From Prevotella sp. (lineage in GTDB: Bacteria > Bacteroidota > Bacteroidia > Bacteroidales > Bacteroidaceae): a stretch of 47,474 nucleotides of DNA. The stretch is from positions 1-47,474 of the forward strand of contig JAFULM010000027.1 in assembly GCA_017483185.1 (NCBI GenBank), in the 5' to 3' direction. The translations under genes and the position numbers were made by a program. Of the stretch, positions 1-47,474 are shown piece by piece. The notes under the pieces are model-generated. The model was not told the DNA's origin and searched no databases. It was given only the letters and a program-made list of their open reading frames with translations. Positions within the stretch are counted from its first letter, which is position 1. Each line of letters opens with the position of its first letter.

Positions 1-194
1 AATGCTGGTAGAGGCAACAAATCCACCTCCGGAAGGGGAGGAAATAGACTAAGGGGGCTTGTCCACGCATACAAATAAGTCCAACTTCTATGTTTCAAGA
101 GGTTGGACAAGATGTTTTATGGTTTAGCGGACAGTAATAGTTGTAAAACACAAAACAAACGGTTTGGTTTTACTTTTAAGTGAAATAAATTTTG
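1..194. other. Unassigned left edge
   Basis: No gene can be named here. A plus-strand frame open from base 2 ends at a TAA at 50-52 (tail reads ...PPPEGEEID), and another frame is open to a TAA at 76-78; either could be the last codons of a gene cut by the window edge, but neither is recognisable. A short hairpin with a 7-bp stem (79-85 with 102-108) follows and could end transcription of such a gene. Confidence 0.25.
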
Positions 195-202
195 TATCTT
201 TG
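195..202 (+). promoter_or_regulatory. Promoter −7 box for the toxin-antitoxin remnant
   Basis: TATCTTTG matches the Bacteroidota TAnnTTTG −7 consensus and lies 20 bases upstream of the toxin ATG at 223. A TTTG at 163-166 is too far for ideal −33 spacing, so only the −7 box is claimed. Confidence 0.55.
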
Positions 203-222
203 TCATAATAAAAGTTTGCAAC

Positions 223-696
223 ATGAGTGAAGCAGAGTTAAAACTGGTTACAGACGAGAAAAACTGTACTATGTACACAATACAATTCCTGTCGGATGAA
301 GACAGTGAGTTTGAGAAGTTTTATGCCAAGTTCAAAAAATGAGTTAGAGTATAAAGAGGACTTTGAACGTTTTCTTAATATACTTGGTCGCATCGCCGAT
401 TTTAGCGCATTAGAAAGATTCTTCCGTCCAGAAGGCAAGATGACTGACAGGGTTTGTGCATTGCCTGTGTTGAAATCCAAACTTAGGCTTTATTGCTTGA
501 GGCTGTCAGACAAAATTCTAATCCTTGGCAATTGTGGTGTGAAAAATACCCGAACATACAATGAAGATGACACAATGAAAGGCTATGTCATCACACTCCA
601 AAAATTCGACCGTTTGATAAAAGACGGGGTGTCAAGGATGGTTCTATCTCCGTGACAGAGAGTATCATTGAAACAGATAAAACATTTGACCTATGA
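223..696 (+). pseudogene. Frameshifted HigB/RelE-type toxin
   Basis: Remnant of a type II toxin of the RelE/ParE superfamily, whose members are ribosome-dependent mRNA interferases. The ATG at 223 starts a frame (…FEKFYAKFKK) that stops at 340-342 straight after a run of six A at 334-339. The family-typical body (EDFERFL, RFFRPEGKMTDRVCALPVL, LRLYCLRL, ILGNCGVKNTRTYN) continues in the +1 frame from about 335. Near 620-634 the reading returns to the first frame and ends KDGSIS…TDKTFDL at 694-696. Two compensating frameshifts therefore break the gene. The toxin-first order followed by an XRE-like antitoxin is the HigBA layout. Either genuine decay or local sequence error is possible; as written no full toxin can be made. 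Confidence 0.8.
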
Positions 697-951
697 AACA
701 GATAAAGACGTCTTTTGATGAAATGTTGGCAAAAAATCTCCGGCCGTACAGCAAGAAGTATCAATGGCATTTGCCATTTCCAACCGCATCTATGAGCTGA
801 TGACACAACGTGGTTTGACAAAACTACAGTTTGTCCAAGCCTTAGGCAAAAAGCCGAGCGAGGTGACAAAGTGGCAGAGCGGACAACATAATTCACACTG
901 AAGACGCTTTCGATGTTATCTGCGTATTTCGGTGAACCACTGATAAAATAG
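693..951 (+). pseudogene. Frameshifted HigA-like XRE antitoxin
   Basis: The ATG at 693 overlaps the toxin stop by four bases (ATGA), typical translational coupling of a toxin-antitoxin pair. Antitoxin homology is spread over three frames: a start (MKQIKTSFDEML), then from about 746 the helix-turn-helix part (QQEVSMAFAISNRIYELM, GLTKLQFVQALGKKPSEVTKW), then from about 892 TLKTLSMLSAYFGEPLIK ending at TAG 949-951. Frameshifts lie near 731-746 (next to a run of A) and 885-892. The HTH would bind the operator and neutralise the toxin in an intact module; here the product would be truncated. Both partners are broken, so loss of the toxin may have come first. Confidence 0.78.
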
Positions 952-1016
952 GCTAAAGCTCTGTTATTTTAAAAGAGATAATGTAAACTGTAAACATTTG
1001 TATTAGGAATATAACA

Positions 1017-1126
1017 ATGGTAGGCATTATTTATAAATATACCAGTCCAATAGGAAAGTTTATATTGGTCAAAAGACAGAAGAAACGGCTTTTGGGGAGA
1101 TTAAAACGAATGATTTAAACAATTAA
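1017..1126 (+). pseudogene. GIY-YIG nuclease N-terminal fragment
   Basis: The ATG at 1017 gives MVGIIYKYTSPIGK; after a one-base loss at about 1055-1058 the next frame gives VYIGQKTEETAFGE and a stop at 1124-1126. The pairing of IYKYTSPxGK with VYIGQ is the signature start of GIY-YIG endonucleases found in homing and mobile-element genes. Only about 35 codons remain, so the catalytic Arg and Glu of the family are absent. It is a scrap of a mobile or phage-type gene and supports the view that this strip has received and lost foreign DNA. Confidence 0.6.
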
Positions 1127-1137
1127 ATGCTCATAAA

Positions 1138-2088
1138 ATGACAAAGATAGACAAAAGCATAATTCAAAAAGTAAAGGACAAACTGGGAGTTAATACGGAT
1201 AATGTTATTGAGTTACTCAAACTTCTTCGAATCCAGAAAGTAAGTAAGCATCCGGATAATTTCACAGACAAAATAGCTAAAGAAACCGCACATGAAGAGT
1301 TTACGTCATTAAACAACCTTTATTCTGAGCTCAACTCATACATACAACAATGCCAAGCATCAGCAACACCAATTCTTGCTGTTGATAACTCTGATGTAAT
1401 TGAATTTAACCATATTAAAGATATAGATACTAAAGATGTTGAAATTGAACATCTTAGACAAGAGAAAGAATCGTTGAAGTTCAAACTTGAACAGGAAAAG
1501 GAGACAAATGATATTTTACATAGACAGATTGAGGAATTATCTAAACAAAGAATCAAATCCATTCATGATGAAATTAGAGCTATATATTCACCGAGAAAGG
1601 CATGGTCAGGAATAGGGCTTGCTGCAATACTTGTTTCATTAATGGCAACATTTCCTGTTGTAAAAGATTTCTTTAACCAGATAGGCGCAACTTCAGACAT
1701 TGCAATGGTTGCAATTCAATTAATTTCATTTGTGACAATTTTCAACTGGATTCGCTCGTGGGTTGTTAACAAGATCGTTGAAAATATTGAATATGAAATT
1801 TTGAATAATTCATCCAGTAATGATTTGTTTAATATAAAAATCAAGAATATAAAATATAGTAGCTTATCGGAATATTATTTCTATGAATCCGATATCGTAT
1901 CATGTATTGATAAGAAGTTGACAAGTAAGTCTTTTCGTATACTTCTGTATGGTGGTTATGATAAGATAATAAAGATACTGACTGAGGATATTATAATCCA
2001 GTTAGATAGGAAGAACCTTATCAAAAGGACCGAATCGGATGGTCTAAATAAGGTCTTTATCGTAAAACGGATGGACTTTGATTTGTAA
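1138..2088 (+). CDS. J-domain-like membrane protein with coiled coil
   Basis: A 316-residue protein not recognised as a named family. Residues 25-70 resemble a DnaJ J-domain, with an HPD tripeptide at 38-40 and a following helix (EEFTSLNNLYSEL) like J-domain helix III. Residues about 98-146 are rich in Glu, Lys and Leu with heptad spacing and should form a coiled coil. Two hydrophobic segments (about 156-176 and 187-209) predict a membrane hairpin, and the remaining 100 residues look soluble, ending in a possible winged-helix-like segment. J-domains stimulate DnaK-type ATPases, so a membrane-tethered DnaK recruiter is an inference only. Base composition is clearly lower in GC than the metabolic genes downstream, and the neighbours are decayed mobile genes, suggesting horizontal origin. 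It has its own terminator. Confidence 0.75.
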   Translation: MTKIDKSIIQKVKDKLGVNTDNVIELLKLLRIQKVSKHPDNFTDKIAKETAHEEFTSLNNLYSELNSYIQQCQASATPILAVDNSDVIEFNHIKDIDTKDVEIEHLRQEKESLKFKLEQEKETNDILHRQIEELSKQRIKSIHDEIRAIYSPRKAWSGIGLAAILVSLMATFPVVKDFFNQIGATSDIAMVAIQLISFVTIFNWIRSWVVNKIVENIEYEILNNSSSNDLFNIKIKNIKYSSLSEYYFYESDIVSCIDKKLTSKSFRILLYGGYDKIIKILTEDIIIQLDRKNLIKRTESDGLNKVFIVKRMDFDL

Positions 2089-2124
2089 CTATTGCTATCC
2101 GGTAAACCTCAAAAAGGGCCCAAT

Positions 2125-2178
2125 AAACGTGAGGCTGAGTCGTAAACCTTAATAACGACACTGCCTCACGTTTTTTTT
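2125..2178 (+). terminator. Rho-independent terminator
   Basis: Inverted repeat ACGTGAGGC (2127-2135) and GCCTCACGT (2163-2171), followed by T at 2170-2178. It ends the J-domain-like gene. Confidence 0.8.
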
Positions 2179-2386
2179 AGATAATTCTACAAATTGTATT
2201 AGGTGAAAGATGTTTGAAAATCTGCTCTATCACATTGTCAGTTTACAACTGAAATGTTTTGTGATAATCCGTTTCCTAAATCTGTGAGAATGGGTTTATT
2301 GGAACCTATTGATGAAAATTTGTTCTTTCCGCAAAAATGGTACTTCTTTCCGTAATATGTTTAGACGATGTTTAATAAATAGTCTG

Positions 2387-2394
2387 TTACTTTG
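2387..2394 (+). promoter_or_regulatory. Promoter −7 box for the lipoprotein gene
   Basis: TTACTTTG, close to the Bacteroidota −7 consensus, lies 25 bases upstream of the ATG at 2420. The rest of 2179-2419 holds no gene that can be supported. Confidence 0.45.
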
Positions 2395-2419
2395 CAATCG
2401 GGAATAAACCAATTACGTT

Positions 2420-2872
2420 ATGAGACATATTTTAATGATATTGACAGTGATGCTGATGACCTGCTGTTCAACTGACAGCGAGATGAAAGCCGAAACATTT
2501 CAAACATCCAACGATATGACGCAGAAACTATATCTCACTATCGGCGGCGTAACCAAAACGGCTACGCTCGTCAGCAACTCTTCGACGGAGGCTCTGGTGG
2601 CTCAACTGCAAAAGGGTGACATCATGTACGAAGCGCGCGATTACGGCGGTTTCGAGAAAGTTGGCGCGCTGGGTTACACTTTCCCGCAGAACAACGAGGA
2701 GATTGCTACCGTGCCGGGGGATCTTATCCTCTATCAGGGCAGCAATCTCTGTATCTACTACGATGTAAATTCTTGGAGTTTCACCCGTATCGGTAAACTT
2801 GACGACATGACGCAGGCCGACATCAAGGCGTGGGTGAATGGAGGTGGCGGCAATGTCAGTGTGACACTGTAG
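2420..2872 (+). CDS. Cyclophilin-like-fold lipoprotein, truncated by TAG
   Basis: A 150-residue secreted lipoprotein. The N-terminus (MRHILMILTVMLMTCC) is a signal peptide with a lipobox ending at Cys15 or Cys16. The body (LYLTIGGVTKTATLVSN, EALVAQL, YEARDYGGFEKVGALGYTFP, PGDLILYQGSNLCIYY, WSFTRIGKLDD) matches the cyclophilin-like proteins of Bacteroidota, which share the isomerase fold but have no established activity. The TAG at 2870-2872 ends translation directly after the domain. The same frame continues openly to 3007 with a recognisable tail (separate entry), so homologues probably run longer. The domain itself is complete, so the product may still be functional. The next gene, another lipoprotein, starts 13 bases after the end of the lost tail. 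Confidence 0.8.
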   Translation: MRHILMILTVMLMTCCSTDSEMKAETFQTSNDMTQKLYLTIGGVTKTATLVSNSSTEALVAQLQKGDIMYEARDYGGFEKVGALGYTFPQNNEEIATVPGDLILYQGSNLCIYYDVNSWSFTRIGKLDDMTQADIKAWVNGGGGNVSVTL

Positions 2873-3007
2873 CTCGGTTCGTCAGCAGGTATCAGTCGGG
2901 TAAGCGTCGATGAAATCAATTCGGAAGTCCGTACGTTGCAAGGAACTGTCGTTCGAGCATGTACGAAAGGAATTGTGATTCGAAATGGAAAGAAAACAAT
3001 CAGATAA
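2870..3007 (+). pseudogene. Untranslated C-terminal tail after in-frame TAG
   Basis: Reading through the TAG in the same frame gives 44 codons to a TAA at 3005-3007: a linker (LGSSAGISRVSVDE), then RTLQGTVV followed by KGIVIRNGKKTIR. The pattern 'v-y-x-L-x-G-x-x-V … KGIYIxNGKKV' is the common C-terminal beta-strand tail of Prevotella and Bacteroides secreted proteins. Conservation of this tail in frame, with no other lesion, implies a recent single nonsense change. Confidence 0.6.
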
Positions 3008-3019
3008 TATATATAAAGT

Positions 3020-4126
3020 ATGAGGAAGACGTTATTATTAGCTGCGGTGATTGCGACGGCGGTATTCTCGGCATGTGACAACAGTAATAAACAAAAAGCA
3101 GACAAGGATATGACTAACGAATTGACAATGACGCAGGAGTGGGACAAGGTGTTCCTGCTGAGCGACAAAGTGAACCACAGGAAAGTGACATTTGAAACAC
3201 AGTATGGTCTGACGCTGGCGGCCGACATTTACACACCGAAGGATGTAAACGGAAAGCTGGCTGCAATCGCAGTCTCAGGACCGTTCGGCGCCGTGAAAGA
3301 ACAATGTAGCGGTCTTTATGCCATGCGGATGGCCGAACGTGGATTTGTAGCGCTGGCTTTCGACCCTTCTTATACCGGAGAGAGTAGCGGTGAACCCCGT
3401 CGCACGGCGTCGCCGGATATCAACACAGAGGACTTTATGGCAGCCGTCGACTATCTGTCGGGATTGGATATTGTCGATGCTGAGAAGATAGGACTCATCG
3501 GTATCTGCGGGTGGGGAGGCATAGCCTTGAATGTGGCCGCCGCCGATACACGTGTCAAGGCGACAGTGGCCAGTACGATGTATGACATGACCCGCGTCAG
3601 CGGTAACGGCTATTTTGACGGTGAGGATAAGGAGGAATCGCGTCATGCGGCCCGTGAGGCGCTTTCAAAACAACGTATGGTCGACACCAAGGCGATGGCG
3701 GGTGGAGTTGTCGACCCGCTGCCGGCTGATGCGCCTCCGTTTGTTAAGGACTATCATGATTATTATAAGACTCCGCGTGGTTATCACGCCCGCTCTGGTA
3801 ACAGCAACGATGGTTGGAGGGTCATCGGCACCCAGGCCTATGCCAACGCACGCTTCCTCTATTACATCAACGAGATTCGGTCGGCCGTTCTTGTGATGCA
3901 CGGCGAGAAAGCCCATTCTCGCTACTTCGGCGAAGCTGCCTATAAGTATATGGTGGAGGGTAAGGCCGAGGGTTACAACACAGTGGGTAAGCCGAACCCC
4001 GTGCCTGCCAACAAGCGGCTACTCATCGTTCCCGGCGCTTCGCATTGTGATCTCTATGATGGCGGTAAAGGCAACTACATCCCTTGGGATGAACTTGGAG
4101 CATTTTTCCGAGATAACCTGAAATAA
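3020..4126 (+). CDS. Secreted alpha/beta hydrolase lipoprotein
   Basis: A 368-residue alpha/beta hydrolase of the dienelactone hydrolase/YcjY type. The signal peptide (MRKTLLLAAVIATAVFSAC) ends in a lipobox with Cys19, placing the enzyme on the membrane surface outside the cytoplasm. The nucleophile elbow is G-I-C-G-W-G-G with Cys163, the Cys form seen in dienelactone hydrolases rather than Ser. The histidine of the triad is probably in GASHCDLYD near the C-terminus; the acid residue is less clear (region VLVMHGEKAHSR). Substrate unknown; related proteins are often annotated only as hydrolase or peptidase. It sits downstream of another lipoprotein, without a visible promoter of its own, so the two may be cotranscribed. 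A strong terminator follows. Confidence 0.85.
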   Translation: MRKTLLLAAVIATAVFSACDNSNKQKADKDMTNELTMTQEWDKVFLLSDKVNHRKVTFETQYGLTLAADIYTPKDVNGKLAAIAVSGPFGAVKEQCSGLYAMRMAERGFVALAFDPSYTGESSGEPRRTASPDINTEDFMAAVDYLSGLDIVDAEKIGLIGICGWGGIALNVAAADTRVKATVASTMYDMTRVSGNGYFDGEDKEESRHAAREALSKQRMVDTKAMAGGVVDPLPADAPPFVKDYHDYYKTPRGYHARSGNSNDGWRVIGTQAYANARFLYYINEIRSAVLVMHGEKAHSRYFGEAAYKYMVEGKAEGYNTVGKPNPVPANKRLLIVPGASHCDLYDGGKGNYIPWDELGAFFRDNLK

Positions 4127-4149
4127 GATAATGAATGGAACCAGACAAG

Positions 4150-4186
4150 CGTCCGTGTCACGAAAGGGGTGGCACGGACGTTTTTT
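4150..4186 (+). terminator. Rho-independent terminator
   Basis: Stem CGTCCGTG (4150-4157) pairs with CACGGACG (4173-4180), followed by TTTTTT. It ends the hydrolase gene and isolates it from the ilv operon. Confidence 0.85.
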
Positions 4187-4326
4187 CAAATCAGGAAGTG
4201 AAGTTGTAGTTGTTTGAAATATGCACAAATTACTATGAATAGTGCAATTTTTGATTACGCATTAAAACATTTGGCTTTATTTTTGTAACAAATTGTAGTT
4301 TTATGGCAATTTTGTTAACCGAATAA

Positions 4327-4357
4327 TTGGCCGTTACGGAAAAACAGACTACCTTTG
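4327..4357 (+). promoter_or_regulatory. ilv operon promoter
   Basis: A −33-like TTGG (4327-4330) and a −7 box TACCTTTG (4350-4357) are 19 bases apart, the spacing expected for the Bacteroidota primary sigma factor. Transcription would start near 4363, giving a leader of about 80 bases before ilvD. Confidence 0.75.
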
Positions 4358-4373
4358 CAGCATATTAGCAACA

Positions 4374-4434
4374 TATTCCGGTGGCAGACATGGAAGATAT
4401 TAACAGGTTTGCAAACCGGAATACAATTATATAA
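4374..4434 (+). promoter_or_regulatory. Possible ilv leader: hairpin and 14-codon ORF
   Basis: Within the predicted leader, TATTCCGG (4374-4381) can pair with CCGGAATA (4416-4423). An ORF from ATG 4390 to TAA 4432-4434 encodes 14 residues ([14 protein letters not shown]) ending in two Ile codons just before the stop, and its last third overlaps the right arm of the stem. This could couple Ile-tRNA supply to the fold, as in classical ilv attenuators, but no U-rich terminator is present and the Ile content is modest. Confidence 0.3.
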
Positions 4435-4441
4435 TACTGAT

Positions 4442-6244
4442 ATGAAGCATCAATTGAGAAGTGCCGTGTGCACCGAAGGACGACGGATGGCAGGAGCCCG
4501 CGCACTGTGGGTGGCCACGGGCATGAAGCGGGAACAATTTGGAAAACCTATCATCGCAGTGGTGAACTCTTTCACCCAGTTTGTCCCGGGACACACACAT
4601 CTGCACGAGATAGGACAGATAGTCAAACAGGAAATAGAGGCTTTGGGCTGCTATGCGGCCGAATTCAACACGATAGCCATCGACGACGGTATCGCTATGG
4701 GACACGACGGCATGCTCTATTCGCTGCCCTCACGTGACATCATCGCAGACTCGGTGGAATATATGGTCAATGCGCACAAGGCTGACGCCATGATCTGTAT
4801 ATCCAACTGCGACAAGGTGACGCCGGGCATGTTGATGGCCTCGATGAGGCTCAACATACCGACGGTCTTCTGTTCGGGCGGTCCGATGGAGGCCGGACGC
4901 TGGCGCGGTGAAAACGCAGACCTGATTACGGCGATGGTGAAGGGTGCAGACAAGAGCGTGACCGATGAGGAGATGGCCGAGATAGAAGGATGTGCCTGTC
5001 CGGGATGCGGCAGTTGTTCGGGTATGTTCACGGCTAACTCGATGAACTCGCTAACCGAGGCCATCGGATTGTCGTTGCCGGGCAATGGAACGATTCTTGC
5101 CACGCACAAGAACCGCATAGAACTGTTCAAGGCCGCTGCGCGTCAGGTTGTGAAGAACGCGCTGGCATACTATGAGGACGGTGACGAGAGCGTTCTGCCG
5201 CGCTCGATAGCCACACGTGCGGCATTCCTCAACGCCATGACGCTCGACATCGCTATGGGCGGAAGTACAAACACCGTGCTCCACCTGCTGGCGGTTGCTC
5301 AAGAAGCGGGTGCTGAGTTTGCGATGAAGGACATCGACGCGCTGAGCCGTCGTGTGCCGTGTCTGTGCAAACTGGCTCCGAACACTCAGAAATACAGTGT
5401 GCAGGAGTGTGGACGTGCGGGCGGAATACTCGGTATCATGAATGAACTCAATAAGGGCGGACTCATCGACGGCACTACGCGTCGCGTCGACGGACTGACG
5501 TTGGCAGAGGCAATGGCTAAATATGACATCACGGTCGAAACGGTTGACTCCGAGGCTGACAGGATATATCAGAGTGCTCCCGGCGGCCGCTTCTCGACGA
5601 AGATGGGCAGTCAGGATACACGTTGGGGTACGCTTGACACGGACCGTGCCAATGGTTGCATCCGCGACTTGGAGCATGCCTATACGAAAGACGGCGGTCT
5701 GGCCGTGCTCTTCGGCAACATTGCCCAAGACGGATGTGTGGTCAAGACGGCCGGTGTGGACGAGAGTATATGGCACTTCTGCGGTCCGGCGAAGGTATTT
5801 GACTCGCAGGAGGCTGCCTGTGACGGTATTCTCGGCGGCAAGGTGGTCAGCGGCGACTGTGTCGTAATCACCCATGAAGGGCCGAAGGGTGGTCCGGGCA
5901 TGCAGGAGATGCTTTATCCCACATCTTATATAAAGAGCATGCACCTCGGCAAGGAGTGTGCCCTGATAACAGACGGACGTTTTTCCGGCGGAACGAGTGG
6001 ACTGAGTATCGGTCACATATCGCCTGAGGCTGCCGCCGGCGGAAACATAGGAAAGATAAAGGATGGCGACATCATCGAGATAGACATCCCCAACCGCTCT
6101 ATCAACGTGCGTCTGTCGGACGAGGAACTGGCAGCAAGACCGCAGCAGCCGCTTACGCGCGACCGTGTGGTTTCAAAGGCCCTGCGGGCATACGCCCAAA
6201 GTGTCAGCTCGGCGGACAAGGGCGGAGTGAGAGTGATTGAGTAA
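4442..6244 (+). CDS. ilvD: Dihydroxy-acid dehydratase
   Basis: IlvD (600 residues) dehydrates 2,3-dihydroxy-isovalerate and 2,3-dihydroxy-3-methylvalerate to the 2-keto acids, the shared third step of valine and isoleucine synthesis. The start is placed at ATG 4442 ([22 protein letters not shown]) because this matches the family N-terminus; a longer open frame from 4355 would begin inside the −7 box. Iron-sulfur and Mg ligands are visible: [14 protein letters not shown] with Asp81/82, [10 protein letters not shown] with Cys123, Asp124 and Lys125, and [12 protein letters not shown] at 183-194. The C-terminal [22 protein letters not shown] is typical. It is first in the ilv operon. It is followed by a 196-base gap with a long palindrome instead of the tight spacing seen later in the cluster. 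Confidence 0.97.
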
Positions 6245-6254
6245 ATTGGAAAGT

Positions 6255-6430
6255 TATTTTTAGGAGTTAAAGGAGTAAAAGAAGTTATCGTTCCGCTACG
6301 CTCCATTCAGGAGTTAAAGACAATAGTCAAAAAGCGGATGATATGATGAATGGCATAAAGCTATTGTCTTTAACTCCTGAGGGGAGCGTAGCGGAACGAT
6401 ACTCCTATTACTCCTTTAACTCCTAAAAAA
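6255..6430. repeat. Long imperfect palindrome between ilvD and ilvB
   Basis: Left arm about 6255-6326 and right arm 6361-6430 are roughly 90% complementary, separated by a 34-base loop. Each arm carries GGAGTTAAAGGAGT, the core ATCGTTCCGCTACGCTCC and GGAGTTAAAGACAATAG. It lies inside the ilv transcript and would fold into a hairpin of about 65 bp. The GGAGTTAAAGGAG wording suggests a dispersed intergenic element rather than a gene-specific control site. A poly-A following the right arm means there is no plus-strand U tract, so it is not a classical terminator. Confidence 0.85.
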
Positions 6431-6440
6431 GAAAAGAAAT

Positions 6441-8144
6441 ATGATTACAGGAGCAGAAGCATTAATGTTGGCCCTCAAGAACGAGGGCGTGAAGACCATC
6501 TTCGGGTATCCGGGTGGTTCGATAATGCCGGTATATGACGCGCTTTACGACTATACGCGAGGTGAGAAGAAGGCTTTTGACCACATTTTGGTGCGTCACG
6601 AGCAGGCTGCGACCCATGCGGCCGAAGGTTTTGCGCGTGTGAGTGGTGAAGTAGGCGTGTGCATTGTGACCAGTGGTCCCGGTGCGACAAATACACTGAC
6701 AGGTGTGGCTGACGCCATGCTCGACTCAACACCGATTGTCGTGATTGCCGGACAGGTCGGTACCGCGGCACTCGGAACGGATGCTTTTCAGGAGGTTGAT
6801 CTCGTCGGTGTGGCTCAACCAATATCGAAATGGAGCTATCAGATACGCCGCGCCGAAGATATAGCATGGGCTGTCAGCAAGGCATTTTATATTGCCCGCA
6901 CGGGCAGACCGGGCCCTGTTGTGCTCGATTTCCCGAAAAATGCGCAGGTCACGACGACAGAATGGCAGCCGCAGCATGTGGATTTCGTGCGCAGTTATGT
7001 GCCTTATCCCAAATTGAATGAAACGGCTGTCGCCGCCGCTGCCGAGCTGATAAACAATGCGGAACGTCCGTTGGCTCTCGTCGGGCAGGGGGTTGAGTTG
7101 GGTGGTGCTCATAATGAGCTGATTGAATTTCTTGAAAAGTCGGGCATACCGGCCGCCCGCACGTTGCTCGGACTGTCGGCGCTGCCGACGAATCATCCTC
7201 TCAACATGGGTATGCTCGGCATGCACGGAAATCTTGCTCCGAACATAAAGGAGCAGGAATGTGATGTGCTGGTTGCCATTGGCATGCGTTTCAGCGACCG
7301 CGTGACGGGACAGACTTCAAAGTATGCCAAGCAGGCGAAGGTGATACACCTCGACATCGACCACTCGGAAATAGACAAGTGCATCAAGACGGATGTGGCT
7401 GTGATAGGCGATTGCAAGATGACACTGCCGGCTATCACCCGTCTGTTGAAGAAGAACGAACACAAGGAATGGGTAGATAGTTTCAAACTTCTCGACGAAC
7501 AGGAGCGTGAAGCTGTTATAGAGCCGGCTATACACCCGAAAGAAGGGCCGTTGTTGATGGGCGAGGTTGTGAACGCCGTAGCTGAGGCGACTGCGGGTGA
7601 AGCGATATTGGTGACTGATGTCGGTCAGAACCAGATGTTCTCCAGTCGCTATTTCAAGTATAACAAGAAGCGTTCTATCGTCACGAGCGGCGGACTTGGC
7701 ACAATGGGATTCGGTATGCCGGCGGCCATCGGAGCTATATTCGGTGCTCCGGGCAGAACGGTGTGCATGTTCTCGGGTGACGGTGGTTTCCAAATGTGCA
7801 TACAGGAATTGGGAACAATCATGGAGCAACAGGCGCCTGTGAAGATGATTCTGATGAACAACAACTATCTCGGCAACGTGCGCCAGTGGCAGGATATGTT
7901 CTTTGAGCACCGTCAGTCGTTCACAAAGATGATGAATCCGGACTATGCTCATGTCGCGGCTGCTTATCATATTCCGTATGAAGTAGTGACGGAGCGTGCG
8001 GATTTGGCTGCGGCCGTTGAAAAAATGCTTGCCACGAAGGGACCTTTTATTCTGGAATGTGCCATCAAGGAGGATGACAACGTGTTGCCGATGACGCCTC
8101 CCGGAAAGAGTGTGGACGAGATGATGTTGTCAATAGATATTTGA
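6441..8144 (+). CDS. ilvB: Acetolactate synthase, large (catalytic) subunit
   Basis: IlvB (567 residues) is the thiamine-diphosphate enzyme that condenses pyruvate with pyruvate or 2-ketobutyrate, the first common step of valine, leucine and isoleucine synthesis. The N-terminal domain begins MITGAEALMLALKNEGV and FGYPGGSIMP, with the cofactor-activating glutamate at Glu54 (VRHEQAATHAAEG). The C-terminal domain has the ThDP/Mg motif GDGGFQMCIQELGT followed by MNNNYLGNVRQWQ. The ilvN regulatory subunit starts two bases after the ilvB stop, so the holoenzyme subunits are translated together. The gene follows the palindrome at 6255-6430, which may stabilise or separate the message from ilvD. Confidence 0.97.
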   Translation: MITGAEALMLALKNEGVKTIFGYPGGSIMPVYDALYDYTRGEKKAFDHILVRHEQAATHAAEGFARVSGEVGVCIVTSGPGATNTLTGVADAMLDSTPIVVIAGQVGTAALGTDAFQEVDLVGVAQPISKWSYQIRRAEDIAWAVSKAFYIARTGRPGPVVLDFPKNAQVTTTEWQPQHVDFVRSYVPYPKLNETAVAAAAELINNAERPLALVGQGVELGGAHNELIEFLEKSGIPAARTLLGLSALPTNHPLNMGMLGMHGNLAPNIKEQECDVLVAIGMRFSDRVTGQTSKYAKQAKVIHLDIDHSEIDKCIKTDVAVIGDCKMTLPAITRLLKKNEHKEWVDSFKLLDEQEREAVIEPAIHPKEGPLLMGEVVNAVAEATAGEAILVTDVGQNQMFSSRYFKYNKKRSIVTSGGLGTMGFGMPAAIGAIFGAPGRTVCMFSGDGGFQMCIQELGTIMEQQAPVKMILMNNNYLGNVRQWQDMFFEHRQSFTKMMNPDYAHVAAAYHIPYEVVTERADLAAAVEKMLATKGPFILECAIKEDDNVLPMTPPGKSVDEMMLSIDI

Positions 8145-8146
8145 AA

Positions 8147-8704
8147 ATGAGCATGGAAGAGAAGAAACTATATACATTGTTGGTCTATTCAGAGAACCTT
8201 GCCGGTATTCTCAATCAGATAACTGCCGTATTTACGAGGCGTCAGGTGAACATCGAGAGTTTGAACGTGTCGGCGTCGAGTATCGAGGGAATACACAAGT
8301 ACACCATCACGGCGTGGAGCGACGAGGACCAGATAACAAAGATTACGCGACAGATAGAGAAGAAAATAGACGTGGTGAAAGCATTGTTCTATACGGATGA
8401 GCAGCTTTTCATACGTGAAACAGGTCTTTACAAACTGTCTACGGACGTTGTGCTGAACAATCCGGAAATCTCGCGAACGATACGTCGGCATGAGGCAACC
8501 ATCACGGAGGTTAATCCGACATACGTGATTGTGATGAAGAGCGGACGGACGGAAGAAATTTTGAGCCTGTATAAGGTTCTGAATGAGTTTGAATGTGTTC
8601 TTCAGTACACCCGCTCCGGCCGTATCGCCGTGACGCGCAGCATGCAGGAGGAAGTGACAGATTATTTGGAACAGCGGGAGAAATCAACGATACAAACACG
8701 TTAA
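8147..8704 (+). CDS. ilvN: Acetolactate synthase, small (regulatory) subunit
   Basis: IlvN (185 residues from the ATG at 8147) binds the catalytic subunit and gives valine feedback inhibition. Residues about 5-80 form an ACT domain (KLYTLLVYSENLAGILNQI, VNIESLNVSAS, TITAW). The rest is the C-terminal ALS_ss domain that activates IlvB. The start could also be the ATG at 8153 (MEEKKLYTLL); 8147 is chosen because it sits two bases after the ilvB stop. At 185 residues it is slightly longer than the usual 160-180. No Shine-Dalgarno sequence is visible, as is usual in this phylum. The thioesterase gene follows after 10 bases, so one transcript is likely. Confidence 0.95.
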   Translation: MSMEEKKLYTLLVYSENLAGILNQITAVFTRRQVNIESLNVSASSIEGIHKYTITAWSDEDQITKITRQIEKKIDVVKALFYTDEQLFIRETGLYKLSTDVVLNNPEISRTIRRHEATITEVNPTYVIVMKSGRTEEILSLYKVLNEFECVLQYTRSGRIAVTRSMQEEVTDYLEQREKSTIQTR

Positions 8705-8714
8705 GTAGATTTGC

Positions 8715-9476
8715 ATGGATAAGATAGGACGATATGAATTCATGGCAGAGCCGTTCCATTGTGACTTTACGCACAAACTCTTTATGGGACATCTTGGCAA
8801 CCATCTGCTAAATGCGGCCGATTTTCATTCTACCGAGCGCGGGTTTGGAATGAACTATCTCAACCCGATTCACAAGACATGGGTGCTTTCGCGGCTTGCT
8901 TTGGAAATGGAAGAGATGCCGGCACAGTATGATAAATTCCTGGTGGAGACATGGGTGGAAAGCGCTATGAAGTATTTCACCAACCGAAACTTTCGCGTCG
9001 TAGGACGGGACGGACGTGTGTATGGCTATGGTCGCAGTGTCTGGGCCATGATTGACACTGATTCACGACAGCCGCAAGATATTTTCGCAATACGTGATGG
9101 CGCCATCAACGACTGGATAGAGTCTGAGCATGAGTGTCCGATAGAAAAGAGTTCGCGTGTGAAAATGAATAATGGGGCTGAACTCCGGCGCACAATCGAC
9201 ACCTATTATAATGATGTGGATGTCAACGGACATGTGAATTCGGTGAAGTATATAGAGCATGTACTCGATCTTTTCCCCGTGTCGTGGTATAGTGAGTATC
9301 ATCTGCGTCGTTTCGAGATTGCATACGTAGCAGAAAGTCATGGAGGCGACAAACTCAGTTTCTATGTAGAGCAGACAGGTGAGGAAGAATATTGTGTGCG
9401 TATAGCAAAGTCGGAAGAAAATAGCGAAAATGATGTTGAAGTGTGCAGATGTAAGCTCTGTTTTGTAAAAAAGTGA
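8715..9476 (+). CDS. Acyl-ACP thioesterase
   Basis: A 253-residue double-hotdog acyl-ACP thioesterase (PF01643 family), releasing fatty acids from acyl carrier protein in the cytoplasm. The first hotdog runs from about residue 1 to 145 (FHCDFTHKLFMGHLGNHLLNAADFHSTERGFG split over the helix, NPIHKTWVLSRLALEMEE). The second contains DVNGHVNSVKYIEHVLD, the Asp/Asn-x-x-His active-site type motif. It sits between ilvN and ilvC in an otherwise pure branched-chain amino acid operon. Keto acids from this pathway prime the iso- and anteiso-branched fatty acids that dominate Bacteroidota membranes, so control of branched acyl chains is a reasonable inference, but chain specificity cannot be read from sequence. 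Confidence 0.9.
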   Translation: MDKIGRYEFMAEPFHCDFTHKLFMGHLGNHLLNAADFHSTERGFGMNYLNPIHKTWVLSRLALEMEEMPAQYDKFLVETWVESAMKYFTNRNFRVVGRDGRVYGYGRSVWAMIDTDSRQPQDIFAIRDGAINDWIESEHECPIEKSSRVKMNNGAELRRTIDTYYNDVDVNGHVNSVKYIEHVLDLFPVSWYSEYHLRRFEIAYVAESHGGDKLSFYVEQTGEEEYCVRIAKSEENSENDVEVCRCKLCFVKK

Positions 9477-9483
9477 AAGTAAA

Positions 9484-9515
9484 TTTGGACTTTTCGTTTT
9501 AAATTTGTACTTTTG
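9484..9515 (+). promoter_or_regulatory. ilvC promoter
   Basis: TTTG (9484-9487) and TACTTTTG (9508-9515) with 20 bases between them match both Bacteroidota promoter elements. ilvC can therefore be transcribed apart from ilvDBN. A small hairpin, GTCCGG (9554-9559) with CCGGAC (9569-9574), lies in the 5' leader just before the ilvC start. Confidence 0.8.
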
Positions 9516-9593
9516 CAGCTCATTTAAGTGATAAGAAGTAATTACAAACAATCGTCCGGCTTTATTGACCGGACATAAAAAGATATAATAATT

Positions 9594-10643
9594 ATGGCAG
9601 AAATGAATTTTGGTGGCGTTATCGAAACAGTTGTCACCAACAAAGAATTTTCATTGGAGAAAGCTCGTGAAGTGTTGAAGAATGAGACTATCGCCGTTAT
9701 CGGCTATGGAATTCAGGGCCCCGGTCAGGCATGCAACCTGCGCGACAACGGTTTCAACGTGATTGTAGGTCAGCGTCAGGGCAAGACATACGACAAGGCC
9801 GTGGCAGACGGATGGGTGCCCGGAAAGACACTGTTCTCCATCGAGGAGGCAGCCGAGAAGGGAACAATCATCTGCATGTTGCTTTCAGATGCCGGTCAGA
9901 TTCAGGCATGGCCGACTATCAAACCCTATCTCACAAAGGGCAAGACTCTCTATTATTCACATGGTTTTGCCATCAACTGGAGCGACCGTACCGGTGTGGT
10001 TCCTCCGTCAGATATAGATGTTATTCTTGTCGCTCCTAAAGGCTCAGGTACGTCTCTCCGTACGATGTTCCTCGAGGGACGCGGACTCAACTGCTCATAC
10101 GCCGTATATCAGGATGCTTCCGGCAAGGCAGAGGAGAAGACAATCGCCTTTGGTATCGGTATTGGCGCGGGCTACCTCTTCAAGACAACATTCCAGCGTG
10201 AGGCTACAAGCGACCTTACCGGTGAGCGCGGTTCGCTGATGGGAGCTATCGAAGGTCTTCTGGAGGCCCAGTACGAAGTGCTCCGCGAGAATGGCCACTC
10301 TCCGTCAGAGGCATTCAATGAGACCGTAGAGGAACTCACACAGAGTCTGATGCCGCTTTTTGCACAGAAAGGTATGGACTGGATGTATGCCAACTGCTCT
10401 ACAACCGCACAGCGCGGTGCTCTCGATTGGGCTCCACGTTTCCGCGACGCCATCAAGCCTGTGATGCAGTGGCTTTACTATTCCGTAAAGACCGGCAACG
10501 AGGCTCAAATATCTATCGACAGCAATTCAAAGGCAGACTACCGCGACGGGCTCAACAAGGAACTTGAGGCTATGCGCAACATGGAGATGTGGCGTGCCGC
10601 AGAGACCGTGCGTCAGCTTCGTCCGGAGAACAACGCTGAATAA
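9594..10643 (+). CDS. ilvC: Ketol-acid reductoisomerase
   Basis: IlvC (349 residues) isomerises and reduces acetolactate or acetohydroxybutyrate to the dihydroxy acids used by IlvD. The N-terminal Rossmann domain has IAVIGYGIQGPGQACNLRDNG-type glycine motif at 34-45 and a coenzyme-specificity loop GQRQG at 59-63, whose Arg/Gln content suggests NADPH. The helical knotted domain contains ATSDLTGERGSLMGAIEG and FNETVEELTQSLMPLF with the Mg-binding acidic residues. Length fits class I enzymes. It has its own promoter and terminator, unlike the tightly packed ilvBN-thioesterase block, allowing a high and separate expression level. Confidence 0.97.
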   Translation: MAEMNFGGVIETVVTNKEFSLEKAREVLKNETIAVIGYGIQGPGQACNLRDNGFNVIVGQRQGKTYDKAVADGWVPGKTLFSIEEAAEKGTIICMLLSDAGQIQAWPTIKPYLTKGKTLYYSHGFAINWSDRTGVVPPSDIDVILVAPKGSGTSLRTMFLEGRGLNCSYAVYQDASGKAEEKTIAFGIGIGAGYLFKTTFQREATSDLTGERGSLMGAIEGLLEAQYEVLRENGHSPSEAFNETVEELTQSLMPLFAQKGMDWMYANCSTTAQRGALDWAPRFRDAIKPVMQWLYYSVKTGNEAQISIDSNSKADYRDGLNKELEAMRNMEMWRAAETVRQLRPENNAE

Positions 10644-10680
10644 AGCCAGAGGTACGAATAGAAAGAATTTCTTTATATTG

Positions 10681-10733
10681 AATGTCATGAAAGTTGCATC
10701 TACAGATACTGATGCTCTTTCATGACATTTTCT
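10681..10733 (+). terminator. Terminator after ilvC
   Basis: A perfect 13-bp stem AATGTCATGAAAG (10681-10693) with CTTTCATGACATT (10717-10729), followed by TTTCTTTG. It ends the ilv region. Confidence 0.8.
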
Positions 10734-10848
10734 TTGTATATATTCCGAATTAGTAAAGAATTGGCAAAAAAGCCTAAAAGCCAAATAAATTAAAGGGTTT
10801 TTTTGCGTCTTTAACTATAAAAACCATCGTTTGCTGCATGACACGGCT

Positions 10849-10856
10849 TATCTTTG
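10849..10856 (+). promoter_or_regulatory. Promoter −7 box for superoxide dismutase
   Basis: TATCTTTG is a perfect −7 match. Initiation near 10863 leaves a leader of about 40 bases and rules out the upstream ATG at 10838 as the start. Confidence 0.65.
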
Positions 10857-10903
10857 CAATTGAAAAAAATCTGAGGATAACTAACAATTTAAATTTATTT
10901 ATT

Positions 10904-11512
10904 ATGGAAACAAAGGCAGTAAACGGAAAATTCGAGTTGGTAACTTTGCCATACGCGGCAGATAGTCTTGAGCCCGTCATCAGTTCGTCGACAATAGCCT
11001 ATCATTACGGTAAGCATCTGCAGACGTACCTCAACAATCTCAATGACGCCCTGCCTGGAAGTCGTTATGTAGGAATGACTCTGGAGGACATCGTCAGGGT
11101 GGGGGATGGTGCTGTTTTGAACAACGCCGGCCAGGTGCTTAACCATAGTCTCTATTTCACTCAATTTCGTCCGGCTGGTGGCCAACCGTCATTGCCATCG
11201 GGAAAGTTGGCCGAAGCCATAGCAGAACAGTTTGGTTCTTATGAGGCTTTTTGTGCGGAATTTGTAGCGAAAGGCGTTTCTCTCTTTGGTTCCGGATGGG
11301 TCTGGCTGTCTGTTGACAGCGAGCGTAAACTCATCATCACCCAAGAATCCAATGCCGGTAACCCTGTGCGGCACAATTTTAAGCCTTTGCTTACATTTGA
11401 CGTATGGGAGCACGCCTATTATCTGGACTATCAAAACAGGCGTGCGGAGCATCTCCCGCAATTGTGGAAGATAGTCGATTGGAAAGTTGTGGAGCGTAGA
11501 TTTGAGGAATAA
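10904..11512 (+). CDS. sodB: Superoxide dismutase, Fe/Mn family
   Basis: A 202-residue cytoplasmic iron/manganese superoxide dismutase that converts superoxide to oxygen and hydrogen peroxide. The metal ligands are His34 (IAYHYGKH), His81 (VLNHSLYF), Asp166 and His170 (FDVWEHAYYLDY). Gln77 in NAGQVLNH corresponds to the second-shell Gln of Fe enzymes, and the Leu after GKH (KHLQTYLNNLN) is seen in the cambialistic enzymes of Porphyromonas and Bacteroides, so use of either Fe or Mn is possible. The start at 10904 fits the mature family length; a longer frame from 10838 overlaps the promoter. The gene is monocistronic, between its own promoter and a strong terminator. Confidence 0.95.
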   Translation: METKAVNGKFELVTLPYAADSLEPVISSSTIAYHYGKHLQTYLNNLNDALPGSRYVGMTLEDIVRVGDGAVLNNAGQVLNHSLYFTQFRPAGGQPSLPSGKLAEAIAEQFGSYEAFCAEFVAKGVSLFGSGWVWLSVDSERKLIITQESNAGNPVRHNFKPLLTFDVWEHAYYLDYQNRRAEHLPQLWKIVDWKVVERRFEE

Positions 11513-11530
11513 AGATATACGACGGCTAAA

Positions 11531-11578
11531 AAATAAGGGTGTAGTTGAAATGGGAAAAATTCAACTACACCCTTATTT
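11531..11578. terminator. Bidirectional terminator, sod / HIT gene
   Basis: A perfect 18-bp stem (11531-11548 with 11561-11578) begins with AAATAAGGG and ends with CCCTTATTT, giving A/T tracts on both sides. It serves the convergent superoxide dismutase and HIT genes. Confidence 0.85.
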
Positions 11579-11604
11579 GATGTATTTTCAGATTCTGTTC
11601 TGAA

Positions 11605-12030
11605 TTACAACTCTTTCTTCAGAGCCTCAGCCATCTGTGCATATTCTTCATCCGTGAGATAGACCTCTTTCGGATTCATGCGGAAGACACCACCGAAGTC
11701 GGGACCTCCGACATATTTGGGTATGAGATGGAAATGGAGATGTTCCAGCGTGTCGGAATATGCGCCGTAGTTTATTTTTGCCGGATTGAATACTTTCTGC
11801 ATTGCGCGTGTGACTCTTGCCACGTCGCTCATGAATGCGTTTCGCTTCTCGTCGCTCAGCAGATTGAGATCATCCACGTGCTCGTCATAGGCCACAAGGC
11901 AACGGCCGTGGTATGTTTGTTCTTTGAATATGAACATGCGTGACACGCTCAGATGTGCCACTTCAATCATAAGGCTTTTCAGCGTCTCATTGTTCTGACA
12001 ATAGAGACATTCTTTGGGATCACTTTTCAT
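11605..12030 (-). CDS. HIT family nucleotide-binding protein
   Basis: A 141-residue histidine-triad protein. The motif HLHFHLIPKY near residues 97-106 carries the His-x-His-x-His nucleotide-binding and hydrolase site of the family, whose members act on adenosine phosphoramidates or dinucleoside polyphosphates. The first residues include CLYC, half of a possible Zn site, although the second pair of ligands is not evident. The middle YHGRCLVAYDEHVDDLNLL is typical HIT-fold sequence. It is transcribed alone from a −7 box at 12084-12091 and converges on superoxide dismutase. The exact substrate cannot be inferred. Confidence 0.9.
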   Translation of the reverse strand: MKSDPKECLYCQNNETLKSLMIEVAHLSVSRMFIFKEQTYHGRCLVAYDEHVDDLNLLSDEKRNAFMSDVARVTRAMQKVFNPAKINYGAYSDTLEHLHFHLIPKYVGGPDFGGVFRMNPKEVYLTDEEYAQMAEALKKEL

Positions 12031-12083
12031 TGTAGTTTTTCGTTTTTATTATGTTTGATTTGTTTTGCGGGTTAATCACCATA

Positions 12084-12091
12084 CAAAGGTA
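12084..12091 (-). promoter_or_regulatory. Promoter −7 box for HIT gene
   Basis: CAAAGGTA on the plus strand is TACCTTTG on the minus strand, 54 bases upstream of the HIT start. No −33 match is seen at the proper distance. Confidence 0.55.
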
Positions 12092-12225
12092 AGAATAATT
12101 TTTAGAAATGCGAGGCGCTAACCGGTTTATGTTTCAAAAGATGTGCAAATACGTTGAGTCAATCGAATGGTATGTCATGTCGGTTTGCGCTCGTTGTTTT
12201 GTTGACGGAGGAAAACTTACTGTTT

Positions 12226-14154
12226 TTAAGTGTGTGTAGAATGTTCCTGCTGTTTGGCCTCCAACATTCCGTCAAAGGAGATTAGTTCTTCCTCATCCAA
12301 CAGATGTCGTAGTGCCGCGTCGATTTGTTCAAAAGGATGTCTGATTTTGCAGAGTTCCGTTACGTGATGTCGTTTCCCGTCAGTGAAGAGAGACCGTATT
12401 TCAGCCTCTGTTTCGGCGATGGTCTTGTCGTTTACGATTTCGTGACGATGTTCCAGACACACGTCGCAGGTGCCACATTCCGTTCCGGTGTCTTCTCCGA
12501 AGTATCTCAGCAGTAATTGGCTACGGCAGGTGTCTGTCGAAGCGGCGTATGCTGCCATTGCTTCGATACGTTCGATGAACTGCTTTTTGCGGTTGTCGTA
12601 AGCGTCTTTGGGGAATATCAGATGTTCGGGATCCTCTCGTCGTTGTTTGTAGCGTATGACCGGAGTGCGCTTGTGGGGGATAAATCTGAGTATATGTTTC
12701 TGATTGAGAAGTTTCAGATTCATGTAGACTTCGTGAGCGCTGAGACCGGTCAGGTGGGCGAGAAAGCTCTCGTCGATATAGACATAGTCATTGAATAAGC
12801 CTCCGTAGTTGCGCAACATTGCGATGATGAGCTTCTCTTCAGTTTCCGAGTTGTTCTCCAGTCGGTAAAGGTCATTGCGTGATACGCAGAACATGACTTG
12901 TGCATTGTTGTCTTGTTCCTCAATATATTCGATGTATCCTGCGTGATCAAGTATTTTCAGTGCGGCGTCAGCATGTAGCGGGAAGTGTCCGTAGATATGG
13001 CAGAACTTGTCCAATCCAAATTCAAAAGATAAGTTGTAGCCTGCTCCGGTCGGTATCTGGTAGAAGTAAGCAAGGTGTTCATAGACAGTCCTTATGTAGT
13101 CCTTGTCCGGAAATGTGCTCTTTATGCGTTTGTTTATTTTGCCAATGTCGCTTTTGTTCCATAGCAATATTGCGTATGACTTCTTTCCGTCCCGTCCGCC
13201 GCGACCTGCTTCTTGAAAGTATGCTTCGATGCTGTCCGGCATGTCTCTATGGATGACAATGCGTACATCCGGCTTGTCGATGCCCATACCAAATGCGTTT
13301 GTGGCGACCATCACACGTATTTTGCCACTCTGCCATGCTTTTTGTCGCTCGTCTCTGGTTGCGTTATCCAATCCTGCATGATAGTAAGTTGCATCAATGC
13401 CGTTGCCGCACAACAACTCTGCAGTCTCCTTTGTTTTTTTTCGGCTACGTACGTACACGATGGCACAGCCTTCGACACATTGGAGAATATGTATCATTTC
13501 CTGTTGCTTGTTGATTGTCCGTCTGACGACGTAGGCCAGATTCTTACGTTCAAAACTCATGCGGAACACGCGCTTTTCCGCAAACCCCAACCGTTCCTGA
13601 ATGTCGTCGATGACATCCGGTGTTGCTGTTGCGGTCAAGGCGAGTATCGGTGCTGACGGATGGATACGTCGGATATCAGAGATTTTGAGATATGAAGGAC
13701 GGAAATCATATCCCCATTGACTTATGCAATGGGCTTCATCCACAGTGATGAAGCTCACTTGCATGTGTTTCATCTTGGTCTGAAAGATCTCCGAAGCCAA
13801 TCGCTCGGGTGAAACATAAAGGATGCGTATTGCGCCGAAGATGCAGTTCTCAAGTGTCGTGATAATGTCATCCCGCGACATACCGGAGTATATTGCCGCA
13901 GCACGTATGCCCCGCCGCTTGAGATTTGCCACCTGATCCTTCATCAAGGCGATGAGTGGAGTTATGACGATACACACACCTTCTTGTGCCAATGCCGGTA
14001 CCTGAAAGGTGATGGACTTTCCTCCGCCTGTCGGCATCAGCCCCAGAGTGTCGTGCCCGGTGCTGATGCTTTCTATGATTTTCCGTTGGATGCCACGGAA
14101 ATCATCGTAGCCCCAATACTTCCGGAGAATGTCTCTATACTTGTCCGATTGCAT
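12226..14154 (-). CDS. recQ: ATP-dependent DNA helicase RecQ
   Basis: A 642-residue superfamily 2 helicase that unwinds DNA 3' to 5' in recombinational repair. Visible motifs are FRGIQRKII (motif 0), LMPTGGGKSITFQVPAL (Walker A), FITVDEAHCISQWGYDFRPSY (DEAH box and aromatic loop), ALTATA (motif III), NAFGMGIDKPDVR (motif V) and EAGRGGRDG (motif VI). The RecQ zinc site follows with CRSQLLLRYFGE and CGTCDVC. The C-terminus is short and lacks an obvious HRDC domain. ATG 14154 is chosen over the longer frame from 14187 because MQSDKYRDILRKYWGY is family-like and it starts just four bases after the recJ stop, with GGAGGAG upstream. recJ and recQ are thus one transcription unit; RecQ and RecJ act together on stalled forks and breaks. 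Confidence 0.95.
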   Translation of the reverse strand: MQSDKYRDILRKYWGYDDFRGIQRKIIESISTGHDTLGLMPTGGGKSITFQVPALAQEGVCIVITPLIALMKDQVANLKRRGIRAAAIYSGMSRDDIITTLENCIFGAIRILYVSPERLASEIFQTKMKHMQVSFITVDEAHCISQWGYDFRPSYLKISDIRRIHPSAPILALTATATPDVIDDIQERLGFAEKRVFRMSFERKNLAYVVRRTINKQQEMIHILQCVEGCAIVYVRSRKKTKETAELLCGNGIDATYYHAGLDNATRDERQKAWQSGKIRVMVATNAFGMGIDKPDVRIVIHRDMPDSIEAYFQEAGRGGRDGKKSYAILLWNKSDIGKINKRIKSTFPDKDYIRTVYEHLAYFYQIPTGAGYNLSFEFGLDKFCHIYGHFPLHADAALKILDHAGYIEYIEEQDNNAQVMFCVSRNDLYRLENNSETEEKLIIAMLRNYGGLFNDYVYIDESFLAHLTGLSAHEVYMNLKLLNQKHILRFIPHKRTPVIRYKQRREDPEHLIFPKDAYDNRKKQFIERIEAMAAYAASTDTCRSQLLLRYFGEDTGTECGTCDVCLEHRHEIVNDKTIAETEAEIRSLFTDGKRHHVTELCKIRHPFEQIDAALRHLLDEEELISFDGMLEAKQQEHSTHT

Positions 14155-14158
14155 TTTT

Positions 14159-15880
14159 TTACTCCTCCGACGGCATGATGTCTTCAATCTGCAGTTGGAC
14201 CTCGCCTCGTTTATACGTGTTTTCTTCTATTGTATATACGATATTGAATGAGCGTTTGCTCTTTATGTACCGTGCGGCCGAACTCTGTCCGAATGCAATG
14301 CCGTTCATGACGTTGCTCGACTGGCTGTCGACAAGTTCGAGCTTGATGTGCTCCTGATGCCGTCCGACAACTTTGCTCGTCCCGTAATCATATACATTGC
14401 GCGTACAGAACAGCGGTTTGGGATTGCATGGCCCGTGCGGAGCAAATTTTTTCAAGTCTGCATGCATCTTCTTAGTGATGTCCTTGAAGTCTATCACTTC
14501 TTCGATGTCCAGCATGGGCATTGTCTGTTCAGGCATGATGTGTTCCTTGACATACTGTTGAAACCGGCGTCTGAATTCCTTGATGTTTTCAGCTTTGAGA
14601 GACAGTCCTGCTGCGTAAGTATGACCTCCGAAGTTTTCAAGCAGATCGCGGCAACTCTTGATCGCGTCATATATGTCAAATCCGGCGACACTACGTGCCG
14701 AACCGGTAGCCATCCCGTCGTTCAAGGTCAGCACGACAGTGGGGCGGAAGTATATTTCAGTCAGGCGCGAAGCAACGATGCCAATGACTCCCTTTTTCCA
14801 GTTCTCGTCGTAAAGGACAATGGATGACAGATGTTTTTGGCTTTCCAACTTCTCTACGATAGAGTTTGCTTCTTCAGTCATCTGTTTGTCTATGTCCTTG
14901 CGTTGTTCGTTATATTCATTTATGAGACAAGCCTCCGCCATTGCGCGTCCGAAGTCTTTCTCCACAAGCAGTTCGACGGCTTCCTTGCCATTTTGCATGC
15001 GTCCGGAAGCGTTGATGCGTGGTCCTATCTTGAAGACGATGTCGCTCATGGTCAATTCCCGGTTTGTCAGTCCGCAGATTTCGATGATGGCTTTCAGTCC
15101 GACAGACGGACTTTGGTTGAGCTGCTTCAGTCCATGAAATGCTAATGTGCGATTTTCTCCGATGACAGGAACTATGTCTGAGGCGATACTGACGGCGCAA
15201 AAGTCAAGCAGCGGAATCAGTCTTGAGAACGGGATGCCGTTGTTTTTGGCAAAAGCCTGCATGAACTTAAAGCCGACGCCGCATCCGGAAAGGTCGTGGA
15301 AAGGATAGGTCGAGTCCGCCCTTTTCGGATTAAGGATGGCTACGGCAGGAGGCATTTCGTCGTCGGGTACATGATGGTCGCAGATGATGAAGTCTATGCC
15401 AAGGCTTTTGGCATAAGCAATCTCCTCGATGGCCTTGATGCCGCAATCGAGAACGATGATGAGTTTGACACCCGTTTCTTTTGCATAGTCTATTCCTTTA
15501 TGGCTCACACCATACCCTTCTTCATAACGGTCCGGTATATAGTATTCGATATTGGAATAGAACTGTTGCAGAAACTTATACACCAGAGCGACTGCCGTAC
15601 AGCCATCCACGTCATAGTCGCCGTAGACCATGATACGCTCTTTGCGTCCCATCGCATCGTTCAGCCTGTCCACGGCCACGTCCATGTCGTTCATCAGGAA
15701 CGGATCAATCAACTCGTTGAGCATCGGTCGGAAGAATCTTTTTGCCGCCGATTCGGTCTTTATGCCGCGCTGTATCAGCAGGTTGGCGAGAATCGGGCTC
15801 ATGCCGATTTTCTCTCCCAGCTCTTTAGCTGCCTTTTGCCTTTCCGGTGTAGGTGGTTCGTAATTCCATTTGAATTGCAT
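14159..15880 (-). CDS. recJ: Single-stranded-DNA exonuclease RecJ
   Basis: RecJ (573 residues) degrades single-stranded DNA 5' to 3' and resects ends opened by RecQ. The DHH phosphoesterase motifs are clear: MVYGDYDVDGCTAVAL (motif I, DxD), IVLDCGIKA (motif II), ICDHHVPDD (DHH motif) and the DHHA1 part with INASGRMQNG and GSARSVAGFDIYDAI, where GG-H appears as FGGHTYAAGLSL. An OB-like C-terminal domain completes it. Length matches the usual 560-580. Immediately downstream and in the same direction is recQ. The 5' leader is unusual (mini-ORF entry at 15922-15964). Confidence 0.96.
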   Translation of the reverse strand: MQFKWNYEPPTPERQKAAKELGEKIGMSPILANLLIQRGIKTESAAKRFFRPMLNELIDPFLMNDMDVAVDRLNDAMGRKERIMVYGDYDVDGCTAVALVYKFLQQFYSNIEYYIPDRYEEGYGVSHKGIDYAKETGVKLIIVLDCGIKAIEEIAYAKSLGIDFIICDHHVPDDEMPPAVAILNPKRADSTYPFHDLSGCGVGFKFMQAFAKNNGIPFSRLIPLLDFCAVSIASDIVPVIGENRTLAFHGLKQLNQSPSVGLKAIIEICGLTNRELTMSDIVFKIGPRINASGRMQNGKEAVELLVEKDFGRAMAEACLINEYNEQRKDIDKQMTEEANSIVEKLESQKHLSSIVLYDENWKKGVIGIVASRLTEIYFRPTVVLTLNDGMATGSARSVAGFDIYDAIKSCRDLLENFGGHTYAAGLSLKAENIKEFRRRFQQYVKEHIMPEQTMPMLDIEEVIDFKDITKKMHADLKKFAPHGPCNPKPLFCTRNVYDYGTSKVVGRHQEHIKLELVDSQSSNVMNGIAFGQSSAARYIKSKRSFNIVYTIEENTYKRGEVQLQIEDIMPSEE

Positions 15881-15921
15881 TAATATATTGTTTTTTTATT
15901 CTTCTATTTTTCAAGTGCCGT

Positions 15922-15964
15922 TTAGTGGCGACGAATTTCGTTTGTCATAACTTCGTCACCTCCT
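15922..15964 (-). promoter_or_regulatory. Leader mini-ORF with perfect Shine-Dalgarno upstream of recJ
   Basis: On the minus strand AGGAGGTGA (15964-15956) is a full anti-SD match, seven bases before an ATG at 15948 that opens an eight-codon ORF, MTNEIRRH, stopping at 15922. Consensus SD sites are rare in this phylum. GACGAA just upstream of the ATG can pair with TTCGTC inside the ORF, making a small stem that overlaps the start codon. It lies in the probable recJ leader, 41 bases before the recJ ATG. Confidence 0.4.
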
Positions 15965-15989
15965 TTTTGTATATGGCCGATATGGCTTG

Positions 15990-15997
15990 TAAAGTTA
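15990..15997 (-). promoter_or_regulatory. Possible promoter −7 box for recJ-recQ
   Basis: The minus strand reads TAACTTTA, one mismatch to TAnnTTTG. It would give a leader of about 100 bases containing the mini-ORF. The rest of 15998-16111 has no supportable feature. Confidence 0.35.
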
Positions 15998-16111
15998 CGA
16001 ATAAAAAACAAGAAAATGTGAAACAGTAAGCAAGTTTTTGTGTTTTTAAAGAAAAAGGAGTGTGGTAAAGCAAGTGTGTAGTAGCGTATAGTGCGGTTTG
16101 ACGACTTTATC

Positions 16112-16168
16112 GTTTGTCAGACAAACAAGGAGGGATGTGACTTGATTCATTATGTCACATCCCTCCTT
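16112..16168 (-). terminator. Two tandem inverted repeats, likely terminator
   Basis: A perfect 15-bp stem AAGGAGGGATGTGAC (16127-16141) with its complement at 16154-16168, directly beside the small palindrome GTTTGTCAGACAAAC (16112-16126). It lies downstream of the 54-residue minus-strand gene. A weak T stretch follows on the minus strand (TTGTTTGTC). Confidence 0.6.
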
Positions 16169-16207
16169 AATCCAGTTTTATTGTCTCTGGGTGTCTCACT
16201 TTGCATA

Positions 16208-16372
16208 TTATACGATGGATGAAACCAATACTGCAATTATCATGGCTGCTGCAATAAATACCATTAGATAGAAGCTGAATTTTTTGAGTATGCGGTTTCG
16301 TCGTATTGCGTTGAAACTTTGCTGTTTGAATCGGCTTGCTTCATCGCCTTGTATCATGTTCTTCTTTGTCAT
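16208..16372 (-). CDS. Small single-pass membrane protein, 54 residues
   Basis: A short gene from ATG at 16372 to TAA at 16208-16210. The first half is charged and basic (MTKKNMIQGDEASRFKQQ, then IRRNRILKK); residues about 33-54 are strongly hydrophobic (FYLMVFIAAAMIIAVLVSSIV), a single C-terminal transmembrane helix running to the last residue. The basic stretch just before the helix predicts the N-terminus in the cytoplasm. It fills the gap between the cysteine peptidase and recJ and is bracketed by hairpins on both sides (16423-16456 and 16112-16168), as an independent unit would be. No family is recognised. Composition and lack of any competing long frame support it as a real gene. Confidence 0.6.
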   Translation of the reverse strand: MTKKNMIQGDEASRFKQQSFNAIRRNRILKKFSFYLMVFIAAAMIIAVLVSSIV

Positions 16373-16422
16373 TATAGCTTTATTAAAGTGTTGATACTCA
16401 GGATAGATAAACTTTCTCTTGT

Positions 16423-16456
16423 GTACAGCCGAACCTGTTTCCGGATTCGGCTGTAC
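16423..16456 (-). terminator. Hairpin after the cysteine peptidase gene
   Basis: An 11-bp stem GTACAGCCGAA (16423-16433) with TTCGGCTGTAC (16446-16456), starting 25 bases past the peptidase stop. The following minus-strand T tract is weak. Confidence 0.55.
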
Positions 16457-16480
16457 GTCGAGACGATATTGATTTTATTG

Positions 16481-17683
16481 TTATATTCCGAGCTTTTTGC
16501 GGATGTCCTTGGGGATGGCGTTCTTGTTGACCATGAAGTCCATCGTGTTTGCGATGATGAAGGTCTTGGTCATATACCATGTACCTTTGTAGTCGCCGTA
16601 CTCTCCCCAAGAGTTTTTCACCATGTAATACTCCTTTCCATACTGGTCTTTTGCCACACCGTAGATGAGCATACCGTGGTCGTCGGTCAGTTCCCAGTTG
16701 TCATAACGCTCCTGACGCATCTCCTGTGTCGGCACGATTTCGGGAGCCGTGCATCCCAGCGAGTCGTAGAGTTCGGTCTTCTTGTCTCTTGTCAGACGAA
16801 GCCAGCGTGCGGCGTCACTGCCGCTGAGGCTCTGGACCTGCTTCATGTCGTAAGCGTAGGCAGTGCCTTTGCGTGTGAATCCGTCTTCCGAGACGTCACC
16901 GCCCCATGCGATGGTGTAGCCGTTGTCGACAGCATTGTCGATGATGCGCTGCATGTCCTCCATCGGTACGTTCCATGACAGCGGGTTGCGCCAGTTGTCC
17001 TGGACCTCTACGGCAAATGCTGTGTAGAAAGGATGGTGTGTGTAGCTGGTGATGGTCACATAGTCGTTCCAATCGAGACCGAGGCTTGACGCAAACTGCT
17101 GCGGGGTGTATGTCTTGCCTTCATACTTGAACGTCTCGGGGCACTTGCCGAGGTAGGCGTCGAGGATGCCCTGCAGTCCGACTTTCCACTGGCCTGAGAT
17201 CTTTTTGGCTTCGCTTTTGGCGATAGTCGTCACGTAGGGAGTCATCACCTCAAAGAACTCGTTGAAATTGTGGAGTGAGTCGCCGTAAAGGCTTCCGGGG
17301 AAAGGCATGGCGTCCTCGGGGCAGATGCCGTAGTTCTGGAGAACGTAGAGCACGTCGTATGCCGAGCCGCCCTGTGAGAACTGGCAGTCGCCGTGGAGAC
17401 GGACAACCTGCTTGGCGCGGTCCATATAGTTCTTGTTTGCGACGAATGACTCGCAGAGGTCGTAGGTCTTTCCGGATTTCTTCAGTATCTCGCTCTCGAA
17501 ATACGACAGTGTCGAGTAGGCCCAGCAAGTGCCGCTGCGGTTTTGGTCCTTGATGCTCGTGATGGGGTTCTCCTTGATGGTGGTGAACACCGGCTTGTTC
17601 TTGTTGACGGAGTCTTTCTTCTCCTGTGCGTTGGCTCCCACGGCCATGAGGGCGATGAGAGACATGGTTAAAACTTTCTTCAT
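16481..17683 (-). CDS. Secreted C1 (bleomycin hydrolase/PepC-like) cysteine peptidase
   Basis: A 400-residue papain-superfamily peptidase of the C1B aminopeptidase C type. A signal peptide (MKKVLTMSLIALMAVGANAQ) places it in the periplasm, unlike cytoplasmic PepC of lactic acid bacteria. The catalytic Cys53 is in RSGTCWAYSTLSYFESE, the histidine in DDHGMLIYGVA and the asparagine in MVKNSWGEYGDYKGTWYMT. Residues EGG-like SQGGSAYDVLYVLQNYG are also typical. Such enzymes trim peptides from the N-terminus and are common in asaccharolytic or peptide-using Bacteroidota. It lies 63 bases downstream of the M24 aminopeptidase on the same strand, and no promoter is clear between them, so joint expression of two peptide-degrading enzymes is likely. 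Confidence 0.93.
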   Translation of the reverse strand: MKKVLTMSLIALMAVGANAQEKKDSVNKNKPVFTTIKENPITSIKDQNRSGTCWAYSTLSYFESEILKKSGKTYDLCESFVANKNYMDRAKQVVRLHGDCQFSQGGSAYDVLYVLQNYGICPEDAMPFPGSLYGDSLHNFNEFFEVMTPYVTTIAKSEAKKISGQWKVGLQGILDAYLGKCPETFKYEGKTYTPQQFASSLGLDWNDYVTITSYTHHPFYTAFAVEVQDNWRNPLSWNVPMEDMQRIIDNAVDNGYTIAWGGDVSEDGFTRKGTAYAYDMKQVQSLSGSDAARWLRLTRDKKTELYDSLGCTAPEIVPTQEMRQERYDNWELTDDHGMLIYGVAKDQYGKEYYMVKNSWGEYGDYKGTWYMTKTFIIANTMDFMVNKNAIPKDIRKKLGI

Positions 17684-17746
17684 GTTTGTTTGGTTGTTAT
17701 TTGATGTTTCGTTCTTCTATTATTGATGTGAAAAACGGCCGGATGC

Positions 17747-19138
17747 TTATGCCTCCATAAATTTTTCCACGTCCGCTGGATGATAGGGGATGCGATTTTT
17801 GCCGAGGAAGCGGCAGCCGTCTTTCGTTATCAGGATGTCATCCTCGATGCGTATGCCTCCGAAGTCCTTGTATGTCTCCAGCATGTCGAAGTTGAGCCAC
17901 TCCTTGCAGTGACCGCTGGCGCGCCATTCGTCGATGAGTGCGGGGATGAAATAGATGCCCGGCTCGTCGGTCATGACGAAGTTTTCCTCCAATCGGCGTC
18001 CCATGCGCAGACAGTTGGTGCCAAACTGTGTCGACGGGCGTGTCTCATCGTCAAATCCGACATACTCCTGTCCCAAGCCCTCCATGTCGTGGACGTCGAG
18101 ACCCATCATGTGACCGAGACCGTGTGGCAGGAACATGGCGTGGGCTCCGGCCCTTACGGCTTCTTCGGTGTCGCCCTTCATCAGACCGAGCTCTTTCAGA
18201 CGTTCGGTCATCAGGCGGCATACGTCCATGTGGACGTCATACCATCTCACGCCCGGACGTGCGACGTTGAGCGTGTGGTCATGACATTCTTCGACAATCT
18301 TGTAGATTTCCAGTTGACGCTCCGTAAACTTTCCCGAGACAGGATAAGTGCGGGTGTGGTCAGAGCAATAGTCGTCCAGCTCGCATCCTGCGTCACACAG
18401 AGTCAGACGGCCTGCCTCAAGCAGGTTGCCCGACGGTCCTCCGTGCATGACCTCACCGTGTTGGGTGAAAATGGTCGGGAAGCTCACTTTCTGCGAGTGT
18501 GAACCGGCGATGCCGTCCACCTGGCCACCGACGAAACGCTCGGTGACGCCCGGACGTGTCAGCTTCATGGCCGTGGTGTGCATCATGTAGCCCACCTCGC
18601 AGGCCCGTTCGATGGCGTCGATTTCCTGTTGTTCCTTTGTGGCACGCATCTTGACTACGGCCTTTATCAGTTCCAGTGAAGCGGATTCGCGCTGCAGACC
18701 CGGATGTATGCCCAGCAGGTCCATGATCTGTATCATGGTGTCATGCCGGTAGGGTGGCAGAAAATGGATTTTGCGGTGACTTTCCAGAGCCTTGTTGCAG
18801 ATGCTTTTGAGCTCTTTCATCGGTGCCGTGTGGGCCACGCCGCTTTGTGCGGCCATGTCGCTCACGCTGTCCACGGAACCGAACCAGACGATGTCTTCGA
18901 TATCGATGTCGTTGCCGATGAGTGTCTCGCTGTCGTTATCGATGTCAATGACTCCGACCAGTCCGTCACGATGGAGTCCGAAATAATATATGAAAGAGGA
19001 GTCCTGACGGAACGGATAGTATGCGTTTGATGGATAATTGGCCGGCGACTCGTTGTTGCCGAACAATATTATGATGCCGCTGTCCACAAGTTTTCGCAAC
19101 GTCGCGCGGCGGCGCACGTATGTATCAGTACTGAACAT
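17747..19138 (-). CDS. pepP: Xaa-Pro aminopeptidase (M24B)
   Basis: A 463-residue metalloaminopeptidase that removes N-terminal residues preceding proline. The N-terminal creatinase-type domain (residues 1-165) contains FRQDSSFIYYFGL. The C-terminal pita-bread domain shows the two-metal ligands: Asp residues in LCDAGCELDDYCSDHTRTYPVSG, His in LPHGLGHMMGLDVHDMEG, Glu in TDEPGIYF and Glu in GGIRIEDDILIT. No signal peptide is present, so it is cytoplasmic. Length fits E. coli PepP-like enzymes (about 440). It is first in a two-gene unit with the secreted C1 peptidase and is driven from the −7 box at 19177-19184. Confidence 0.94.
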   Translation of the reverse strand: MFSTDTYVRRRATLRKLVDSGIIILFGNNESPANYPSNAYYPFRQDSSFIYYFGLHRDGLVGVIDIDNDSETLIGNDIDIEDIVWFGSVDSVSDMAAQSGVAHTAPMKELKSICNKALESHRKIHFLPPYRHDTMIQIMDLLGIHPGLQRESASLELIKAVVKMRATKEQQEIDAIERACEVGYMMHTTAMKLTRPGVTERFVGGQVDGIAGSHSQKVSFPTIFTQHGEVMHGGPSGNLLEAGRLTLCDAGCELDDYCSDHTRTYPVSGKFTERQLEIYKIVEECHDHTLNVARPGVRWYDVHMDVCRLMTERLKELGLMKGDTEEAVRAGAHAMFLPHGLGHMMGLDVHDMEGLGQEYVGFDDETRPSTQFGTNCLRMGRRLEENFVMTDEPGIYFIPALIDEWRASGHCKEWLNFDMLETYKDFGGIRIEDDILITKDGCRFLGKNRIPYHPADVEKFMEA

Positions 19139-19176
19139 AACAACGTAAATTAGTGTCTCTAATGTTTATTGTTGTG

Positions 19177-19214
19177 CAAAGATATACTATTTTTGTTGAA
19201 AATCAGTACCTTTG
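19177..19214. promoter_or_regulatory. Overlapping divergent promoters, M24 peptidase / patatin
   Basis: On the minus strand TATCTTTG (19184-19177) serves the aminopeptidase. On the plus strand TACCTTTG (19207-19214) serves the patatin gene at 19236. The two −7 boxes are only 22 bases apart and face away from each other, so polymerase binding at one would hinder the other. Confidence 0.65.
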
Positions 19215-19235
19215 CACTTAAATTTAGGCAAAATA

Positions 19236-20078
19236 ATGCAAATAGACAGAAACACGGGACTTGTGCTCGAAGGTGGTGGCATGCGAGGGGTGTTCACAAG
19301 CGGAGTCCTTGACGCATTCATGAAGTATGAACGTTATTTCCGTTATGTCGTCGCCGTGTCGGCCGGGGCATGCAACGGTATGTCGTATATCAGTCGGCAG
19401 CCGCGGCGTGCGCGCATATCAAATATAGACATGCTCGTCAAGTATGACTATCTTGGTGTACGCCAGCTTGTCTCTCATGGTTGTATCTATGATCCGGAAC
19501 TGCTCTATGAGCGTTTTCCCAACACACTCGTGCCGTTCGACTATGACACTTATTTCGCCAATGCCGGTACTTTCGAAGTTGTCACGACCAACTGTCTGAC
19601 CGGTCTTGCCGAATATCTCACGGAGTCGTCCGACCGCAACCGTGCGATAGACATCGTGCATGCCAGCAGCAGTCTGCCGTTTGTCTGCAAGACGATCACG
19701 GTCGACGGGGTTCCTATGCTTGACGGTGGCATTGTCGACAGCATCCCAGTCATGAGGGCCATCGAGCAGGGCCATCAGCGGAATGTCGTCATCTGTACTC
19801 GCAACCGTGGTTACCGCAGCACCGGACATGACCGCAAAATCCCCAAATTCATTTATAGGAGTTATCCCCGTCTGCGCGTGGCCTTGAGCCGTCGCATCGC
19901 CGTCTACAACGAGCAGCTGGCTATGGTGGAGCGCATGGAGGACGAGGGCCGCATCATCTGCATCCGTCCGAAACGCGAGATGGACGTGGAGCGCATGACC
20001 AAAGATGCCGAACGGCTGGAAGCCCTTTATGAGGAAGGCTTCCGGTTGGGCTGCGAATTTTGTGAGAAATACGGCTGA
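19236..20078 (+). CDS. Patatin-like phospholipase (YjjU type)
   Basis: A 280-residue patatin-family serine hydrolase. The oxyanion loop is LEGGGMRGVFTSG (residues 11-23), the nucleophile is Ser42 in VVAVSAGACNG, and the dyad aspartate is Asp163 in MLDGGIVDSIP. The family hydrolyses acyl esters of phospholipids. There is no signal peptide. The start at 19236 (MQIDRNTGLVLEGGG) is preferred to a TTG-initiated frame at 19212 because that codon lies in the −7 box. A second, related patatin is encoded 2 kb away on the opposite strand (21806-22675), with the same GLVLEGG start, SRQPxRA motif and DGGxxDSIP; they are probably an ancient duplicate pair. Confidence 0.9.
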   Translation: MQIDRNTGLVLEGGGMRGVFTSGVLDAFMKYERYFRYVVAVSAGACNGMSYISRQPRRARISNIDMLVKYDYLGVRQLVSHGCIYDPELLYERFPNTLVPFDYDTYFANAGTFEVVTTNCLTGLAEYLTESSDRNRAIDIVHASSSLPFVCKTITVDGVPMLDGGIVDSIPVMRAIEQGHQRNVVICTRNRGYRSTGHDRKIPKFIYRSYPRLRVALSRRIAVYNEQLAMVERMEDEGRIICIRPKREMDVERMTKDAERLEALYEEGFRLGCEFCEKYG

Positions 20079-20181
20079 TAACCATTCAGCGGTTTTTGTA
20101 ACATCTTTACTTTTGTCAATAAACGACATGTAAAAAATATGTGATCGTTTAAGAGAAAGAGCCTTTTCTCTTGCTGGCGGC

Positions 20182-20406
20182 AGAGATGCGGTTAATGCGC
20201 GAAAAAGCCAACCTACGAGCGGAATGAACATTGGGATGAGCACTGGGAGGGCAGGCTTCCAGCCTGCCCAAATCCTCAAAATCCTCCTCGTTCATATTGT
20301 TGCTAATATTATTATTGTTGGCAGGCTGGAAGCCTGCCCTCCCAGTGCTCATCCCAATGTTCATTCCGCTTGTAGGTTGGCTCTTTCGCGCATTAACCGC
20401 ATCTCT
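20182..20406. repeat. 225-bp palindromic element with 87-bp arms
   Basis: Left arm 20182-20268 and right arm 20320-20406 are nearly perfect reverse complements, with a 51-base AT-rich spacer. Each arm contains GCGCGAAAAAGCCAACCTAC or its counterpart, a GAATGAACATTGGGATGAGC segment and, next to the spacer, the nested palindrome GGCAGGCT-tcc-AGCCTGCC. No open reading frame with gene character is present. The nested GGCAGGCT core resembles REP-type repeats; a transposase-mobilised palindrome or MITE is likely. It lies between the patatin stop and the GC-rich element, in a convergent interval. Confidence 0.88.
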
Positions 20407-20599
20407 TATGTCTGGTCTTTAAGTACATTTGGCATGTCCGTAACTTGCTCTTTCATAGGCATAAAGGCACGAAAATATTTCAGATACGCAAGAAATAAAG
20501 GTTCTTCTCTAATTGTTGTAAGTATTAGTCCCAAATGCCATAGATGACGTTACGAGTATATCACCTACCGCTGAATAGTTACTACGGGTAACGGAGATT

Positions 20600-20898
20600 G
20601 TTAAAAACTCGGAATTATTCTTACAAACGCCCTCCATTTTAACACGACTTTTTGTAGAAAAAGTCTTTCGGTCGCAAATATGCGAGTTTTGCGCGTGCAT
20701 CTTTTTCTCGCTGAGACACAATGTGTTATGTCGAAAATCATCAAAGTGTGCAATGATTTCACGGATTTTTCCGAGCAATAAGGGCCTTACGGCTTTACAA
20801 CGGGGCGCTCGTTGGATTGCGACGGCGTGCTCGCGGGAAGACAACGGCGTGCTCGTTGCGACCCCGGGAGGCCCTCCTTGGTCGGAGATTGGTCGGGA
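20600..20898. repeat. GC-rich modular intergenic element, copy 1
   Basis: An AT-rich left part (20600-20770) and a GC-rich core (about 20779-20898) made of variants of CAACGGCGTGCTCGTTGCGA, closed by CCCGGGAGGCCC. The left part aligns with 43215-43330: both have AACGCC(C)TCCATTTT, GGTCGCAAATAT or near, GCGCGTGCA, and GTTATGTCG followed by AAAATC. Short frames across the core are by-products of its composition. 20407-20599 contains nothing else that can be supported. Confidence 0.65.
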
Positions 20899-20910
20899 AA
20901 AATGAAAAAA

Positions 20911-20943
20911 CGGGACCGCCGAGTCGTTTTTTCGGCGGTCCCG
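20911..20943. terminator. Bidirectional terminator next to trmD
   Basis: A 12-bp stem CGGGACCGCCGA (20911-20922) with TCGGCGGTCCCG (20932-20943), preceded by A-rich and followed by T-rich sequence. It would stop transcripts from trmD and from the plus strand. Confidence 0.8.
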
Positions 20944-21016
20944 CGTCATTTTTTGCGAGTTCTCAAGTGTTAAATTTAACAATCTTTTTCTGACAGCTCC
21001 CTTTGGCTTTTTCGGT

Positions 21017-21691
21017 CTATTTGAGCAGGTCCGGTCTCAACTTTTGCGTCCGTTCCAAGGCCTGCTCCATTTCCCAAGCCTTGATTTTTGCTTCGTTGCC
21101 GCTGAGAAGTATGTCCGGCACTTTCCATCCCTTGTAGTCTGCCGGGCGTGTGTATATAGGGGCGGAGAGCATGTCGTCCTGGAAACAGTCGGACAGTGCG
21201 CTTTGCTCGTCGCCGATGACGCCGGGGACGATGCGGACGATGGCGTCGGCCATGACCGCGGCAGCCAGTTCGCCGCCGGTCAGAACATAGTCGCCGATGC
21301 TGATTTCGCGGGTGATGAGGTGGTCGCGGACGCGCTGGTCGATGCCCTTGTAGTGGCCGCAGAGTATGATCAGGTTGCCCTTCATGGACAGCTCGTTGGC
21401 CACATGCTGGTCAAAGCGCTCGCCGTCGGGTGATGTGAAGATGACTTCATCATAGTCGCGTTCGGCTTTCAGAGCCGAGATTGCCCGGTCGATCGGTTCA
21501 CACTGCATGACCATGCCGGCAAATCCACCGTATGGATAGTCGTCGACGCGACGCCACTTGTCTGTGGTGTAGTCGCGCAGATTGTGAAGGTGTATCTCTG
21601 CCAGCCCCTTCTTTTGGGCACGTGCCAGAATGGATTCGTTGACGAAGCCTTCCAGCATTTCCGGCAAAACGGTGATAATGTCTATTCTCAT
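21017..21691 (-). CDS. trmD: tRNA (guanine-37-N1)-methyltransferase
   Basis: TrmD (224 residues) methylates G37 next to the anticodon in tRNAs reading CNN and some other codons, preventing +1 frameshifting. The SPOUT knot is evident: [58 protein letters not shown], followed by the SxSF-like loop and the C-terminal helical domain with the [13 protein letters not shown] motif. The first part contains [21 protein letters not shown], where most homologues have GGGAGM. It is last in a minus-strand cluster after rlmH, another RNA methyltransferase, and a patatin gene, with a 114-base gap that shows no promoter. Confidence 0.96.
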
Positions 21692-21805
21692 ATTGTTGTC
21701 ACGATATTGGTGATGTTTGTCCTGTACTGTCTTTTGTGGATTTCCTTATAGGAATATTTCTGTTCTCCTGTCCGTTCGGATGTCTTTCGGGTGGTGTCTG
21801 CGACT

Positions 21806-22675
21806 TCAATCCTGTGCGAAGAAGTCTTTTATCCTGTCTATCTGTCGCATTGCCGTCTCACGTCCGATGGCATGAACCCGCCTCATCTCTTCCGCGTCGT
21901 GGGAAATGTGGCCTATGGGTAGCGGGGCGTCGGGACGGATGACCATGCAGCGCCCTTCCTGTTCGGCTTGTCGGACATAAGCCGTCTGGGCGTTGTACAT
22001 CTTGTGGCGGTTGGCCATCGCGCGAGCCATCTCAGGGTGCTTGCGCAGGGCGAAGCGTATCAGAGGCATGAGACGGCCGGGGTGCTTGACATATCCGTCG
22101 GGTTGGGTGAGGATGACGAGATTGCGCTTGTAGCCGATTGACTCGAAATACTTGAGCGGTATGGAGTCGGCCACACCGCCGTCCAACAGACTCCGGCCGT
22201 CGAGACTGACGATGCGTGACACGACGGGCATGGATGCGGAGGCGCGTACCCAGTCGAAAAACTCGTGTCCGCTACGCTCACATCTCTTATATACGGCGCG
22301 TCCGGTGGCCACGTCGGTGCAAACGAGATAAAATTCCATAGGGTTGCGTCCGAATGTTTCGCCGTCGAAAATGTCATATTCCGTGGGTACGGTGTGGTAG
22401 GCGAACTCGGCATTGAAGATGTTGCCCGTGGTGAGCAGCGAACGCAGGCTGCAGTAGCGCTTGTCGCGGGCGAAACGCATGTTGTAGCGCAGGGCTCGTC
22501 CGGGTTGGCGCGACTTGTAGTTGCATCCGAACGCTGCTCCTGCGGAGACGCCGATGATGCCGTCCGGCTCGATGGCGTGTTCCATCATCACGTCAAGTAT
22601 CCCGGCGGTGAACAAGCCGCGCAAAGCTCCTCCCTCAAGGACGAGACCTCTCTTCGTATGGTTGTCTGTGTGCAT
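21806..22675 (-). CDS. Patatin-like phospholipase, second copy
   Basis: A 289-residue patatin-family hydrolase. The oxyanion loop is LEGGALRGLFTAG, the nucleophile is Ser44 in GVSAGAAFG, and the dyad aspartate is Asp165 in SLLDGGVADSIPLKY. No signal peptide or membrane segment is seen. ATG 22675 is chosen because the longer frame to 22738 would overlap rlmH by 40 bases; from 22675 the gene begins 23 bases after rlmH. It resembles the YjjU-type patatin at 19236-20078 but is clearly diverged. Its place among housekeeping RNA-modification genes suggests cotranscription, not functional linkage. Confidence 0.9.
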   Translation of the reverse strand: MHTDNHTKRGLVLEGGALRGLFTAGILDVMMEHAIEPDGIIGVSAGAAFGCNYKSRQPGRALRYNMRFARDKRYCSLRSLLTTGNIFNAEFAYHTVPTEYDIFDGETFGRNPMEFYLVCTDVATGRAVYKRCERSGHEFFDWVRASASMPVVSRIVSLDGRSLLDGGVADSIPLKYFESIGYKRNLVILTQPDGYVKHPGRLMPLIRFALRKHPEMARAMANRHKMYNAQTAYVRQAEQEGRCMVIRPDAPLPIGHISHDAEEMRRVHAIGRETAMRQIDRIKDFFAQD

Positions 22676-22698
22676 GACGTCGTTGATATGTTGAACGT

Positions 22699-23169
22699 TT
22701 ATTCGTGATGGTATGGTTCGCCGTTGATGATAGTGCATGCCCGATATACCTGTTCGGTGAAAATGAGGCGTACCATTTGGTGGGAAAAAGTCATTTTGGA
22801 TAGGGAAATCTTTTCGTTGGCCCTGTCATATATGCGGTCGGAGAATCCGTAAGGGCCGCCGATGACGAAGACCAGTCGTCGGGAGGTGTTGCGCTTCTGC
22901 TCGAGCCACTTGGCGAACTCCACACTGCGGAACTCGCTGCCATGCTCGTCCAGGAGTACGACGGTATCGGATGGCTGGAGTTGTTTGGCTATAAGGTCTC
23001 CTTCCATCTGTTTCTGCTGTTGTTCTGTCAGTTTTTTTGTGTTCTTCAGTTCCGGTATTGTGATGATATCGAACGGCATGTAGTGGGCTATACGTTCGGT
23101 ATAGTCATTGATGCCGGCAGCAAAATGCTTGTTGACCGTTTTTCCGACGAGTATCAAAATGGTCTTCAT
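22699..23169 (-). CDS. rlmH: 23S rRNA pseudouridine-1915 N3-methyltransferase
   Basis: RlmH (156 residues) is the SPOUT methyltransferase that modifies pseudouridine 1915 in helix 69 of 23S rRNA on the assembled ribosome. The family features are VVLLDEHGSEFRSVEFAKWL, LVFVIGGPYGFSDRIYDRA (SAM-binding knot) and the C-terminal SLSKMTFSHQMVRLIFTEQVYRA followed by YHHE, the conserved terminal Tyr-His. Length is exactly that of the family. It begins four bases after the DUF4491 stop, indicating translational coupling. Confidence 0.97.
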   Translation of the reverse strand: MKTILILVGKTVNKHFAAGINDYTERIAHYMPFDIITIPELKNTKKLTEQQQKQMEGDLIAKQLQPSDTVVLLDEHGSEFRSVEFAKWLEQKRNTSRRLVFVIGGPYGFSDRIYDRANEKISLSKMTFSHQMVRLIFTEQVYRACTIINGEPYHHE

Positions 23170-23173
23170 GCTG

Positions 23174-23470
23174 TTACTTGTATTCGTGTTCGCGTTTCGG
23201 ATTCATGGGAAACCAGCCTTTTCTGACCCGCTCTTTTTGCTCAAAAAGTTCACCGATGGACCACAGGCATGATGCACCGAGGACACCGAGAATGGATGAC
23301 ACAATGACGTTTTCGACAAAAAGGGCGGCTGCCACGGATACGATGCCGGCTATAAGAAACAGCCACCAGAAGCGGGTGCCGGTGTGGTATTCGGTTTTGA
23401 TGACAATGGGATGGAATATCCCGATGATTAAGAATGTGCTGACGGCGATGATAATACCTGTGAAATACAT
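23174..23470 (-). CDS. DUF4491 membrane protein
   Basis: A 98-residue inner-membrane protein of the DUF4491 family, confined mainly to Bacteroidota and some Firmicutes; function unknown. Three hydrophobic segments are visible (about residues 3-22, 34-52 and 57-72). The family signature is FHPIVIKTEYHTGTRFWW near the N-terminus and GASCLWSIGELFEQKERV followed by GWFPMNPKR at the C-terminus. It is packed between the LolA-like gene (19-base gap) and rlmH (4-base gap). Confidence 0.88.
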   Translation of the reverse strand: MYFTGIIIAVSTFLIIGIFHPIVIKTEYHTGTRFWWLFLIAGIVSVAAALFVENVIVSSILGVLGASCLWSIGELFEQKERVRKGWFPMNPKREHEYK

Positions 23471-23489
23471 ATTGTTCGGAGCTTCTGGC

Positions 23490-24089
23490 TTATCTTAGGT
23501 CGATGATTTCAACGCCCGGATAAGCTTTGGAGTTGAAAAGAAATTGGCTGTCGCTGAGTGTCGTTTTCTTGAAATTGCTGACAATGATGGTATTCCACTT
23601 GTTGCCATGACGCATCTTGACCTGTGACGGTATATATGAAGCCTTGTTCACGTGGATATACATCTCCTGTATTTTGCGGCTTTTGTCTGTCGCCGTGAGA
23701 TGCACTTGATATTCCTTACCGACGGTCTTCATGTCGTATTTATAGCCGTTACGGTAGATGTTGATGAAGTTGTAGGGATTGATGGCTGCGAGTTCGTTTG
23801 CGGTAGGATTGCTTATGTTGACCTCGTTGTTGCGTTTCATGAGTGTCCATTGGGTCTTGCCGTCAAACCAGACGGAGACTTGTGGTGTTGAAGCGTGAAA
23901 CTTCTGGCCTTTCACGGCTATTGTTCCGCTGAGGTTGCCGTATTGGTTGCCGGCGATTTTGAAATCGGCAGAGACGCCGTTTTTGTGACTTATTGTGGCT
24001 GCGGTCTTGTCGAGAACTGTTTTTGCGGATTGCGCGACAATGACATTACATATTAATGTCATTATGGATATGAAGACTATTCTTCTCAT
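23490..24089 (-). CDS. LolA-like outer-membrane lipoprotein carrier
   Basis: A 199-residue periplasmic protein with a signal peptide (MRRIVFISIMTLICNVIVAQ). The rest follows the LolA/LolB fold pattern: VLDKTAATISHKNGVSADFKI, SGTIAVKGQKFHASTP, VSVWFDGKTQWTLMKRNNEVNISNPT, ending in a strand-rich region with IVSNFKKTTLSDSQFLFNSKAYPGVEIIDLR split at the Phe. LolA carries lipoproteins across the periplasm. The immediate neighbour upstream is ftsK, and the ftsK-lolA order is also found in proteobacteria, which supports the assignment despite low similarity. Confidence 0.85.
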   Translation of the reverse strand: MRRIVFISIMTLICNVIVAQSAKTVLDKTAATISHKNGVSADFKIAGNQYGNLSGTIAVKGQKFHASTPQVSVWFDGKTQWTLMKRNNEVNISNPTANELAAINPYNFINIYRNGYKYDMKTVGKEYQVHLTATDKSRKIQEMYIHVNKASYIPSQVKMRHGNKWNTIIVSNFKKTTLSDSQFLFNSKAYPGVEIIDLR

Positions 24090-24172
24090 ATTGGTATGAT
24101 ATTGTTGTTAATATGTACTGCTGCGTGGTGAATAGGGCCCGTCGTTCCTTTCATCGGGATAGTTCGGAAAAA

Positions 24173-26641
24173 CTATCTTCCAATGCTGTTGAGCAGATTG
24201 TCGAGGCTTACTTCGTCCTGTATCATGACCTCTCGGGGCTTGCTGCCAATGGCTGCGCCAACGACACCGGCTTTCTCGAGCTGGTCCATGAGACGGCCGG
24301 CTCTGTTGTATCCGATGGAAAATTTGCGCTGTATCAAGCTGGTGCTGCCTGATTGGTTGAGAACAATCAGACGGGCAGCTTCCTCGAAGAGCGGATCCAG
24401 ATGCTGCATGTCGACATCGGCGGAGCCTCCTATGCCGCTGCCGGTGTCCGTGTCCGGCTCGGGAAGCTCGAAAGGTGTGACATAGCCTTGCTGTTTTGCG
24501 ATAAATTCGTTGATGCGTTCCACCTCGGGAGTGTCCACAAAGGCACACTGGACACGCACCGGCTCGTTGCCGTTGAGGAAAAGAAGGTCTCCGCGGCCGA
24601 TCAGCTGGTTGGCTCCGGGACGGTCAAGAATGGTCTTGGAGTCTATCATGGCGCTGACCTTGAAGGCGATTCGGCCCGGGAAGTTGGCCTTGATGTTACC
24701 GGTGATGATTGTTGTCGTTGGGCGCTGGGTGGCTATCACCATGTGGATACCTACGGCACGGGCCAGCTGGGCGATACGTGCGATAGGCAGCTCGATTTCC
24801 TTTCCGGCGGTCATGATGAGGTCGCCGAACTCGTCGATGATGACCACGATATACGGCATGAACTTATGTCCGCGCTGCGGATTGAGCTGTCGCGAGATGA
24901 ATTTCTTGTTATATTCCTTTATGTTTCTCGCCCCGGCCATTTTCAGGAGGTCATAGCGTGTGTCCATCTCCTTGCAGAGACTGTTCAGCGTGCGTACAAC
25001 CTTTGTGACGTCGGTGATGATCGGTTCGGCATCTTCGTCGGGAACTTTGGCAAGGAAGTGGTTGGCAATCGGGCCGTAGATGCTGAATTCGACCTTCTTC
25101 GGGTCGATGAGGACGATTTTCAGTTCGGCCGGATGCTTCTTGTAGAGCAGTGATGTGATGATGGTGTTGAGTCCCACGGATTTTCCTTGACCCGTGGCAC
25201 CGGCTACAAGAAGGTGTGGAATCTTTGCGAGGTCGAACATGAAGACCTCGTTTGTGATGGTCTTTCCGACGGCGCAAGGTAGCTCCATGTTGCTCTCCTG
25301 GAATTTCTTGGAGTTAAGGATGCTTTCCATTGACACGATGTTCGGTTTCGCGTTCGGCACTTCAATACCGATGGTTCCCTTTCCGGGGATAGGCGCGATG
25401 ATACGGATTCCGAGCGCCGAGAGGCTGAGGGCGATGTCGTCCTCGAGATTTCGTATTTTGGAGATGCGCACTCCTTGGGCCGGCGTGATCTCATAGAGTG
25501 TGATTGTCGGGCCGACGGTGGCCTTGATGCTACTGATTTCCACTCCGAAGTTGCGCAGAACCTCTACGATGCGGTTCTTGTTGGCCGTCTGCTCAACCAT
25601 GTCAATATATGGTTTGCCGTCATTGTCGTACTTCTTAAGGAGGTCAAGCGTGGGATAATGATAGTTCTCAAGGTCGCGTTTGGGATCATACGGATCGACC
25701 TGTCCTCCGTCTAAGTCGACCAATGACTTGCCGCTGGCTTTCTCCTCGTCTTGAGCTACGCTGATGTCCATACCCGGTTCTTTCGGCTCCGAGGTCTCCT
25801 TGGCGGGTGATTTGGACTCTGTTTCTTTTTCTGTTGCAGAACTGTTATTGTTGTCTTCCTCTTTCTCGGTAGTGTCAAATTCAACAATCTGTGTTTCCGG
25901 ATTGTCGAAAACCTCGGGGTCTTCAAGTGTCTTGATAGCCGTATCGTCGTCAGAAATCAGTCCTTCGTGGTTCTTGCAGTCCTTGTTTGTCACTTCAAAC
26001 TTGACCCTGTCGGTGAAGAATTTGACAGGATTGAGCATTTTTCTGATGACGTATATCGTTTCAGCTGTTATGTAAGTGAGAAATATTACAGCAATAAGAC
26101 AAAGGATAGCAATCAGTCCGGGAGAACCGACAAGATTTTCCACCCAGTTGCATGCGTATATTCCATGTCCGCCGCCGGGATTAAACCAGCTGTCAATGAA
26201 AAGCGGGGTAAAGAATTTGGCGAACATAATAGAGGCCCAAATCATTACTATTGTCATACATATAAACCATTTGGAAAGGTTTATCGTATATACACGCATC
26301 AGTTTAAATGACGTCAATATGAGAAAGACGGGTATCAAAAAGGCCGGAAGTCCGAAACATTGCTTGATGAAAAAGTATGATGTGTATGCTCCCAAAGAGC
26401 CGCAACTATTTTGAAATTCCCTCTTGACATTCATGATTTCTCCCGGGCGCGGTTCCGCAATGAGGCCTTGGTCGGCTGCTCCTGTGGTAAAAAAGGATAT
26501 GAATGACAAAATGAGGTATATCGAAACGACAAATGCAATGACGCCTATCGTAAAGTTTAACTTCTCGTTTTGGAATATATTACTGAAACCAATGGCATCA
26601 CTGAGTGATGTCACTTTGTTCTCTTTTTTTTTCTTTGCCAT
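24173..26641 (-). CDS. ftsK: DNA translocase FtsK
   Basis: FtsK (822 residues) pumps DNA at the division septum and activates XerCD dimer resolution. The N-terminal 200 residues hold four or five membrane helices (IGVIAFVVSIYLILSFISFF, then others to about 205). A Glu/Ser/Asp-rich linker follows (about 240-310). The motor domain has the Walker A GATGQGKSVGLN, the Walker B YIVVIIDEFGDLI and the arginine-finger region ATQRPTTTIITGNIKANFPGRIAFKV. The C-terminal gamma winged helix (STSLIQRKFSIGYNRAGRLMDQLEKAGVV, read in two halves) recognises the KOPS-like polarity sequence. The open frame begins with TTG at 26647; ATG 26641 (MAKKKKENK) is preferred. It is first in its gene cluster. Confidence 0.96.
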   Translation of the reverse strand: MAKKKKENKVTSLSDAIGFSNIFQNEKLNFTIGVIAFVVSIYLILSFISFFTTGAADQGLIAEPRPGEIMNVKREFQNSCGSLGAYTSYFFIKQCFGLPAFLIPVFLILTSFKLMRVYTINLSKWFICMTIVMIWASIMFAKFFTPLFIDSWFNPGGGHGIYACNWVENLVGSPGLIAILCLIAVIFLTYITAETIYVIRKMLNPVKFFTDRVKFEVTNKDCKNHEGLISDDDTAIKTLEDPEVFDNPETQIVEFDTTEKEEDNNNSSATEKETESKSPAKETSEPKEPGMDISVAQDEEKASGKSLVDLDGGQVDPYDPKRDLENYHYPTLDLLKKYDNDGKPYIDMVEQTANKNRIVEVLRNFGVEISSIKATVGPTITLYEITPAQGVRISKIRNLEDDIALSLSALGIRIIAPIPGKGTIGIEVPNAKPNIVSMESILNSKKFQESNMELPCAVGKTITNEVFMFDLAKIPHLLVAGATGQGKSVGLNTIITSLLYKKHPAELKIVLIDPKKVEFSIYGPIANHFLAKVPDEDAEPIITDVTKVVRTLNSLCKEMDTRYDLLKMAGARNIKEYNKKFISRQLNPQRGHKFMPYIVVIIDEFGDLIMTAGKEIELPIARIAQLARAVGIHMVIATQRPTTTIITGNIKANFPGRIAFKVSAMIDSKTILDRPGANQLIGRGDLLFLNGNEPVRVQCAFVDTPEVERINEFIAKQQGYVTPFELPEPDTDTGSGIGGSADVDMQHLDPLFEEAARLIVLNQSGSTSLIQRKFSIGYNRAGRLMDQLEKAGVVGAAIGSKPREVMIQDEVSLDNLLNSIGR

Positions 26642-26666
26642 ATTCAAACATTACTCAAATCTTTTG

Positions 26667-26674
26667 CAAAAGTA
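26667..26674 (-). promoter_or_regulatory. Promoter −7 box for the ftsK cluster
   Basis: CAAAAGTA on the plus strand is TACTTTTG on the minus strand, 26 bases upstream of the ftsK ATG. Confidence 0.65.
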
Positions 26675-26717
26675 GCAGAAAAAACTTATATTTTACAATA
26701 AACTCACTGGTTTTTTG

Positions 26718-26725
26718 TAATTTTG
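26718..26725 (+). promoter_or_regulatory. Promoter −7 box for the exonuclease gene
   Basis: TAATTTTG, 22 bases before the ATG at 26747. It faces away from the ftsK promoter 44 bases to the left. Confidence 0.6.
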
Positions 26726-26746
26726 CACGTTGAAAATAGTTACTGA

Positions 26747-27403
26747 ATGAAAAAACTATTATATAGCAAGTACGACAAATCTCATATAAAAGATTTGCCT
26801 CGCGTGTTGTTTGAAGGACGCATAATTGTGGTTGTTTCTCAAAACGAGGCGCAGCGGGCTGTCGACTATCTGTTGGCGCAGCCCATTCTCGGGGTGGATA
26901 CGGAGACCCGTCCTTCATTTAGAAAAGGCGTTGTTCACAAGGTCTCATTGCTCCAAGTGGCATCCCATGATACCTGCTTCTTGTTTCGTTTGAATTATAC
27001 CGGCATGACGGCCGACATCATTCGTCTTTTGGAAGATAAGACAGTACCGAAGATAGGGCTTTCTCTTCATGATGATCTTATGATGCTTCATAAGATTTCT
27101 AATTTTACTCCCGGTAACTTTATTGAGCTTCAGCATTGCGTGCGTGAGCTGGGTATAGAAGACCTTAGCTTGCAGAAACTGTATGCAAACTTCTTCGGTC
27201 AGAAGATAAGCAAGACGCAACGGTTGACCAACTGGGAAGCTGATGTGTTGAACGACAAGCAGAAGCTATATGCCGCGACGGACGCATGGACGTGCATAAG
27301 ATTGTATGAAGAGCTTATGCGACTTAGACAGACTGGCGAATATGAACTGATTAAAACTGATGAAGATGACAATGTACAAGCAGATATATCTAAAGCGGGG
27401 TAA
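26747..27403 (+). CDS. DEDD-family 3'-5' exonuclease
   Basis: A 218-residue RNase D/WRN-like exonuclease domain protein. Exo I is visible as ILGVDTETRPSF (Asp and Glu), Exo II as KIGLSLHDDLMML (Asp), and Exo III as YAATDAWTCIRLYEEL (Tyr-x3-Asp). The family removes nucleotides from RNA or DNA 3' ends; the substrate is not evident, and no HRDC or helicase domain is attached. The following methyltransferase gene starts inside the last 32 bases of this one, so translation is coupled. All three genes to 29895 form one operon. Confidence 0.92.
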   Translation: MKKLLYSKYDKSHIKDLPRVLFEGRIIVVVSQNEAQRAVDYLLAQPILGVDTETRPSFRKGVVHKVSLLQVASHDTCFLFRLNYTGMTADIIRLLEDKTVPKIGLSLHDDLMMLHKISNFTPGNFIELQHCVRELGIEDLSLQKLYANFFGQKISKTQRLTNWEADVLNDKQKLYAATDAWTCIRLYEELMRLRQTGEYELIKTDEDDNVQADISKAG

Positions 27404-28553
27404 GGAGGAAAGCCTGAAGCGCTTCCACCCGTGGGTGTTTTCCGGTGCCATCCACCACAGTGACGAAGGAATAGAAGAAGGAGAGACCGTAAGGGTGCTG
27501 ACGTCCGATGGGCGATTCATTGCCGTTGGACATTATCAAATCGGTTCCATTGCGGTGCGCGTGTTGTCGTTTCGCGATATAGCCATCGATTCGGCATTTT
27601 GGCGTTCGCGTCTGCAGGCCGCTCTATCCATGCGTATTGCTGTCGGCATAGCGGACAATCCGCAGAACAATACCTATCGGTTGGTGCATGGCGAGGGCGA
27701 CAATATCCCGGGACTCGTGATTGACGTCTACGGTCAGACGGCCGTGATGCAGGCCCATAGCGTAGGAATACATGTTTGCCGCCTTGATATAGCCAAGGCG
27801 CTGGTCGACGTTATGGACGGAAGAGTGGCCAATGTGTTCTACAAGAGCGAGACAACGCTACCATTCAAAGCCGACCTCGGTCAGGAGAACGGATTCATAT
27901 ATGGCAGCAGCGACGACAATATCGCGATAGAGAACGGTCTTAAATTCCGTGTAGACTGGTTGAAGGGTCAGAAGACCGGATTCTTCGTTGACCAGCGGGA
28001 AAACCGCTCGTTGCTTGAGAAATACTCGCATGGTCGTCGCGTTCTCAACATGTTCTGCTACACGGGAGGCTTCTCTTTTTATGCAATGAGGGGTGGGGCA
28101 GAACTCGTCCATTCGGTGGACAGCAGTGCCAAGGCCATCGAACTGACGCGGCAGAACGTCGAACTGAATTTTCCGGGCGACGGACGTCACGAGGCTTACT
28201 GTGAAGACGCCTTCAAATATCTTGAAGACGCCGGTTCAAATTACGACCTGATAATCCTCGATCCGCCCGCTTTCGCCAAGCACCGCGCGGCCTTGCATAA
28301 CGCACTGAAGGGTTACAGCCGTCTCAACGCCAAGGCTTTTGAGAAAATCAAGCCCGGCGGCATACTGTTTACGTTCTCCTGCAGCCAGGTGGTCACGAAG
28401 GATAACTTCCGCAACGCCGTCTTTACGGCAGCCGCACTTGCCGGCCGTAAAGTCCGCATCCTGCACCAGCTGCACCAGCCGGCCGACCATCCCGTCAATA
28501 TCTACCATCCGGAGGGAGAATATCTCAAAGGCCTTGTGCTATATGTAGAGTAG
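27372..28553 (+). CDS. rlmI: rRNA large-subunit cytosine methyltransferase, RlmI type
   Basis: A 393-residue class I SAM methyltransferase that makes 5-methylcytosine in 23S rRNA (C1962 in E. coli for RlmI). The N-terminal PUA domain covers about residues 1-75 (YLKRGKEESLKRFHPWVFSGAI). The catalytic domain has KTGFFVDQRENR, VLNMFCYTGGFSFYA (SAM motif I), LIILDPPAFAKH (motif IV) and FTFSCSQVV (motif VI with the catalytic-type Cys). The start is uncertain between ATG 27360 and ATG 27372; the latter (MYKQIYLKRG) fits homologues better. It overlaps the exonuclease gene by 32 bases and ends four bases before tilS. Confidence 0.92.
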   Translation: MYKQIYLKRGKEESLKRFHPWVFSGAIHHSDEGIEEGETVRVLTSDGRFIAVGHYQIGSIAVRVLSFRDIAIDSAFWRSRLQAALSMRIAVGIADNPQNNTYRLVHGEGDNIPGLVIDVYGQTAVMQAHSVGIHVCRLDIAKALVDVMDGRVANVFYKSETTLPFKADLGQENGFIYGSSDDNIAIENGLKFRVDWLKGQKTGFFVDQRENRSLLEKYSHGRRVLNMFCYTGGFSFYAMRGGAELVHSVDSSAKAIELTRQNVELNFPGDGRHEAYCEDAFKYLEDAGSNYDLIILDPPAFAKHRAALHNALKGYSRLNAKAFEKIKPGGILFTFSCSQVVTKDNFRNAVFTAAALAGRKVRILHQLHQPADHPVNIYHPEGEYLKGLVLYVE

Positions 28554-28557
28554 AGCC

Positions 28558-29895
28558 GTGAGAATCGAAGAGACCGTAACGTCATATATCGCCCGCCATA
28601 ATCTGCTCAACAGAGCCGGGCGTCATATCATAGCATTGAGCGGAGGAGCCGACAGTGTGGCTCTTCTGCTCATTCTTTCGGGCCTCGGTTATAACGTCGA
28701 GGCCGCCCACTGTAATTTCCATTTGCGCGGTGAGGAGTCCGACCGGGACGAGGATTTTGTCAAATCCCTGTGTCAGTCACGCGCCGTTCCACTCCATCTC
28801 GTCCATTTCGATACGGTTGGTTATGCGTCATTGCATAAAGTCTGCATCGAGATGGCTGCCCGTCAACTTCGTTACAACTACTTTGAACAGCTGCGCCGTG
28901 ACATCGGTGCGGCTGACATCTGTGTCGCCCACCATCGCGATGACAGCGTCGAGACAGTGCTGATGAACCTCGTCCGCGGAACAGGATTGCGCGGACTGAC
29001 GGGCATCCGTCCCGTCAACGGCCATATCAAGCGTCCCCTCCTGTGTCTCAGTCGACAGGACATAGAGCGCTATCTTGCCTCGGTCGGACAGGCATACGTC
29101 ACCGACAGCACCAATCTCGTGGACGACGTCGTGCGCAACAAGCTGCGTCTCAACATCATTCCGCTCCTGAAAGAAATCAATCCCGCCTTTTCCGAAAACG
29201 TCAGCCGGACTGCCGCCCATGTCACCGATGCCGTCACCATGCTTGACGCAGCGACCGTTGAGGCTATAAAAAAGGTTGTTAAGGATTATGATGGCGGTGT
29301 CGCGGTGGATATAGATAAGCTCCAATCCGAGCCGTCACCGGCCTATCTCTTATATGAAATCCTGCGCCAATACGGTTTCAGTCCGGCGCAGACAGAGCAG
29401 ATTCATGCCAGCCTTGACGCCCCGTCCGGCCGCCTTTTCGCTTCTTCGAGCCACGAACTGCTCATCGACCGCGGGCGTCTGCTCATAGAGCGCAATCTCC
29501 CCGCCATCCAACCGCAGAAGATAATCGAAGACGGAACATACGTCTTGAAGTCCGGCGCCCGTCTGAAAGTCGGCATGCGGGCGATAGACGACAGCTTCGT
29601 CCTGTCCCGTTTGTCCGATACGGTGTGTCTTGATGCCGACAAGATAGTTTTTCCGCTCACGTTGCGCTCTGCCGCCGAAGGCGACCGTTTCGTTCCTTTC
29701 GGCATGAAGGGGACAAAACTTGTGAGCGACTATCTCACCGACCGGAAATATTCCATCTTCCGCAAGCGCCGCCAACTCGTTCTCACCGATGTCTCCGGAC
29801 GCATCGTGTGGCTTGTCGGCGAGCGTCCGGACAACAGGTTCCGCATAACGGAGGGGAGCCGTAGGGCGCTGGTGATGACAATAATGAAGGAATAG
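28558..29895 (+). CDS. tilS: tRNA(Ile)-lysidine synthetase, GTG start
   Basis: TilS (445 residues) converts C34 of the CAU-anticodon tRNA(Ile) to lysidine so that it reads AUA. The PP-loop ATPase motif IIALSGGADSVALLLIL lies at about residues 22-39, followed by AHCNFHLRGEESDRDE and AHHRDDSVETVLMNLVRGTGLRGLTGI. The C-terminal domains reach the usual length, with FVPFGMKGTKLVSDYL near the end. The start is a GTG at 28558, four bases after the rlmI stop; no ATG lies in a suitable position, and MRIEETVTSYIARHNLL fits the family. This operon links RNA-modifying enzymes with a nuclease. Confidence 0.94.
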   Translation: MRIEETVTSYIARHNLLNRAGRHIIALSGGADSVALLLILSGLGYNVEAAHCNFHLRGEESDRDEDFVKSLCQSRAVPLHLVHFDTVGYASLHKVCIEMAARQLRYNYFEQLRRDIGAADICVAHHRDDSVETVLMNLVRGTGLRGLTGIRPVNGHIKRPLLCLSRQDIERYLASVGQAYVTDSTNLVDDVVRNKLRLNIIPLLKEINPAFSENVSRTAAHVTDAVTMLDAATVEAIKKVVKDYDGGVAVDIDKLQSEPSPAYLLYEILRQYGFSPAQTEQIHASLDAPSGRLFASSSHELLIDRGRLLIERNLPAIQPQKIIEDGTYVLKSGARLKVGMRAIDDSFVLSRLSDTVCLDADKIVFPLTLRSAAEGDRFVPFGMKGTKLVSDYLTDRKYSIFRKRRQLVLTDVSGRIVWLVGERPDNRFRITEGSRRALVMTIMKE

Positions 29896-29898
29896 AAG

Positions 29899-29996
29899 GT
29901 TGCAACAATTAGTTTATAATTTGAACACAGAGACACGGAGACACAGAGCTTTATTGTCCTCTGTGTCTCCGTGTCTCTGTGTTCAGAAAACATATT
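29899..29996. repeat. 27-bp inverted repeat element, copy A
   Basis: Perfect 27-bp arms at 29922-29948 and 29959-29985, built on ACACAGAGACACGGAGACAC, with a 10-base spacer. The flanks GTTGCAACAATTAGTTTATA on the left and CAGAAAAC on the right are shared with copy B at 40790-40886, which lies in opposite orientation. Both copies sit at convergent gene ends. Confidence 0.9.
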
Positions 29997-30027
29997 AATA
30001 AGGTAATTATAAAGACCTGCTTAAAAG

Positions 30028-30074
30028 AAGATAGAGGGAGACAAAGACCATTGTCTGATGTCGCCCTCTATCTT
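30028..30074. terminator. Bidirectional terminator, tilS / clpC
   Basis: An 11-bp stem AAGATAGAGGG (30028-30038) with CCCTCTATCTT (30064-30074), followed by T on the plus strand and preceded by A. It sits between convergent tilS and clpC. Confidence 0.75.
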
Positions 30075-30110
30075 TTTTTATTCTCCCTTTATCTCCTTAT
30101 GAAGAGCATC

Positions 30111-32645
30111 TCATCCGAACGTCAGCTCTTCCTTGCCGTCCTCTTTGCTGATTCTTATGGTGTCTCCCGGCTTCAGGTCGCCGTTGATGATCATTTCGCT
30201 CAGCCCGTCCTCTATGTGGTTTTGGATGGCACGTTTCAGCGGGCGTGCACCGAACTGGACGTCATAACCCTTGGTCGCCACAAACTCTTTGGCTTCGTCA
30301 CTGATTTCCAGATGGTAGCCGAGACCCTCGACACGCTTGAATAGACCGCTCAGTTCGATGTTGATGATTTTCTTTATAGCCTCGAGGTCAAGTTGGTCAA
30401 ACGTGATGATCTCGTCCAGACGGTTGAGAAATTCGGGTGAGAACTGCTTGCTCAGTGACTTCTGGATGATGCTGCGGGCGTACTCCTTGTCCTTGTCGTT
30501 GAGCGCAAGTCCGACACTCGCCGCGTTGAATCCCACACCGCGTGAGAACTCCTTAAGTCTCTTCGTACCGGCGTTGCTCGTCATGATGATGACCGTGTTG
30601 CGGAAATCCACAAACCGTCCGTTGCCGTCCGTGAGCCGTCCCTCGTCAAGCACCTGCAGCAGCAGATTGTATATATTGCCGTGAGCTTTCTCAATCTCGT
30701 CCAGCAGGATGATGGAGTAGGGGTGGCGGCGTACCTTTTCCGTGAGTTGGCCACCCTCTTCGTAGCCGACATATCCCGGAGGTGCACCGATGAGGCGTGA
30801 CACATTGAAGCTCTCCGTGTATTCGCTCATGTCGATGCGTATCAGAGCATCACTCGAGCCGAACATGAATTCGGCCAGCTTCTTCGCCAGATAAGTCTTT
30901 CCGACACCGGTCGGGCCGAGGAACATGAACGCTCCGATGGGGTGGTTGGGATCTTTCAGCCCCACGCGGTTGCGCTGTATGGCCTTCACCATCTTCTCGA
31001 TGGCGGCATCCTGGGCTATCACCGCGCCTTTCAACTCTGCGGCCATGCCCTTCAGACGGATTCCCTCGGCTTCCGCCATGCGCTGTACGGGGACACCCGT
31101 CATCATCGACACCACGTCGGCCACGTCACGGTCCGTCACATTCTGTCGCTCGCCGCTCTCTCCGTTGCTCCACTTCTCGTTGAGTTCCTTCAGTTCGGCC
31201 TCCAACTCTGTCTGGCGGTCGCGGTAGCCGGCGGCCAGCTCAAAGTTCTGGCTTCTCACGGCGCTCTGCTTCTTCTCCTTTATGAACGCAATCTCTTTTT
31301 CCTTGGCTGTTATCTCCGGCGGAATCTGCGCGTTGCTCAGATGAACGCGCGAGCCCACTTCGTCCAATGCGTCGATGGCTTTGTCCGGAAACTGTCGGTC
31401 GGTTATGTAGCGTTCTGTCAGTCTGACACAGGCCGTCAGGGCTTCGTCCGTATAGTTCACATGATGGTGGTGCTCATATCTGTCCTTTATGTTTGACAAG
31501 ATCCGGAGCGTCTCGTCAGCTGTTGTCGGTTCGATGAGCACCTTCTGGAAGCGGCGCTCCAGCGCACCGTCCTTCTCGATGCTGTTACGATATTCGTCCA
31601 GCGTCGTGGCACCGATACACTGTATCGTGCCTCGTGCCAATGCCGGTTTGAGGATATTGGCCGCGTCCATGCTTCCCGGAGTCGAGCCGGCTCCGATGAT
31701 CGTGTGTATCTCGTCGATGAAGACAATCACGTCGGGATTCTGCTCAATCTCCTTTATCAGGGCCCTGATGCGTTCCTCAAACTGTCCCCTGTATTTCGTT
31801 CCGGCCACGACAGCGGTCATGTCCAGACTGATGAGACGCTTGTTGAAGAGGATGGGGGAGGTGTGGCGCGTGGCGATGAGCTGGGCCAGTCCTTCGACGA
31901 TGGCACTCTTACCGACGCCCGGCTCACCTATCAATATAGGATTGTTCTTCTTTCTGCGGCAGAGGATTTCTATCACACGCGCAATCTCTCGCTCTCGTCC
32001 TACAATCGGGTCAAGCTTTCCCTCTGCGGCAGCCTTTGTCATGTCCACACCGAAGTTGTCCAGGACAGGGGTCTTTCCCGCCGTCCTCTGTGTCTTTGTC
32101 GCGGTCTGGCCTCCGTTGCCGTTAGCAGCGTTGTCGGCATGTTGCTCCTGTCCGACAGGTTCGTCGTCTTCCTCCTCGTCCGGAAGCCCGATGCCGTCCT
32201 TGACACCGCTTTTCAGATGCAGGAGGGTCAGCACATCATCATAGTTCATATTGTTGTCTTCTAATATCTCTTTGGCCCCGTTGCTCACTTGGTCGTGGAG
32301 GATGGCCAACAGCAGATGCTGCTCGTCCACTCGTTTGGTTCGTTGGATGCGTGCCTCAAGCACAGCGAGTTTCAGGATGTTGCTTGCCTTTTCGTTCAAG
32401 GTGGGCTCTGCCGTAGATAGCGGCAGGTTCAGCTCGTCCTCTCTCACCTTGTTCTCCAGTCCTGTCCTGACGGACTGTATGTTGATGTCGAGCCTGTGGA
32501 AGACATCAATCACCGGCCCTTCTTTTATCCTGAGCAGTCCCAGCAGCAGATGTTCCGGTCCCACAGACCGGCTGGCAAGGCGTGAAGCCTCTTCTTTGCT
32601 GTATGCAAGTATCTCAGATACTTTGGGTGAAAACTGACTGGTCAT
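30111..32645 (-). CDS. clpC: Clp protease ATP-binding subunit ClpC
   Basis: ClpC (844 residues) is a Hsp100 unfoldase that feeds proteins to ClpP. Domains in order: the two Clp_N repeats (FSPKVSEILAYSKEEASRLA to about residue 150), AAA-1 with GEPGVGKSAIVEGLAQ and VIVFIDEIHTIIGAG, the UVR/M-domain region (about 430-490), AAA-2 with LGPTGVGKTYLAKKLAEF and ILLDEIEKAHGNIYN, and the ClpB_D2-small C-terminus. The M-domain is short, separating it from ClpB. No clpP is in the window. The gene is monocistronic, with a −7 box at 32686-32693 and a terminator shared with tilS. Confidence 0.95.
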   Translation of the reverse strand: MTSQFSPKVSEILAYSKEEASRLASRSVGPEHLLLGLLRIKEGPVIDVFHRLDINIQSVRTGLENKVREDELNLPLSTAEPTLNEKASNILKLAVLEARIQRTKRVDEQHLLLAILHDQVSNGAKEILEDNNMNYDDVLTLLHLKSGVKDGIGLPDEEEDDEPVGQEQHADNAANGNGGQTATKTQRTAGKTPVLDNFGVDMTKAAAEGKLDPIVGREREIARVIEILCRRKKNNPILIGEPGVGKSAIVEGLAQLIATRHTSPILFNKRLISLDMTAVVAGTKYRGQFEERIRALIKEIEQNPDVIVFIDEIHTIIGAGSTPGSMDAANILKPALARGTIQCIGATTLDEYRNSIEKDGALERRFQKVLIEPTTADETLRILSNIKDRYEHHHHVNYTDEALTACVRLTERYITDRQFPDKAIDALDEVGSRVHLSNAQIPPEITAKEKEIAFIKEKKQSAVRSQNFELAAGYRDRQTELEAELKELNEKWSNGESGERQNVTDRDVADVVSMMTGVPVQRMAEAEGIRLKGMAAELKGAVIAQDAAIEKMVKAIQRNRVGLKDPNHPIGAFMFLGPTGVGKTYLAKKLAEFMFGSSDALIRIDMSEYTESFNVSRLIGAPPGYVGYEEGGQLTEKVRRHPYSIILLDEIEKAHGNIYNLLLQVLDEGRLTDGNGRFVDFRNTVIIMTSNAGTKRLKEFSRGVGFNAASVGLALNDKDKEYARSIIQKSLSKQFSPEFLNRLDEIITFDQLDLEAIKKIINIELSGLFKRVEGLGYHLEISDEAKEFVATKGYDVQFGARPLKRAIQNHIEDGLSEMIINGDLKPGDTIRISKEDGKEELTFG

Positions 32646-32685
32646 ATTATCTTATTCTCGTTTTACCTTTAATATAATTATGTCG

Positions 32686-32693
32686 CAAATATA
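32686..32693 (-). promoter_or_regulatory. Promoter −7 box for clpC
   Basis: CAAATATA on the plus strand is TATATTTG on the minus strand, 40 bases upstream of the clpC start. Confidence 0.6.
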
Positions 32694-32799
32694 CAAATTA
32701 TATTGCAAATGCCGTGCCAAAATGTGGAATAAGAACATATTGAGGCGGTATTTGTGTCATAAATCAAGTGTCGGTGTATTCTTAACGGGGCCGCAACGG

Positions 32800-32948
32800 A
32801 CTCCCACAAGTAGGGTCGCGACCCGTCGCGACCGCCTCCATGCCACATAACCAATCGCCTGAAGAAACGTGCATATAAGCCAACAGACCGCGTTGAATCA
32901 GTTGGCAAGGAGGCGGTCGCGACGGGTCGCGACCCTACTTGTGGGAGT
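32800..32948. repeat. GTCGCGAC-type palindromic element, 38-bp arms
   Basis: Perfect 38-bp arms at 32800-32837 and 32911-32948 separated by 73 bases. Each arm starts ACTCCCACAAGTAGGG and contains the nested palindrome GGGTCGCGACCC followed by GTCGCGACCGCCT. A lone copy of GGGTCGCGACCC occurs at 43125-43136. No coding function. It lies upstream of both clpC and gyrA. Confidence 0.85.
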
Positions 32949-33025
32949 TCCGTAGCGCCATCACTGAAAGGCTTCCAAGTGGTGTTGGTATATTGGTGTA
33001 AATAGAGCAAAAGATATGTCGCAAA

Positions 33026-33047
33026 TCACTCCAAATGTCGCTATGAA
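33026..33047 (+). repeat. Short dispersed motif, copy 1
   Basis: TCACTCCAAATGTCG followed by CTATGAA. The same 15 bases followed by TATGAA occur at 43671-43691. Each copy lies in a divergent intergenic region that also carries a GC-rich modular element. Confidence 0.45.
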
Positions 33048-33179
33048 ACTAATAAAATCGGATGAAAATAAAAGTTAAAACGTCCGCTAAATTCAGAAAT
33101 TTACGTAGTTTTACGTAGTCGGAAATTATGAGAAAAGAGGGTGGAAACGTCCTTTCGGTGTCGCAATTTCAGTGCCGCC

Positions 33180-33294
33180 GCGACCAACGGGGCCCTCCCG
33201 GGGTCGCAGCGGCATTGCTTTTGTCGTCCAACGGCGTGCCCGTTGCGATGCAACGAGGGCCCCGTTGCAACCCCGGGAGGGCCCCGTTGGTCGC
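33180..33294. repeat. GC-rich modular intergenic element, copy 2
   Basis: Perfect 25-bp arms (33180-33204 and 33270-33294), built on GACCAACGGGGCCCTCCC, enclose 65 bases containing CAACGGCGTGCCCGTTGCGA and related units. It shares the core wording of copies 1 and 3. It stands out sharply in GC from its AT-rich surroundings. 32949-33179 and 33295-33633 contain no supportable gene. Confidence 0.75.
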
Positions 33295-33633
33295 GTCCAA
33301 AATCCCGACAAAAATCCCGTTGTGTGTAACCATCGGAATATCAGCACGTTGCGAAAAACGCGCAAAAACTCGATTTTTCGGACCAAAATGTTGATTTCTG
33401 AAAACCGTGAACCATTAACATACGTTAAAGTAAAAATAGTTCCGAGTCATTTTCTGTTCAAATCCCGCCTCTTTGACTGTCGTGTCAATGTGTGTTCGCA
33501 ATGCGGCAGTGCCCCTGTCTTTATTATGTATAGCCGTGGTCATGTGAACGTCAAATGGCGGGTGAACCATGTATATTTACAGCAAGGCTTATTTAAAATT
33601 GCTTAAATACTTTCGTGGATGGGAAAAAAGTTG

Positions 33634-33641
33634 TAATTTTG
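33634..33641 (+). promoter_or_regulatory. Promoter −7 box for gyrA
   Basis: TAATTTTG, 157 bases upstream of the gyrA ATG; it implies a leader of about 150 bases. Confidence 0.5.
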
Positions 33642-33660
33642 AAAGCTGAAAATACATAAA

Positions 33661-33762
33661 ATGCGCCCAGCGGGCCTGAAAATGGCCTTAAACGGCGTTT
33701 TGGGCAAAAAAGACGTGTGTCGCGCCGAGGATGCAGACAGGTCGTCGCGACATACGGTATAG
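33661..33762 (+). other. Possible 33-codon upstream ORF in the gyrA leader
   Basis: ATG 33661 to TAG 33760-33762 encodes a basic peptide starting MRPAGLKMALNGVLGKKD. It lies wholly in the predicted gyrA leader, ending 36 bases before the gyrA ATG. No homologue is recognised and it may be fortuitous. Confidence 0.25.
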
Positions 33763-33798
33763 AAAGGTGTGAACAAATTTACAGTATAATAAAATTAA

Positions 33799-36312
33799 AT
33801 GGATCAGACATTAGATCAAGACAGAATTATCAAAATCAATATCGAGGAAGAGATGAAGTCTTCGTATATCGACTACTCCATGTCGGTCATCGTGGCTCGT
33901 GCTCTTCCTGATGTTCGTGACGGATTCAAACCGGTGCACCGCCGCATCCTCTACGGTATGATGGGGTTGGGCAACACCAGTGACAAACCTTATAAGAAAT
34001 GTGCGCGCGTCGTCGGTGACGTGCTTGGTAAGTACCACCCCCACGGCGACAGTTCCGTTTACGGAGCCCTTGTCAGAATGGCACAAGAGTGGAACATGCG
34101 CTACACGTTGGTCGACGGACAGGGTAACTTCGGTTCTGTGGACGGAGACTCTCCCGCAGCTATGCGTTACACGGAGTGCCGTCTGTCGAAGATGGGTGAG
34201 CACATCATGGATGACCTCGAGAAGGAGACCGTCGACATGACGGACAACTTTGACGGTACGCTGCAGGAGCCGTCGGTCATGCCGACCAAGGTGCCGAATC
34301 TGCTCGTGAACGGCGGCAACGGTATTGCCGTCGGTATGGCGACCAATATCCCCACGCACAACTTGGCTGAAGTCATAGACGGATGTTGCGCATATATAGA
34401 CGATCCGGACATCGACACGGACGGACTTATGCGCTATATCAAGGCTCCGGACTTCCCTACGGGTGCATATATATATGGTATACAGGGCGTGAAAGACGCC
34501 TATGAGACCGGTCGTGGCCGTATCGTGATGCGTGCCAAGGCAGAGATAGAGAGCGGCGACACCCACGACAAGATTGTCGTGACGGAGATACCCTACGGTG
34601 TCAACAAGGCCGACCTCGTCAAGTATATAGCCGATCTGGCCAACGAGAAAAAGATAGAGGGCATCAGCTATGTCAACGACGAGTCCGGCCGTCAGGGTAT
34701 GCGCATCGTTGTCGATGTGAAGCGCGAGGCGAATGCCAATGTCGTGCTTAACAAGCTGTTCAAGATGACAGCCCTTCAGAGCTCATTCTCAGTCAATTGC
34801 ATCGCTTTGGTAAAGGGACGTCCGAAGCTCCTTTCGCTGCGCGACTGCGTGCGCCACTTTGTTGACCATCGTCATGATGTCACCATACGTCGCACCAAGT
34901 TTGACTTGAAGAAGGCGCAGGACCGCGCCCATATCCTCGAAGCGCTCATCGTGGCCTGTGACAATATCGACGAGGTCGTTCACATCATCCGTGCCTCGCG
35001 CACACCGCAGGAGGCTGTGGAGAACCTTAGAAAGCGTTTCGACTTCGACGAGGTACAGGCAAAAGCCATCGTCGACATGCGTCTGGCTCAGTTGACAGGC
35101 CTCAATATGGACAAACTGCACAAGGAGTATGACGACCTTCAGGCTCTCATAGCCCGCTTGCAGGCTATCCTCAACGACCCCGAACTGTGCAAGCAGGTGA
35201 TGAAGGAGGAACTGCAGGAAGTCAAGGAAAAATATGGTGACGACCGCCGCACGGAGATAAAATATTCCAGCGAGGAGTTCAACGCCGAAGACTTCTATCC
35301 CGATGATCCAGTGGTCATCACCATCAGTCATCTCGGCTATATCAAGCGCACGGCACTGTCGGAATTTCGTGAGCAGAGCCGTGGCGGTGTCGGCAGCAAG
35401 GGCGCGCATACACGTGACGAAGACTTCACCGAATATATCTATCCGGCAACGATGCACAACACACTGTTGTTCTTCACTCAGAAGGGCCGTTGCTATTGGT
35501 TGAAGTGTTATGAGATACCGGAGGGCACCAAGAGTGCCAAGGGCCGTGCCATCCAGAATCTGCTCAATATCGAGTCCGATGACGCAATCAACGCCGTGCT
35601 TCGCATCAAGAAGTTTGATGATGAGGAGTTCCTCAAGAGCCATTATGTCGTGTTTGCAACAAAGAACGGCACGATCAAGAAGACTTGTCTTGAGGCTTAC
35701 AGCAGACCGAGGGCAAACGGTGTGAACGCAATCAACATCGTCGAAGGTGACCAGGTGGTCGGCGTTCGCCTGACAAACGGCAACAACGAGATTATTCTGG
35801 CCAACCGCAACGGTCGTGCTATCCGCTTCAATGAGAATGAAGTCCGTGTCATGGGCCGTGTGTCAACGGGTGTGCGCGGTATGCGTCTGGATGGCGGCGA
35901 CGACGAAGTGGTCGGCATGGTCTGCGTGAATGACCCGCAGACGGAGACGATTATGGTGGTCAGCGAGAAGGGCTACGGCAAGCGCAGCGACATCGAGGAC
36001 TATCGCAAGACGGCACGTGGAGCCAAGGGAGTCAAGACTCTGAGCATCACGGAGAAGACAGGACGACTCGTCGCAATCAAGGTTGTGACAGACGACAATG
36101 ACCTGATGATTATCAACAAGAGCGGTATCCTGATTCGTCTGAAAGTCGCGGACGTACGTGTGATGGGTCGTGCGACACAGGGTGTGCGCCTGATTAACCT
36201 CACGAAGAAGAACGACACCATAGCCGGCGTATGTAAGGTGATGAGCGCTGCGGATGAAGAAGCCGTGGAGTCGGAGACCGAAACAACCGGTGAGGTGGTG
36301 ACGGAAGAATAA
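33799..36312 (+). CDS. gyrA: DNA gyrase subunit A
   Basis: GyrA (837 residues) carries the DNA-cleaving tyrosine of gyrase, which introduces negative supercoils with GyrB. The winged-helix domain contains [19 protein letters not shown] and the catalytic Tyr124 in [15 protein letters not shown]. The quinolone-resistance region reads [17 protein letters not shown]: the serine equivalent to E. coli Ser83 is present, while the position of Asp87 is Gly, which I believe is common in this phylum and not a resistance sign. The C-terminal beta-pinwheel has the repeated blades and the GyrA box SRGGVGSKG (QRGGKG in E. coli) near residue 533. The tail is acidic. Two TPR genes follow in the same direction. 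Confidence 0.96.
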
Positions 36313-36340
36313 GGAAACTTTATTTTAAAACTATACTACA

Positions 36341-37585
36341 ATGAAAAAATTAACGATTTTCGCAGTTATGGCAGCGATGGCTACCACTGCAGTTGCGCAG
36401 GACGACTTGGTGAAACAAGCCAAGAAACTCAGTGACAAAGGCCAGATGGAAGAGGCTGTAGCTCTCCTCAAACCGGCTCTGACTTCTGATCAGACGCTCG
36501 ACAAAGCCAAGGCTTGGAACGTGATGAGCGAGATACAGCACAAGATATTCATGGTCGGACAGCAGATCGAAGCGGAGAATAAGGTTAAACAGACCCAAAC
36601 TCCATACGATACGACAGCCATGTATAATGCTTTCCTGGCTTCGCTTGAGGCCGCGATGAAGTGTGATGAGTATGATCGTCAGCCGGATGAAAAGGGAAAA
36701 GTGAAGCTGGCATACCGCAAACAAAATCAGGATAGGTTCTTCACACAGCGCCTCATTGCTCTTCAGGCCGGACAGCATGAGTATCAGAAGAAGAATAATG
36801 AAGGGGCGATGAAAGCATGGGGACTCTATGTGGACAGCAATTCAGACCCATTGTTTACCGGCATCGATATGACTTCGGATAACTATCTGATCGACTTTGC
36901 CTACAATACAGGTCTTCTTGCTTACACCTTGAAGAAGTATGATCTGGCCAAGAAGTATGCGGCGATAGCAGCAAATGACGCTGAGAAGGCCAAAGAGGCA
37001 AATGAGTTGGTCATCTTCTCTATGCGCGATGGCGCAAAGACTGCCGCTGACTCAGCCGTGTATGTAAATAAGATAAAGGAGCTTCATAAGCAAAATCCTA
37101 ACGAAGATCGCTATTTCAATCTGCTTCAGGACTACTATGTGAAGTCCGGCAACATGGAGGCACTTGGCAAATGGGCTGAAGAGGAAATCGCAATGAACGC
37201 TCAGAACAAGATGGCTTGGGCGCTGAAAGGCGAGGTCCTCATGAACACACAGAAGTGGGACGAAGCCGTGGCTGCATACGTGAAGTCAGCAGAGATTGAT
37301 CCGACTTTCGTTCAGGTTATCTTCAACGCCGGCGTTTGCCTCAACTCTAAGGCCATTGAGATGAAGGACCAGTTGGCAGACAAGAAGACAGGCAACCTGA
37401 CAACGGCAAATTTCAATAAGATTAAGGAAGTCCTGATGGAGGCAAAGGTACATCTCGAGAAAGCTCGCGAACTCGATCCGACGCAGGAGAAGGTAAAGTG
37501 GGCTTATCCGCTATATCAGATTTATTACACCGTAGGCGACAAGGCAAAATCTGCTGAGATGGAAGCACTGTTGGAGAACAAATGA
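36341..37585 (+). CDS. Secreted tetratricopeptide-repeat protein 1
   Basis: A 414-residue protein with a signal peptide (MKKLTIFAVMAAMATTAVAQ) and helical TPR-type repeats. Segments LVKQAKKLSDKGQMEEAVALL near the start and AWALKGEVLMNTQKWDEAVAAYVKSAEIDP toward the end (read in two parts) carry the TPR residue pattern. Function unknown; periplasmic TPR proteins usually hold partner proteins. It begins 28 bases after gyrA, so cotranscription is likely, and is followed after 17 bases by a diverged paralogue of similar length and architecture. Confidence 0.85.
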   Translation: MKKLTIFAVMAAMATTAVAQDDLVKQAKKLSDKGQMEEAVALLKPALTSDQTLDKAKAWNVMSEIQHKIFMVGQQIEAENKVKQTQTPYDTTAMYNAFLASLEAAMKCDEYDRQPDEKGKVKLAYRKQNQDRFFTQRLIALQAGQHEYQKKNNEGAMKAWGLYVDSNSDPLFTGIDMTSDNYLIDFAYNTGLLAYTLKKYDLAKKYAAIAANDAEKAKEANELVIFSMRDGAKTAADSAVYVNKIKELHKQNPNEDRYFNLLQDYYVKSGNMEALGKWAEEEIAMNAQNKMAWALKGEVLMNTQKWDEAVAAYVKSAEIDPTFVQVIFNAGVCLNSKAIEMKDQLADKKTGNLTTANFNKIKEVLMEAKVHLEKARELDPTQEKVKWAYPLYQIYYTVGDKAKSAEMEALLENK

Positions 37586-37602
37586 GAATACATGAACTTT
37601 AA

Positions 37603-38808
37603 ATGAAGAAGCTGATATCATTAACGCTTCTCTTACTATTGATAACACCGTGCTTGAGAGCTCAACGAAAAGAGATTTCTCAAGCACGGTCTTATCTGAA
37701 GAGCGGCAAAGACTTGGATAAGGCGGAGAAACTCATCATGGAGATTTTCTCCAAGGACTCTGTCAATATGGGTAATCCGAAGTTGCATGTCCTTCTGTAT
37801 CAGATTGTACAGAAGCAATACAGTATCGGCAACGAGAAACTTTATCTCAAGGAAAAGTATGATACAGCCTCTCTTTTTAATCTGACCAAGCGCATGTTTG
37901 CCTTGGCCGAGACGATAGACACGCTTGACGCCATGCCGGACAAGAAGGGACGGGTGGTTTTGGACTATCGCAAGAAACACGCATCAGAACTTGACGGGTA
38001 CCGCCCGAATTTGTTCAATGGCGGTATATATTTTGTGCGCAAAAGTGACTATCAGACCGCTTATACCTTCTTTGACGCTTATTTGGATTGCGGTCGTCAG
38101 CCTCTATTTGAGCAATATGACTATAATAATACAGACAGTAAGATGCCTTTGGCTGCTTATTGGGCCGTATATTGTGGTTTTAAGCAGGAGAATCCGAACC
38201 GGACCTTACATTATTATGATATCGCGCGTAGAGACACCTCGCGGCTGCGTTATCTCCTTCGCTATGCTGCGGAAGCATACAACAGGCTTGGCTGTGACTC
38301 CGCTTATGTCAATACGCTGCGCGAAGGTTTTGACAGATATCCCAAATTCAAGTATTTCTTTCCTCGTCTTATAGACTATTATGTCGGCAAGGACTGCGTT
38401 GACAGCGCTTCTGTAATAGCAGACCGGGCATTGTCAGTGGACAGTCACGATGCGTTATTTCTGCTTGCGAAATCCACATTGCTGCTCAACATGGGGAAAG
38501 ACGATGCTTGCATCGCAATCAGCGACACCCTAATCCATATCAACGACACCATTCCTGATGCTTATTATAACGCAGGAACGGCATATTTGAACAAGATTGT
38601 GAAGATAGAAAAACAATCGGTGAACACGCGGAAGGATAGGATGTTGATCAAGGAACTGTATCGGCTGGCGTGTCCTTACATGGAAAAATATCGTGAATTG
38701 ATGCCGGATGATAAGTCAAAATGGGCATCCGCACTTTACAGGATATATCTCAATCTGAATCAAGGGAAGAAATTTGAAGAAATAGACAAAATCCTGAACG
38801 CCAAATAG
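37603..38808 (+). CDS. Secreted tetratricopeptide-repeat protein 2
   Basis: A 401-residue paralogue of the preceding protein. A signal peptide (MKKLISLTLLLLLITPCLRAQ) is followed by a helical repeat region. Shared landmarks with protein 1 are an early YDTAxxxN segment, MPDKKGRVVLDYRKKH versus QPDEKGKVKLAYRKQN, PLFEQYDYNN versus PLFTGIDMTS, IPDAYYNAGTAYLNK versus VQVIFNAGVCLNSK, and a C-terminal KWASALYRIYLNLNQGKKFEE versus KWAYPLYQIYYTVGDKAKSAE (quoted in part). These support tandem duplication. GC is lower than in protein 1. No promoter is visible between the two. Confidence 0.83.
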   Translation: MKKLISLTLLLLLITPCLRAQRKEISQARSYLKSGKDLDKAEKLIMEIFSKDSVNMGNPKLHVLLYQIVQKQYSIGNEKLYLKEKYDTASLFNLTKRMFALAETIDTLDAMPDKKGRVVLDYRKKHASELDGYRPNLFNGGIYFVRKSDYQTAYTFFDAYLDCGRQPLFEQYDYNNTDSKMPLAAYWAVYCGFKQENPNRTLHYYDIARRDTSRLRYLLRYAAEAYNRLGCDSAYVNTLREGFDRYPKFKYFFPRLIDYYVGKDCVDSASVIADRALSVDSHDALFLLAKSTLLLNMGKDDACIAISDTLIHINDTIPDAYYNAGTAYLNKIVKIEKQSVNTRKDRMLIKELYRLACPYMEKYRELMPDDKSKWASALYRIYLNLNQGKKFEEIDKILNAK

Positions 38809-38888
38809 GAGAGGGGGAAATCGTCTGTTTTTGTGCTAAAAAATATAAAATATATATTGGCGCGGCGTTACATTGATGGAATTTTTAT

Positions 38889-38896
38889 TACCTTTG
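38889..38896 (+). promoter_or_regulatory. Promoter −7 box for the phosphohexomutase gene
   Basis: TACCTTTG, 36 bases before the ATG at 38933. The −33 element is not clear. Confidence 0.6.
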
Positions 38897-38932
38897 TGAA
38901 ATCTAATTAATTGATATTTAACTTATAAGATT

Positions 38933-40681
38933 ATGGAAAATAACACCCAGCTCATTGCCCAATGTGAGGCAAAAGCCCAGCAATGGCTTACTCCGGCCTT
39001 TGACGAGGAGACCCGAAAAAGTGTACAGGAAATGCTTGCGGACACAGATAAGACCAATCTTATCGAGTGCTTCTATAAGGATTTGGAATTCGGAACGGGC
39101 GGTCTGCGCGGCATTATGGGCGCAGGAAGCAACAGGATGAACATATATACTGTCGGAATGGCGACTCAGGGATTTGCCAACTATCTGAAAAAGAATTTTG
39201 CCGGACGTGACAGCATCTCTGTCGTTGTCTGCCATGACTGTCGCAACAACAGCCGTCTGTTTGCCGAGACAGTTGCAAACATCTTCTCCGCAAACGGCAT
39301 AAAGGTTTATCTTTTTGACGATATGCGCCCTACGCCGGAGTGCTCTTTCGCAATCCGTTATCTCAAGTGTCAGGCCGGTGTCAACGTTACGGCAAGTCAC
39401 AACCCGCGTGAGTATAACGGTTACAAGGCTTACTGGGAGGATGGTGCTCAGGTGCTCGCTCCCCACGATACCGGAATCATCGACGAAGTGAACAAGGTCA
39501 AGGTTGAGGATGTCAAGTTCGCGGGCAACAACGAGCTTATCCAGATCATTGGAGAAGACATTGATAAGGTTTATCTGGAGCGCATTAAGGAAATCTGCAT
39601 CGATCCCGCTGTTATCCAGCGTCAGAAGGATCTGAAGATTGTCTACACTCCGTTGCATGGCACCGGTATGACAATGATACCCCGCTCGCTGAAGTTCTGG
39701 GGCTTTGAGAATGTCCACTGCGTTGAAGAGCAGATGGTGAAGAGTGGCGATTTCCCCACCGTCGTATCTCCGAATCCCGAGAACGGCGAGGCTTTGACGC
39801 TCGCTCTGCGTGACGCAAAGGCTATGGATGCCGACATCGTGATGGCCAGTGATCCGGATGCAGACCGCGTGGGAATGGCTTGCAAGAATGATAAGGGCGA
39901 GTGGATACTCATCAACGGCAACCAGACATGCCTCTTGTTCCTCTACTATATCATTACAAACCGTAAAGCAACAGGCAAGATGAAGGCCGGCGACTTCATC
40001 GTCAAGACCATCGTTACGACCGAAGTTATCCGCAAGATTGCCGAGAAGCAGAACATCGAGATGCGTGACTGCTACACCGGTTTCAAGTGGATTGCCCGTG
40101 AAATAGCTATATCAGAGGGCAAGCAGCAGTACATCGGCGGTGGCGAAGAGAGCTACGGATTCCTTGCTCAGGACTTTGTCCGCGACAAGGATGCCGTTTC
40201 CGCATGCTCACTGTTGGCCGAGATTTGTGCATACGCAAAGGATCATGGCAAGACACTCTATGACCTGCTCATGGATATCTACCTCGAATACGGTTTCTCT
40301 AAGGAGATGACGGTCAACGTCGTTAAGCCCGGCAAGAGCGGCGCAGACGAAATCAAGCAGATGATGACCGACTTCCGCAACAACCCGCCACAGGAACTCG
40401 GCGGCAGCAAGGTCGTTATGTGGAAAGACTATCAGACTCTGGAGCAGACCGCGGCAGATGGAACGAAGACCAAGCTCGACATGCCTACGACAAGCAATGT
40501 GCTCCAGTGGTTCTGCGAAGACGGCACAAAGGTGAGCGTCCGTCCTTCCGGAACAGAGCCGAAGATAAAGTTCTACATCGAGATCAAGGACAGTTCAATG
40601 AAGTGCGCCGGCTGCTATGAGCGTTGCTCTAATGACGCCGATGCCAAGGTTGAGGCAATCAAGAAGGCCCTCAACCTCTAA
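38933..40681 (+). CDS. Phosphoglucomutase/phosphomannomutase
   Basis: A 582-residue alpha-D-phosphohexomutase, interconverting hexose 1- and 6-phosphates for glycogen, cell-envelope and nucleotide-sugar synthesis. The four-domain signature is complete: the phosphoserine loop VTASHNPREYNGYK, the metal loop ASDPDADRVGMA, the sugar-binding loop GGGEESYGFLAQDF and the phosphate-binding loop RPSGTEPKIKFY. Length and the early FGTGGLRGIMG motif place it with the longer PGM2-like enzymes, not the 450-residue ManB type, but glucose versus mannose preference cannot be fixed. It is monocistronic with its own promoter and terminator. Confidence 0.94.
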   Translation: MENNTQLIAQCEAKAQQWLTPAFDEETRKSVQEMLADTDKTNLIECFYKDLEFGTGGLRGIMGAGSNRMNIYTVGMATQGFANYLKKNFAGRDSISVVVCHDCRNNSRLFAETVANIFSANGIKVYLFDDMRPTPECSFAIRYLKCQAGVNVTASHNPREYNGYKAYWEDGAQVLAPHDTGIIDEVNKVKVEDVKFAGNNELIQIIGEDIDKVYLERIKEICIDPAVIQRQKDLKIVYTPLHGTGMTMIPRSLKFWGFENVHCVEEQMVKSGDFPTVVSPNPENGEALTLALRDAKAMDADIVMASDPDADRVGMACKNDKGEWILINGNQTCLLFLYYIITNRKATGKMKAGDFIVKTIVTTEVIRKIAEKQNIEMRDCYTGFKWIAREIAISEGKQQYIGGGEESYGFLAQDFVRDKDAVSACSLLAEICAYAKDHGKTLYDLLMDIYLEYGFSKEMTVNVVKPGKSGADEIKQMMTDFRNNPPQELGGSKVVMWKDYQTLEQTAADGTKTKLDMPTTSNVLQWFCEDGTKVSVRPSGTEPKIKFYIEIKDSSMKCAGCYERCSNDADAKVEAIKKALNL

Positions 40682-40703
40682 AGTCAAATATAATCACGGT
40701 AAT

Positions 40704-40750
40704 AAATCAAATCTCCGGAAGTGCGCAATGTGCTTCCGGGGATTTGATTT
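40704..40750 (+). terminator. Terminator after the phosphohexomutase gene
   Basis: An 18-bp stem with one G-U type pair (40704-40721 with 40733-40750), containing CTCCGGAAG and CTTCCGGGG. Confidence 0.75.
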
Positions 40751-40789
40751 ATATATACTATTCAATAAGTATTCATTATTACTTTATAA

Positions 40790-40886
40790 TAAGTTTTCTG
40801 AACACAGAGACACGGAGACACAGAGGACAATATTACTCTGTGTCTCCGTGTCTCTGTGTTCAAATTATAAACTAATTGTTGCAACA
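40790..40886. repeat. 27-bp inverted repeat element, copy B
   Basis: Arms 40799-40825 and 40836-40862 are identical in sequence to those of copy A at 29922-29985, and the flanks match when reversed (GTTTTCTGAAC on the left, GTTGCAAC on the right). It lies between the convergent phosphohexomutase and htpG genes. Confidence 0.9.
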
Positions 40887-40944
40887 TTCTTATGGTCTTA
40901 TATAGACAAGCGCTCTTCTGGTATCCATCCCATTGGCGGCAATG

Positions 40945-40980
40945 AAAAATCCCCGGAAAGCACGCTCTGTGCCTCCGGGA
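40945..40980 (-). terminator. Terminator after htpG
   Basis: On the minus strand TCCCGGAGGCAC pairs with GTGCTTTCCGGGG and is followed by TTTTTC, the usual layout for a minus-strand terminator 33 bases past the htpG stop. Confidence 0.7.
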
Positions 40981-41013
40981 ATTCGCTTTTTCGGCCTGTT
41001 ATGGCCTCGGGTA

Positions 41014-43068
41014 TTATTTAATAAGTTCTATTGAGCGCTTCAGGAAGGCGTCCAGTGACGCACCTTTCAGCATGCCGTTCTGCAGCAGGGCGAGGTCGAT
41101 GAGCTGATGAACGATGCTGTTGCCCTTGGCATAGTCAGCGATAACAGCCTTCTTCTTGTCGCGCTGCTCGTTGACTGCCTTCTCCGTGTTCTGAAGGTCG
41201 TCCTTCTCCTCCTGTGAGATTTCCTCCGGCTTCTTTCCGTTCTGCGACTGGCGCAGTGCGGCCAGACGGGCCTCCTGTCCCTTGATTTCGCTCACGATAG
41301 GCTTCAGAGCGTCAGCCGTGCCGGCCTTGCAGTCCTCCAGAACCTTCTTGATGAGGGCGTGGTCGCTGTTGAGCACGAGGCTGTAGCTGTCAGGCATCTG
41401 TGCGTAGAAGCTCATGCCGGCCTGATAGCGGCTCATGTCCTTCATGCGGCGCATATATTCGCTCTGTGTGATGGTCACGGGCGAAGCCTTTTCGCCGAGA
41501 CTCTGGACCTCGACATAGAAATCAACCTTGTCTATGGACGGAATCTGGGAGCGGAACACAGATGACAGATTGTCACTCTCCTCCTCACCCAATTCGTTCT
41601 TCTTGATGTCATCCTTGACAATCAGACGGTCGATGATGTCGCTGTCGACACGTGTGAAGCGGCTCTTCTCAAACTTCTGCTCCAGCATCGAAATCACCGG
41701 AACGTCAAGCTGTCCGTCGAGCAGCAGGACGCTGTATCCCTTCTCCTTGGCTGCCTCGATGTAGCTGTACTGGTCTTCCTTGGCCGTGGCATACAGATAG
41801 ATGAGCTGTCCGTCCTTGTCGGTCTGATTGTCCTTGATGAGTGTCTTGTATTCCTCGAAAGTGAAATACTTGCCCTCGGTGTCCTTCATCAGGGCGAAAT
41901 CCTTGGCGCGGTCGTAGAAGCTCTCTTCGCTCAGCATACCGTAGTTGATGAAGAGCTTGAGGTCGTCCCACTTCTCCTCATATCCCTTGCGGTCCTCCTT
42001 GAATATGCTCTGCAGACGGTCGCTGACCTTCTTGGTGATGTACGTCGAAATCTTCTTCACGTCGCGGTCGCTCTGGAGATAAGAACGGCTGACGTTCAAC
42101 GGAATGTCCGGAGAGTCGATGACGCCGTGGAGCAGTGTGAGGAACTCAGGAACGATGCCCTCGACCTGATCGGTGACGAACACCTGATTGCAGTAGAGCT
42201 GAATCTTGTTTCGCTGGAGGTCGATGTTGGACTTGATGCGCGGGAAATAGAGAATACCCGTGAGGTTGAACGGATAGTCGACGTTGAGGTGAATCCAGAA
42301 CATGGGTTCGTCCTGCATGGGGTAGAGCGTGCGGTAGAACGACTTGTAGTCCTCGTCCTTGAGCGTGCTCGGAGCCTTGGTCCAGAGCGGTTCCACATTA
42401 TTTATAATATTGTCCTCGTCGGTGTCGACCTGCTTTCCGTCCTTCCATTCCGTCTTCTTTCCGAAAGCCACCGGCACGGGGAGGAACTTGCAGTATTTGT
42501 TGAGTAGACCCTCAATCTTGCTCTTCTCCAGAAACTCCTTGCAGTCGTCGTCGACATAGAGGATGATGTCAGAGCCGCGGCCCTCCTTCTCGGCGTCGTC
42601 AATCTCGTAGGCGGGGCTGCCGTCGCAGCTCCATTTCACGGCCTTGGCACCGTCCTTATAGCTGCGTGTGACGATTTCGACCTTCTTGCTGACCATGAAC
42701 GCGGAGTAGAAGCCGAGACCGAAGTGACCGATGATATTGTTGGCGTTGTCCTTGTATTTCTCCAAAAAGTCGTTGACACCGGAGAAGGCAATCTGATTGA
42801 TATACTTGTCTATCTCCTCCTCGGTCATACCGATACCGTGGTCGCTGACGGTGATGGTGCCGGCCTTTTCGTCGATGCTGACACGCACGGTCAGGTCGCC
42901 CAGCTCATCCTTGAACTCGCCCTTGTCGGCCAGAGTCTTCATCTTCTGTGTCGCGTCAACGGCGTTTGACACAATCTCACGCAGGAAAATCTCATGATCT
43001 GAGTATAAGAACTTTTTGATGACGGGGAATATGTTCTCTGTCGTAACCCCGATATTACCTTTCTGCAT
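41014..43068 (-). CDS. htpG: Chaperone HtpG (Hsp90 family)
   Basis: HtpG (684 residues) is the bacterial Hsp90. The N-terminal GHKL ATPase has FLREIVSNAVDATQKM (Asn ligand and, with Ala in place of the usual Ser, SNA-D), ITVSDHGIGMTEEEI (Asp and Gly of motif II) and GHFGLGFYSAFMV (lid-side motif). The middle domain contains the catalytic Arg region (NVSRSYLQSDRDVKKI). The C-terminal dimerisation domain is present, and length slightly exceeds E. coli HtpG (624), as is usual in this phylum. It is monocistronic. A weak −7 box (GATATTTG on the minus strand at about 43107-43114) is possible. Confidence 0.95.
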   Translation of the reverse strand: MQKGNIGVTTENIFPVIKKFLYSDHEIFLREIVSNAVDATQKMKTLADKGEFKDELGDLTVRVSIDEKAGTITVSDHGIGMTEEEIDKYINQIAFSGVNDFLEKYKDNANNIIGHFGLGFYSAFMVSKKVEIVTRSYKDGAKAVKWSCDGSPAYEIDDAEKEGRGSDIILYVDDDCKEFLEKSKIEGLLNKYCKFLPVPVAFGKKTEWKDGKQVDTDEDNIINNVEPLWTKAPSTLKDEDYKSFYRTLYPMQDEPMFWIHLNVDYPFNLTGILYFPRIKSNIDLQRNKIQLYCNQVFVTDQVEGIVPEFLTLLHGVIDSPDIPLNVSRSYLQSDRDVKKISTYITKKVSDRLQSIFKEDRKGYEEKWDDLKLFINYGMLSEESFYDRAKDFALMKDTEGKYFTFEEYKTLIKDNQTDKDGQLIYLYATAKEDQYSYIEAAKEKGYSVLLLDGQLDVPVISMLEQKFEKSRFTRVDSDIIDRLIVKDDIKKNELGEEESDNLSSVFRSQIPSIDKVDFYVEVQSLGEKASPVTITQSEYMRRMKDMSRYQAGMSFYAQMPDSYSLVLNSDHALIKKVLEDCKAGTADALKPIVSEIKGQEARLAALRQSQNGKKPEEISQEEKDDLQNTEKAVNEQRDKKKAVIADYAKGNSIVHQLIDLALLQNGMLKGASLDAFLKRSIELIK

Positions 43069-43124
43069 TATATTAAAATTTTAGTTTCAATTCTATTTGT
43101 GAATATGCAAATATCATGCCAAAA

Positions 43125-43136
43125 GGGTCGCGACCC
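43125..43136. repeat. Lone GGGTCGCGACCC palindrome
   Basis: A perfect 12-bp palindrome equal to the core of the element at 32800-32948, here without long arms. It lies upstream of htpG, as the full element lies upstream of clpC. Confidence 0.5.
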
Positions 43137-43214
43137 AATCCGGAGCGTGTAGGAATGTTCATTTCGTAGGAGGGACGTACTGTAATACAGCTCTGAATTT
43201 TTCTAACAAAAAGT

Positions 43215-43508
43215 GTTAAAAAGGCCCTCTAAACGCCTCCATTTTGCCATTCTTTTCCACGAACTGTCTGACGGTCTCAAATATCGCAAAATAGCGCGTG
43301 CAAGTGTAACCGACTGACTGCGAGATGGTTATGTCGCAAAATCGCGATTTGTGCAACTTTTTGGGGCCAAAAAGCGGCTTTTTCGGGTCCAAAACGCTGG
43401 TTTTTTGCTGCCGTAAGGGCCCCGCGAGGTCGCAACGGCGTGCTCGTTGGATCGCAATGGGGCCGCTTTCGCAATGCAACGGCGGCCCCGTTGCAACCTC
43501 GCGGGGCC
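43215..43508. repeat. GC-rich modular intergenic element, copy 3
   Basis: The left part (43215-43340) aligns with copy 1 at 20600-20740 in the same orientation. The GC-rich core is enclosed by a 19-bp inverted repeat with one mismatch (43418-43436 and 43490-43508, GGCCCCGCGAGG…) and contains CAACGGCGTGCTCGTTGGAT and CAACGGCGGCCCCGTTGCAA. 43509-43757 shows no gene, but carries the second copy of the TCACTCCAAATGTCG motif at 43671-43685. Confidence 0.7.
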
Positions 43509-43670
43509 GCCGCTGCAAAACAGTCGCATGGGAGACACGATTTTTCGACCATTCGGAGTCAAAATACTAACATTTTCGTTTGTCCGAAATTTTTTAGCAA
43601 CAATGTTTACAATGTCACATATTGGCGAGGGGCGGGGTGGGGTTGTCGTCGGCAGGGATGACTTCCGGTG

Positions 43671-43691
43671 TCACTCCAAATGTCGTATGAA
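43671..43691 (+). repeat. Short dispersed motif, copy 2
   Basis: TCACTCCAAATGTCG followed by TATGAA, matching 33026-33047 with a one-base difference in length. Confidence 0.45.
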
Positions 43692-43757
43692 CCGGATTTT
43701 TTTATAAAAGGCTATTAAGAAAAGGTCTTTTGTGGAAAATTATCACTGGAAAATGAT

Positions 43758-43765
43758 TAACTTTG
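43758..43765 (+). promoter_or_regulatory. Promoter −7 box for the DUF3795 gene
   Basis: TAACTTTG, 35 bases before the ATG at 43801. Confidence 0.6.
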
Positions 43766-43800
43766 CGCTGGACAGAGGATTATCAAATACATAATAAGAT

Positions 43801-44145
43801 ATGAAAAATATCGAATCAGACAGACAACTCATAGCGGCGTGCGGACTCTATTGCGGCGCGTGCCGGAAGTATCTTGCGGAGAAGTGTCCCGGTTGTCGGC
43901 TCAACGAAAAGGCTGCGTGGTGTAAAATTAGGACATGTGTCCTGCGGAACGGCATTCATTCCTGCGCTGAATGTAGCAAGGATGTGACAGACTGCAAGAC
44001 ATACTCCAATCTCATCGGAAAGATTTTCGCCTTTGTGTTCCGCTCGGACCGTCCCGCGTGCATCCGTTACATCAGGGAGCACGGCGAAGAGGCCTTTGCC
44101 GACGAGATGACGAAGCGCAGATGTCAGACGATGAAGAAGAAATGA
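43801..44145 (+). CDS. DUF3795 cysteine-rich protein
   Basis: A 114-residue protein of the DUF3795 family. Ten cysteines are arranged as ACGLYCGACRKYLAEKCPGC, then WCKIRTC, HSCAEC and DCKTY, consistent with one or two metal sites, zinc or iron-sulfur. The first motif (CGLYCGAC) is the family signature. The function is unknown. No signal peptide or membrane segment is present. It begins an accessory block of small and unusual genes; the acetyltransferase gene follows after 149 bases. Confidence 0.85.
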   Translation: MKNIESDRQLIAACGLYCGACRKYLAEKCPGCRLNEKAAWCKIRTCVLRNGIHSCAECSKDVTDCKTYSNLIGKIFAFVFRSDRPACIRYIREHGEEAFADEMTKRRCQTMKKK

Positions 44146-44208
44146 TAAAGCAAAGAGACATTCATTTACAACGGAATAATGTTCTTGTCTGGAATATGGC
44201 AAAACATG

Positions 44209-44257
44209 TAAAATAAGGCGTCGGGAAGTGACGAAATCTGCAAAATAAGGCGTTGGG
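44209..44257 (+). repeat. Two direct repeats, 32-bp period
   Basis: AAAATAAGGCG at 44210-44220 and 44242-44252, followed by TCGGG and TTGGG respectively. Only two units are present. Confidence 0.4.
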
Positions 44258-44294
44258 GGAGTAATCTTGGAGAACATTATTAAGGTGAAAACAA

Positions 44295-44831
44295 ATGATA
44301 GAGACCGAAAGACTGATTCTCAGACCGTGGGAGGAAACGGACGCTGAGGCTATGTTCAAATATGCGAGTGACCCGGACATCGGGCCCATTGCCGGCTGGC
44401 CACCTCACACGTCGGTGGAAAACAGCCGGGAGATTATCCGGACAGTCTTCGCCGCGCCGGAGACGTATGCTGTCGTGCTGAAGGACACGGGCGAGCCGGT
44501 CGGCAGTTGCGGTATAATGTTCTCCGACAGTCTTCACTCTGCGGAGATGAAACAGCGCGAAGCGGAAATCGGCTATTGGATAGGCAAGCCCTATTGGGGA
44601 CAAGGCCTCATCCCGGAGGCGGTCAAGGCTCTGCTGACAAGAAGTTTCAATGACCTGCATCTTGATGCTGCGTGGTGCGGATATTATGACGGTAACACAA
44701 AGTCGAAACGGGTCATCGAGAAATGCGGCTTCAGGTTTCATCATACGAATCATGACGTGGTTTCTCCGCTCGGAGATAAGCGGACGGAGCATTTTTACAG
44801 AATGACAAGGGAGGATTTTTATACTCAATAG
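44295..44831 (+). CDS. GNAT family N-acetyltransferase, RimJ/RimL type
   Basis: A 178-residue GCN5-related acetyltransferase. It starts MIETERLILRPWEETDAEAMF, the typical RimJ/RimL-like N-terminus. The acetyl-CoA pyrophosphate loop is in GYWIGKPYWGQGLIPEAVKA (Q/RxxGxG/A form: WGQGL), and the later NTKSKRVIEKCGFRFHH matches the N-x-x-S-x-x-V-x-x-K-x-G-F motif. Substrates could be protein N-termini or small amines. Preceded by the direct-repeat spacer and followed after 30 bases by the EVE-like/nuclease gene; no promoter of its own is clear. Confidence 0.92.
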   Translation: MIETERLILRPWEETDAEAMFKYASDPDIGPIAGWPPHTSVENSREIIRTVFAAPETYAVVLKDTGEPVGSCGIMFSDSLHSAEMKQREAEIGYWIGKPYWGQGLIPEAVKALLTRSFNDLHLDAAWCGYYDGNTKSKRVIEKCGFRFHHTNHDVVSPLGDKRTEHFYRMTREDFYTQ

Positions 44832-44861
44832 TGAAGTACGATAAATGAAAATACAGAAATT

Positions 44862-46442
44862 ATGAAAAAAGATTTGTGGAATATGTATAAGGAAAGCTCA
44901 CGAGGAAAAGATTGTATAGAGCTTTTCAACCCGGAAATCGAAAATATTTCTGAGGGAGCCTTTAATATTTGGCGATATGCTTCAAACTGGGGAGAAGATA
45001 AAGTAGAAGACTCTTTCATAGAAGATATTGATGGCATGTTTTGGTTGTGGGACACCAATTTGTCTCAGCGCGGTTTCTTTCCTGATAAATGGACACGCGA
45101 AAGTTATCAGAAATTTGCAGAGGAATATGATATTCTAAGACCTTTAGTTGATGATAACGGCGAATTGCAGTATCGTGATGATGAAACCATAGTCTTTGAT
45201 GAAAGCGCAATCATTTTAAGAAAAGACCAATATCGTATTAAGGCTGCTAATATACCTATCCTGTCGTTGCTTTTCTACTATAGTTTTGAATTCTTCAAAC
45301 CGATACTTCTCCCAAGACGCTTTGACGTTATTCAAAGAAATTGTGATGCATTGGGGATAGAGATACCTTCGATACCGCGCTCAAAGGATTATAAAGCATA
45401 CATAAACTATTACTTTGAAATTTGTGAAAAGTGGAACAAATTTCAAAAAGAGCATGAAATGACTGATGCTGAACTTTGTGCATGTATCTATGATTTCGCA
45501 AATATGCTCACGGAAACCAGTACCAGTCCTAAACTGCCAAAACCAACAAATGTATGGCTGACCGGCGCAAGTGGCAGCGACTTCGCTTTTCTTGACTCTT
45601 TGGGCAAGACGCCAAAAGGAAACGAACAGAGCATCTGGGCTTGTAATGAAAGAACAAGGCGTGGAGACATCATTGTTCTTTATTGTACATCGCCAAGAAG
45701 TTATATACACTCCATTTGGAGGTCAAATAGCGGCGGCATATTCAATCCTTTCGATTATTACCATTGCAGGACAACTGTATGTGACGGCATTTTGACTCCA
45801 CAGATTTCTTTCAAAGACTTGAAGAATGATGATTACATGTCGCAAGTTCCAATTGTTAGGCGTAATCTGCAAGGTATAAATGGCATAGAATTATCTGCGA
45901 AGGAGTATTCTGAATTGATACGAATGATAGAAGAAAGAGGGGGAGACAGTGCATCTTTTCCTCAGCTATACGAAGGTTCTAATGTCGATTTTGGTGAAAT
46001 AACACTTGAAAAGCATATTGAAGAACAGATACTGATTCCTGTGCTTGAAAAACTTGGATATACAAATACTGATTGGACACGTCAACTTTCTCAGAAAGCA
46101 GGACGTAAAGAAAAAGCAATACCTGATTTTGTATTCTTTCCAAAAGGCGAAAAGCATTTTGAAAACGCTCCGATGATTATCGAAGCTAAACTTGATATGG
46201 CACCAGTCCAAGAGCTTCAGAAAGCGTTTAAACAAGCGTTATCATATGCCCGTTTATTAAGAGCCTCAATCATGGGTATATGCGATAAAGAACGACTTGT
46301 TTTATACAAAGTCAATACGGATGGAAGTGCGGATAGGAATAATCCCATTTTTGAGAATCATTGGTCTGCAATATATTCGGATTCAGAAGTTGGTGCAACC
46401 TTGAACCATTTGATAGGGAGAGAGGTTGTTGTTAACATCTAA
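44862..46442 (+). CDS. EVE-like plus HsdR_N-type PD-(D/E)XK protein, putative modification-dependent nuclease
   Basis: A 526-residue protein that I cannot match to a named family over its whole length. Residues 1-220 are helical, of unknown type. Residues about 228-345 (VWLTGASGSDFAF, SIWACNERTRRGDIIVLYCTSP, YIHSIWRS) have the order of an EVE/PUA-like domain: a Trp strand, a 'GD-hhhhY' strand and a following 'I-x-x-hW' strand; the family binds modified bases in DNA or RNA. Residues about 380-490 resemble the N-terminal nuclease of type I HsdR: Glu387/388, Asp422 in IPDFVF, Glu441-x-Lys443 in MIIEAKLD, and Gln458 in KQALSYARLL. Together they suggest an enzyme that recognises modified DNA and cuts it (type IV-like defence), an inference. 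The gene is markedly AT-rich compared with its neighbours, a sign of transfer. No methyltransferase or partner gene is adjacent. Confidence 0.7.
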   Translation: MKKDLWNMYKESSRGKDCIELFNPEIENISEGAFNIWRYASNWGEDKVEDSFIEDIDGMFWLWDTNLSQRGFFPDKWTRESYQKFAEEYDILRPLVDDNGELQYRDDETIVFDESAIILRKDQYRIKAANIPILSLLFYYSFEFFKPILLPRRFDVIQRNCDALGIEIPSIPRSKDYKAYINYYFEICEKWNKFQKEHEMTDAELCACIYDFANMLTETSTSPKLPKPTNVWLTGASGSDFAFLDSLGKTPKGNEQSIWACNERTRRGDIIVLYCTSPRSYIHSIWRSNSGGIFNPFDYYHCRTTVCDGILTPQISFKDLKNDDYMSQVPIVRRNLQGINGIELSAKEYSELIRMIEERGGDSASFPQLYEGSNVDFGEITLEKHIEEQILIPVLEKLGYTNTDWTRQLSQKAGRKEKAIPDFVFFPKGEKHFENAPMIIEAKLDMAPVQELQKAFKQALSYARLLRASIMGICDKERLVLYKVNTDGSADRNNPIFENHWSAIYSDSEVGATLNHLIGREVVVNI

Positions 46443-46540
46443 CAGATAGTGATATTACACAAACTCAACTAATTTGCGATTCTATATATTTAAAATATAT
46501 AATAGATATAAGAAACACCAAGAAGTAAAATAGAAATACA

Positions 46541-47311
46541 ATGAAGATACATCAAATAACGTTCAGCCCAACGGGCGGCACGCGAAGAGTCTGCGAATAT
46601 ATATGCGAGGGGATTGACGCGAGGCCGCTCGTGACAGACCTTTGCGTGAAGCAGGGGCAAATCAGAGTGCCGGACATACACGAAGAGGACTTGGTCATTA
46701 TCGCCATGCCCGTGTTTGCCGGACGTGTACCGGCCTTGGCGGTCGAGAGATTCAAGCATATTCAGAGCAACCATGCAAGGTGTGTGGTTGTGGCGGTATA
46801 TGGCAACAGGGCGTATGATGACGCTCTGCTCGAAATGCAGGATGTGGCTACGGAAATGGGATTCCGTCTCATTGCCGCCGTCAGCGCCGTTGCCGAACAC
46901 AGCATCGCCCGGGTGTATGCAGCAGGAAGACCAGACGCAGAAGACCGCAAGGAGCTGGCCGCTTTCGGAGCTGCTATAATAAATAAGTTGGAAGACACGG
47001 ATACATACATGCCTTTGTCGTTGCCCGGCAATCGTCCATACAGAGCAGGCAACACAGGACCGTTCCCAACGGCAGACGAACGGTGTACAGATTGCGGCAC
47101 GTGTCAGGAGCTTTGCCCTGCTGACGCCATACCAGCCGACAATCTCAGAAGCGTCAACAAGGAAGCATGTATCTCATGTATGCGCTGCCTCTCCGTATGC
47201 CCGACCAAAGCAAGGAACATCGGGCATGTGGAAATGATGGTTACAGAGAAACTGAAAACGTTGTGCGCAACGAGAAAAAGCAACGAACTGTTTTTTAAAA
47301 GAAAGAAATAA
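46541..47311 (+). CDS. Flavodoxin-ferredoxin fusion (EFR1 type)
   Basis: A 256-residue redox protein. Residues 1-165 form a flavodoxin-like domain: the FMN phosphate loop is TFSPTGGTRRVCEYI (residues 7-21) and MPVFAGRVPALAVERF lines the isoalloxazine site. Residues about 185-235 hold two 4Fe-4S motifs, CTDCGTCQELCP and CISCMRCLSVCP, of the 2[4Fe-4S] ferredoxin type. Such EFR1-family proteins shuttle electrons between a reductant and an unknown acceptor; length agrees with the family. A 98-base gap separates it from the EVE-like gene and shows no clear promoter. Confidence 0.9.
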   Translation: MKIHQITFSPTGGTRRVCEYICEGIDARPLVTDLCVKQGQIRVPDIHEEDLVIIAMPVFAGRVPALAVERFKHIQSNHARCVVVAVYGNRAYDDALLEMQDVATEMGFRLIAAVSAVAEHSIARVYAAGRPDAEDRKELAAFGAAIINKLEDTDTYMPLSLPGNRPYRAGNTGPFPTADERCTDCGTCQELCPADAIPADNLRSVNKEACISCMRCLSVCPTKARNIGHVEMMVTEKLKTLCATRKSNELFFKRKK

Positions 47312-47371
47312 ATAACTAATTATGAGAAAGATATTGGCACAGTTGCATAAGTCCGTGGCAATATAATCATG

Positions 47372-47474
47372 TTATCCAAAGATTATGGACGCTCTGAACA
47401 TAAAGAAAGGTAAATCCTGCACACCGCGTAGTTGTGCTCTAAAGCCTTTCAACTTAGAGTTAAGAGATTCAGCA
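47372..47474 (-). mobile_element. C-terminal end of a transposase, cut by the window edge
   Basis: The minus strand from the last bases to TAA at 47372-47374 gives 33 codons: AESLNSKLKGFRAQLRGVQD then LPFFMFRASIIFG. This 'AESfNsKiK-FRAqLRGv-d--FFlfR' pattern is the usual C-terminus of DDE transposases common in Bacteroidota (ISL3-like/ISAon1 group, family placement tentative), with the last acidic catalytic Glu in AESLN. The rest of the insertion sequence would lie to the right of the window. Its terminal inverted repeat should fall between 47312 and 47371 but cannot be set without the other end. 47312-47371 contains no gene I would call. Confidence 0.72.

Follow-up and report, generated by a model that had tools for sequence, protein, structure and literature searches.

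One gene near the end of a Prevotella contig raises the question of whether a single protein could suffice to recognize DNA with modified bases and to cut it. The window, i.e. the whole stretch of DNA analysed here, is a complete contig (C14) of 47,474 bases, and the first-pass annotation of its letters had read this gene as an EVE-like domain fused to an HsdR_N-type nuclease. We asked whether the domains are what they seemed, where the family occurs, and which function best explains both.

The gene and its three-part protein

The open reading frame lies exactly where it had first been placed: it starts with ATG at 44862, ends at 46442 on the forward strand, and encodes 526 amino acids. The open reading frame is real. 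Comparison with an 89%-identical relative (L013) gives a dN of 0.051 against a dS of 0.546, and the protein is therefore under purifying selection; the ratio comes from this single pair, as four more pairs attempted gave no usable dS. The claimed AT-rich composition also holds: the gene has a GC content of 0.383 and a GC3 of 0.336, against a GC of 0.52–0.53 in four measured neighbours and a GC3 of 0.58–0.63 in the two adjoining genes. This is the pattern expected of a single acquired gene, and the gene was probably acquired as such. No exact 10–30-base repeat, as a target-site duplication would leave, is shared between 44401–44900 and 46381–46900. A second strongly AT-rich stretch (GC 0.31–0.39) occupies positions 1–2500 at the opposite contig end and contains a 316-residue open reading frame (1138–2088) with membrane segments by eye.

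The gene is flanked by a GNAT gene and an EFR1 ferredoxin gene. The earlier naming of the DUF3795 and GNAT neighbours stands, both being above Pfam cut-offs, and the “flavodoxin fusion” proves to be a match to the NCBIfam EFR1 ferrodoxin model (80.5 bits; cut-off, 75 bits). A close EFR1 gene is found in 4 of 120 genus genomes, the window's own genome counted. A conserved operon was considered and rejected: among the loci compared, the DUF3795 and EFR1 neighbours are common only to L013. Neither prophage nor defence genes were recognized beside the window copy in the ORF list or by Pfam and NCBIfam. Between htpG and the DUF3795 gene (43216–43570) lie overlapping short open reading frames on both strands in G+C-rich, repeat-like sequence (by eye), perhaps an intergenic repeat.

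The features of the gene are as follows:

44862..46442, forward strand: gene for a 526-residue protein made of an N-terminal region, an EVE domain and a PD-(D/E)XK nuclease (open reading frame with ATG start; 26-row alignment)
44862..45530, forward strand: N-terminal region, residues 1–223 (family alignment; under phrog_37753)
45549..45926, forward strand: EVE domain by profile comparison, residues about 230–355 (hhalign against 49 PF01878 sequences)
45870..45884, forward strand: Q337-G-I-N-G341, candidate DNA-intercalating wedge (Q337 and G341 invariant in 26/26; equated by eye)
45999..46376, forward strand: HsdR_N/VRR-NUC-like PD-(D/E)XK nuclease, residues about 380–505 (hhalign and weak Pfam matches)
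46125..46235, forward strand: active-site codons D422, E441, K443 and Q458 (invariant in 26/26; aligned to HsdR_N-like segment)

Conservation was read from an alignment of 26 full or near-full proteins, 14 of them encoded in bacterial genomes or MAGs, 2 on plasmids and 10 on distinct viral contigs. Loci left out of its rows were L017 (frame broken), L005 (contig end) and L001 (the window itself); the fragments L006, L007, L008/L012, L009 and L010; and L035, L119 and L127, which repeat other loci.

Profile comparison assigns the middle domain to EVE. When the middle domain of the 26 proteins is compared by hhalign with Bacteroidota members of PF01878 (49 sequences), 120 columns of a 125-column template align at a score of 64.0 and a probability of 97. 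None of 200 gap-trimmed column permutations reaches this score (maximum 21.2); in a first run the score had been 48.6 and the highest of 200 permutations 26.7, without outliers. Gap trimming matters here: untrimmed permutations gave freak scores of 133.7 and 136.3 (2/100), which stem from gap columns at the profile end, and of 129.3 (1/100) for the N-terminal region, for which the gap-trimmed control was likewise used. In an earlier 16-row run the N-terminal and nuclease parts score 10.0 and 12.1 against EVE, and an ASCH-type PUA-like domain was rejected on scores of 13.3–13.7 only. Because the profile score of the middle domain (64.0) beats both the permutations (21.2) and ASCH (13.3), we take residues about 230–355 to be an EVE domain by sequence. 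Pfam EVE gives no HMMER match in the window protein even at E 10; nevertheless, the EVE-like call of the first-pass annotation is borne out by the profile–profile comparison and its controls. The claim rests on profiles, since single divergent EVE sequences score low against the family (best L075, 25.4). Ten of the comparison sequences, used as a profile, recover the EVE structures 2gbs, 1zce, 2ar1, 2eve and others; sequence searches of the PDB for relatives returned chance-level matches only, and one with an EVE-HNH segment returned none.

Nine positions of the EVE domain are invariant in 26/26 proteins (W259, G268, D269, Y274, P278, P296, Y300, Q337 and G341), and W259, Y300 and Q337 are candidate base-reading positions. 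The two motifs first noticed, GDIIVLYC at 268–275 and IHSIW at 282–286, are where they were said to be; G268, D269, Y274 and P278 are indeed invariant, but IHSIW is only partly kept, with W286 in 21 of the 26. The correspondence of Q337 to a wedge was made by eye and differs from the profile alignment by about one or two columns; near the wedge place, five divergent defence-like EVE sequences carry NQG, RQA or PQA, and five stand-alone EVE sequences in the same alignment carry RLS. Canonical EVE genes occur in 0 of 60 near relatives and in 110 of 198 phylum genomes. Downstream of two homologues the next gene (L018:11672–12787 and L016:11601–12932) opens with an EVE-like stretch, NPTIS...GD, by eye; in L018 an HD_4 match below threshold (E 1.6e-4) comes after it, and that gene possibly encodes an EVE-HD defence protein.

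The nuclease is supported in the same way. Against the N-termini of seven HsdR_N-like proteins, the C-terminal part of the family scores 91.8 (probability 98.4), compared to a maximum of 20.1 in 100 permutations. The seven were taken from eight proteins whose match is confined to the nuclease part, L025 being left out, and as the family's own profile picked them, the match is partly circular; independently, six of the seven carry HSDR_N-type domains by Pfam, four of them above cut-off. Queried singly with Pfam at E up to 1, 16 members match HSDR_N in 13 cases (best E 0.0017), HSDR_N_2 in 10 (best E 0.00021) and VRR_NUC in 8 (best E 0.00013). The window protein scores 18.5 bits against VRR_NUC (gathering threshold 23.8), 13.7 against HSDR_N (25.1) and 13.4 against HSDR_N_2 (25); because all three scores lie under the thresholds, we file the domain as related to these families and not as a Pfam member. 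The HsdR_N-type call thus holds on the profile score, its permutation control and the weak Pfam matches together. Invariant in 26/26 are E383, D404, P421, D422, E441, K443, Q458, S461 and Y462, which include the whole catalytic set (E), D, E-x-K and Q-x-x-x-Y (E383, D422, E441, K443, Q458 and Y462); the four residues named at the outset as the PD-(D/E)XK set are where they were placed.

The N-terminal 220 residues are of another kind. Their opening is conserved, W-x-x-Y-K/x-x-S-x-x-G (W6, Y9, G15 and F22), their middle is variable, and a second conserved stretch spans residues about 128–215, with S135, P147, P169 and F194 invariant in 26/26. Pfam and NCBIfam give no family above cut-off for this region, in line with the guess that it is an undescribed domain; the single suggestion is a sub-threshold terminase-like Pfam match (E 0.22) in 2 of 16 members. 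The family phrog_37753 (function not annotated) covers residues 2–485 of the window protein and matches 16/16 members. Searched for in other architectures, the N-terminal region matched in 2 of 296 phylum genomes, and both are full family members. A weak and tentative likeness to the pre-EVE part of McrB fusions scores 21.9 (probability 15.9) over 16 columns, compared to a maximum of 17.9 in 100 permutations, the segments being hand-chosen. In a remnant locus (L010, G159:C25) the N-terminal W-x-L-Y motif runs directly into the nuclease core, apparently by internal deletion.

Distribution and genomic contexts of the family

Homologues are found in genus relatives, other Bacteroidota, Treponema/Spirochaetales MAGs, two Deinococcus plasmids and viral contigs, and among named sources Prevotella MAGs hold the closest relatives of the protein; a third Deinococcus record, matching over 27% of the query, was set aside. 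The distribution is patchy. Among 199 relatives searched, 10 have some match, the window's own genome counted, but a close near-full-length copy is present in only 3 (own genome, G006 and G075), the others being fragments, contig-end cuts or distant; among 395 phylum genomes 10 match, of which 8 cover the nuclease part alone, and full length is found only in the own genome and G467. One viral-contig scan with the window protein as query gave no match. PADLOC does not match the window protein and gives, for 16 family members, three single-member matches only, each to a different model; NCBIfam does not name the window protein. In the tree, the phage-borne members form one clade, and the Treponema copies branch from within those of the window's genus, which suggests gene transfer between phyla.

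The viral contigs offer the most regular context. Directly upstream of the gene and on the same strand lies an HTH or S24 repressor-type gene in 8 of 10 contigs (L033, L034, L120, L122, L123, L124, L125 and L126), with the domains confirmed by Pfam in all eight; the repressor-type proteins differ among the eight, and since L124, L125 and L126 are near-identical, the independent cases number about six. The two exceptions are L036, where the gene adjoins a tape-measure gene, and L121, where the gene start is missing. An integrase lies on the other side of the gene in 4 of 10 (L033, L034, L125 and L126); in five of the six contigs without one, the sequence ends 0–1.4 kb past the gene. L034 also has terminase and portal genes, which confirm its phage nature. 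By their domains, the upstream genes would be repressors, and with the gene in this position, co-expression with the lysogeny switch is likely.

In other chromosomes the neighbours change from genome to genome (ORF lists, by eye). On the Deinococcus QL22 plasmid the gene adjoins the BREX genes pglZ and brxL, with a DarT-type gene near; on the other Deinococcus plasmid it is near a nonspecific nuclease and a methyltransferase. The genes around this homologue (L023, Deinococcus sp. QL22 plasmid, 1298–18320) form a dense group that looks defence-related: besides pglZ and brxL it contains an N-6 methylase, a DarT-domain protein and a pair of GTPase genes, one of them IIGP-like. A Fic-type gene and a partner lie close to the homologues L101 (3344–4808) and L015 (12585–14086); Pfam recognizes Fic only in L101 and ORF6N only in the L015 partner. 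McrBC membership was rejected: Pfam finds no McrB AAA+ GTPase or McrC in the window protein, and none was recognized by eye among adjacent genes.

Probable function, target base and competing explanations

The product of the gene is probably a modification-dependent (type IV-like) restriction endonuclease that works as a single protein, and prophages and hosts alike would use it against phages whose DNA is altered. The initial reading of a stand-alone defence protein is strengthened by the repressor-linked prophage copies, the one BREX neighbourhood, the patchy distribution and the AT-rich single gene. Starting from the observed domain families, invariant catalytic residues, patchiness and prophage and BREX contexts, the mechanism would run as follows: on incoming phage DNA, the EVE domain would flip a modified base out of the helix into a pocket that holds conserved aromatics; the invariant Q337 would occupy the vacated place; and the C-terminal PD-(D/E)XK nuclease (D422, E441, K443 and Q458) would then cut the DNA nearby. 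The N-terminal 220 residues probably mediate oligomerisation or nuclease gating. The gene would travel as a lone cassette, captured by chromosomes and plasmids, and a prophage copy behind a repressor gene would be expressed in lysogens and exclude competing phages. Several observations weigh against this reading: the missing HMMER match to Pfam EVE, the missing PADLOC match of the window protein, the window copy standing beside no recognized prophage or defence genes, the two viral contigs that lack the repressor arrangement, and the methylases of the carriers and of some loci described below. The weakest links are the presumed dependence on modified bases and the presumed role of the N-terminus.

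Methylases of the carriers bear on the target base. Twelve carrier genomes were scored, i.e. all bacterial genomes of the alignment but G125 (cut-off copy), with plasmids and viral contigs aside: C5-cytosine methyltransferases are present in 9/12, against a genus background of 69/100, and N6-methylases in 12/12, counts in which some methylases may be silent and some genomes incomplete. The window's own genome has two adjacent C5-cytosine methyltransferase genes (G000:C23:7544–10277). Because carriers encode both types, a loose reader of 5mC or m6A would be self-toxic; the 9 of 12 carriers argue against indiscriminate cutting at 5mC, and plain 5mC or m6A in host contexts is an unlikely trigger. 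Recognition more likely depends on a hypermodification of phage DNA or on a strictly defined sequence context, and we favour a hypermodified phage base. A bolder version of the same reading, which we put forward tentatively and regard as doubtful, is a class of type IV enzymes that consist of one protein, travel on prophages, are coupled to the repressor and have a new N-terminal gating domain; their EVE reader would recognize a hypermodification other than 5mC or m6A, and the enzymes would tolerate the host methylases and serve mainly prophage-versus-phage competition in Bacteroidota.

The closest competitor is an EVE-guided ribonuclease or abortive-infection effector, which would read a modified RNA base (in tRNA, for example) and cut RNA or host DNA on infection. 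Binding of modified RNA is also ascribed to EVE domains in the available part of PMC7641849; the prophage slot suits abortive infection equally well; and N-terminal gating would fit. However, the likeness of the nuclease is to HsdR_N, which DNA restriction enzymes carry, and the QG-x-N motif is like that of EVE-McrB proteins by eye, and we judge this explanation unlikely.

Quite unlikely, in our view, is a DNA-damage or structure-specific nuclease, or a toxin, whose EVE-like domain no longer reads bases and responds instead to ends, single strands or a partner protein. The VRR-NUC family includes structure-specific nucleases, and the VRR-NUC-like signal, the divergence of the EVE domain beyond the reach of HMMER and the same-direction Fic-type or Fic-like gene pair near two relatives would agree with such a role; yet conservation of the EVE positions equals that of the catalytic residues, and no partner gene recurs beside chromosomal copies (ORF lists, by eye).

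Very improbable is a small restriction–modification pair in some hosts, in which a nearby methylase would protect the host while sites left unprotected would be recognized by the EVE domain or the N-terminus. A D12 adenine methylase (L020:1611–2714 and L021:6192–7295; Pfam E about 1e-19) precedes the homologue by about 2.7 kb, or two to three genes, in the near-identical Treponema-type loci L020 and L021, and methylases lie 2.4–5 kb from the gene on both Deinococcus plasmids; at such loci a methylase partner is conceivable. However, genes including a MatE transporter separate methylase and homologue in L020/L021, the QL22 methylase would belong with the BREX genes, no methylase was recognized beside the window gene (ORF list, Pfam and NCBIfam), and none adjoining the gene was recognized by eye in the listed Bacteroidota and phage loci. 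A phage-biology nuclease for host DNA breakdown or recombination that merely spread to chromosomes is hardly credible either: the single phage clade and the existence of a PHROG family speak for it, but the gene sits with a repressor and not with lytic genes in the eight contigs above, the only chromosomal pair measured shows purifying selection, and INPHARED (50,697 records; queries, the window protein and L033) contains no phage match.

Should the preferred reading of a modification-dependent restriction endonuclease be true, a compact single-gene reader-plus-cutter would join the enzymes targeting modified DNA, and would do so in bacteria with little-studied phage defences; temperate phages would keep the enzyme beside the lysogeny switch to exclude phages hidden by altered bases; and the reader could serve as a tool for mapping modified bases.

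Comparison with known systems

Type IV restriction endonucleases of EVE-PD(D/E)XK build were predicted, in substantial variety, by Bell, Wolf and Koonin (2020; PMC7641849); they share the core of the present protein, an EVE reader and a PD-(D/E)XK nuclease in one chain. Because this core architecture was predicted in 2020, the gene is less novel than first thought. Compared with the class description in the available part of that paper, and not with the members of its census, the present family adds a long N-terminus and the prophage repressor slot: the architecture class is known by prediction, and the family is a further version of it whose N-terminal 220 residues belong to no named family. 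Among the listed matches of literature searches on EVE with McrBC, HsdR, VRR-NUC, prophage and superinfection, the family is not described.

Several characterized or better-known systems resemble it in part. VcaM4I, an EVE-HNH enzyme, reads 5mC/5hmC by base flipping, with Q128 filling the gap of the flipped base and aromatics stacking on the base (PMC7897488); the fusion of an EVE reader to a nuclease is common to both, and the glutamine wedge and aromatic positions are comparable by eye. As far as the available part of that paper describes it, VcaM4I differs in its HNH nuclease and its N-terminal EVE domain, and its specificity was shown by experiment, whereas base dependence in the present family is predicted. 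The EVE-McrB fusions of McrBC type IV systems have a similar QG-x-N motif in EVE and likewise a helical region before it; the present protein has no McrB GTPase or separate McrC and carries its nuclease in the same chain, and the tentative N-terminal likeness spans only 16 columns. Type I HsdR N-terminal nucleases and VRR-NUC proteins (PF13588, PF04313 and PF08774) have the same catalytic set, including QxxxY, but the present protein has no helicase or N6-methylase attached and falls below the Pfam cut-offs.

Two further enzymes compare in setting. HHPV4I, an m6A-dependent SRA-wH-HNH enzyme of an archaeal virus, is likewise a virus-encoded, modification-dependent restriction enzyme with a proposed role in excluding rivals, and differs in both reader and nuclease, going by the available part of its description (PMC10101028). 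BrxU, a type IV enzyme of the GmrSD kind, sits beside BREX, as does one Deinococcus copy of the present gene, whereas it belongs to another protein family and uses nucleotides, according to the accessible portion of PMC8565348.
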